This document shows, in pieces, positions 1 to 37,342 of a stretch of DNA of 37,342 bases. Made by a program: the position numbers and the translations under genes. Location: assembly GCF_937770335.1 (NCBI RefSeq), contig NZ_CALJHY010000012.1, positions 1 through 37,342 on the forward strand. The letters run 5' to 3'. The notes below the pieces were generated by a model, which saw only the letters and a list, made by a program, of their open reading frames with translations, was not told the origin of the DNA and ran no database searches. Origin of the DNA: an uncultured Glaciecola sp. Lineage in GTDB: Bacteria; Pseudomonadota; Gammaproteobacteria; Enterobacterales; Alteromonadaceae. How positions within the stretch are numbered: position 1 is the first letter of the stretch; each line of letters begins with the position of its first letter.

Positions 1-1528
<1,528 letters not shown>

Positions 1529-3214
1529 TTAATCAATAATATTTGGTTCATACGTTTCATATTCACCGGTGTACCAGTATTTAATTGTTTTCTCTGCTGA
1601 TTTCCCTCGAATAGATTGTGATATATTTGGAAAGCCTTCTACAGTATTCGCACTTGCAGGAAGCTGGTTTTGATCAGGTATCAACGTATCTGATAACCAG
1701 TATCCAGTCGTTGTCGTTGTACCTAGCGTATCAAAATAAGGTTGAGTATCGGCTGCTCGCAATAATCCTTCGGTAAAGATTGCTTGCGCAGAAAAATCGG
1801 TTTTCACTTCATATTGAATGCATTCGGTGGTTACACCATTGATGGCTCCCTGAGTGCAGAATCCGTCCTCAACCCAACCTGTTGATAAAAATGATGCGTG
1901 ACTTTGACCAAAAAAATTAAACATGACTTTAGGAATAGTTTCACTTGAATTATACCAACAAGGTTGTCCATCTAAACAATTCCATTTTTTATGAGTGTTT
2001 TCAATAAACTGAGTCGCTCGTTCTTGTATCAGGTCAACATTAGCGGTTGCCACTTCATCGTCAGTTATGAGGTTACCGAAAGGCAGGATAATACCGTCGA
2101 CTTTATCAAATACGCGCTTATCATTCCATTGAGGTCCATCACCAACATAGATTTTACCAGAGAACTTTAATTTGATTTGATCGATGATGCCCCCCATTCT
2201 TTCCATGTAGTAATCTTTGACTTCATCAGTCTCTTCCTGCGTATGAGGTTCATCTATACCGCAGTGAAAACATAACCACATTGCACTCCAGTCTGCTGAA
2301 ATAGCTCCTACACCAAGGGTTTCTAAACGTTCTGCTTCCCAAAGAATATGTGTTTCATGTGCATCCATAATTTTCTTTAGTAGCGGCACATTTACTTCAA
2401 CATAACCAGTAAACGGGAACAGAAATTGGTTTTTAGTATCTTGTGCTAAGAACTGCCAAACATAGTGAACTGCCAAACCTAACTTTTTAGCCTCTTCTGC
2501 AATGTATTTAATTACCCAATCATCTAAATGCTTAGTATCAGGAGCCAGTAGCCAAGAATCCGCTTGCGCATCTTGCCAATAACCAAAGTTATATATTGAA
2601 ACAGTATTTACACCGTGATCTTTCAGTCTATTTAATGTCGTTCTATACATTAATTTAATGTATTGATCTTCAGTACAATCTGTAATCCAACTAGCACCTT
2701 TGCCTTTGTAATTATTATAAATCCATTCGACGCCATAATCCTTGAGGCCTATAGCTTTGACTTTGTCATCACTAAAATAGTTTTGCGGCGTAGGTATGTC
2801 ATAAACACCTAAATACGACTCATAGATTTCTGCAGTATGAGGATTTACACAAGAGCCTTCTGAATTATCACTGTTGACAGTAACCGTTAAAGTTGCAGAA
2901 GCGCTTCCACATGTAAGTGTAAAACGTTGGTCTCCAAAATCATTCATGGCAACAGATTCACTGCCAGACAATGATTTAGCGCCAGTCCAAGCACCAGAGG
3001 CTGAGCAAGATAATGCGTTAGCACTTGACCATGTGATTGTCGTAGACTCTTTCACCATAACCGTCATTGATTTTGCTGATAACGATATTGTTGCAGGAGT
3101 TGAGCTACTCCCCCCATCATCGTTAGTGTTGCTAGAACTGCCACCACCGCAAGCTGATAGCAATAAAGCTATAGAAATAGGTAGTGCAACTGATGATTTA
3201 AAGATGCTAGACAT
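1529..3214 (-). CDS. Lipoprotein with Ig-like domain and TIM-barrel, glycoside-hydrolase-like domain
   Basis: This 561-residue protein begins with a lipoprotein signal peptide; lipobox L19-S20-A21-C22 is followed by a Gly/Ser-rich linker. Residues about 42-115 look like a small beta-sandwich (Ig-like) domain with two cysteines. From about 130 the sequence resembles TIM-barrel glycosidases: an early aromatic-rich stretch (GVEWIYNNYKGKG), strand-like segments such as VNTVSIYNFGYW and VHYVWQFLAQ, and acidic candidates in AISADWSAMW and GKIYVGDGPQW. The catalytic pair cannot be assigned. The family could be GH113-like or an uncharacterised barrel, and the substrate is unknown; a surface-anchored polysaccharide-degrading role is an inference. 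The start ATG follows a GAGG site. It is a single-gene unit on the minus strand. Confidence 0.7.
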   Translation of the reverse strand: MSSIFKSSVALPISIALLLSACGGGSSSNTNDDGGSSSTPATISLSAKSMTVMVKESTTITWSSANALSCSASGAWTGAKSLSGSESVAMNDFGDQRFTLTCGSASATLTVTVNSDNSEGSCVNPHTAEIYESYLGVYDIPTPQNYFSDDKVKAIGLKDYGVEWIYNNYKGKGASWITDCTEDQYIKLMYRTTLNRLKDHGVNTVSIYNFGYWQDAQADSWLLAPDTKHLDDWVIKYIAEEAKKLGLAVHYVWQFLAQDTKNQFLFPFTGYVEVNVPLLKKIMDAHETHILWEAERLETLGVGAISADWSAMWLCFHCGIDEPHTQEETDEVKDYYMERMGGIIDQIKLKFSGKIYVGDGPQWNDKRVFDKVDGIILPFGNLITDDEVATANVDLIQERATQFIENTHKKWNCLDGQPCWYNSSETIPKVMFNFFGQSHASFLSTGWVEDGFCTQGAINGVTTECIQYEVKTDFSAQAIFTEGLLRAADTQPYFDTLGTTTTTGYWLSDTLIPDQNQLPASANTVEGFPNISQSIRGKSAEKTIKYWYTGEYETYEPNIID

Positions 3215-3671
3215 TTATGCCTCATTATTTCAGGCAAAATGTTCTACATTGATGTGATTACAATATGTCCGTATACCTTGTAACCCCACGACCGTATGTA
3301 AAACACTTAGGCTGGTAGTTTTGCGCACACTGGCTTTTGCCAATGATTGCCCTCAAATACATGGAAAATAGGCTAACATATTTGTTGTTATAAATATAAT
3401 CTGATGTGTTCACATCAGGTATACCTTTTTTCATTTTATAAGTGCAGTGGTAAGCCCAAATAGCAAACCCATTTACAGCGGGGTAAATCAAAAGTGCTTC
3501 AATCGCTCGTTGCCCAAATAACTAATCATGAGGGCATTAAAATCTACTAACGCTTTAAACTATGCCTACTGCTTTATGACCCTTTCTACCCGTAAAAAAA
3601 GAAAAATGCGACTCCTGCGAAGGATAGTCGAGGATATATGTCTGACGGTCCGCTCTGCTTTTGACTGTCAG
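3215..3671. other. Gap with a possible coding relic on the minus strand
   Basis: About 460 bp without a secure gene. On the minus strand, 3258 to about 3515 is open and reads like protein (it includes GFAIWAYHCTYKMKKGIPDV), but it lacks a convincing start and a TAG stop lies just upstream of the open stretch. It may be the C-terminal relic of a lost gene. I do not recognise it, and chance is not excluded. The promoter of the 1529-3214 lipoprotein should also lie at the left of this gap. Confidence 0.25.
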
Positions 3672-3787
3672 GCCGTAACGGTCATACACCGTTCAAATTT
3701 GTATGAGAAGTTTGTAACGATTGCGATCATTTTAGTTGCTCGATATAACCAGTTTTTACGAGCTGCTTTGCCACCTAAGCGGTCATT
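3672..3787 (+). repeat. Dispersed intergenic repeat, copy A (diverged)
   Basis: The copy aligns from end to end with copy E. Both read CGGTCATACACCGTTC at the left and TTTGCCACC followed a few bases later by CGGTCATT at the right, with a diverged middle. It holds the stem AACGGT (3677-3682), loop CATAC and ACCGTT (3688-3693). The right half replaces the well-kept block of copies C, E and G with a looser version (ACCAGTTTTTACGAGCTGC). It lies between two minus-strand genes and overlaps no secure gene. Confidence 0.7.
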
Positions 3788-3945
3788 AATTATTGAACTG
3801 GTATAATCAACTTTTTTGATTCAAGAATAAATCGATGAGTAGGATATTATTTTTATTAAAGTCTCCTCTGCCATTAAACCAGAACAATCAAACATTATGC
3901 CCAGTAACAGACAGGGGCGTTGTGGGTGTTGCATTACAGGTGCTA

Positions 3946-3987
3946 AAAAAAGTCAGTCCCTCTCAACATCAAAAGAACCGACTTTTT
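3946..3987 (-). terminator. Rho-independent terminator of the 4019-4549 gene
   Basis: On the minus strand AAAAAGTCGGT pairs with ACTGACTTTTT across a 19-nt loop, with one mismatch, and ends in a T-run. It begins about 30 bp after the stop codon of the small exported protein gene. The A-rich opposite arm means it may also work in the other direction. Confidence 0.6.
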
Positions 3988-4018
3988 ACCAGATACTTTT
4001 ATTTGGTTCTCATTTACC

Positions 4019-4549
4019 TTAGTTCCTATCATCCACAGGGATCATAATATGTGCATAATCGGTTTCGCCCCACATCACGTAAGGACCGCCTACTTGAGGG
4101 TCATTGGTAATGCCTTTAAGTACAGCTTTGGACACAATAATCATCAGGTGCGGCCCTTCCTTAATAAAGTCGGGCGCATTCATATGGTCTGCGTGGTAAG
4201 GGGTGGAGTTTGACACACCTCCATCGCCTTGTAACATATAGGAAAACCCCATTTGGGTTGCAGTGAAAGGGGTTTTGGTTCCCACAGCGGCCATCATCTC
4301 CATCCACACCGTATCGTTGCACATCGGCGCATCATCATCCGGCAGGGTTTCTGGCAAGCAAATCCAGCCGTTGCTTCCTTCCAATAGTACTTTTCCACGA
4401 TACATTATTGTGGCATTGGCACTAATCATGGATGGTGCTGCGGATTGTGCTTTCGTGATCAGGGCCTTGTTTTCATCTGCATGGACATTGCCAGAGATCA
4501 ATAGTACAGCAGTGGTAATTAATATTTTCGTTTTATTTAGCTGGAGCAT
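4019..4549 (-). CDS. Small exported protein of unknown function
   Basis: The mature protein appears periplasmic. A signal peptide (LNKTKILITTAVLLISGNVHA) ends at an A-x-A-like site near residue 24-25, leaving about 150 residues. Segments such as SNGWICLPE, MGFSYMLQGDGGVSN, GPHLMIIV, GGPYVMWGETDYAHIMIPV resemble a conserved hypothetical family that I remember from other proteobacteria but cannot name; no function is claimed. Two possible ATG starts are two codons apart. AAGGAG sits one base before the first (4555) and 7 bases before the second (4549), so 4549 is chosen, giving 176 residues. It is monocistronic, with a terminator downstream and repeat copies A and B in the gaps on either side. 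Confidence 0.75.
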   Translation of the reverse strand: MLQLNKTKILITTAVLLISGNVHADENKALITKAQSAAPSMISANATIMYRGKVLLEGSNGWICLPETLPDDDAPMCNDTVWMEMMAAVGTKTPFTATQMGFSYMLQGDGGVSNSTPYHADHMNAPDFIKEGPHLMIIVSKAVLKGITNDPQVGGPYVMWGETDYAHIMIPVDDRN

Positions 4550-4720
4550 CAGCATTCTCCTTGGTTTAGTTCGTATAAAGTATAGAACACACTTCTTATT
4601 TCCGCTTAAAAAATAAACAATTTAAGTAGCTAAATGAAAAATATAAGATTTTTAGGACGATTGCAATTTCTTAACGGATTGATTCGAGATGTGATATTAC
4701 CGACAGTCTGATCGCAAAAT

Positions 4721-4880
4721 GAGTCATACGAAGTTCAAAATTGTACGAGAAATTTTTATCAATTATAGTCGTAGAGGCGCATCGAAAAAACTGGTTTTAA
4801 TGCTCCTATTTTTCACCATCGCGGACAGTCGAGTAATAATGAGTACTACCACCGCGCAACCAGAGCTGACGTTAGCGATG
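4721..4880 (+). repeat. Dispersed intergenic repeat, copy B (long-tail subtype)
   Basis: The copy starts GAGTCATACGAAGTTCAAAA, matching the left part of other copies, and continues with GTCGTAGAGGCGCATCGAAA and TTTTTCACCATCGCGG. Beyond the usual right end it shares a further tail with copy D: CAGTCGAG, then a TAATA-like stretch and TACCACC. It lies between the divergent genes 4019-4549 and 4974-5651, so it sits in their promoter region. Confidence 0.65.
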
Positions 4881-4973
4881 TCGATTTTACTCTAAAAAAC
4901 AGGGCCAGTTGCTTAGAGCAGAGTGATACTTTACTCTACTCATATCCTAAACCTAGGAAAACGAGGTATAGTA

Positions 4974-5651
4974 TTGCAAGAAATATATGAGCAAATGTGG
5001 CAAAACGCCATGCAAAAGTATCGGCAGGAACAATTCGAATTTGATGACTATTTGAGTGAACGGAAAGACACAAGACGCGGTGTAACTTTACTTGCCAGAC
5101 CTAGCTCCGAGATACGCGCAAAAATCACTGAATTTCTTAGTGAGTTCTCTGAGCTAGAGCCAGCTCAATATTGTCAGCCAGATAGTGATTTGCATATTAC
5201 TATAATGTCGATCGTTTCCTGTAAAGAAGACTATGTATTGCAAAATGAGCATCGATATTGTGATGCTGTGAATGAAATATTAATGGGGGTTAGGCCGTTT
5301 GAGGTCGAATTTTGTGGTATTACTGCTTCCCCTAGTTGTGTTCTGTTGCAAGGCTTCCTTCAGGACGAAAGCTTGAATAATCTTCGAAACACAATACGTA
5401 CAGAATTTTTGGGCAACACACTTGAGCATTCAATGGACACTCGTTATACGATTAAAACTGCGCACAGTAGCGTTATAAGATACCTAACCCCGCCAGCAAA
5501 TTCATCTAAAATGGTCAGTTTTCTAAAACTGAATAAAGATAGATATTTTGGAGTAAGCAAAATTACCGAGTTAGAATTAGTGTTGAACGATTGGTATCAA
5601 CGTAAATCAAACACACGGCTGTTAGCGAGGTATAATCTTCCCACAGTCTAA
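4974..5651 (+). CDS. 2H phosphoesterase superfamily protein (2'-5' RNA ligase-like)
   Basis: Two histidine motifs typical of the 2H phosphoesterase fold are visible: HIT at residues 74-76 (in DLHITIMSI) and HSS at 164-166 (in AHSSVIRYL), about 90 residues apart as the family requires. Members act on 2',3'-cyclic phosphates or 2'-5' linkages in RNA or nucleotides; the substrate here is unknown. No signal peptide or membrane segment is seen, so it should be cytoplasmic, unlike most neighbours. The start is a judgement: TTG at 4974 has ACGAGG 7 bases upstream. A GTG at 4923 would add 17 residues but lacks a ribosome site, and the first in-frame ATG is 4995. It is monocistronic. Confidence 0.75.
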   Translation: MQEIYEQMWQNAMQKYRQEQFEFDDYLSERKDTRRGVTLLARPSSEIRAKITEFLSEFSELEPAQYCQPDSDLHITIMSIVSCKEDYVLQNEHRYCDAVNEILMGVRPFEVEFCGITASPSCVLLQGFLQDESLNNLRNTIRTEFLGNTLEHSMDTRYTIKTAHSSVIRYLTPPANSSKMVSFLKLNKDRYFGVSKITELELVLNDWYQRKSNTRLLARYNLPTV

Positions 5652-5850
5652 TGAATAACGTCCTGCACTCCGGTCTGGCGTAGATGCAAAAAATCAAAAA
5701 CTAACGTCAGCAATCAGGCATTTTTGTCTTTAACCAAAATCACTCAACGGCCCCTATGAGAGATCATGTTCCAGTCATGTTGTATTCAATCTTATAACTA
5801 TAATTCGTTCTTAACTGAAGTGTTTGGTAAAACAAGTACGGCGCCTAATA
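5652..5850. other. Gap downstream of the 2H phosphoesterase gene
   Basis: No gene or clear terminator is seen. The stretch ends where copy C of the dispersed repeat begins. Confidence 0.3.
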
Positions 5851-6035
5851 GCCCTTTTTTGCCTGATTAGGTAAGCTCGTCATATTGTATTTTTTGCCAA
5901 ATTATGACGGGCTTAAATACGGCATAAGGAGACATACGCCGTTCAAAACTGTACGGGAAGAATGTGCCAATACCGATCGTAGAGTTGGCTCGAAAAAACT
6001 GTTTTTGACGATCTCTTTTGCCACCATTGCGTCCA
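5851..6035 (+). repeat. Dispersed intergenic repeat, copy C (well kept, full length)
   Basis: This is the most complete copy. The left block (GCCCTTTTTTGCCTGATTAG, then ATTGTATTTTTTGCC and CGGGCTTAAATACGGC) matches F almost exactly. The middle holds ACGGC (5919-5923) pairing with GCCGT (5938-5942). The right block holds GCCAA (5966-5970) pairing with TTGGC (5985-5989), and a tight hairpin AAAAAC-T-GTTTTT (5994-6006). The right block differs from copy G at about 2 of 58 positions. Confidence 0.8.
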
Positions 6036-6617
6036 CCACCTGGCGAACAGCAAGCAAACGAGTTCACTATTCTACACGACTTCAATTTTGGGGCATAGAC
6101 AACAAACAAAACACAAGATACTAAGAAATGCAAAATCTCATGGTAGGAGAGCCTGCACTCAATTTCCAATACTGCTGTAGCAAAGGTCTAACAAGACCAA
6201 AACTGAAACCTGTCACATCAGTAAAAACTACCAGAACATTCTCGCAAAAAACATCTAGCTATTCTAAAAACCAGCTGTGACAAAGGCTAGTAAATAGCTT
6301 TAATTCTTCCTATCCTCTGATACTATTGAGTCAGTTCCGAGTGGAGTTTGGGAATGCAACGTAAAAAAAGCATTTGATGAACTTGGCTTCGAGCCCTCTA
6401 CAGAAAACCAGGCTGCAATACCGGTGTTCTATACTACGGCGTTTTATTTTGAGTAATGTACATAACAATCAATTTAACCAAGCACTCTCCGGTAGCGGGG
6501 ACACTAACGCGGCGCGCCTTCGGCTATTAAAAAATCAGCTCAAAGAAAAGCCTCTTAATGGGACGCTTAACGCACTAATCCTTAATGATTGAGACACCAC
6601 CAAAGAGTATAGAAGCT
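6036..6617. other. Gap with no secure gene upstream of the esterase
   Basis: An open frame at 6374-6592 (72 residues) has no recognisable domain, and I do not call it. The stretch 6461-6577 resembles an integron attC site at first sight (CATAACAA at one end, CTTAATGGGACGCTTAACG at the other), but its ends do not pair properly. The promoter of the following esterase gene should be here. Confidence 0.3.
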
Positions 6618-7520
6618 ATGACTAGAATAAGAATTACCATCCTACTACTTATTGCAATTTTCAGCGGTTCAATTACCGCACAGGAAAACTCGGCGGAACA
6701 ATTTGAGTCGATAACGGTTAACGGGGAGGAGCGACAATGGCGAATATTTATTCCGTCTACTTACAAAAAAGGTAAACCAACACCTCTCGTACTCAACTTT
6801 CATGGGAGTGGTTCGGCCCCAAATCGTCAGGCAATGCTTTCTGAATTTGAACAGCTCGCTGAGTTGGAAGAGTTCTTTGTTATTAGTCCAGCTGCGAAAT
6901 ATTACCCCAAGAAAGGTGGATTAGTAACTTGGAATGTAGACAGTCATGTAACGGGTGTTGACGATGTCTTATTTATCAGAGAACTAATCGCCAATATAAG
7001 CCAACATTACACGATAGACCCAACTAGAATATATTCGACGGGTTTTTCTGGAGGCGCTCGGATGAGCAGTCGGTTGGCATGTGATCTTTCCAATGTTATT
7101 GCAGCGATCGCTCCCGTTGCAGGCGTTCGGTTTCCAGAAGACTGTAATCCGAGTCGACCCGTACCTGTGATCACCTTTCATGGAAAGGCAGACAACATAA
7201 ACCACTACAAACATCAAGCTGACTCCAACGCATACTGGCGCATGGGTGTAGAAGAAGCACTCTCTGGTTGGATAAGTACCAATAAATGCACTGGTTCGCC
7301 GGCGCTAGAAGACGTGAGTGATTCTGTAATTCGCGTTTCCCACCAGAGCTGCCAAAATGAGGGTCATGTAATATTCTATCGTTCCGAAGACGCTGGGCAC
7401 ACGTGGCCGGGTTCGCCACTCGCTGACTATCTTGAAACGAGTGGCTTAGGCAAGACAAACATGGAGATCCCAGCAACGAAGTTGATCTGGGAGTTTTTCA
7501 AGATGCACCCACTTCAGTAG
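6618..7520 (+). CDS. Secreted esterase of the CE1 / PHB-depolymerase (LpqC-like) group
   Basis: This alpha/beta hydrolase probably cleaves ester bonds such as feruloyl or acetyl groups on plant polysaccharides, or short polyesters; substrate choice is not visible. In 300-residue numbering, the oxyanion loop FHGSGSAPN is near 62, the nucleophile Ser144 lies in GFSGGA, Asp192 is in HGKAD and His261 is in AGHTWPG, all in family order. Cysteine pairs fit an exported protein. The signal peptide MTRIRITILLLIAIFSGSITAQ supports the start at 6618 over the in-frame ATG at 6585, which would put 11 polar residues before it. It is monocistronic, between repeat copies C and D. Confidence 0.85.
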   Translation: MTRIRITILLLIAIFSGSITAQENSAEQFESITVNGEERQWRIFIPSTYKKGKPTPLVLNFHGSGSAPNRQAMLSEFEQLAELEEFFVISPAAKYYPKKGGLVTWNVDSHVTGVDDVLFIRELIANISQHYTIDPTRIYSTGFSGGARMSSRLACDLSNVIAAIAPVAGVRFPEDCNPSRPVPVITFHGKADNINHYKHQADSNAYWRMGVEEALSGWISTNKCTGSPALEDVSDSVIRVSHQSCQNEGHVIFYRSEDAGHTWPGSPLADYLETSGLGKTNMEIPATKLIWEFFKMHPLQ

Positions 7521-7572
7521 TCTATTAAGATGCATAATATTAGGTTTTCATCGATAACCATGACAGACAAGT

Positions 7573-7765
7573 AAACGGCAAAAGGAGACATACGCCGTTC
7601 AGAATTGTATGAGAAATTTGTTCCAATGATGGTCATAGCTGCGCATCGAAAAATCGGTACTTTATACTTTTATTTTCCACCATTGCCTGCAGTCGAGCGA
7701 TATTAAGTAATACCACAGCATGACCATAGCGGACCGTCGAGAACTCATAATGACAGCAGGCGCGA
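7573..7765 (+). repeat. Dispersed intergenic repeat, copy D (long-tail subtype)
   Basis: The copy begins with a perfect stem AACGGC (7574-7579) / GCCGTT (7594-7599) around AAAAGGAGACATAC. It continues with GCGCATCGAAAAATCGG, TTCCACCATTGCC and the tail CAGTCGAG...TAATACCAC shared with copy B. It lies in the gap between the convergent genes 6618-7520 (+) and 7972-9951 (-), so it cannot serve as a promoter for either. Confidence 0.7.
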
Positions 7766-7896
7766 CATAGCTGACTTAAGAACGTTGATTGTCAATTGTT
7801 AAAAGAACTGATTAGCAGGGAAATTATTATAAAAAATTGAATATGATTCTTTACTGAAATGTCCGGCTAATTCAACCACAACAAGCTTTGTGTCTT

Positions 7897-7930
7897 AAAA
7901 AGACGGACCATTGTATGGTCCGTCTTTTTT
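7897..7930. terminator. Strong bidirectional terminator between convergent genes
   Basis: AAAAAGACGGACCAT (7897-7911), loop TGT, then ATGGTCCGTCTTTTT gives a perfect 15-bp stem with A- and T-runs at its ends. It can end transcription from the left (esterase unit) and from the right (lipoprotein 7972-9951). Confidence 0.85.
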
Positions 7931-7971
7931 GCTCAAAGCGAAAATCAAGTAAATAATGCTATTAACAGACC

Positions 7972-9951
7972 CTAGTCAAATAAATAAATGCCTACACGCA
8001 GAAATTGGCCTCCAGAGCCAAAAAAGAAAACTTCATCGCTGCCTTTATACAAATTCCAAGCTTGTTGTGAAAACGGCACCTCATAATAAAAACCAGATGC
8101 CTGTTGATTCAATGTCGCTAAATCGTACATATTCTTGCGACTACCCTCAACACCATCAAATACAAGTCCTGAGCTTACGCTTAGCATGGGTCGATTCAAA
8201 CTAAGCTTGGTAACAAGTTGTAAAGTGTCTTTTGAAAATACATAACCATACTCGGTAAATATTAAGCTGTCGTTAGCATCAATTAGGGGCACAGAAAATT
8301 GCCCCATTGGCCCATTATTGCCAATCTCAGCATTTTCAAGTAATACCGCATTTGTTTGTTCCCACACGTTTTCATTATTTAATGTAAATCTACGAAGCGA
8401 TAATTCCTCAGCGTTAAAGCCATTAATGTTAAATATTACAAAGGAGCCTGGACTTTCGCTCATGACAACATTGCCGCTATATCCGATGGAAATTCTACCT
8501 GAGCTTGTTAGCTGGACACCGTCAAACACGAGAAACTGTGTGTCATCAAAAATACTTTCGTTAAACGAAACAATCCATGAAGCCTCATCACCTGCCACTG
8601 TTTCGATCGATACAGAGCCGGTGCTCAATGAGTTGCCATCCGCAAATTCATTCAGATTGACAGTGCCAATAATTTCCATCGTGCTCGTTGAAATTATGTA
8701 TATGTTGTTAACACTGTTTTGTGCAATTAATAAATATAAGTATTCACCATTTTCGGATAGCGCGAAACGGGTAGCCCAATCATCTGCAGATATTTGTAAT
8801 GAGTCAAGCACTCGCATTTCCTCTACATCTATTTTTTGCAGCCGACTTGTTGAGCCCGTCCCTGAAAAATCAATACTCGTGGCATATGCGAGCTGTTTCT
8901 TTTCGTCATAAAGAATATTTTGGATCCTAACTGGCTGCGCTGTATCATTGTTTGGGTCAGAGCTGCTCAAGCTTAAACTTTCAACACTGTTAGCAAATGA
9001 ACTTTCTGTCGCTGCTCCTATTGCAAAGCCAATAGACCCCTCATAAAACTCACTATCATTATAACTTACCGTTTCTCGTAAGCTGTTATTCACCCTCAAT
9101 TGATAAACGGTATCAGCGTCGCCTGCACTTTTTATTAAAGTAATATAGTTGCCCGCGCTGACAATAGAACCGCATCTGTAAACATATTCAGTTGGTAAGC
9201 GATACACTAGTCCACGCATCGCTGAATTTGACTCACACGAAAAATCAAAGCCAAAGATATCGGAGTTAACCCTAAAAGTATGGTCAATTGAATATGTTAA
9301 ATTATCTTGGTCATATATGTAGTTAATTGATAGATTGCTAATTGTATCTGAAATATTGTTAAGCGAGACCCTAAAAGGTGCACTCACAGTACGCAGAGAC
9401 ACTTCAACAAGCTTATCTACAACTACTTGCTTAACCTCCATTCCAGTTGAGGCAAATTGCACGGCACCATCGCTATCGCTGGCGATTAAATCAAGATCTA
9501 TTTGGTAGTCCAGAGTTAACGAATCGCTAGCTAGAATTTCGATTACTGCGTTACCATCAATCGCTTGCTCAGTAAAATCTGGCACGCAATTTATAAATTC
9601 GATGTTAAGAGTGTCACCAACTGAAATCTGACCATTATTGTCTGCATCAGTATGCTCAGTTATATACTCACCTTGCCTTACACAGTTGTTGCTTACACTG
9701 TCGCTAATACTCACTAACTCCGGCGCTAGTGCTGGGCTTATAAGCTGAGCAACTTGGTAGACAGACTCAATGACAGCGATCCCATATCCTGCAACATCTG
9801 CTGCATTATCAACAGTAATCGGATTTTCAATGACGGGAGGCGGTTGCACGGGAGGGGGTTGGCTGGGGTTGCTACTATCTCCGCCTCCACCGCAGGAAAA
9901 AAGTAATAATGAGATAACGAAAGAAAAAAAGTAGGCGCGATACGCTTTCAA
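7972..9951 (-). CDS. Large lipoprotein with beta-propeller-like C-terminal half
   Basis: This 659-residue protein has a lipoprotein signal peptide with lipobox L17-F18-S19-C20, then Gly-rich and Pro-rich linkers, so it is anchored to a membrane, probably the outer one. An EF-hand or dockerin-like calcium loop is seen near residue 100-112 (DADNNGQISVGD). From about 340 to the end, repeated blade-like units (LAYATSIDF, YLYLLIAQNSVNNIYIIS, SWIVSFNESIFDD) suggest a YncE/YVTN-type beta-propeller. No catalytic motif is visible and I do not recognise the family; a binding or scaffold role is only a guess. The gene is single and ends at the strong terminator at 7897-7930. Confidence 0.7.
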   Translation of the reverse strand: MKAYRAYFFSFVISLLLFSCGGGGDSSNPSQPPPVQPPPVIENPITVDNAADVAGYGIAVIESVYQVAQLISPALAPELVSISDSVSNNCVRQGEYITEHTDADNNGQISVGDTLNIEFINCVPDFTEQAIDGNAVIEILASDSLTLDYQIDLDLIASDSDGAVQFASTGMEVKQVVVDKLVEVSLRTVSAPFRVSLNNISDTISNLSINYIYDQDNLTYSIDHTFRVNSDIFGFDFSCESNSAMRGLVYRLPTEYVYRCGSIVSAGNYITLIKSAGDADTVYQLRVNNSLRETVSYNDSEFYEGSIGFAIGAATESSFANSVESLSLSSSDPNNDTAQPVRIQNILYDEKKQLAYATSIDFSGTGSTSRLQKIDVEEMRVLDSLQISADDWATRFALSENGEYLYLLIAQNSVNNIYIISTSTMEIIGTVNLNEFADGNSLSTGSVSIETVAGDEASWIVSFNESIFDDTQFLVFDGVQLTSSGRISIGYSGNVVMSESPGSFVIFNINGFNAEELSLRRFTLNNENVWEQTNAVLLENAEIGNNGPMGQFSVPLIDANDSLIFTEYGYVFSKDTLQLVTKLSLNRPMLSVSSGLVFDGVEGSRKNMYDLATLNQQASGFYYEVPFSQQAWNLYKGSDEVFFFGSGGQFLRVGIYLFD

Positions 9952-10494
9952 TGTAACTACCTTAGGAAGTTCAAAACCAATGGGTATATTGTAGGCTTGG
10001 CTTTATGGTGTCAATAACTTAACCGTTAATAGATCAATTTTGAATTGACATTAAACATACGTAATGCGCTTTATATCGGGTTTGAGCTCAAAGGGTATCA
10101 TCAATTACAGCGCATAATGTGATGGTCTCAAATCAATTCGTAGCAAATACAGTTAAGGTCTTCACCGTTTTCATTTGATCCAGATCAACGCTACATTACT
10201 GAGTGAAAAAGTTGCACGTGAAAAATATGATGCAAAAGGAGAACCCATCCTGTGTAATGACAGACCAATAGAGCGTTTTGTTCGTTCTTTTAAAGATAAA
10301 CAGGTCATTCTTTGAATCTGCATCTAAAACGGCAGTGAGGTCAAAGACAAGCTTTGTCTGCATTGCGCAACAGATGGTCGGGCTCATCACTATCAATTGG
10401 GAATATGGTAAAGCTGAAAGTCTATAAATTGCCCGTACTTGTCTTAGACAGCTGAACGGCAGTTGCGGTCGTAAAACCCGCTACAAAGTTTGAT
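9952..10494. other. Gap with possible gene relics
   Basis: The plus strand from about 10147 to 10315 is open and protein-like (KYDAKGEPILCNDRPIERF), ending in TGA, but it has no start and follows a TAA; I do not recognise it. At 10454-10490 the text GGCAGTTGCGGTCGTAAAAC resembles the left part of repeat copy E and may be a fragment of the family. The promoter of the 9951 lipoprotein gene should lie at the left. Confidence 0.25.
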
Positions 10495-10620
10495 CATCCT
10501 GAGTCATTCCTGCGAAGGCAGGAACCTCCCACCATCAATCGTGGAGCCAAAAGAATCGTTATTTTTAAATTTTCTAAAACGCTTGGGAGGTCCTTGCTTT
10601 CGCAAGGATGACGGAGGATG
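10495..10620. repeat. REPIN-like double-hairpin element
   Basis: Two arms of 37 bases (10495-10531 and 10584-10620) are imperfect inverse copies of each other, both reading CATCCT..GTCAT.C.TGCGAA on their own strand. Each arm also holds its own hairpin: TTCCTGC-GAAG-GCAGGAA and TCCTTGC-TTTC-GCAAGGA. Two inverted REP units with a spacer form a REPIN, spread in many bacteria by a RAYT transposase. No RAYT gene is in the window. It ends about 18 bp before copy E begins. Confidence 0.75.
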
Positions 10621-10638
10621 TTCAACAGTCTGCTAACG

Positions 10639-10793
10639 GCCCTTTTTTGCCTGATCAACCTGGGCTTGAATACGCAGGCAATTGCGGTCATACACCGTTC
10701 TGATTGTATGGGAAGAATATGCCAATACCGGTCGTAGCGTTAGCTCGAAAAAACTGTTTTTGACGATCTCTTTTGCCACCATTACGGTCATTC
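10639..10793 (+). repeat. Dispersed intergenic repeat, copy E
   Basis: The left edge GGCCCTTTTTTGCCTGATCA is as in copy C, but the ATTGTATTTTTTGCC part is missing (internal deletion). The middle has CGGT (10685-10688) and ACCG (10694-10697) around CATAC. The right block GCCAATACCGGTCGTAGCGT and AAAAAACTGTTTTTGACG differs from copy G at 1 of the first 58 positions. It lies upstream of the mes cluster, between divergent units. Confidence 0.8.
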
Positions 10794-11009
10794 GCCTTTT
10801 CTAAAAATCAGATGAAATATACTATTAGTAGTACGTCGTTATCGCCCCAAAGCAGGTTGCATTTAATACACCCCACACGGTTAATTTGAACGGTCTGATT
10901 TTATCAACCTAATTAACTTACATCTGATAATAGATAAACAGAAATGCATGGCCATATGCCCTTTAAATCACTGAACAGTTCACCCTTACTTATAAAAGCA
11001 TGAGATTTA
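10794..11009. other. Gap upstream of the mes operators
   Basis: AT-rich sequence with no open frame that I can support. Confidence 0.3.
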
Positions 11010-11070
11010 TTCATCAATCAATGAAATAAAACCATTTTTATTCATCAAATGAATCAAGTATAAAATACTT
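11010..11070. promoter_or_regulatory. Operator region of the mes operon
   Basis: Two related palindromes occur: TTCATCAATCAATGAA (11010-11025) and ATTCATCAAATGAAT (11040-11054), about two helical turns apart. A further inverted repeat, AAGTAT-AAA-ATACTT, is at 11056-11070. A third site of the same kind stands before the LysR-type gene (13261-13276). LysR regulators bind such interrupted palindromes, and known MetR sites contain TGAA/TTCA half-sites, here in outward order. Binding by the neighbouring regulator is inferred. Confidence 0.5.
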
Positions 11071-11201
11071 ACGTTTTAACTCTGAATAAGATTACAGTTG
11101 ATTCCTAGATGTATTATTAGGGAAAAAATAAAAACTGTGATGGAAAATTTAGTTAGAGAAAAAAGTTTAAGTTTTTACATTAAATTGGGTAACAGATCGC
11201 C

Positions 11202-12179
11202 ATGAATAAAAATTTTACATTTACCATTAAAAGCATTCTTCTCGATGAAAACTATCAACCTTCAGACAATACACGTATTACAACCAACTTTGCTAATTTG
11301 GCAAGAGGAGAGAGCCGCCAACAGAACTTGAGAAGTGCTTTAAATATGATCGATAATAGTTTTAATGCATTGGCGTATTGGGATAATCCCAGAGGCGAAC
11401 GTTATTCTGTCGAGCTTGAAATCATTTCTGTCGATATTGATATTGAGGGTAGTGACCAAGCCTTCCCATCTATTGAAGTGTTGAAAACGAATATTGTTGA
11501 TCATCAAATTAATGAACGCATTGAAGGCATTGTAGGGAATAACTTTTCCTCTTATGTGCGAGATTATGATTTTAGTGTGTTACTAGGTGAGCATAATAAA
11601 GGTCAAAGCAAATTTAGCATTCCAGATGATTTTGGCGTTCTACATGGCAAACTATTTAAGCATTTTGTCAACTCAACTACTTATAAACAGCATTTTAATA
11701 AGTCACCTGTTATCTGTCTCAGTGTTTCGGATAACAAAACCTATAATCGAACTCAAAATCAACATCCTTTATTAGGTTTTGAATATCTGCCCAATGAATC
11801 ATCTTTGACTGAGCAATACTTTAAAAAAATGGGCTTACAGGTTCGTTATTTTATGCCGCCTAACAGTGTTGCGCCTTTAGCTTTCTTTTTCTTTGGCGAT
11901 TTACTTAATGATTACAGTAACCTCGAGCTTATAAGTACCATTAGCACGATGGAAACGTTTCAAAAGATTTACCGACCTGAAATTTACAATGCGAATGCTG
12001 TTGCAGGAAATTGCTATCAACCAAATTTGAAGAACTTGGATCATTCATTAACCCAAATTGTTTATGACCGAGAAGAGCGCAGTATGTTGGCCATTAAGCA
12101 GGGGAGATTTGCGGAAGAACATTTCATAAAACCATATCAAACCATGCTTGAGCAGTGGTCTGCTAATTACGCTATTTAA
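11202..12179 (+). CDS. mesX: MesX, DUF1852 putative oxygenase needed by methionine synthase MesD
   Basis: The 325-residue protein reads as a DUF1852 member (MNKNFTFTIKSILLDENYQP; the segments NFANLARGESRQQNLRSAL, LLGEHNKGQSKFSIPDDFG and AVAGNCYQPNL are typical). DUF1852 proteins (MesX) are required, with oxygen, for the folate-independent and cobalamin-independent methionine synthase MesD; the chemistry and methyl donor are not settled. No signal peptide is seen, so it should be cytoplasmic. The ATG at 11202 has only a weak ribosome site. mesD follows 27 bp downstream on the same strand, so the two form an operon, with palindromic operators 130-190 bp upstream. Confidence 0.9.
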   Translation: MNKNFTFTIKSILLDENYQPSDNTRITTNFANLARGESRQQNLRSALNMIDNSFNALAYWDNPRGERYSVELEIISVDIDIEGSDQAFPSIEVLKTNIVDHQINERIEGIVGNNFSSYVRDYDFSVLLGEHNKGQSKFSIPDDFGVLHGKLFKHFVNSTTYKQHFNKSPVICLSVSDNKTYNRTQNQHPLLGFEYLPNESSLTEQYFKKMGLQVRYFMPPNSVAPLAFFFFGDLLNDYSNLELISTISTMETFQKIYRPEIYNANAVAGNCYQPNLKNLDHSLTQIVYDREERSMLAIKQGRFAEEHFIKPYQTMLEQWSANYAI

Positions 12180-12206
12180 TTAACTCGAGGGTACAACACA
12201 TTTATT

Positions 12207-13244
12207 ATGAAAAAATTATTACCTACTTCAACGGCAGGCAGTTTACCTAAGCCCTCGTGGCTTGCAGAACCAGAAGCCCTATGGTCCCCTTGGAAATTAC
12301 AGGGTGAGGAATTAATTGATGGCAAACACGATGCGTTACGTGTGTCATTGCAAGAACAACAACAAGCAGGTATTGATATTGTCAGTGATGGTGAGCAAAC
12401 ACGCCAACATTTTGTTACTACGTTTATTGAGCACCTGGCCGGCGTTGATTTTGAGAATCGCAAAATCGTTAAGATTCGTGATCGTTATGACGCGAGTGTA
12501 CCGACAGTGATTGGTGGGGTTTCTCGACCAAAGCCTGTGTTTGTTGAAGATGCCAAGCTTTTACGCCAGCAAACTGATAAACCTATTAAATGGGCTTTGC
12601 CAGGCCCAATGACGATAATAGATACACTTTATGATGACCATTATCAAAGTCGCGAAAAGCTCGCTTGGGAATTTGCTAAAATCCTTAATCAAGAAGCTAG
12701 AGAGTTAGAAGCAGCGGGTGTTGATATTATCCAATTTGATGAGCCTGCATTTAATGTATTTTTTGATGAGGTTAATGATTGGGGGATTGCTTGTTTAGAG
12801 AGAGCAATTGAAGGGCTTAAGTGTGAAACCGCTATACATATTTGCTATGGTTATGGCATCAAAGCCAACACCGATTGGAAAAAGACGTTGGGGTCTGAGT
12901 GGCGACAATATGAAGAAGCTTTTCCAAAACTGCAAAAATCTAATATCGATATTATCTCGCTCGAATGTCATAACTCGCATGTTCCAATGGAGCTACTTGA
13001 ACTTATTCGAGGTAAAAAAGTGATGGTAGGCGCCATTGATGTGGCAACTAATAGCATAGAAACACCTGAGGAAGTCGCCAGTACCCTAAGAAAAGCACTC
13101 AAGTACGTCGATGCCGACAAGCTTTACCCTTGCACTAACTGCGGCATGGCTCCTTTATCTCGTGATGTAGCAAGGGGAAAACTACGGGCTTTAAGTGCCG
13201 GCACAGAAATCGTCCGGAGAGAGCTTTCCACCCGTAACTTATGA
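12207..13244 (+). CDS. mesD: MesD, core-type methionine synthase (MetE C-terminal-like)
   Basis: The enzyme methylates homocysteine to methionine without the folate-binding N-terminal half of MetE; at 345 residues it is the catalytic barrel only. The zinc ligands of the MetE family are visible as His211 and Cys213 (IHICYGYG), Glu253 (SLECHNSH) and Cys312 (CTNCGMAP). Other family marks are TAGSLPKPSWL near the start, SDGEQTR at 60-66, WALPGPMTI and FDEPAF. Its location next to mesX fits the aerobic MesD family. The ATG at 12207 is kept although the nearest ribosome-like site (CGAGGG) is far, about 15 bases. It is likely translated from the mesX message and controlled by the downstream LysR-type protein. 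Confidence 0.92.
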   Translation: MKKLLPTSTAGSLPKPSWLAEPEALWSPWKLQGEELIDGKHDALRVSLQEQQQAGIDIVSDGEQTRQHFVTTFIEHLAGVDFENRKIVKIRDRYDASVPTVIGGVSRPKPVFVEDAKLLRQQTDKPIKWALPGPMTIIDTLYDDHYQSREKLAWEFAKILNQEARELEAAGVDIIQFDEPAFNVFFDEVNDWGIACLERAIEGLKCETAIHICYGYGIKANTDWKKTLGSEWRQYEEAFPKLQKSNIDIISLECHNSHVPMELLELIRGKKVMVGAIDVATNSIETPEEVASTLRKALKYVDADKLYPCTNCGMAPLSRDVARGKLRALSAGTEIVRRELSTRNL

Positions 13245-13260
13245 ATAAAAATAATATTAC

Positions 13261-13276
13261 TTCATCAATCGATGAA
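13261..13276. promoter_or_regulatory. Palindrome before the LysR-type gene, shared with the mes operators
   Basis: TTCATC-AATC-GATGAA is a perfect 6-bp inverted repeat with a 4-bp spacer. Its left 9 bases equal the site at 11010-11025. It stands 39 bp before the regulator start codon, a typical place for LysR autoregulation, and 16 bp after mesD ends. Confidence 0.5.
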
Positions 13277-13314
13277 TTTAGGTCATCATTAAAGGTAAAT
13301 ATAGGAGTTAAGTG

Positions 13315-14208
13315 ATGTTAGAAAGGATCCATTTAGAAATACTCACTGCAATCAAAGATTATGGAACCCTAACTAAAGCGGCTAATTCTTTGCACTTATC
13401 TCAATCTGCGTTAAGTCACAGTATTAAAAAACTAGAGGGGCAACTTGATACTCAGATATGGAAAAAAGATGGTAGAAACTTGCGCCTTACGCCTGCTGGA
13501 GAACGCATTCAAACGCTTGCTAATAGAGTATTGCCTCAGTTTTTACACACGGAATTATTATTAAATCAAATTTCCAAAGGTGAGATGGGTTCACTACGAA
13601 TAGGAATGGAGTGTCACCCTTGTTATCAGTGGCTACTCAGGGTCATACAGCCATATCTAGAGCAGTGGCCTGACATTGATATGGATGTGAAGCAAGAGTT
13701 TCAATTTGGGGCTTTAGGTGCGTTACTTAGCTACGAAATAGATGTACTTATTACACCAGACCCGCTTTTTAAGCCTAAGATAGACTACATACCCGTTTTT
13801 GAATATGAGCATAGGCTCGTAGTTTCCGAGTCTCACAAACTGGCACAACAAGATTTTGTGCTACCGGAGCAACTAAGCGATGAAAGCCTGTTTAGCTACC
13901 CTGTAGAACCACTTAGACTCGATATTTTTAGTCAATTTCTTAACCCAGCAAAGTGTTCAGTAAAGAAACATAAATACATTGAAACGACTGAGATCATGTT
14001 GCAGATGGTCGCCGCTGGCAGAGGTATTTGTGCCTTACCCGGCTGGCTAGTGGATGAATACTCAAAATTAATGCCTATCAAAAGTATTCGTTTTGGAAAG
14101 AAAGGAATTAGTAAACAGATCTTCGTTGGTATCCGCAAGGACGAACAAAAAATCGATTACCTAAGTGATTTTATTGCTCAAGCTAAAAAAATCAAAATGA
14201 TCAATTGA
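13315..14208 (+). CDS. LysR-family transcriptional regulator, MetR-like
   Basis: The protein has an N-terminal winged helix-turn-helix (residues about 1-60; GTLTKAANSLHLSQSALSHS and LRLTPAGE are typical) and a C-terminal LysR substrate-binding domain from about 90. The segment MGSLRIGMECHPCYQWL and the late AGRGICALPGWLVDEY are MetR-like; E. coli MetR uses homocysteine as coactivator. The sequence and the position right after mesD suggest control of methionine synthesis. The start chosen is ATG 13315, 7 bases after AGGAG; GTG 13312 would be only 4 bases away. The shared palindromes before mesX and before this gene fit joint control. It might be a separate unit or read through from mesD. Confidence 0.85.
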   Translation: MLERIHLEILTAIKDYGTLTKAANSLHLSQSALSHSIKKLEGQLDTQIWKKDGRNLRLTPAGERIQTLANRVLPQFLHTELLLNQISKGEMGSLRIGMECHPCYQWLLRVIQPYLEQWPDIDMDVKQEFQFGALGALLSYEIDVLITPDPLFKPKIDYIPVFEYEHRLVVSESHKLAQQDFVLPEQLSDESLFSYPVEPLRLDIFSQFLNPAKCSVKKHKYIETTEIMLQMVAAGRGICALPGWLVDEYSKLMPIKSIRFGKKGISKQIFVGIRKDEQKIDYLSDFIAQAKKIKMIN

Positions 14209-14273
14209 ACTCGCAGCTTGGAGCGGTCATACGATTGGAAGAAAGACGACTGACTCCAATTCGCAGCTCTAAT
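14209..14273. other. Gap after the regulator gene
   Basis: Short stretch with no gene or clear terminator. It contains CGGTCATACGATTGGAAGAA, which recalls the left part of the repeat family and may be a fragment. Confidence 0.2.
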
Positions 14274-14275
14274 GG

Positions 14276-14440
14276 GCCCTTTAATCAATTTTGACGACAG
14301 GCAGCTTATTATTTTTTTTTACCTGATTAGGTAAGGTCGTCATATTGTATTTTTTGCCGAATCATAACGGGCTTAAATACGGCATAAGGAGTCATACGTC
14401 ACTCAAATATGTGTGAAAAATATTTGCCATAAGCAACCAT
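14276..14440 (+). repeat. Dispersed intergenic repeat, copy F (left block kept, right block lost)
   Basis: The left part is nearly identical to copy C (CCTGATTAGGTAAGGTCGTC, ATTGTATTTTTTGCC, CGGGCTTAAATACGGC). It shares with copy G the edge GCCCTTTAATC and the text GCCGAATCATAACGGGCTT. After CATACGTCACTC the sequence decays, and the conserved right block cannot be recognised. The stem partner of ACGGC is damaged here. Confidence 0.75.
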
Positions 14441-14750
14441 TGAGATTAGAAACTTTGATGGGCTGTTGCACTTCAAACCAGTCATTCAGCCAGTCGTTAA
14501 TTACGCCTCTTTTTGCCACACTTGTCTGCATAGAATTCAAGGAGGAACGAATGTACTCCTTGTTCAAAAATCTGCAATATCAGGGATCAGAACAGGCAGA
14601 TATTTCATCGCAATATAATCACACCCCACATAAATCTGTACCGCACGCCAGTTAGCAATCTCTAAAGGTCGGAAAAATGAGACCTGTTGCATAGCTCAGG
14701 GTGGTGTATTATTCTTCCTATACACAACATAAGCGCAATAAAATAAAAAT
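14441..14750. other. Gap upstream of the amidohydrolase gene
   Basis: An 80-residue open frame (14413-14655) overlaps the repeat, has no domain I recognise, and is not called. An inverted repeat CAAGGAG...CTCCTTG lies at 14538-14562. The promoter of the next gene should be near 14690-14740, but no good -35/-10 pair with normal spacing was found. Confidence 0.25.
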
Positions 14751-16106
14751 ATGACGATTAAACTATTAAAGAGCAGTCTACTGTTTGCTGTAATTACCCT
14801 GAGTCTTAGCTTCACTGTCAATGCTAGCGAAAACTTGAAATCTGAAGTTGAAAAAAGCTACAACAGCTATCTCAAAGATTTGTTCATTCACTTCCATCAA
14901 AACCCTGAGTTGTCTTTAGTAGAGACCAAAACAGCAGCCCGTTTAGCTAAAGAGTTAAGGCTTGTTGGCTTTGAAGTAAGCGAGGGAGTCGGTGTTGAGC
15001 TTAACGGCTTTGCGCCAAATGGTATTGTGGCCATGATGAAAAACGGTAACGGGCCCTTAGTGATGATGCGTGCTGACATCGATGGGCTGCCTGTGGCGGA
15101 AAAATCAGGCTTGAGCTATGCTTCAAAAGCAACCCAAACGTCTCCCATTAATGGCGACCAAGTACCTACCATGCATGCCTGCGGACATGATGTGCATATT
15201 ACGAGTTTGGTTGGCACTGCCCGTTATATGGCGTCTATAAAAGACCAATGGTCGGGTACCTTAATGTTAATAGGCCAGCCTGCTGAAGAAAACTTGTTGG
15301 GTGCTAAACAAATGATGGACGCAAATATCTGGAAGACCTTTGGCCAACCTGATTATGCATTGGCGTTTCATGTTACATCGTCTTTACCAAGTGGCGTGGT
15401 TAATGTCATCGAAGGTACGCCTTTTGCCGGCTCTGATAACCTAGACATGATTATTCATGGCGTTGGCGCCCATGGCGCAAGCCCACACGCTGGAAAAGAT
15501 CCTGTTGTACTTGGCTCTCAAATTGTCCTTGCTTTACAAACCTTAGTAGCTCGTGAGGTGAGTCCTCGTGATCCAGGGGTAGTTACCGTCGGGTCATTTC
15601 AAAGTGGCTCAATACATAATGTTATTTCTGACCGAGCCGAATTAAAGTTAACGGTAAGAAACACGAGTTTGGAAACCCGCAAAATACTACTTGATGGTAT
15701 TGAGCGCATTGCAAAAAATATGGGCCGAGTTGCCGGTATGCCAGAAGATAAATTGCCAGAAATCACTCTTATCTCGAGTACACCACCCACCGTTAACAAT
15801 GCTGCATTAGCTTCGCGCTTAAAAAGTCTGTGGATCGACAACATGGGTGATGAGGCTGTTTGGAGCATGGAGCCCAGAGGCATGGGAGCAGAAGATTTTC
15901 CGTATTTCACTACCGACCCCAAAATTAAGAGTGTATATTGGGCTGTTGGCGGAACAAGTGCCAGCGATTGGGCAGCCGTACAAAATGGTGAAAAATCTAT
16001 TCCTTCGCATCATAGCCCTTACTTTAAAGTCGAGCCAGAATCTGTGAAATTAGGGGTTGAAAGTACTGTCCTTGCTTTATTGGAGTTAATGCCTAAAAAT
16101 AAATAG
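14751..16106 (+). CDS. Exported M20 (M20D) amidohydrolase / aminoacylase
   Basis: This 451-residue metal-dependent hydrolase should release an acyl group from an N-acyl amino acid or related amide (hippurate or IAA-amino-acid hydrolase group). The signal peptide MTIKLLKSSLLFAVITLSLS ends near NAS at 24-26, so it acts in the periplasm, less usual for the group. Metal and active-site motifs are present: RADIDGLP at 107-114, MHACGHDVH with Cys144 and His146, GQPAEE with Glu179-Glu180, His207, the dimerisation insert (GAHGASPHAG), GMGAEDF and HHSPYF near 420. It is monocistronic between repeat copies F and G. Substrate is unknown. Confidence 0.88.
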   Translation: MTIKLLKSSLLFAVITLSLSFTVNASENLKSEVEKSYNSYLKDLFIHFHQNPELSLVETKTAARLAKELRLVGFEVSEGVGVELNGFAPNGIVAMMKNGNGPLVMMRADIDGLPVAEKSGLSYASKATQTSPINGDQVPTMHACGHDVHITSLVGTARYMASIKDQWSGTLMLIGQPAEENLLGAKQMMDANIWKTFGQPDYALAFHVTSSLPSGVVNVIEGTPFAGSDNLDMIIHGVGAHGASPHAGKDPVVLGSQIVLALQTLVAREVSPRDPGVVTVGSFQSGSIHNVISDRAELKLTVRNTSLETRKILLDGIERIAKNMGRVAGMPEDKLPEITLISSTPPTVNNAALASRLKSLWIDNMGDEAVWSMEPRGMGAEDFPYFTTDPKIKSVYWAVGGTSASDWAAVQNGEKSIPSHHSPYFKVEPESVKLGVESTVLALLELMPKNK

Positions 16107-16187
16107 TGCAGCGCTATAGGGCGAGGGCGAGCCAAATATATTCATACGGTTGAATTAATCGTGACTGGCAAGTCATCGCTCAATGCC

Positions 16188-16378
16188 GCCCTTTAATCGA
16201 TTTTGATAACAAGTCGGTTACTTGTATTTTTTGCCGAATCATAACGGGCTTGAATACGGCAATTGCCGACTGTCACTGCTTTTTAGCCAATTGGCGCTTT
16301 GTGCCAATACCGGTCGTAGCGTTGGCTCGAAAAAACTGTTTTTGACGATCTCTTTTGCCATTATTGCGGCCGTTCATC
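16188..16378 (+). repeat. Dispersed intergenic repeat, copy G (well kept, altered middle)
   Basis: Left edge GCCCTTTAATCGATTTTGAT as in copy F, then TTGTATTTTTTGCCGAATC. In the middle the usual stem is replaced by the palindrome CGGCAATTGCCG (16258-16269), followed by GACTGTCACTGC and GCCAATTGGC. The right block GCCAATACCGGTCGTAGCGT and AAAAAACTGTTTTTGACG is in full form, with GCCAA (16303-16307) pairing with TTGGC (16322-16326). It lies between the convergent genes 14751-16106 and 16564-17436. Confidence 0.8.
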
Positions 16379-16563
16379 ATTGAATTATTAATGCTAACTT
16401 TGTGCGTATTGTTGACGTTAGAGTTTACTTTACTAACGGCAGCTCAAAGCTAATTGTTGCCAGTAGGATTTCATCTAAGAACACCAACTCTGGTTTAACT
16501 AACAATAAGAATTTTTATATACTGTGTTGATTGTAGTATTTTTCAATTCAATTAATCATTCAT

Positions 16564-17436
16564 TTAATTTTGATCATACAAGATTTGTATAGATTTACTT
16601 ATGCTAACGTGCCACATAGACATATGTGACTCATCATCAAATATTTGCCACTTCAAATCTATATTATTATAATCACTGCGCTCGAGGTACTTGCTGTACT
16701 TAACCATAGTGGGTAATATTCCTTTGTTATCATCTTCTCCAGCAGAAATAAAGACTTTAGTATGTGGTAAATTCCAAGTTTCATTGTTAGAGAATTGAGT
16801 AACCGCTTGCTTTAATAACTTTTCATTGTCCCACCAAAGTGAGGGACTACTGATGCCAAATCGAGTAAAGTAGCCATCCGAATTTACCAAACAATAAGCG
16901 GTAAACAAACCAGCATATGAGTGTCCGAAAATACCTCGATCAGAATTAGTTTTGTAATTTTTATCTACGAATGGGATTATCTCAGTTTTAAGAGATTGAA
17001 GAAATTTAGCTGCACCTCCAGATTTAACTCTTCCTTTGGATAAACCATGTTTTTCTTCCATTTGTTCATCCTTCGAAGTATCTACAGATGTCGTATAGTC
17101 ATCATATCTAGAGGCATAAGGTGAAGCACTAATACCGACAATGATAACGTCTTCTATCTCATTTACCGCATCCAAACTGGTTCTTGTTCCTATGATCGTG
17201 TTGATGGAATACTTACCGTCCAAAACATATAAGACTGGATAAGAAATGGTGTTTTTCGTCGAATAATCTTTAGGAAAAGAAATGTACAATTGATAATCTT
17301 TTTCCCTTATCTTGGAGTAAATTGTATGGTCTGGTTCAATAATTCTTTTTTTTGGCTCTAATTTTTGACCAAATGCGACAGTACTAAAAATGAGTAATAG
17401 AATGGTAGCTGATATAGGTTTTAGACATTCTTTCAA
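16564..17436 (-). CDS. Exported esterase-D-like alpha/beta hydrolase (IroE/BesA-like)
   Basis: This 290-residue protein belongs to the putative esterase family that includes siderophore esterases (IroE, BesA). Signal peptide: MKECLKPISATILLLIFSTV, with the cut near FGQ at 22-24. The nucleophile Ser173 lies in FGHSYAGLF, the late histidine is His271 in DESHMSMWH, and the acid is probably in the AGEDDN segment. PVLYVLDGKYSI at 67-78 is a typical early strand. The start is a TTG at 17436 with AAGGA 7 bases upstream; no in-frame ATG gives a signal peptide. Substrate is not visible: ferric-siderophore release is possible, but no siderophore genes are nearby. Single gene on the minus strand. Confidence 0.82.
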   Translation of the reverse strand: MKECLKPISATILLLIFSTVAFGQKLEPKKRIIEPDHTIYSKIREKDYQLYISFPKDYSTKNTISYPVLYVLDGKYSINTIIGTRTSLDAVNEIEDVIIVGISASPYASRYDDYTTSVDTSKDEQMEEKHGLSKGRVKSGGAAKFLQSLKTEIIPFVDKNYKTNSDRGIFGHSYAGLFTAYCLVNSDGYFTRFGISSPSLWWDNEKLLKQAVTQFSNNETWNLPHTKVFISAGEDDNKGILPTMVKYSKYLERSDYNNIDLKWQIFDDESHMSMWHVSISKSIQILYDQN

Positions 17437-17984
17437 GTTATATTCCTTGATTGATTTTGTTTTTTAAAGTTATTTATTGAATTAAGACGATTTACTAAAT
17501 TTAGCTAGTATTAACGCTCAACCCAATGATAAAGTATCCTACCTTTGGGAGTTGTAGACTACCATCGTCAAGAGTATAAGCCCTCATTTTTTCGGCATCC
17601 AGAAATGCACCATCAAAATTTTACTTATATTTTAAAACATCATCCCCATTAGCCAGAGAGTTGATGAGCGTTTAGTGACCGCGGTCAAAAGAAAATCAAA
17701 GCTAGTAAATATTTTCACACTAAGAGAACCAGTGAGTGAGGGTTTAAGAGTAACTATGCGTTTAGAGGAGATGACTGGCACATCTGGTAAGTATAAGCAG
17801 TGTTATTCATTGGAGGAATTGCAGCCGATACATAATCATTTGGTATCTGATGAGTCGGCCTTTTCTTATATTAAAAAAAATTCATGGTTGGCAGGAATAC
17901 GTTCGTCGAACTGTAGACTCATTAAGAGTGGACTATGGTTGCAAAACCCTGGCATGGATCAAGGCAGGGCTATATATTAATAAT
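17437..17984. other. 548-bp gap with a possible broken coding sequence
   Basis: On the plus strand a GTG-started frame (17675-17980) and a second frame (17850-18062) overlap. The first reads LVNIFTLREPVSEGLRVTMR, the second WQEYVRRTVDSLRVDYGCK. They could be two parts of one frameshifted gene, but I recognise neither, and the second runs into the serine hydrolase gene on the other strand. Promoter sequences of the 16564-17436 gene should lie near 17440-17560. Confidence 0.25.
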
Positions 17985-19259
17985 TTACGGCTTTATACCG
18001 AGCGCTATATTAATTACTGCATTAATTTCTTCCCAATCGTTAAGACCGTTTGTTGGTCTTAACTGCGTAAGATAAACGACAATGACTTCGTCCTCAGGTC
18101 GAACATAATAATTTGAATTGTAAGCACCGCCCCACTCGTATCTTACGGTTTTGCCTTTTAAAACCCCTTCCCTACCGATTGTTATCGCAAAACCATAACC
18201 GAAACCATCGATCTCAGGATAAGGAATATCAATGTAAGGTATTTGATCACGGGTCATAAGTGCTACAGAAGATGGTGATAATATTTTGGTGCCGTTCAAA
18301 GTGCCTTGATTGAGTAACATTGAGAGGAATTTTGCATAATCACTCGCTGTTGAGACTAATCCCGCACCACCCGAGTATGCTTTCATTGGCCCATCCGCAT
18401 AATGACCTTGGCTTTCCATAAAATTCCCTACCTTATTGGTATCATTTGCTCTTTTTATATTACTAGCCGTCGCGTTATAAACAGCCGTAAGCCGGCTTAA
18501 CTTACTTTGCGGTATATAAAAATGTGTGTCAATCATCCCCAGTGGTGCCGTAATTTCAGTCTCAAAAAAATCTTTTAAGCTTTTTCCGGAGATACTCTCA
18601 ATTATGACACCGAGTAGATCTGTATTATAACCATAAATAAACCCTGAACCTGGTTGGGCATATTGAGGTACTGTTGTGATCTGAGCTAATGCTTCCTTCA
18701 TGCTTTGGTCCTTATCAGCAAAGTACCAACCATAAAGACCAATTCTCTTCCATTCGTCCTCAGTTTCTCCCGACCCATAATTTATGCCAGAAGAGTGGGT
18801 AAGCAGATCATGAACTGTGATTTCGCGCACTGCAGGTTCTGCCGAGAGAGACTTGTCCTCGTTCACAACTAATACTGTCGTACTTTTGAAGGCAGGAATA
18901 TATTTGGAGACCGGATCTGTCAAACTTATCAGTCCACGCTCTTTTAAGATCATGACGCCGACAGATGTTAGCGCTTTTGTTTGAGATGCAATGCGAAAAA
19001 GACTATCCCGTTTCATTTTTCGCTTTGCTTCGATATCTTGCATACCCGCAACAAAATGCAAGACTTCCTTGCCATCTTTCATCACAAGAATGACGCCTCC
19101 CGCCAGCTTATTGGTTTCCACATACGCATTCAAAATGCTCTTAGCAGCCGTGAAATCATAATCCTTAGCGTATATAGAAGGATTAAAAAAGAGTAAGGCG
19201 AATAAACATAAAATTGTTATTTTATTACTGTTAATAATCTTAATTTTTTTCGTCGTCAT
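17985..19259 (-). CDS. Exported serine hydrolase, beta-lactamase class C / family VIII esterase fold
   Basis: This 424-residue protein has a signal peptide (residues about 1-31, ending IYA) and the class C beta-lactamase-like catalytic motifs: Ser92-x-x-Lys95 in ASQTKALTS, the tyrosine motif at 209-212 in IYGYNTDLLG, and a WGG motif near 375 (YEWGGAYNSNYYV) in place of KTG. The WGG form is typical of EstB-like family VIII carboxylesterases rather than true beta-lactamases, so it more likely cleaves esters or peptides than gives drug resistance. HDLLTHSSGI at 150-159 is another family mark. The ATG start is at 19259. A broken TetR-type gene lies just upstream on the same strand and may once have controlled it. 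Confidence 0.88.
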   Translation of the reverse strand: MTTKKIKIINSNKITILCLFALLFFNPSIYAKDYDFTAAKSILNAYVETNKLAGGVILVMKDGKEVLHFVAGMQDIEAKRKMKRDSLFRIASQTKALTSVGVMILKERGLISLTDPVSKYIPAFKSTTVLVVNEDKSLSAEPAVREITVHDLLTHSSGINYGSGETEDEWKRIGLYGWYFADKDQSMKEALAQITTVPQYAQPGSGFIYGYNTDLLGVIIESISGKSLKDFFETEITAPLGMIDTHFYIPQSKLSRLTAVYNATASNIKRANDTNKVGNFMESQGHYADGPMKAYSGGAGLVSTASDYAKFLSMLLNQGTLNGTKILSPSSVALMTRDQIPYIDIPYPEIDGFGYGFAITIGREGVLKGKTVRYEWGGAYNSNYYVRPEDEVIVVYLTQLRPTNGLNDWEEINAVINIALGIKP

Positions 19260-19430
19260 GGTCTTTGATACCTCTCAGTTTTTAGAATATATTACAAAGT
19301 CAGCATCATTAAACAGCTTAATTTTGCTTCCGTGCTAGTCACACCAGACCCACTTTACCTATCGCATTTGTTTCAGTTTAAAACATTGATACTTTCGCTT
19401 ACCTGCACATGACACGATGCGTAATCAAAC

Positions 19431-19878
19431 TTACGATTGCACTGTCTGCAACTTTCCAAAATACATACCGATGAGTTTTGCGGTATTTTCTTGCATAGAG
19501 AACGCATCGAGATCTTCCAAATATTCAACCGCAATGCCACGTAAATAACCACTAATACCGATGGTTAATAACATGGGATCAGTATTTTGTGGAAGCACAC
19601 CTTGATTAATTGCTTTATCAAAGTAACGCGACAATGTGACATGTTTTTGTTTCTTTTTTTCATTATAACGGTCTTTACTTTGCGCAAACTCATCGGAGTA
19701 ATCACAGAGTATAAGGCAAATTAACACTATAGACTAGCCTCCGTAACAGCTGCATTTGCGGGTCGTTTTGTGTTTGCTTATTTCTGGTCTCAGTGAGATT
19801 TGCGAGATCTTTGTCGTCAATGTGAATGAGTAAGCTGACTGTTAGTATTGAAGTCTTGATAAAGAGATGTAAAGCGCC
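19431..19878 (-). pseudogene. Broken TetR/AcrR-type regulator (C-terminal part)
   Basis: The last 98 residues (19431-19727) read as the C-terminal ligand domain of an AcrR-type TetR regulator (CDYSDEFAQSKDRYNEKKKQ; GVLPQNTDPMLLTIGISGYL). Upstream on the same strand another frame gives DKDLANLTETRNKQTQNDPQ and QLLRRLVYSV before a stop, as expected for the preceding helices, so a frameshift lies near 19725-19745. The start of this part (GALHLF) recalls the end of the TetR DNA-binding domain, but the helix-turn-helix itself is missing. The IS91-type remnant begins less than 100 bp away, so insertion may have removed the N-terminus. It should not bind DNA. Confidence 0.6.
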
Positions 19879-19965
19879 TTACCTCAGAATATGGAATATT
19901 CAAGCCCCGTGTGTTAAGCGTCAAAGTCTTTTTGGATGATGGCAGATCTGAGCGGTCACCGGAAC

Positions 19966-20749
19966 CTAGTGAGATTAATTCGTGTTGGCGGAATGAGTGG
20001 CACTAGTTTGCCAATGAAATCCAGTGGCGTGAAGAATACGTGGGTCGTGCCGTCTCGATAGGGTGTTTTTAATTCATACTGCACTTTTCCATGGTCGGTC
20101 ATGCTCAAGCGCTGTTCACTAATGGCAGAACGGCTGATGTAACGGCAAAGCCTTTCTAGTTTGTCAGACTCATCAGCATTGGCGGATTACCTCTACACGA
20201 AGTGACTGCGTGTAGAGAAAATCCACTTGCATTGGCTAGCTGTCCATATTCACTTTCATTACTTGCTGGAATAGTTTGCAAAGTAAACACTTTTTGTCCT
20301 TGTTGAGGACCCATAGCGATGCCGTAGCTGACAGATTCGCCTTGCAGGTGTAATGAGCTGTCTTCGTCATTTAGTGGCAAATTGAGAAAACTGTTTTTCA
20401 TATCCCGCTCTACCAAATCTACTTTCTCTAAGTATCTGGCAATGCGCTGGCTGATGGTGTGTACTAGCTCCACCATGCTGCTATGGGACGGGGCTTTGAT
20501 GCGGGTAAAGGTGGTCCCTCCCCATGGATTTTCACTTATTGCGCCTTCCAGAAACAGCATGTGGAAGTGGATGTTTAGATTGAGGGCACTGCCGAAGCGC
20601 TGGATCAGTATGACCGCCCCTATTTTGGCTTGTTTATTGGTAAAGCCTGCTCGGCTCACAATTTGAGTAGAAATAGCGCGGCGGATAAATCCCATCACTT
20701 TACTTAACTCACTTGGATATCTAGCCAATAGCAATCTAAGTATAGACTG
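19966..20749 (-). pseudogene. IS91-family transposase remnant
   Basis: The text matches the middle of an IS91/IS801-type HUH transposase, a rolling-circle single-strand nuclease. LLLARYPSELSKVMGFIRRA is followed by the HUH core FNIHFH-like LNLNIHFHMLFLEGA, and later by KLERLCRYISR (Tyr motif), LKTPYRDGTTHVFF, PLDFIGKLVPLIP and RINLTRF. A frameshift lies near 20185: the first frame ends in a wrong tail (MLMSLTN) at 20156, while the correct reading DESDKLERLC continues in another frame. The N-terminal zinc-finger part and the C-terminal end are missing. Element ends were not found. It is inactive, and probably the agent or trace of the rearrangement that broke the TetR gene. Confidence 0.85.
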
Positions 20750-20814
20750 TTAAGGTTGAACGACTATAAACTGCCCATTTGAGACTGTCATCAGATTATA
20801 TTGCAACGTCGGCG

Positions 20815-20880
20815 AATGGTGCGAAGTAGCGTTTCAATAAAAAGCGCTGACGAGCTGCTTTCTCTCATTCCGGCTATTTA
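20815..20880 (+). repeat. Possible highly diverged copy H of the dispersed repeat
   Basis: GTAGCGTTTCAATAAAAAGC, GACGAGCTGCTTTCT and CTCATTCCGG follow the order of the right block of copies C, E and G (GTAGCGTTGGCTCGAAAAA, GACGATCTCTTTTG, ACCATTGCGG), and GACGAGCTGC recalls copy A. The match is by eye with gaps and could be chance. It stands between the IS91 remnant and ychJ. Confidence 0.3.
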
Positions 20881-21014
20881 GCCTATCCGTAAGCTCTGAG
20901 TTCCAAGCTTTAATAAACTCGCACAAATTTGAAACCAAGATCTAAATTTTTAGCTAGAAAAATGCACGCTTTTTCAGTATCTTCGCATCATAAAATTTTA
21001 ATATTGAGATACAA

Positions 21015-21476
21015 ATGCATTGTTACTGTTGCAGCAATCTTTTATTTTCAGACTGTTGCGAACCGATAATAAAAAATACCAGCGCTGAAAATCCTGAGCA
21101 ATTAATGCGTTCACGATTTAGTGCATATGCCATCAGGAACTATGCGTACGTGTTAGCAACTTACGCCCCATCTCAAAGACAAAGATTAAGCGTAAAGGCA
21201 TTAAGTGACTCCGCAGATAGCACAATATGGCGTAAACTCGACGTATTGGCATCAGCATCAACAGACAAAGTTGGGAGTGTTGAATTTATTGCTAACTATA
21301 CTGTGGACGGTGAATATTTCGCGATGCATGAACTGTCAAACTTTATAAAAAAAGACAATAAATGGTATTACACAACGGGCGTTATTCAAGATAAATCAGG
21401 GAGATTGACGCCTAATCGAAACGATCATTGCCCATGTGGCAGTGGTAAAAAATATAAAAAGTGTTGCCTAGTTTAA
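21015..21476 (+). CDS. ychJ: YchJ family protein with SEC-C zinc motif
   Basis: This 153-residue protein matches YchJ: an N-terminal cysteine cluster (CYCCSNLLFSDCC), the conserved PEQLMRSRFSAYAIRNYAYV segment, a central NTF2-like domain, and a C-terminal SEC-C motif (NDHCPCGSGKKYKKCC). SEC-C motifs bind zinc and in SecA contact SecB and ribosomes; the role of YchJ is not known. It is cytoplasmic. The ATG at 21015 starts the family-conserved N-terminus. It ends 5 bp from the end of the convergent hydrolase gene, so this is where the conserved chromosomal block resumes after the accessory region. Confidence 0.92.
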   Translation: MHCYCCSNLLFSDCCEPIIKNTSAENPEQLMRSRFSAYAIRNYAYVLATYAPSQRQRLSVKALSDSADSTIWRKLDVLASASTDKVGSVEFIANYTVDGEYFAMHELSNFIKKDNKWYYTTGVIQDKSGRLTPNRNDHCPCGSGKKYKKCCLV

Positions 21477-21481
21477 TAAAT

Positions 21482-22138
21482 CTAGCTTTCGACAGACTTG
21501 AACACGCCACATTGTAAAAATACGATAACTTGTTTAATAACAGCTGGGTTGCGCATCATAAATGTGTGGGTCACTGGCATAATAACGTGATCGGCCATTC
21601 CAGCTAATTTGGAACTTTCAACTGATACTTTGCCGTCATTAGGCGTTGGTAGCATGGTTGATAAAACCAGATTGACACTGCGAGAGCCTGCAATAATACC
21701 CAATTCAAAGTCAGCCGGGCCTAATTGATTGGGTAATGCATCTTTTTTCGCTGAAAGCTGCAAACCAGCCGGACCATTAACTGTTTTAAATCCAGGTAAG
21801 TTTTGTAGGAGGTCAACTATTTCACTACCCGAATTGGGAGGTCCCAGCATAACAACTCGACCCAGGTTAGCCATTTTGTGTTGGCGCAGAAACTGCCGGA
21901 CCAAGATCCCGCCCATTGAATGCGTTACAAAATGAATTTTGCTATGCGGGCCAACTTCATCAATGGCGTTGCCGATACTCCATTCTGCAAGAGATTCGAT
22001 ATCATGCTTAGTTGAAGGATAATTGACGTTAACAACCTTATATCCGTGTTCTTTTAATGCACCTTCAAGCTTGTTCATTGAAGAAGCATTGCGAGCCAAA
22101 CCATGCAAGAGAATTACAGCTTCGTGGTTGAATGTCAC
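21482..22138 (-). CDS. Cytoplasmic alpha/beta hydrolase, lipase-like
   Basis: This 218-residue protein reads as a short triacylglycerol-lipase-like alpha/beta hydrolase: VILLHGLARNASSM at 8-21 (oxyanion loop), Ser74 in THSMGG, GPPNSGSEIVDLL after it, and a late DGKVSVESSKLAGM...HVIMPVTHTFMM, where aspartate and histidine complete the triad. Similar proteins are common in proteobacteria without a known substrate. No signal peptide is seen. The start is GTG at 22138 with a poor ribosome site. However, a 36-codon ORF with a good site ends in the overlapping GTGA, so translation may be coupled. Confidence 0.85.
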   Translation of the reverse strand: MTFNHEAVILLHGLARNASSMNKLEGALKEHGYKVVNVNYPSTKHDIESLAEWSIGNAIDEVGPHSKIHFVTHSMGGILVRQFLRQHKMANLGRVVMLGPPNSGSEIVDLLQNLPGFKTVNGPAGLQLSAKKDALPNQLGPADFELGIIAGSRSVNLVLSTMLPTPNDGKVSVESSKLAGMADHVIMPVTHTFMMRNPAVIKQVIVFLQCGVFKSVES

Positions 22139-22245
22139 TTTATAAAAAAACCATAATGCACATGCAAGCGAGCGTTGCTTATGCTGGCACTGATCTCAGG
22201 AGCGTTAGCGCTTGCAGATAATTTCGGCACTCTTATTTCAAGCAT
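22135..22245 (-). CDS. Possible 36-residue leader ORF coupled to the hydrolase gene
   Basis: The ATG at 22245 stands behind AAGGAAG with a 6-base spacer. The frame reads MLEIRVPKLSASANAPEISA and ends in TGA that overlaps the GTG start of the next gene (GTGA). No domain is recognised. The strong ribosome site and the exact overlap suggest translational coupling. Alternatives are that it is the frameshifted N-terminus of a longer hydrolase, or chance. Confidence 0.4.
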   Translation of the reverse strand: MLEIRVPKLSASANAPEISASISNARLHVHYGFFIK

Positions 22246-22286
22246 AATTAGCTTCCTTGCAAAAATTCGAATTATTGGCTTTACAA

Positions 22287-23180
<894 letters not shown>

Positions 23181-23228
23181 CTAAATCCAAACTATCTAAA
23201 AACGTTCGAAGATACGAGCGTAAAATAC

Positions 23229-23606
23229 CTACGCCAAAAATGAGAATGGCTGTTTAGTAAATGCCACCGTTGCCGTTAGCAACAGCCAAATAACGGCACA
23301 AACGAAACCGATAACACGCGACCTATTCGTTTTCGCCCATTTTAACGCAAATAAACCCGACACAATATATAAAATGAGACCGATGACCTTACTCGCCACC
23401 CAACCATCAACTTGTATCATGCTAGACAGCGTTAATAACCAAATCGCGGTTCCTATCAGCACGGTGTCAACAACATGCGGCGTTATCTTAAGCCACTTTC
23501 TTTGTAATATATTGCTGTTTTTTAGGGTCAGTGCGAAGCGGAATGAAAAAATGGCTAAACTAATTACCGCTGCAGTAACGTGAAGATGCATTACTATTTG
23601 AGACAT
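23229..23606 (-). CDS. SirB2-type inner membrane protein
   Basis: This 125-residue hydrophobic protein has four predicted membrane segments (about 5-25, 43-62, 68-88, 97-115). The SirB2 family marks are HLHVTAAVISLAIFSFRF at the start and ITPHVVDTVLIGTAIWLL. Named after a Salmonella invasion-gene regulator locus, its biochemical role is unknown. The synteny between prmC and kdsA is the usual gammaproteobacterial one, but the sirB1 gene that normally lies between sirB2 and kdsA is missing here. The start ATG follows AAGGACGACG. Confidence 0.9.
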   Translation of the reverse strand: MSQIVMHLHVTAAVISLAIFSFRFALTLKNSNILQRKWLKITPHVVDTVLIGTAIWLLTLSSMIQVDGWVASKVIGLILYIVSGLFALKWAKTNRSRVIGFVCAVIWLLLTATVAFTKQPFSFLA

Positions 23607-23812
23607 ATCGTCGTCCTTTTTTATAATTATTCGTTTATAGCTAATGTTATTATTATGTAGGCAACGATTGTTTACTATTGCCTATGGTTACACCTTAACT
23701 ATCAGTGTCATTGCAGGTAATTAGTGCAAGGCTTATTTGGAAGCTCGTTATCAAAGCGCTTTTATACAACTTTGCATATAAACTCTTGATAAGGGCTCTT
23801 GGTTACGGTTAA

Positions 23813-24748
23813 TTATACTAACCAGCGGCCCAATGTCGCCCTATCCAATCCATTCAAATCTTGTTTTGTTGTCACTTCCTGATAACCCTGTTGCAGAAGA
23901 AGTTGCTGAATAACGTTGGCTTGCTGATGTCCGTGCTCCAACAACAAATAGCCACCGGATTTTAAATACTCAGTACCTTTGGAAATAATATGCCTGATAT
24001 CGTCCAAACCATCTATGCCAGAAGTTAACGCACTGTCAGGTTCAAACCGAACATCACCCTGGTTAAGCCATATTGAATTTGATTCGACATAAGGAGGATT
24101 AGAAACAATTAAATCGAAGGCTTGAGTTGCTGTAATGCCTGAAAACCAGTTACTCAACACAAACTCTACATTCAAACTATTGAGGCTCGCGTTTGCCCGC
24201 GCGAGTTCAATTATTTCTTCTTTAAAATCACATCCAGAGACAATCCAATGTGAACGTTCCGATTTAATTGCGAGGGCAATAGCACCTGTACCAGTGCCTA
24301 AGTCGAGCACATTCGCATCTTTTGATAATGGTAACCCTATAGCCGTTTCAACCACGATTTCAGAATCAGATCTAGGAATTAAGGTGTGTTCTGAAACACG
24401 TAAATTAAGAGTCCAAAAGGGCTGAAATCCAACTATATAAGCTACCGGATATCCATATATACGTTTGCTAAGTGTGCTTATTAACTTTTTTTTACCGTCT
24501 TCACAAAGCAACTCACCACTTTGCGTTATCAACTGCATAGAGGTTTTTTCGAATGCATATTCAATAAATATCTTAGCCTCTATCGTAGGATCATTGAAAG
24601 TGAGATTTTCCTGATGCTCAGTTAGCACTTTTCGACTCGCAGACAGGGCATCGGTAATAGTCTGACATAAATTAATACGCGCACTGAGGTCACTAGCTTG
24701 TGTTTCGCTAGCAACATCATGTTTTAATCTATTACGAGTCGATGCCAC
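23813..24748 (-). CDS. prmC: Peptide chain release factor N5-glutamine methyltransferase
   Basis: The enzyme methylates the glutamine of the GGQ motif of release factors, using S-adenosylmethionine; its substrate PrfA is encoded by the gene just upstream. The SAM site LDLGTGTGAIALA is at 148-160, the catalytic NPPY at 217-220, and YIVGFQPFWTLNLRV plus TLIPRSDSE are conserved. At 311 residues it is about 30 longer than the E. coli enzyme, all at the N-terminus. The start is GTG at 24748, 7 bp after the prfA stop; there is no in-frame ATG before the conserved part, so a shorter form is possible from an unseen start. It is translated in the hemA-prfA message. Confidence 0.93.
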   Translation of the reverse strand: MASTRNRLKHDVASETQASDLSARINLCQTITDALSASRKVLTEHQENLTFNDPTIEAKIFIEYAFEKTSMQLITQSGELLCEDGKKKLISTLSKRIYGYPVAYIVGFQPFWTLNLRVSEHTLIPRSDSEIVVETAIGLPLSKDANVLDLGTGTGAIALAIKSERSHWIVSGCDFKEEIIELARANASLNSLNVEFVLSNWFSGITATQAFDLIVSNPPYVESNSIWLNQGDVRFEPDSALTSGIDGLDDIRHIISKGTEYLKSGGYLLLEHGHQQANVIQQLLLQQGYQEVTTKQDLNGLDRATLGRWLV

Positions 24749-24755
24749 TTTTTAA

Positions 24756-25844
24756 TCAATACTCTTCAGACAATGAAGCAAGCATATCTGCTTGATGCTC
24801 TTGGCGTATAGGCTCCATTAGTGCGCCTAAATCCCCCGCAATAATATCATCTAATTTATATAACGTTAGATTGATACGGTGGTCTGTTACACGTCCCTGA
24901 GGAAAGTTGTAAGTGCGTATGCGTTCTGATCGATCGCCACTACCTACTAAACTTTTTCTCGTACTCGCCTCTTCTGCATTCCGCTTATCTTCTTCCATTT
25001 GATTTAGACGCGCCTGTAGCACTGACATCGCTCTTGCTCTATTTTTATGCTGTGAACGTTCATCCTGACATTCAACAACTACACCGGTGGGTAAATGCGT
25101 GAGTCGAATTGCAGAATCAGTTTTGTTAACATGCTGACCACCGGCTCCCGACGCTCTGTAAGTATCTACGCGAAGATCCCCAGCGTTAATCGCAATCGCT
25201 TCTGATTCGGGAATTTCAGGCAAAACAGCTACCGTGCAAGCCGACGTGTGAATACGTCCTTGAGACTCAGTTTCTGGCACCCGCTGAACGCGATGACCTC
25301 CCGATTCAAATTTCAATACACCATAAGCTCCGGCGCCACTGACGTTAACAATAATTTCTTTGTAACCACCATGATCACCAAGGTTCGAACTCATCAGCTC
25401 AAGTTTCCAGCCTTTTGTTTCTGCGTAACGGCTATACATGCGAAATAGATCGCCAGCAAATATTGCGGCTTCATCCCCGCCAGCGCCGGCTCGGATCTCC
25501 AAGAAACAACTATTGTCATCTTTAGGGTCTCTGGGCAGCAACAAAATTTGCAGACTCATTTCTAATTCTTCAACGCGAGCTTTACTATCTTTTAATTCCT
25601 CTTGCGCCATTTCTTTTATTTCAGGATCACTTTCCTGGAGCATTTCAAGCGCAGATTCAACATCTTTTTGAGCTGCTTGATAGCTGCCGAACTGATTCAC
25701 AACCGCTTCTAATTGTGAATATTCCTTACTTAAATTACGGAATTTATCTTGGTTACCAATCACACTAGGATCGCCCAACAGCGCTTGAACTTCTTCAAAA
25801 CGCTCAACTAACGATTCTAATTTATGGACTACGGACTGTTTCAT
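24756..25844 (-). CDS. prfA: Peptide chain release factor 1
   Basis: The protein ends translation at UAG and UAA by triggering release of the peptide from P-site tRNA. The GGQ motif ([18 protein letters not shown]) lies near residue 233-235; the tripeptide anticodon PET-type motif is seen in [15 protein letters not shown]. Length 362 fits the family. The start ATG at 25844 overlaps the end of hemA by 4 bases (ATGA), which points to translational coupling. The next gene, prmC, modifies its GGQ glutamine. Confidence 0.97.
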
Positions 25845-27124
25845 TCTTTTCCTGTTTCTCTTTTGACTGACCCTTCTAATCCTAGCGCTTTTGCTAAAAA
25901 GTGTAGATTATCATCGTCGGGCAGTTTGCTTGCTTGTTGCAAAGCTTTTGTTGGGCCATGCAACATAGCTTGGGTTAACTTGAAGGCCAATTCTTTCATG
26001 GCCTCGTCTGGCGCAATGCCATCATCAATCTGCTTCAATGCTCTTTGCAGCGCATCATCACGAGTTTGTTCCGCTTTTTCACGATAATTTTTTATTAAAT
26101 CAACGTTTTGGTAATGCTGTTGCCAATCTCCATAACTACTTACCATTTTGCCAATCATGTGTTCAGCTTGCTGCGCTGCGACTTCGCGATTTGCTACGTT
26201 TTGTTCAACAATATTCTGTAAGTCATCTACGGTATACAAATAAGCGTCATCTAACTCACCGACTTCATGTTCAATATCTCGGGGGACTGCCAAATCAATT
26301 AGCAACATAGGTTTGTGTTTTCTTGCTTTAAGCGCAGTCGCTACTGTGCCTCGACCAATAAGCGGCAATGAACTCGCCGTGGAGCTAATCACAATATCAG
26401 CTTGCGCTAAATGCTCGGGTATTTGACTAATTGTAATTGCGGTCCCTTTTAAACTTTCTGCAAGTTTACTCGCTCTTGACAGCGTCCTATTCGCAACCGT
26501 AATAGACTTTGTTTCGGCATCAACTAGGTGCTTTGCAACCAACTCGATGGTTTCACCCGCACCGATTAACAATACATTGCTATGTGTTAACTTTGAAAAT
26601 ATTTGTTTTGCCAACTGCACTGCGGCGAACGCAACAGAAACCGCATTAGCACCAATTTCAGTGTCGGTACGCACTTTCTTTGCGACAGAAAAGGTAGATT
26701 GGAATAGTTTTTCAAACTCTACGCTTATTTTACCCGCATTCTTAGATTCAGTATATGCTTGCTTCACTTGACCTAAAATTTGCGGTTCACCTATAATTAA
26801 AGAATCCAATCCGCAAGCAACTCGCATTAGATGACTAATGGCATCATCGCCCTGCTTTAGATAACTATGCTGATAAATAATCTCGGAATCGGTTTGATGA
26901 AAATCAGCTAGCCATTGGCATAGCTTTTGCCCATCGTCAGGCTGGTTAGCCTTTATGTAAACTTCAGTTCTATTACAAGTAGATAAAATAACGACTTGCT
27001 TAGCGCCCGTGTATTTTGGGCAAGATTGTAAAGCATGAGCGAGCTTGTCCGGAGAAAAAGCGACTTTTTCCCGCAAATTTACTGGTGCAGACTTGTGATT
27101 AATCCCGAGCGCAATGATGGTCAT
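25841..27124 (-). CDS. hemA: Glutamyl-tRNA reductase
   Basis: The enzyme reduces glutamyl-tRNA to glutamate-1-semialdehyde with NADPH, the first committed step of C5 tetrapyrrole synthesis. Family text: [17 protein letters not shown] at the start, the active cysteine in STCNRTEVY near 50, [20 protein letters not shown], the NADPH site [17 protein letters not shown], and a C-terminal dimerisation helix. Length 427 is normal. It is the first gene of the operon with prfA overlapping. Its expression likely starts from a promoter in the divergent gap before lolB (-10 TACAAT with TTTCAA 17 bases upstream on the minus strand). Confidence 0.97.
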
Positions 27125-27453
27125 TTAGAAAAGGTATTATTACCATATAATGATTGTTTGCCGCATTGTACGAAAAAGCGTATATGATTGAAAGAAATTG
27201 AGATTAAAGAATTAATTGTGAAACGCCTATAAGCACATAGTTTATTCTATCATCAGATGATTCTATTACATTATTTGGCGCTTTACACCAGTAATTCTGA
27301 GTATCAGCGATAAAACTCAATTGAGAATAAAGCGCATTAATTAAGCAATTTATATGTGCATTTTTTAACTTTATGATTTAGTCACCTAGCTAATTTAATA
27401 TCGGTAGCAAAAATGCTAGTCTTTCAGCGTGTTAACTTATCAAAGGTATTTTT
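27125..27453. promoter_or_regulatory. Divergent promoter region between hemA and lolB
   Basis: 329 bp without a gene. On the minus strand TTTCAA, a 17-base spacer and TACAAT make a plausible hemA promoter, near 27163-27200. A lolB promoter should lie near 27360-27420, where TTTAATAT could be a -10 box. No operator is recognised. Confidence 0.45.
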
Positions 27454-28089
27454 GTGCTTACCTCTTCATCATACAAACTCGCTAGTGTTTGCCTTCTTAT
27501 TTTGCTGATTAACGGATGTAAGAACTTAAACACTCAGTATAATCGCAAAACAATTGATATGTCGCCAGAGTACCTACAATTGCCGAATCAAGAGAAACTA
27601 ACATTGATGAGTCACTGGGAACTCACCGGTAAAATTGCGATTATTACACCGAATGAGCGTAAAAGTGCCTACTTAAATTGGCAGCAAGTAGACCAAGTTG
27701 TCGATTTTCGGCTAACCAATTTAATTGGTGTATCGCTGCTTAATCTGACATACGACGGTGAAACTGCTCGGCTTGAAGCTGATGGTGAAAAGTACGAGGG
27801 TCCATCGACAGAAGCACTAGTATACCGAACTACAGGTTGGATACTTCCACTTGATAACTTGCCACAGTGGATTAAGGGATTGGTCAATGCACAAGATCAA
27901 TTGGTCCTAAATGGTCAAGGCCTCCCCGATATTATCCAGCCCATTTGTGCCACTTGCACAGGTTGGGAGATCACCTACAGTCAATACGAATATGTACAAG
28001 GTGTTTGGCTTCCTTTATTAATTGAAGTTAATAATCCATTAAAACAAACTCGTTTAAAATTTAAGGTCAGTCAGTGGCAGAGAAAATAA
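27454..28089 (+). CDS. lolB: Outer-membrane lipoprotein receptor LolB
   Basis: LolB takes lipoproteins from the periplasmic carrier LolA and inserts them in the outer membrane. The 211-residue product has a signal peptide and lipobox L19-I20-N21-G-C (LLILLINGCKN), then the LolB fold with WELTGKIAIITPNERKSAYLNWQQ and GWILPLDNLPQWIKGL. The start GTG at 27454 follows AAAGG with 7 bases between. It heads the lolB-ispE-tRNA-Gln-prs series; ispE starts 16 bases inside its 3' end. Window lipoproteins at 1529, 7972 and 30191 are presumably its clients. Confidence 0.95.
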   Translation: MLTSSSYKLASVCLLILLINGCKNLNTQYNRKTIDMSPEYLQLPNQEKLTLMSHWELTGKIAIITPNERKSAYLNWQQVDQVVDFRLTNLIGVSLLNLTYDGETARLEADGEKYEGPSTEALVYRTTGWILPLDNLPQWIKGLVNAQDQLVLNGQGLPDIIQPICATCTGWEITYSQYEYVQGVWLPLLIEVNNPLKQTRLKFKVSQWQRK

Positions 28090-28919
28090 CCTGGTATCCC
28101 AGCCCTGCAAAGCTTAACTTGTTTTTGCACATTACGGGTCGCTATGCAAATGGGTATCACCAGTTGCAGAGCCTTTTCCAATTGCTCGATAAAGGCGATG
28201 AGATTGGTTTTGCAATCAATACTAATAATGACGTTAAAATAGCTGAGCAATTACCTGGCGTACCTGAACATGAAAACCTTGTTTATCGCGCGGCTATTGC
28301 ATTGAAAGCCCATGCTCCTCAAGAAAGCGGTTGTGCGCTTCATATCAATAAACGTTTACCTATGGGCGGCGGAATTGGCGGCGGATCTTCAAACGCTGCG
28401 ACGGTATTAGTGGTATTAAATAAATTATGGCACTGCAACTTAGATAATGAATCCTTAGCGAATATTGGCTTAACCCTTGGTGCTGACGTACCTATTTTTG
28501 TGCATGGCAACACTGCATTTGCGGAGGGCGTCGGAGAAATATTATTGCCAACGATTACACCTGAAAAATGGTATTTGGTGGCCACACCCAATGTATCTAT
28601 ATCGACTAAAACAATATTCACATCTGTCGATTTACCGCGAAACACACCTAAGATCGACTTTAAAACATACTGTTTTGAAAAAACCCACAACGATTGTCAA
28701 AATTTAGTCGAGAAAATGCATAAGGATGTTGCAAATTTATTACAGTGGTTGTTACACTACGCTCCGTCTCGGATGACTGGAACAGGTGCAAGTGTGTTTG
28801 CCGTTTTCGATGCGAAAGAAAACGCAGATAAGGTTCTCCATTTGCTACCCGATTGTTATGCTGGTTTTGTTGCTAAAGGCGTTAGCCGTTCAGGTTTGCA
28901 TATCGCCCTTGGTCTTTGA
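28074..28919 (+). CDS. ispE: 4-diphosphocytidyl-2-C-methyl-D-erythritol kinase
   Basis: The enzyme phosphorylates the 2-hydroxyl of CDP-methylerythritol in the MEP isoprenoid pathway (GHMP kinase family). The PSPAKLNLFLHITGRYANGYH start, the ATP-binding MGGGIGGGSSNAATVL near 97-112, and the late MTGTGASVFAVF are diagnostic. Length 281 is usual. The start is GTG at 28074 inside lolB, with AAGG 7 bases upstream, so the two genes are coupled. A tRNA-Gln gene follows after 39 bp. Confidence 0.95.
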   Translation: MAEKITWYPSPAKLNLFLHITGRYANGYHQLQSLFQLLDKGDEIGFAINTNNDVKIAEQLPGVPEHENLVYRAAIALKAHAPQESGCALHINKRLPMGGGIGGGSSNAATVLVVLNKLWHCNLDNESLANIGLTLGADVPIFVHGNTAFAEGVGEILLPTITPEKWYLVATPNVSISTKTIFTSVDLPRNTPKIDFKTYCFEKTHNDCQNLVEKMHKDVANLLQWLLHYAPSRMTGTGASVFAVFDAKENADKVLHLLPDCYAGFVAKGVSRSGLHIALGL

Positions 28920-28958
28920 AATAGCGAACATCCAGCTCCTGACAAGTTAAAACATTAT

Positions 28959-29033
28959 TGGGGTATAGCCAAGTTGGTAAGGCAGCGGGTTTTGATCCCG
29001 CGATCGTAGGTTCAAGTCCTGCTACCCCAGCCA
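28959..29033 (+). tRNA. tRNA-Gln (anticodon TTG), copy 1
   Basis: Acceptor stem TGGGGTA / TACCCCA with encoded CCA, anticodon stem GCGGG / CCCGC, loop TTTTGAT with anticodon TTG at 28992-28994, T-loop TTCAAGT. Total 75 nt. It is identical to the copy at 34915-34989. Its place between ispE and prs is the same as I recall in Pseudomonas, an old synteny. Confidence 0.96.
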
Positions 29034-29063
29034 CCACCTAAACAACGCACTGAGGATTATCTT

Positions 29064-30011
29064 GTGCCTGATATGAAGCTTTTTGCAGGAAATGCTGTAC
29101 CTGAACTCGCCCAGAAAGTCGCCGAACGTTTATACACTAAATTAGGAAATGCCAGTGTTGGTCGTTTTAGTGATGGTGAAATTTGTGTAGAAATTCATGA
29201 AAACGTACGTGGATCTGACGTTTTTATTATCCAATCTACGTGCGCGCCAACCAATGATAACTTAATGGAATTAATCGTGATGATTGATGCATTCCGTCGC
29301 GCTTCTGCCGGCCGAATTACCGCCGTTATTCCTTACTTTGGTTATGCACGTCAAGACAGACGAGTCCGTTCCGCGAGAGTTCCTATTACAGCGAAAGTTG
29401 TTGCTGACTTCCTATCGAATGTAGGTGTAGACCGCGTTTTAACCGTTGATTTACACGCCGAACAAATTCAAGGTTTCTTCGATGTCCCAGTAGACAATGC
29501 CTTTGGTACGCCAATATTGCTCGATGATATGTTCCAACGTGATTTTGTTCGACCCATTGTTGTTTCACCCGATATTGGTGGTGTAGTAAGGGCGAGAGCA
29601 ACTGCAAAACTGTTAAATGATGTAGACTTAGCCATTATTGATAAGCGTCGCCCTAAAGCGAACGTTGCTCAGGTAATGAACATCATTGGTGATGTAAGAG
29701 GTCGAGATTGCATTATTGTCGATGACATGATTGATACTGGAGGAACATTAGCGAAGGCTGCTGAAGCACTCAAAGAACATGGTGCTGCTCGAGTATTCGC
29801 CTATGCGACACATGCCATATTCTCAGGTAATGCTGCAGAAAACCTCAGAGATTCAGTGATTGATGAAATTATTATTACGGACAGTATTCCGCTTCGCGCT
29901 GAAATACGAGCATTGAAGAAAGTAAAACAATTGTCGCTTTCAGAGATGTTGGCAGAAACGATACGCCGGATTAGTAACGAAGAATCGATATCAGCGATGT
30001 TTGAATACTAA
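29064..30011 (+). CDS. prs: Ribose-phosphate pyrophosphokinase
   Basis: The enzyme makes PRPP from ribose 5-phosphate and ATP for nucleotide, His, Trp and NAD synthesis. The product (315 residues) is very close to E. coli Prs: [78 protein letters not shown] and the PRPP loop [17 protein letters not shown]. The start is GTG at 29064, which gives exactly the conserved N-terminus. It follows tRNA-Gln by 30 bp and may share its transcript; a terminator follows at 30028-30064. Confidence 0.97.
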
Positions 30012-30027
30012 ACACTAAAGCACGTTT

Positions 30028-30064
30028 AAAAGCCGTCTATCTTTAACGATTCACGGCTTTTTTT
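30028..30064 (+). terminator. Terminator after prs
   Basis: AAAAGCCGT pairs with ACGGCTTTT across a 16-nt loop and continues into a T-run, 17 bp after the prs stop. Confidence 0.75.
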
Positions 30065-30190
30065 GTATTTAAAACTACAAAAGCATAAGAATCATGTAAT
30101 TGTATGCTACAAACGTAAGGTGAATCATAGCAGGCTAGCCTGACACGCTAATTACGCAGCGTCAGCATTACTTTTTGAAGGAGAATCAAT

Positions 30191-30670
30191 ATGTCTATAT
30201 CCAAGCTTTCTATCACCAGCATACTACTGCTAAGTGCGTCACTATCAGGCTGTTCAACCGAACAAGCAGACAAAGATGAATCTATGGATTCTTCTGCCAG
30301 TCAAACTAATCAGCAAGAATCAACGGCTGTTATAAATGCGACAAAAGATCTAAAATTAAGTAATAACATGCAAAAAACATCTCAAGACACATCCGAACTA
30401 TTGGTATTAGAAGGCCAAATTTTATATCAACAAATGGAAGGTGGATTTTTTGGCTTTATTGACGAAAGTGGGAATAAATACACACCTATTGGTATGGACA
30501 AAGCCAACTTACGCCATGGTTTAGTTTTACAACTAACAGGTATGCTATTGCCTAATATGATAACAACGACCCAATTTGGTCAGGTCATTAAAGTTGAAAG
30601 TGTCATGATTCTAGATGAATCAAAAGCGCAAGAACCAGGCAAGCCCAACTTACGTGACAAAGATTTGTAA
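30191..30670 (+). CDS. Small lipoprotein of unknown function
   Basis: This 159-residue product has a lipoprotein signal peptide with lipobox L18-S19-G20-C21 (SASLSGCSTE). Residues 22-65 are a polar Ser/Gln/Asn-rich linker, and 70-145 form a small domain (LLVLEGQILYQQMEGGFFGF, YTPIGMDKANLRHGL, VVIKVESVM-like strand), perhaps an OB-like barrel. No family is recognised. The AAGGAGAATCAAT site before ATG 30191 is strong. Residues after the Cys are S-T, not Asp, so outer-membrane sorting by Lol is expected. The gene interrupts the prs-rplY synteny known from Pseudomonas. Confidence 0.8.
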   Translation: MSISKLSITSILLLSASLSGCSTEQADKDESMDSSASQTNQQESTAVINATKDLKLSNNMQKTSQDTSELLVLEGQILYQQMEGGFFGFIDESGNKYTPIGMDKANLRHGLVLQLTGMLLPNMITTTQFGQVIKVESVMILDESKAQEPGKPNLRDKDL

Positions 30671-30740
30671 AACAGAACGCCCACGACAGTAAAGATAATC
30701 ACTTTGCCGGTGATTTAGGCGAGCAGAAGTCAATTTTACA

Positions 30741-30769
30741 TTGTTTGTTAATATCCACAGTGATAGAAT
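30741..30769 (+). promoter_or_regulatory. Probable rplY promoter
   Basis: TTGTTT (30741-30746), a 17-base spacer and TAGAAT (30764-30769), followed by a GC-rich discriminator GCGCCGCCCG, as in promoters of the translation machinery. The RNA would start near 30776, giving a leader of about 160 nt. Confidence 0.65.
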
Positions 30770-30774
30770 GCGCC

Positions 30775-30803
30775 GCCCGTTTTAGTACGGGCTTTTGTTT
30801 TTT
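30775..30803 (+). terminator. Hairpin and T-run between the lipoprotein gene and rplY
   Basis: GCCCGT, loop TTTAGT, ACGGGC, then TTTTGTTTTTT. It can be the terminator of the 30191-30670 gene. It overlaps the expected start point of the rplY transcript, so it could also be the first element of an L25 leader. Confidence 0.6.
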
Positions 30804-30810
30804 GCTGTTT

Positions 30811-30938
30811 TCGTCGATTCGAATTTTTGTATTGAAAACTCGATAATAACGAGAAATTAAAACACAATAAAAAACAATAACGTACTCGATTTGGTCGCAA
30901 AATCGAGCTTATTAATTTTACATATTTGGAGACATAAC
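30811..30938 (+). promoter_or_regulatory. rplY 5' leader with competing hairpins
   Basis: Hairpin 1 is CTCG-ATAATAA-CGAG (30839-30853). Hairpin 2 is CTCGATTT-GGTCGCA-AAATCGAG (30885-30907), a perfect 8-bp stem just before the ribosome site (GGAG at 30928). CTCGAT of hairpin 1 can also pair with ATCGAG of hairpin 2, so the two are alternatives. Ribosomal protein L25 leaders are known in gammaproteobacteria; whether this is one was not tested. Confidence 0.45.
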
Positions 30939-31574
30939 ATGTCTAGCGCAATTTTTAAATTGGATGCAACTGTCCGAACTGACCTAGGGAAAGGTGCGAG
31001 CCGCCGCCTTCGTCTTCAGGATAAAGTGCCTGCAATCGTATACGGTGGTGATGAAGCACCCGTATCTATCACACTTGAACATAACAAAGTAAATCAAGCT
31101 CAAGAATTTGAAGCCTTTTACTCGCACGTGTTGACTATCAACATTGACGGTAAAAAAGTAGAAGTACTTGTGAAAGATATGCAACGTCACGCATACAAGC
31201 CAAAAGTAACACACATCGATTTCCAACGTGTTATCGCTGGTCAGGCTTTGACTACTAACGTACCTATTCACTTCCTAAACGCAGCAGAATCTGACGCAAT
31301 TAAATTGAATGGCGGTCACGCTGAGCATCACATGAACGATATCGAAGTTTCATGTATGCCTAAAGACTTACCTGAATATATTGAAATTGATTTGCAAAAC
31401 GTTGAAATGGGTCAAACCATTCACTTATCAGACGTTAAATTCCCTAAGGGTGTTGAATCGGTTGAGCTAGGTAAAGGTGAAGAGCATGATTTAGCAGTTG
31501 TTACTGTTAAAACAGCTAAAGGCCCAAGTGTTGCAGAAGCAGGTGAAGGTGAAGAAGACGCAACTGAGGCATAA
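30939..31574 (+). CDS. rplY: 50S ribosomal protein L25 / general stress protein Ctc
   Basis: L25 binds 5S rRNA in the large ribosomal subunit. The 211-residue product is the long Ctc/TL5 form: L25 domain about 1-95 ([31 protein letters not shown]) plus the C-terminal beta domain and an acidic tail ([10 protein letters not shown]). E. coli L25 has the first domain only. The start at ATG 30939 (GGAG 7 bases upstream) begins [19 protein letters not shown]; a longer frame from 30891 has no ribosome site and covers the leader hairpin. pth follows after 5 bp. Confidence 0.95.
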
Positions 31575-31579
31575 TCAGT

Positions 31580-32164
31580 TTGTCTGACATTCGTCTAATC
31601 GTGGGCTTGGGTAATCCAGGCCCCGAATATCAAAGTACTCGCCACAATGCGGGTGCTATGTTTGTTGAAAGTTTAGCTTCAAAATTTAATTGCCCGTTAA
31701 AATTTGAAAGTAAGTTTTTTGGTTTTACTGGTCGTTTTACCCTGCACGGTCACGACATCCGATTACTCATCCCTACTACCTTTATGAATAAGAGTGGCCA
31801 AGCGGTCGCTGCATTAGCAAACTTCTACAAAATAGATTATACAGAACTTTTAGTTGCGTTCGATGAACTCGACTTTGAGCCTGGAATTGCTAAATTCAAA
31901 ATAGGCGGAAGCTCAACGCAAAATGGCATACGCGATATTGTCGCTAATTTAGCCAATCAACGAGAGTTTTTGCGATTGAGGATTGGTATTGGTCATCCAG
32001 GAAACAAAAGTAAAGTTACCGGCCATGTTTTGGGCAAAGCCTCAAAGACTGAACAAGAAAAAATTGATGCTGCTATAGATGAAGCAATCCGCTGTACTGA
32101 GATATTGATCAAAGAAGATTTAGTCTGTGCTACACAACGATTGCATTCTTTTAAAGCGGATTAA
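31580..32164 (+). CDS. pth: Peptidyl-tRNA hydrolase with an unusual active-site loop
   Basis: Pth recycles tRNA from prematurely released peptidyl-tRNA. The 194-residue product keeps [19 protein letters not shown] (catalytic His22), FMNKSGQAV (Asn70), AFDELD (Asp95), [20 protein letters not shown] and the usual C-terminus RLHSFKAD. The loop that normally reads GGGHGGHNG is here GGSSTQNG (109-116): Asn115 is kept, but the histidine before it is Gln114 and the other histidine is gone. The codons (GGC GGA AGC TCA ACG CAA AAT GGC) leave no doubt in this read. The start is TTG at 31580; no ATG fits, and GAGG in the rplY end is 10 bases upstream. It is coupled to rplY and upstream of ychF. Confidence 0.95.
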
Positions 32165-32176
32165 ATATTATTTGGT

Positions 32177-32193
32177 ATTGCGCTTAGCGCAAT
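32177..32193 (+). terminator. Hairpin between pth and ychF
   Basis: ATTGCGC-TTA-GCGCAAT is a perfect 7-bp stem followed by GCTTTTC. It is a weak terminator or a processing hairpin. Confidence 0.4.
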
Positions 32194-32228
32194 GCTTTTC
32201 AAGAAATAGATATTAAAGGACCACAAAT

Positions 32229-33320
32229 ATGGGTTTTAAATGCGGCATTGTCGGCCTACCAAACGTAGGTAAATCTACACTTTTTAATGCCTTGACGAAA
32301 GCAGGCATTGAAGCGGCGAACTTCCCGTTTTGTACCATTGAGCCGAATACTGGCGTTGTGCCAGTTCCTGACGAAAGACTAGATGCATTAGCAAAAATAG
32401 TAGTGCCTCAGCGTGTCATTCCCACCACTATGGAATTTGTGGATATAGCAGGTTTAGTCGCTGGAGCATCGAAAGGTGAAGGTTTAGGTAATAAGTTTTT
32501 GGCTAATATTAGAGAAACTGACGCCATTGGTCATGTAGTGCGCTGCTTTGAAGACGAAAATATTATTCACGTTGCCGGAAAAGTAGATCCGCAAGAGGAT
32601 ATTGATGTTATCAATACTGAACTTGCATTGTCAGATCTAGAAACAGCCGAAAAAGCCATTTTTCGCGTTGGTAAACGTGCCAAAAGCGGTGATTCAGATG
32701 CTAAATTTGAGTTAAAAGTACTTGAAAAATTACTACCTTCTTTGAATGAAGGCCAATTATTACGAGCTGTCGAGCTAAGTAAAGAAGAACATGCGGCAAT
32801 TGCCTATATGAACTTCTTAACAATGAAGCCAACGATGTACATTGCCAACGTAAATGAAGACGGCTTTGAAAATAATCCACATCTTGATAAAGTTCGTGCT
32901 ATTGCTGAAGCCGAAGGCGCAGTTGTTGTCAGTATTTGTGCGGCAATTGAATCAGATATTGCGGAATTAGACGACGAAGAAAAAGCTGAGTTTATGGCTG
33001 ATTTAGGTTTAACAGAGCCAGGTCTAAACCGGGTCATACGCGCAGGTTATAACCTGTTAACGTTAGAGACTTATTTTACTGCTGGCGTGAAAGAAGTGAG
33101 AGCTTGGACTTATCCTATCGGCTCAACTGCACCACAAGGTGCAGGTAAAATTCATACTGACTTTGAAAAAGGCTTTATTCGTGCAGAAATCATTGGTTAT
33201 GACGACTACATTGCCTGTAAAGGCGAATCTGGCGCTAAAGACGCAGGTAAGTGGCGTTTAGAAGGTAAAGACTACGTTCTTAAAGACGGCGACGTTATTC
33301 ATTTTCGGTTTAACGTATAA
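32229..33320 (+). CDS. ychF: Redox-regulated ATPase YchF (Obg-like)
   Basis: YchF is a universally conserved Obg-family P-loop ATPase that binds ribosomes and has a role in stress response. The 363 residues equal the E. coli length. Visible parts are [17 protein letters not shown] (Walker A), [37 protein letters not shown] (switch II), the coiled region near 130-200, the specificity motif NVNED (F/Y-type for ATP), and a C-terminal TGS domain ([20 protein letters not shown]). ATG 32229 follows AAAGGACC. Its neighbour pth is the usual partner in gammaproteobacteria. Confidence 0.97.
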
Positions 33321-33331
33321 AGAAAATTTAA

Positions 33332-33361
33332 AGCCCACATTGGTACGAATAAATGTGGGCT
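33332..33361 (+). terminator. Hairpin after ychF
   Basis: AGCCCACATT pairs with AATGTGGGCT over a 10-nt loop, 12 bp after the ychF stop. The T-run is short (AATTT), so termination strength is uncertain. Confidence 0.6.
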
Positions 33362-33566
33362 AATTTCCAGCAGCCCCAAATTGATTAAATAGACTTATAT
33401 AATTGATTAAAATACAGTATTTGTTATTCAACTCTAATCTTCATAAATATTTCATACTCATTGTAAAACCCAAAAGATATATTTAACGTAACTATGCTAC
33501 GAAACGAAATATAACCTACTTAATGTAGGTCTCATTTATGATAATAGTCTTTGGTGACAAAACGAC

Positions 33567-34568
33567 ATGAAAACACAACTTCCATTATTACAAGGCGAGT
33601 CAGCATTGCCCAGCGCACCTAAAGTGTTGTTGGATGATGGAACCAATTGTATTCCGCAACATTATTTGTCTTATCATCATACGAAAGAATCAATAGAGAA
33701 TATAGTAGCAGAAATAAGCTATTACCCAGGCTATCTATTATTTGTGGACGAAGACAATGGTGGCATATTCATCCAGGCCGGAATCATTGGTATCGACAAT
33801 TATATGAGTCCACAATCACAAGATAGTCAAAAAATTGTTTATGGTCGACGTTGGCGTGTTGAGCCACAGCTTCCATCTTCTGAGATTATACAGACCGCAT
33901 TTTTAGCCCTAATGAAAGCCAGAGAGCATGAAGTTCGTGAGCTGATCAAATATAACAATAACGATAAAGCAACAACACCGTTTAGTTGTCACCATGACCT
34001 ACCATTAATGGCGATGTCAGGAAAAACCAATACCGATGATAATAACGGTCATATAAGCGAACTCGAACTGCAAAAGGTGATTACTAAATTACAATACGAT
34101 GGCGGTCACTTCGAGCTTATAGAATTATTGCCTTTAAGTAGCGGACAACTCCTCGCGACATTTCAGTTTAATCGTTCTGATGCTACCAATTTGCCTGAAT
34201 TATTGGCCCTATCTCGCTTTAATGTGATTATTGAAGAGCCAACCGAAAATGCTTTTCTATTCTCGTTAATGGATGCGTTATTGCACCTGAGCAACCGCCA
34301 TGTAGAAGAGCATTTCACTTTCAAAACATTCGCGCGATTTTCAAGAAAAAATAGTATTAGTAAAATAAGTGAGTTGTCAGCTAAAACACGTCACAAAGGT
34401 CTTACCGAGAATAACGTTAATTTTGCGTTAACGTTCAAGAAAAATAATTATGAAACTGATGAAACTCGGGTCCCACGACTATCAGACTCTGTATTAGGTC
34501 AAAAATTAGCCTCACAAATGCAAAGTTTCAACATTGGAACAGGTATATTACCAAGAAAAATTCCTTAA
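33567..34568 (+). CDS. Conserved-looking cytoplasmic protein of unknown function
   Basis: I do not recognise this 333-residue product. It has no signal peptide or membrane segment. Visible pieces are YHHTKESIENIVAEISYYPG at 36-55, GGIFIQAGIIGIDNY at 65-79, GRRWRVEPQLPSSEIIQTAF at 93-112, REHEVRELIKYN near 118-129, and a cysteine-histidine pair SCHHDLPLMAM near 139-149. The last 60 residues are basic and polar. The start ATG 33567 lacks a strong ribosome site (TGACAAAACGAC). It stands alone between ychF and the tRNA cluster, where most relatives have the tRNA genes directly. Confidence 0.7.
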   Translation: MKTQLPLLQGESALPSAPKVLLDDGTNCIPQHYLSYHHTKESIENIVAEISYYPGYLLFVDEDNGGIFIQAGIIGIDNYMSPQSQDSQKIVYGRRWRVEPQLPSSEIIQTAFLALMKAREHEVRELIKYNNNDKATTPFSCHHDLPLMAMSGKTNTDDNNGHISELELQKVITKLQYDGGHFELIELLPLSSGQLLATFQFNRSDATNLPELLALSRFNVIIEEPTENAFLFSLMDALLHLSNRHVEEHFTFKTFARFSRKNSISKISELSAKTRHKGLTENNVNFALTFKKNNYETDETRVPRLSDSVLGQKLASQMQSFNIGTGILPRKIP

Positions 34569-34634
34569 TTTTGTTCATTACTTAGGTTTCTTGATTATTT
34601 TGTGCCCAACTGGTTATTTCATGAAAAAAAGGGG

Positions 34635-34663
34635 TTGACGACCTCACTTCAACTAAGCATAAT
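34635..34663 (+). promoter_or_regulatory. Strong promoter of the tRNA cluster
   Basis: TTGACG (34635-34640), 17-base spacer, CATAAT (34658-34663), then GC-rich ACGCGCC, the discriminator type of stringently controlled stable-RNA promoters. The RNA would start about 40 bp before tRNA-Met. Confidence 0.75.
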
Positions 34664-34709
34664 ACGCGCCACTCTGAAACGGACAATCACCGGTTTAGAG
34701 TGGTAGGTA

Positions 34710-34786
34710 GGCTACGTAGCTCAGCTGGTTAGAGCACATCACTCATAATGATGGGGTCGCAGGTTCGAGTCCCGCCGTAGCCACCA
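34710..34786 (+). tRNA. tRNA-Met (anticodon CAT)
   Basis: 77 nt with acceptor stem GGCTACG / CGTAGCC, discriminator A and encoded CCA. Anticodon stem CATCA / TGATG, loop CTCATAA with CAT at 34744-34746. The paired first acceptor base and body sequence fit the elongator, not the initiator. A CAT anticodon could also be a lysidine-type Ile tRNA, less likely here. Confidence 0.92.
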
Positions 34787-34821
34787 ATTCACTTATTAGG
34801 AATAATAGGTGACTGAGATAT

Positions 34822-34906
34822 GCGGGAGTGGTGGAATTGGTAGACACGCTGGATTTAGGTTCCAGTGCTTCACGGCGTGAGAGTTCAAGTCTCTCCTTCC
34901 GCACCA
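34822..34906 (+). tRNA. tRNA-Leu (anticodon TAG)
   Basis: 85 nt class II tRNA with a long variable arm (TGCTTCACGGCGT). Acceptor GCGGGAG pairs with CTTCCGC, with a G-T pair inside; CCA is encoded. Anticodon stem CTGGA / TCCAG, loop TTTAGGT with TAG at 34856-34858. Confidence 0.95.
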
Positions 34907-34914
34907 AAAACTGT

Positions 34915-34989
34915 TGGGGTATAGCCAAGTTGGTAAGGCAGCGGGTTTTGATCCCGCGATCGTAGGTTCAAGTCCTGCTACCCCAGCCA
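34915..34989 (+). tRNA. tRNA-Gln (anticodon TTG), copy 2
   Basis: 75 nt, identical in every base to the copy at 28959-29033; anticodon TTG at 34948-34950. It follows tRNA-Leu by 8 bp in the same transcript. Confidence 0.96.
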
Positions 34990-35047
34990 TCTCAGTTTTT
35001 AAAACTCATAAGTTTGAGTTGTAATTTAGAGCATCCTTGATTACTCT

Positions 35048-35123
35048 TGGGGTATAGCCAAGTTGGTAAGGCAACGGGTTTTGATCCCGTCATTCGTAGG
35101 TTCGAGTCCTGCTACCCCAGCCA
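35048..35123 (+). tRNA. tRNA-Gln (anticodon TTG), copy 3, variant
   Basis: 76 nt; anticodon TTG at 35081-35083. It differs from copies 1 and 2 by a compensated base pair in the anticodon stem (ACGGG / CCCGT), a variable loop one base longer (CATTC) and TTCGAGT in the T-loop. Confidence 0.95.
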
Positions 35124-35130
35124 AATTTAG

Positions 35131-35156
35131 AACGCCGGTTTATCCGGCGTTTTTTG
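35131..35156 (+). terminator. Terminator of the tRNA cluster
   Basis: AACGCCGG-TTTAT-CCGGCGTT with a run of six T, 7 bp after the last tRNA-Gln. Confidence 0.9.
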
Positions 35157-35176
35157 CGTTTTAAAGGAACATAATT

Positions 35177-36673
35177 TTGTTATTTAACTTAGTTAATAAG
35201 ATACAAAGCCCCGCTGAAGAGTCCGCAAACATTTTTTCCAACGTATTTAATCTTATTGGCCAATGGATAACCGCCGCGGTCGACTTTATCAATATGGTTT
35301 TGTGGGGTGATGGTCAAGTCCTTATTTACATGCTTTTAATAGCTGGCATCTTGTTTACTGTAAAACTCAAATTCATTCAATTACTCAACTTTAGACACAT
35401 GTTTTCGCTGCTCAAAGGTAGCGGTAAAAGCGACGCTGCTGGTATAAGTTCGTTTCAAGCATTGTGCACTAGTCTCTCAGCTAGGGTTGGTACTGGTAAT
35501 TTGGCGGGGGTAGCTGTTGCCATCTCATTAGGTGGTGCAGGCGCCATATTTTGGATGTGGGTTATTGCATTACTCGGTATGGCAACCGGTTATGCTGAAA
35601 GCGTATTAGGCCAAGTATATAAAATAAAAGACGAGAATGGCGAATATAGGGGTGGCCCAGCTTACTATATAAAACAAGGCTTAAATAATTCATGGTTCGC
35701 TATCTTATTCGCACTTTGTTTATTTTTTGGTTACGGGTTCGTGTTTTCAGCAGTTCAAGCAAATACTATTACTGACGCGCTCAGTAATAGTTACGGTATC
35801 GAAACCTTTCATTCAGGACTCGTCATTATCGTCCTCGCTGGGTTAATCGTTATTGGTGGTTTACGCGCAATTGCAAAATTTGCCGAATGGATAGTACCTT
35901 TTATGGGTATTGCATACGTGATAGTCGCTTTAGTTATTACTATTATTAATATTCAATTGTTGCCAGACGTTATTATTGACATCGTAAAGTCAGCGTTTGG
36001 GTTGCAGGAAGCGGGTGCTGGCGCGTTCGCCGCAGCAGTAAAAAATGGTATCCAACGCGGGTTATATTCTAACGAAGCTGGTTCAGGCAGCGTGCCGCAT
36101 GCAGCAGCAAGTGCGTCGCCCCACCCTAACCATCCAGTATCGCAAGGTTATATTCAGATGCTTGGGGTTTTTATTGACACTATGATCCTATGCACTTGCA
36201 CTGCATTTATCATTTTATTAGCTGGCCATGGTAATGATGTTGGCGAAATGGAAGGTATTCGCTTAACTCAAACTGCGATGGAAAGTCATTTAGGAGCATA
36301 TGGCGGAGATTTTGTTGCAGCCGCCATCAGTCTATTTGCATTTACCTCGGTAGTCGCAAACTACGCTTACGGAGAGAGTAATTTGCACGTATTTAAACTC
36401 GACAACAAGTTCGGTCGCGCTTTCTATACTACCGGTTACCTTGGAATGATTTTATGGGGTTCAATGGCAGCAGTGCCAAAAGTTTGGGCAATGGCTGATA
36501 TGGCCCTAGGCCTGATGACAGTGGTAAACATTATCGCGATTGTTATGCTCACGCCAACCATTGTTGCGGTTACTAAAGATTACAACGAGAAACGCAAGAA
36601 TCAACAAAAAATGGACTTTATTGAAGCTGATTGCAAAATACAAGGAAGCACCGAAGACAAAATTTGGAAATAG
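35177..36673 (+). CDS. AGCS-family sodium:alanine/glycine symporter
   Basis: This 498-residue inner membrane protein should import alanine or glycine with sodium. Family marks are SSFQALCTSLSARVGTGNLA near 91-110, GGAGAIFWMWVIALLGMATG, ESVLGQVYK, the GGPAYYIKQGL segment, NGIQRGLYSNEAGSGSVPHA near 289-308, and ten or more hydrophobic segments. The first 40 residues are an amphipathic entry segment. The start is TTG at 35177 with AAAGGA 8-9 bases before it; no earlier in-frame start exists after the tRNA terminator. Substrate within the family cannot be told. It is monocistronic; a hairpin follows at 36694-36718. Confidence 0.94.
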   Translation: MLFNLVNKIQSPAEESANIFSNVFNLIGQWITAAVDFINMVLWGDGQVLIYMLLIAGILFTVKLKFIQLLNFRHMFSLLKGSGKSDAAGISSFQALCTSLSARVGTGNLAGVAVAISLGGAGAIFWMWVIALLGMATGYAESVLGQVYKIKDENGEYRGGPAYYIKQGLNNSWFAILFALCLFFGYGFVFSAVQANTITDALSNSYGIETFHSGLVIIVLAGLIVIGGLRAIAKFAEWIVPFMGIAYVIVALVITIINIQLLPDVIIDIVKSAFGLQEAGAGAFAAAVKNGIQRGLYSNEAGSGSVPHAAASASPHPNHPVSQGYIQMLGVFIDTMILCTCTAFIILLAGHGNDVGEMEGIRLTQTAMESHLGAYGGDFVAAAISLFAFTSVVANYAYGESNLHVFKLDNKFGRAFYTTGYLGMILWGSMAAVPKVWAMADMALGLMTVVNIIAIVMLTPTIVAVTKDYNEKRKNQQKMDFIEADCKIQGSTEDKIWK

Positions 36674-36693
36674 TAGTCTTAAGCAATATGGAC

Positions 36694-36718
36694 GCGCAAT
36701 CACAGTAAGTGGTTGCGC
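36694..36718. terminator. Hairpin between convergent genes
   Basis: GCGCAATCAC-AGTAA-GTGGTTGCGC is a 10-bp stem with one G-T pair. It stands between the end of the symporter gene and the end of the small membrane protein gene on the other strand. No long T-run, so it is a probable but not certain terminator. Confidence 0.5.
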
Positions 36719-36743
36719 CCTTACGTGTTTGGCTGCAGTACGC

Positions 36744-36914
36744 TTACATATACATGAAGAGTTGTATAAGGAGCATAATTACAATGAGTGGTATCGCCCA
36801 TTTCATAAATTTAGCTTGGGTTTGTGGAGATATCCGCATATTTGATTTCTCAAGCATGGGAATGATGACGATGAGTGCGATAAACAAAACCGCTAAAATG
36901 CCTAAAACTGCCAT
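36744..36914 (-). CDS. 56-residue membrane protein of unknown function
   Basis: The frame starts at ATG 36914 with a strong AAGGAAG site 5 bases upstream and encodes 56 residues. Helix 1 is about 2-20 (MAVLGILAVLFIALIVIIP), a loop with EKSNMRISPQTQAKFMK follows, and helix 2 is about 39-55 (AIPLIVIMLLIQLFMY). Two membrane segments with a basic loop make a hairpin in the inner membrane. I do not recognise a family. It lies about 94 bp after ubiF on the same strand and may belong to that transcript. Confidence 0.7.
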   Translation of the reverse strand: MAVLGILAVLFIALIVIIPMLEKSNMRISPQTQAKFMKWAIPLIVIMLLIQLFMYM

Positions 36915-37007
36915 AAATACTTCCTTTTTATATACTTAAGCAACTATCAGCTGCTTAAACTCTGTTTTCTCTCGACCTTATACCCTTTAAATACGATAAC
37001 CAAAGGC

Positions 37008-37342
37008 TTACTCTATGCCCATCGCGTATTTAAGCACTTTATGCTTAATTGGCCCCGCCATATTAGCCACTTGAACACCTAAATTACGGATCATTTTTAA
37101 CGCGCTAATGTTATTGCTAAAGGTTTGATAAAAAATATCCATCGCACTCATCATTAATAAGTTAGCCGTTCTTCGGCTCTTTTCATAATTTATCAGCGCC
37201 TGTTTATTATCAGCAGTAATGGGGTTGTTTTGAATGGATTCAACCAAGGTATCTACGTCTTTAAACCCAAGGTTCACTCCCTGACCTGCCAATGGGTTAA
37301 TTTGATGTGCTGCATCACCTATTAACACGACATTTTTTCGCC
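37008..37342 (-). CDS. ubiF: Ubiquinone biosynthesis hydroxylase UbiF, C-terminal part (cut by window edge)
   Basis: The last 110 or so residues of a class A flavin monooxygenase are visible. LIGDAAHQINPLAGQGVNLG is the second FAD-binding motif, and the tail MDIFYQTFSNNISALKMIRN followed by KHKVLKYAMG is close to E. coli UbiF rather than UbiH or UbiI. UbiF hydroxylates C6 of the ring in aerobic ubiquinone synthesis, in the Ubi complex at the inner membrane. The open frame runs out of the window at 37342, so the start and NAD(P)H part are not seen. Confidence 0.9.
   Translation of the reverse strand, partial: RKNVVLIGDAAHQINPLAGQGVNLGFKDVDTLVESIQNNPITADNKQALINYEKSRRTANLLMMSAMDIFYQTFSNNISALKMIRNLGVQVANMAGPIKHKVLKYAMGIE

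Follow-up and report, generated by a model that had tools for sequence, protein, structure and literature searches.

The seven repeat copies in the 37,342-nucleotide stretch of Glaciecola DNA analysed here (the window) are chimeras whose joints lie within a short recurring site, M. Our analysis of the sequence suggests that they probably belong to an intergenic mosaic repeat family working like the neisserial intergenic mosaic elements (NIME, composed of dRS3 and RS repeats), which are the closest known kind and have a different site. We propose that M could be a recombination site, or the sole shared homology, where DNA is exchanged. Exchange at M would reshuffle modules, and sometimes adjoining genes, within and between strains. 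Less firmly, IS91/ISCR-like rolling-circle elements may be one source of movement, as suggested by an M-like site at the left ends in several cases and by core carried along in two (copy C and its partner on contig C16). If real, this would be a second mosaic family, with another site sequence, co-oriented, with one copy per gap and in marine gammaproteobacteria, and would make it possible to test whether such repeats are gene-exchange tools or mere scars.

The repeat family and its hosts

A sequence-only reading had described seven copies on one strand. We found all seven on the plus strand, in the order and at the places given, with core starts defined by profile at 3671, 4714, 5920, 7576, 10677, 14380 and 16257 (copies A to G); the earlier positions of C, E, F and G mark where the left blocks start, not the cores. 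Over 58 bp from GCCAATACC, the one to two differences reported among C, E and G hold, by a count made by eye, for C/G (two) and E/G (one), while C and E differ at three positions. The near-identity of C and F in the left block was borne out (90% match across 93 bp), and a 34-bp stretch has three mismatch-free occurrences where shuffles expect none. The coordinates of all parts are given in Table 1.

The suggestion that many more copies would be found proved right: a profile search (E ≤ 0.01) counted 26 in this genome, seven of them in the window, so the family is not limited to these copies. It is present in 6 of the 13 genomes of the genus, and its wider spread is patchy, with the repeat in 11 of 295 genomes of the family (284 without). 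We searched for the repeat in plasmids and phages and found no relatives. In related genomes we located loci homologous to the MesX operon and M20 gene, and 0 of 7 had the repeat in the fetched flanks; the surroundings of these loci differ, so they do not represent an empty site. No pair of a filled and an empty site with a target duplication was found.

As previously proposed, the repeat core holds no transposase of its own. The repeats have no Rfam match at the gathering score either, the only Rfam matches in the window being 5 tRNAs and one c-di-GMP-I riboswitch. It is extremely improbable that the copies are pieces of a structured RNA or of a multi-copy gene that has decayed, even if an open frame spans core and right module in copies B and C and the copies align almost gap-free. 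Across the 8 copies tested no common frame stays open, and differences are spread almost evenly over the codon phases (0.30, 0.24, 0.23), which speaks against a gene; no base pairs were predicted from 44 aligned copies and no conserved structure was seen, which together with the Rfam result rules against an RNA. Nor do the ends of 5920-6317 form terminal inverted repeats by eye, as those of a MITE would.

Table 1. Parts of the repeat copies and associated IS91/ISCR-like sequences in the window
Feature	Position	Strand	Remarks
Copy A, core and right module	3670..3790	+	ends at M-like site, about 3778
Copy B, core and right module	4712..4870	+	75% like copy D, 157 bp
Copy C, left block	5851..5919	+	common to F and copies in other contigs and species; meets core at M1
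Copy C, core and right module	5920..6031	+	M1 5920-5933, M2 about 5966-5978, M3 about 6020-6034 (sites by eye)
IS91/ISCR-like 3' terminal part fused to copy C	6021..6317	+	same end as Y2-transposase elements
Copy D, core and right module	7576..7734	+
Copy E, left block in short form	10638..10675	+
Copy E, core and right module	10676..10793	+
Copy F, left block	14249..14379	+	85% like contig C7 copy over 217 bp, core included
Copy F, core and F-type right module	14380..14474	+
IS91/ISCR-like transposase gene 5' leader fused to copy F	14475..14557	+
Copy G, left block	16188..16256	+	39/40 like F from 16222
Copy G, M1-M2 module	16257..16300	+	like contig C16 copy, 89% over 74 bp
Copy G, module from M2	16301..16371	+	as in C and E
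IS91/ISCR-like transposase remnant (Y2_Tnp, internal stops)	19700..20740	-	3' end about 19700; outside the seven copies

Site M and the mosaic build of the copies

The family combines a core some 50 bp long with shared blocks to its left and right. These parts meet at M, which a copy may contain as many as three times (M1, M2 and M3), spaced about 46-58 bp, with exchangeable modules between them. We compared the limits of homology over 490 pairs drawn from 52 copies, which are related, so that the pairs are not independent: left ends peak at model positions 0-4 (174/490) and right ends at 50-54 (158/490) and 105-119 (69/490), and these three peaks coincide with M1, M2 and M3. Single copies give the same picture. 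One on contig C20 of genome G007 resembles contig C14 of this genome on its left (86%, 189 bp) and contig C16 on its right (91% over the 239 bp compared), with 7 bases inside M1 common to both matches. Copy G is composed of three parts, with joints at M1 and M2. When all blastn ends were set against the strict M consensus the excess was marginal (61 of 1001 ends near M versus 76 of 1763 interior points, p 0.045), and the M motif profile was trained on the very sequences to which it was applied. The uneven similarity of the copies is best read from their alignments as block exchange at a short site, and not mainly as decay of one unit. Of the earlier account, which combined decay with repeated spread or gene conversion, the dispersed intergenic family stands, whereas the leading part given to decay does not.

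Homologous recombination at the most conserved stretch would place joints within M too. By this account gene-rich islands would gather short repeats in their long spacers in the ordinary way; RecA would exchange DNA at the stretch where conservation is highest, and there would be no dedicated site. The match of the joints to that stretch, the patchy hosts and our failure to find a recombinase tied to the copies all fit it. However, joints are seen at each of the M places in a copy, and the interior of M1 differs between copy C and its C16 partner, which are otherwise 95% alike. We consider this account improbable.

To our knowledge, intergenic repeats of mosaic build with a short site at their borders are mainly known from Neisseria. 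In the parts of the two sources consulted (PMC3898611, PMC3046118), NIME are described as a site of about 20 bp, a target for mobile DNA, that parts modules of 30-160 bp in intergenic arrays beside variable genes. The present copies likewise alternate a short site with modules of 30-160 bp in mosaic combinations. In contrast to NIME, they lack the dRS3 site ATTCCC-N8-GGGAAT (with 2 mismatches allowed the window has 3 matches against 1.25 expected, none of them at a copy), M is not a clear palindrome by eye, the copies are co-oriented with one per gap, and there are 26 of them here as opposed to the almost 700 dRS3 given for Neisseria in the text available to us.

Arrangement along the contigs and comparison with integrons

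Copies tend to follow each other closely, since this genome has 11 neighbour pairs at 0.2-6 kb where 0.95 are expected. The single orientation reported for the window is also found in other runs of this genome (4/4 on contig C16 and 3/3 in the C4 run at 211-216 kb), the exceptions on the opposite strand being two more C4 copies, at 115 and 147 kb. Over five genomes 25 of 30 neighbour pairs at these distances (0.2-6 kb) are co-oriented and 5 inverted (one-sided p 1.6e-4 if pairs are independent). In the window one copy lies in each of the 7 gaps of at least 100 bp (7/7, chance 0.0035), and a run on contig C12 of G007 has 8 copies in 8 of 10 gaps (chance 0.011), while clusters C16 (0.08) and C4 (0.27) are not significant alone; these four clusters were tested with manually drawn gap lists that span each cluster between its outermost copies, small ORFs overlapping cores being left out. 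Runs in G002, G011 and other parts of G007 are less regular. We also looked by eye at whether orientation tracks the replication fork, using GC skew and the positions of the G002 copies, and this was not supported.

In the window the copies resemble chromosomal integron arrays in having one site per gene or operon, a single orientation and a spacing of 1-4 kb. This cassette-like layout could mean that the repeats are degenerate attC sites left by integron arrays, and integron integrases over the cut-off are indeed found in 8 of 13 genomes. In this genome an integrase scrap with internal stops (C3:505760-505879, E 4.7e-7) lies about 110 bp from a copy. Nevertheless, the imperfect palindrome with paired R boxes that defines attC is missing. 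A pattern scan gave none at the window copies but did pick up attC-like sites in L053, L060 and L061, three stretches with an integrase; by eye these sites are unlike the repeat. The predicted folding of copy E does not surpass that of shuffled sequences. Among the four genomes with more than 10 copies an integrase over the cut-off is confined to G011 (G000, G002 and G007 lack one), and the array genes scanned include none. Moreover, the genes beside copies in the best clusters run in both directions and reach 2.3 kb, unlike those of integron arrays. We consider it very improbable that the copies are integron relics. We tentatively entertain, as an unlikely reading, a cassette-array system of another kind, with neither integron nor palindromic attC, in which M would be a short directional site in each gene gap, cut by a dedicated recombinase or serving as a rolling-circle stop site of ISCR-like type. 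Such cutting or stopping would allow genes and operons of either direction to be swapped as M-bounded units among marine Alteromonadaceae.

IS91/ISCR-like elements beside the copies

The earlier reading had named a match to a known IS end as a refutation, and this applies in part: copies C and F are joined to IS91/ISCR-like ends. For 40 of 45 cores, however, the following 2.5 kb (less where a stretch stops earlier) show no conserved 3' end of this kind. The other 5 represent roughly a 2.5-fold excess over random positions (4.4%), and copy B, which is among them, reaches the 3' end belonging to C. The core runs into this end within 276-409 bp in copy C, its C16 partner and L021 (on C4); copy C together with 6021-6317 recurs on C16 as a 399-bp unit with 95% identity. 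L060 has the whole series (core, leader, a decayed Y2 transposase and the 3' end) within 1.48 kb.

Such cases raise the possibility, which we hold to be unlikely, that the copies are worn IS91/ISCR-like termini. These would be internally deleted or one-ended rolling-circle copies with their left stop at M (terIS-like) and their right end mostly lost; the intervening genes would then be cargo, in line with a proposal made for ISCR. There is a precedent in IS801, for which one-ended transposition stopping at a ter-like sequence is demonstrated in the part of PMC3189936 consulted. A 3'-end match on the same strand, 548-694 bp past the Y2 match, was seen for 13 of the 26 transposase stretches, two of these belonging to the model. 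An M-like site (at least 9/11) lies within 200 bp upstream of the transposase gene in 5 of 12 elements versus 6.5% of random stretches, although two of the five are near-identical, and plasmid ISCR2, inspected alongside, scored 7. Y2_Tnp is found in all 6 repeat-bearing genomes versus 3 of 7 repeat-free ones; however, G003 has 9 Y2_Tnp matches and no repeat. The copies are like IS91/ISCR elements (ISCR clade Ia-like) and IS801 products in their relatives' domains, the conserved 3' end and the short derivatives, and unlike them in that this right-border 3' end (oriIS) is missing at most cores, copy C having it. Should M be a left stop of ISCR-like elements, this would bear on how ISCR pick up adjacent genes.

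The full-length relatives L095 and L111 encode proteins with Zn_Tnp_IS91 and Y2_Tnp domains, a result that bears only on the element to which copies C and F are joined; the transposases score 568 and 511 bits, under the NCBI ISCR_clade_Ia cut-off of 925.

IS30 was rejected as an engine: its model is unmatched in 5 of 6 repeat-bearing genomes and matched in 4 of 7 repeat-free ones. As to whether mobile DNA uses M as an integration target, three IS30-like ends have M scores of 7, 6 and 5 of 8 just outside, a score of 6 being reached by 16% of random stretches. Two further ends (L037 and L043) are not independent because they were found via a core match, and L037 and L095 belong to a single element, one at either end.

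After 19 ends of the IS91/ISCR-like elements no constant tetranucleotide, such as a GAAC/CAAG-type target, was seen by eye, the last base of the element not being fixed. A wide motif, AAAGCGGWCATTC, was found in 114 of 398 Pseudomonadota genomes versus 24 with a reversed control (hand count of the listing); no ISCR-like transposase was seen at 20 of these loci, and we therefore claim no link between AAAGCGGWCATTC and ISCR. The transposase 3' region of pHH1107 (ISCR2) holds CTTCCTATACTC, part of which is shared by the ends described here, a weak likeness (15/21 with a shuffled maximum of 15; profile E 0.11). An element on an A. macleodii plasmid has a clear 3' end (E 1.3e-11).

Anatomy and range of the repeat

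The sequence-only reading had described seven same-strand repeat copies in the window, and these are real, at the positions that it gave (core starts in the Table). A 34-base stretch occurs three times, with 0 mismatches and 0 expected, in the window, which is one entire contig (C12, 37,342 bases) of a 3.85-Mb genome in 18 contigs. The repeat core is approximately 50 bp long, with the short site M at its start (M1, CGGCAAAAGCNGNC) and again at its end (M2, GTGCCAAAAGCGGTC), and many copies have one more site, M3 (CCACCATTGCGG), 50-60 bp past M2. Upstream of the core lie blocks of several kinds, among them the long left block of copies C and F, the shorter form seen in E and the GACAAGT-type block of D. 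The blocks downstream are likewise of several kinds, and copies alike on one side are frequently unlike on the other.

Profile R1, built from 44 copies and counted at E up to 0.01, matched 26 copies in the window's genome (G000), 37 in G007, 23 in G011, 11 in G002, two in G010 and one in G008, and none in the remaining 7 of the 13 genomes of the genus. Family-wide, at 1e-4 and with stricter filters, 11 of 295 genomes (5 of 52 genera) had a match. One exact repeat pattern led to five records: Aliiglaciecola lipolytica, Glaciecola sp. 33A, Paraglaciecola sp. MB-3u-78 and two uncultured Glaciecola/Paraglaciecola bins. The repeat had no match among plasmids and phages, and none in Rfam at gathering score. 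We conclude that this is a real mosaic repeat family, and searches of open-licence PMC text found no description of such repeats in this bacterial group.

Positions of the repeat cores and neighbouring features
Feature	Location	Strand
Copy A core start	window 3671	+
Copy B core start	window 4714	+
Copy C core start	window 5920	+
Copy D core start	window 7576	+
Copy E core start	window 10677	+
Copy F core start	window 14380	+
Copy G core start	window 16257	+
Decayed Y2 transposase with its own 3' end	window 19,700-20,740	
c-di-GMP-I riboswitch	window 3276-3361	-
561-aa gene	window 1529-3214	-
Serine hydrolase (PF00144)	window 17985-19259	
Serine hydrolase (PF00144)	L137 730-2253	
Serine hydrolases (PF00144)	L021 (G000:C4) 8878-10182, 11287-12570	
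Broken integron integrase, attC-like site	within L060 (G007:C12:134000-153999)	
Integron integrase scrap	L062 (G000:C3:505760-506038)	

Arrangement among genes

The copies are clustered. In the window's genome 11 neighbour pairs of copies lie 0.2-6 kb apart (0.95 expected), and over five genomes 25 of 30 pairs at this distance are co-oriented. Between 3.2 and 16.6 kb of the window every gene gap of at least 100 bp holds exactly one core (7/7), when two small ORFs overlapping cores are omitted. A 14-kb run on G007:C12 has 8 cores in 8 of 10 gaps, on a single strand throughout; regularity is lower in runs of G002, G011 and other G007 contigs. The neighbouring genes are varied and point both ways. 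They comprise the MesX operon, a gene with a weak 2'-5' ligase match, and genes for an esterase, an M20 peptidase, a SecA-like protein, serine hydrolases and a chemoreceptor. Because DNA-level matches exist in 5 (MesX operon) and 4 (M20 gene) of the 13 genomes, the window's included, both are accessory here.

Serine hydrolases of the Beta-lactamase family lie in or beside three repeat clusters. The riboswitch (43.9 bits, gathering 35) precedes the 561-aa minus-strand gene, which has no Pfam match at E 0.001.

Chimeric copies and proposed exchange at M

In the G007:C20 copy the sequence left of M1 matches the C14 copy of the window's genome, and the sequence right of M1 matches that genome's C16 copy. 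Both matches take in the same 7 bases inside M1; a longer version of the right-hand match reaches into the start of the adjacent gene. Copy G of the window is likewise composite: its left block resembles that of F, the next module resembles the one at C16:27.8 kb, and the right module is that of C and E. Homology ends in 490 pairs from 52 copies, the pairs not being independent, peak at positions 0-4, 50-54 and 105-119; a cruder M test over all blastn ends was only marginal. The M1 interior differs between copy C and the C16 copy despite 95% likeness over 399 bp. We infer that the mosaic form of the repeat arises by exchange at M.

The family has the pattern of the neisserial intergenic mosaic elements (NIMEs) described in PMC3898611 and PMC3046118: modules of 30-160 bp set off by a short site, in arrays between genes, beside variable genes. 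That NIME sites promote gene exchange is offered there as a suggestion. The site M has another sequence.

IS91/ISCR-like elements and other neighbours

Copy C is followed by the 3' end that also closes elements with a Y2 transposase, one of which lies decayed in the window. Of 26 transposase stretches, 13 (two of them used in the 3'-end model) showed a match to this 3' end on the same strand, 548-694 bp past the Y2 match, and the tail of copy F is the leader of IS91/ISCR-like transposase genes. Full-length relatives carry Zn_Tnp_IS91 and Y2_Tnp domains and best match ISCR clade Ia, under its cut-off score; one shares 58.5% identity with a transposase that is annotated on a plasmid as ISVsa3-like (ISVsa3 is ISCR2). 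The 3' end lies downstream of only 5 of 45 cores (4.4% at random positions), one of them, copy B, reaching the 3' end that belongs to C. This makes the elements look like passengers, or like vehicles that carry the core now and then, rather than its general body.

A 304 aa tyrosine recombinase adjoins a Y2 transposase in L102, L106 and L125 (G002, G007 and G011, all repeat-bearing); the transposases of L102 and L106 align mutually and not with the ISCR-like ones. In L060 the broken integron integrase and the attC-like site lie next to a block that has 91% identity over 981 bp with a block adjoining the C4 repeat cluster of the window's genome (L021). In L062 a scrap that matches the integron integrase C-terminus (E 4.7e-7) and has internal stops lies approximately 110 bp from a repeat copy. 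IS30-like ends followed by stretches of varying M-likeness occur at L114, L095, L037, L043 and L136, also on an Alteromonas macleodii plasmid, a statistically weak pattern. AAAGCGGWCATTC is present in 114 of 398 Pseudomonadota genomes (the reversed pattern has few matches), and four small genomes from a single family have it 5-9 times.
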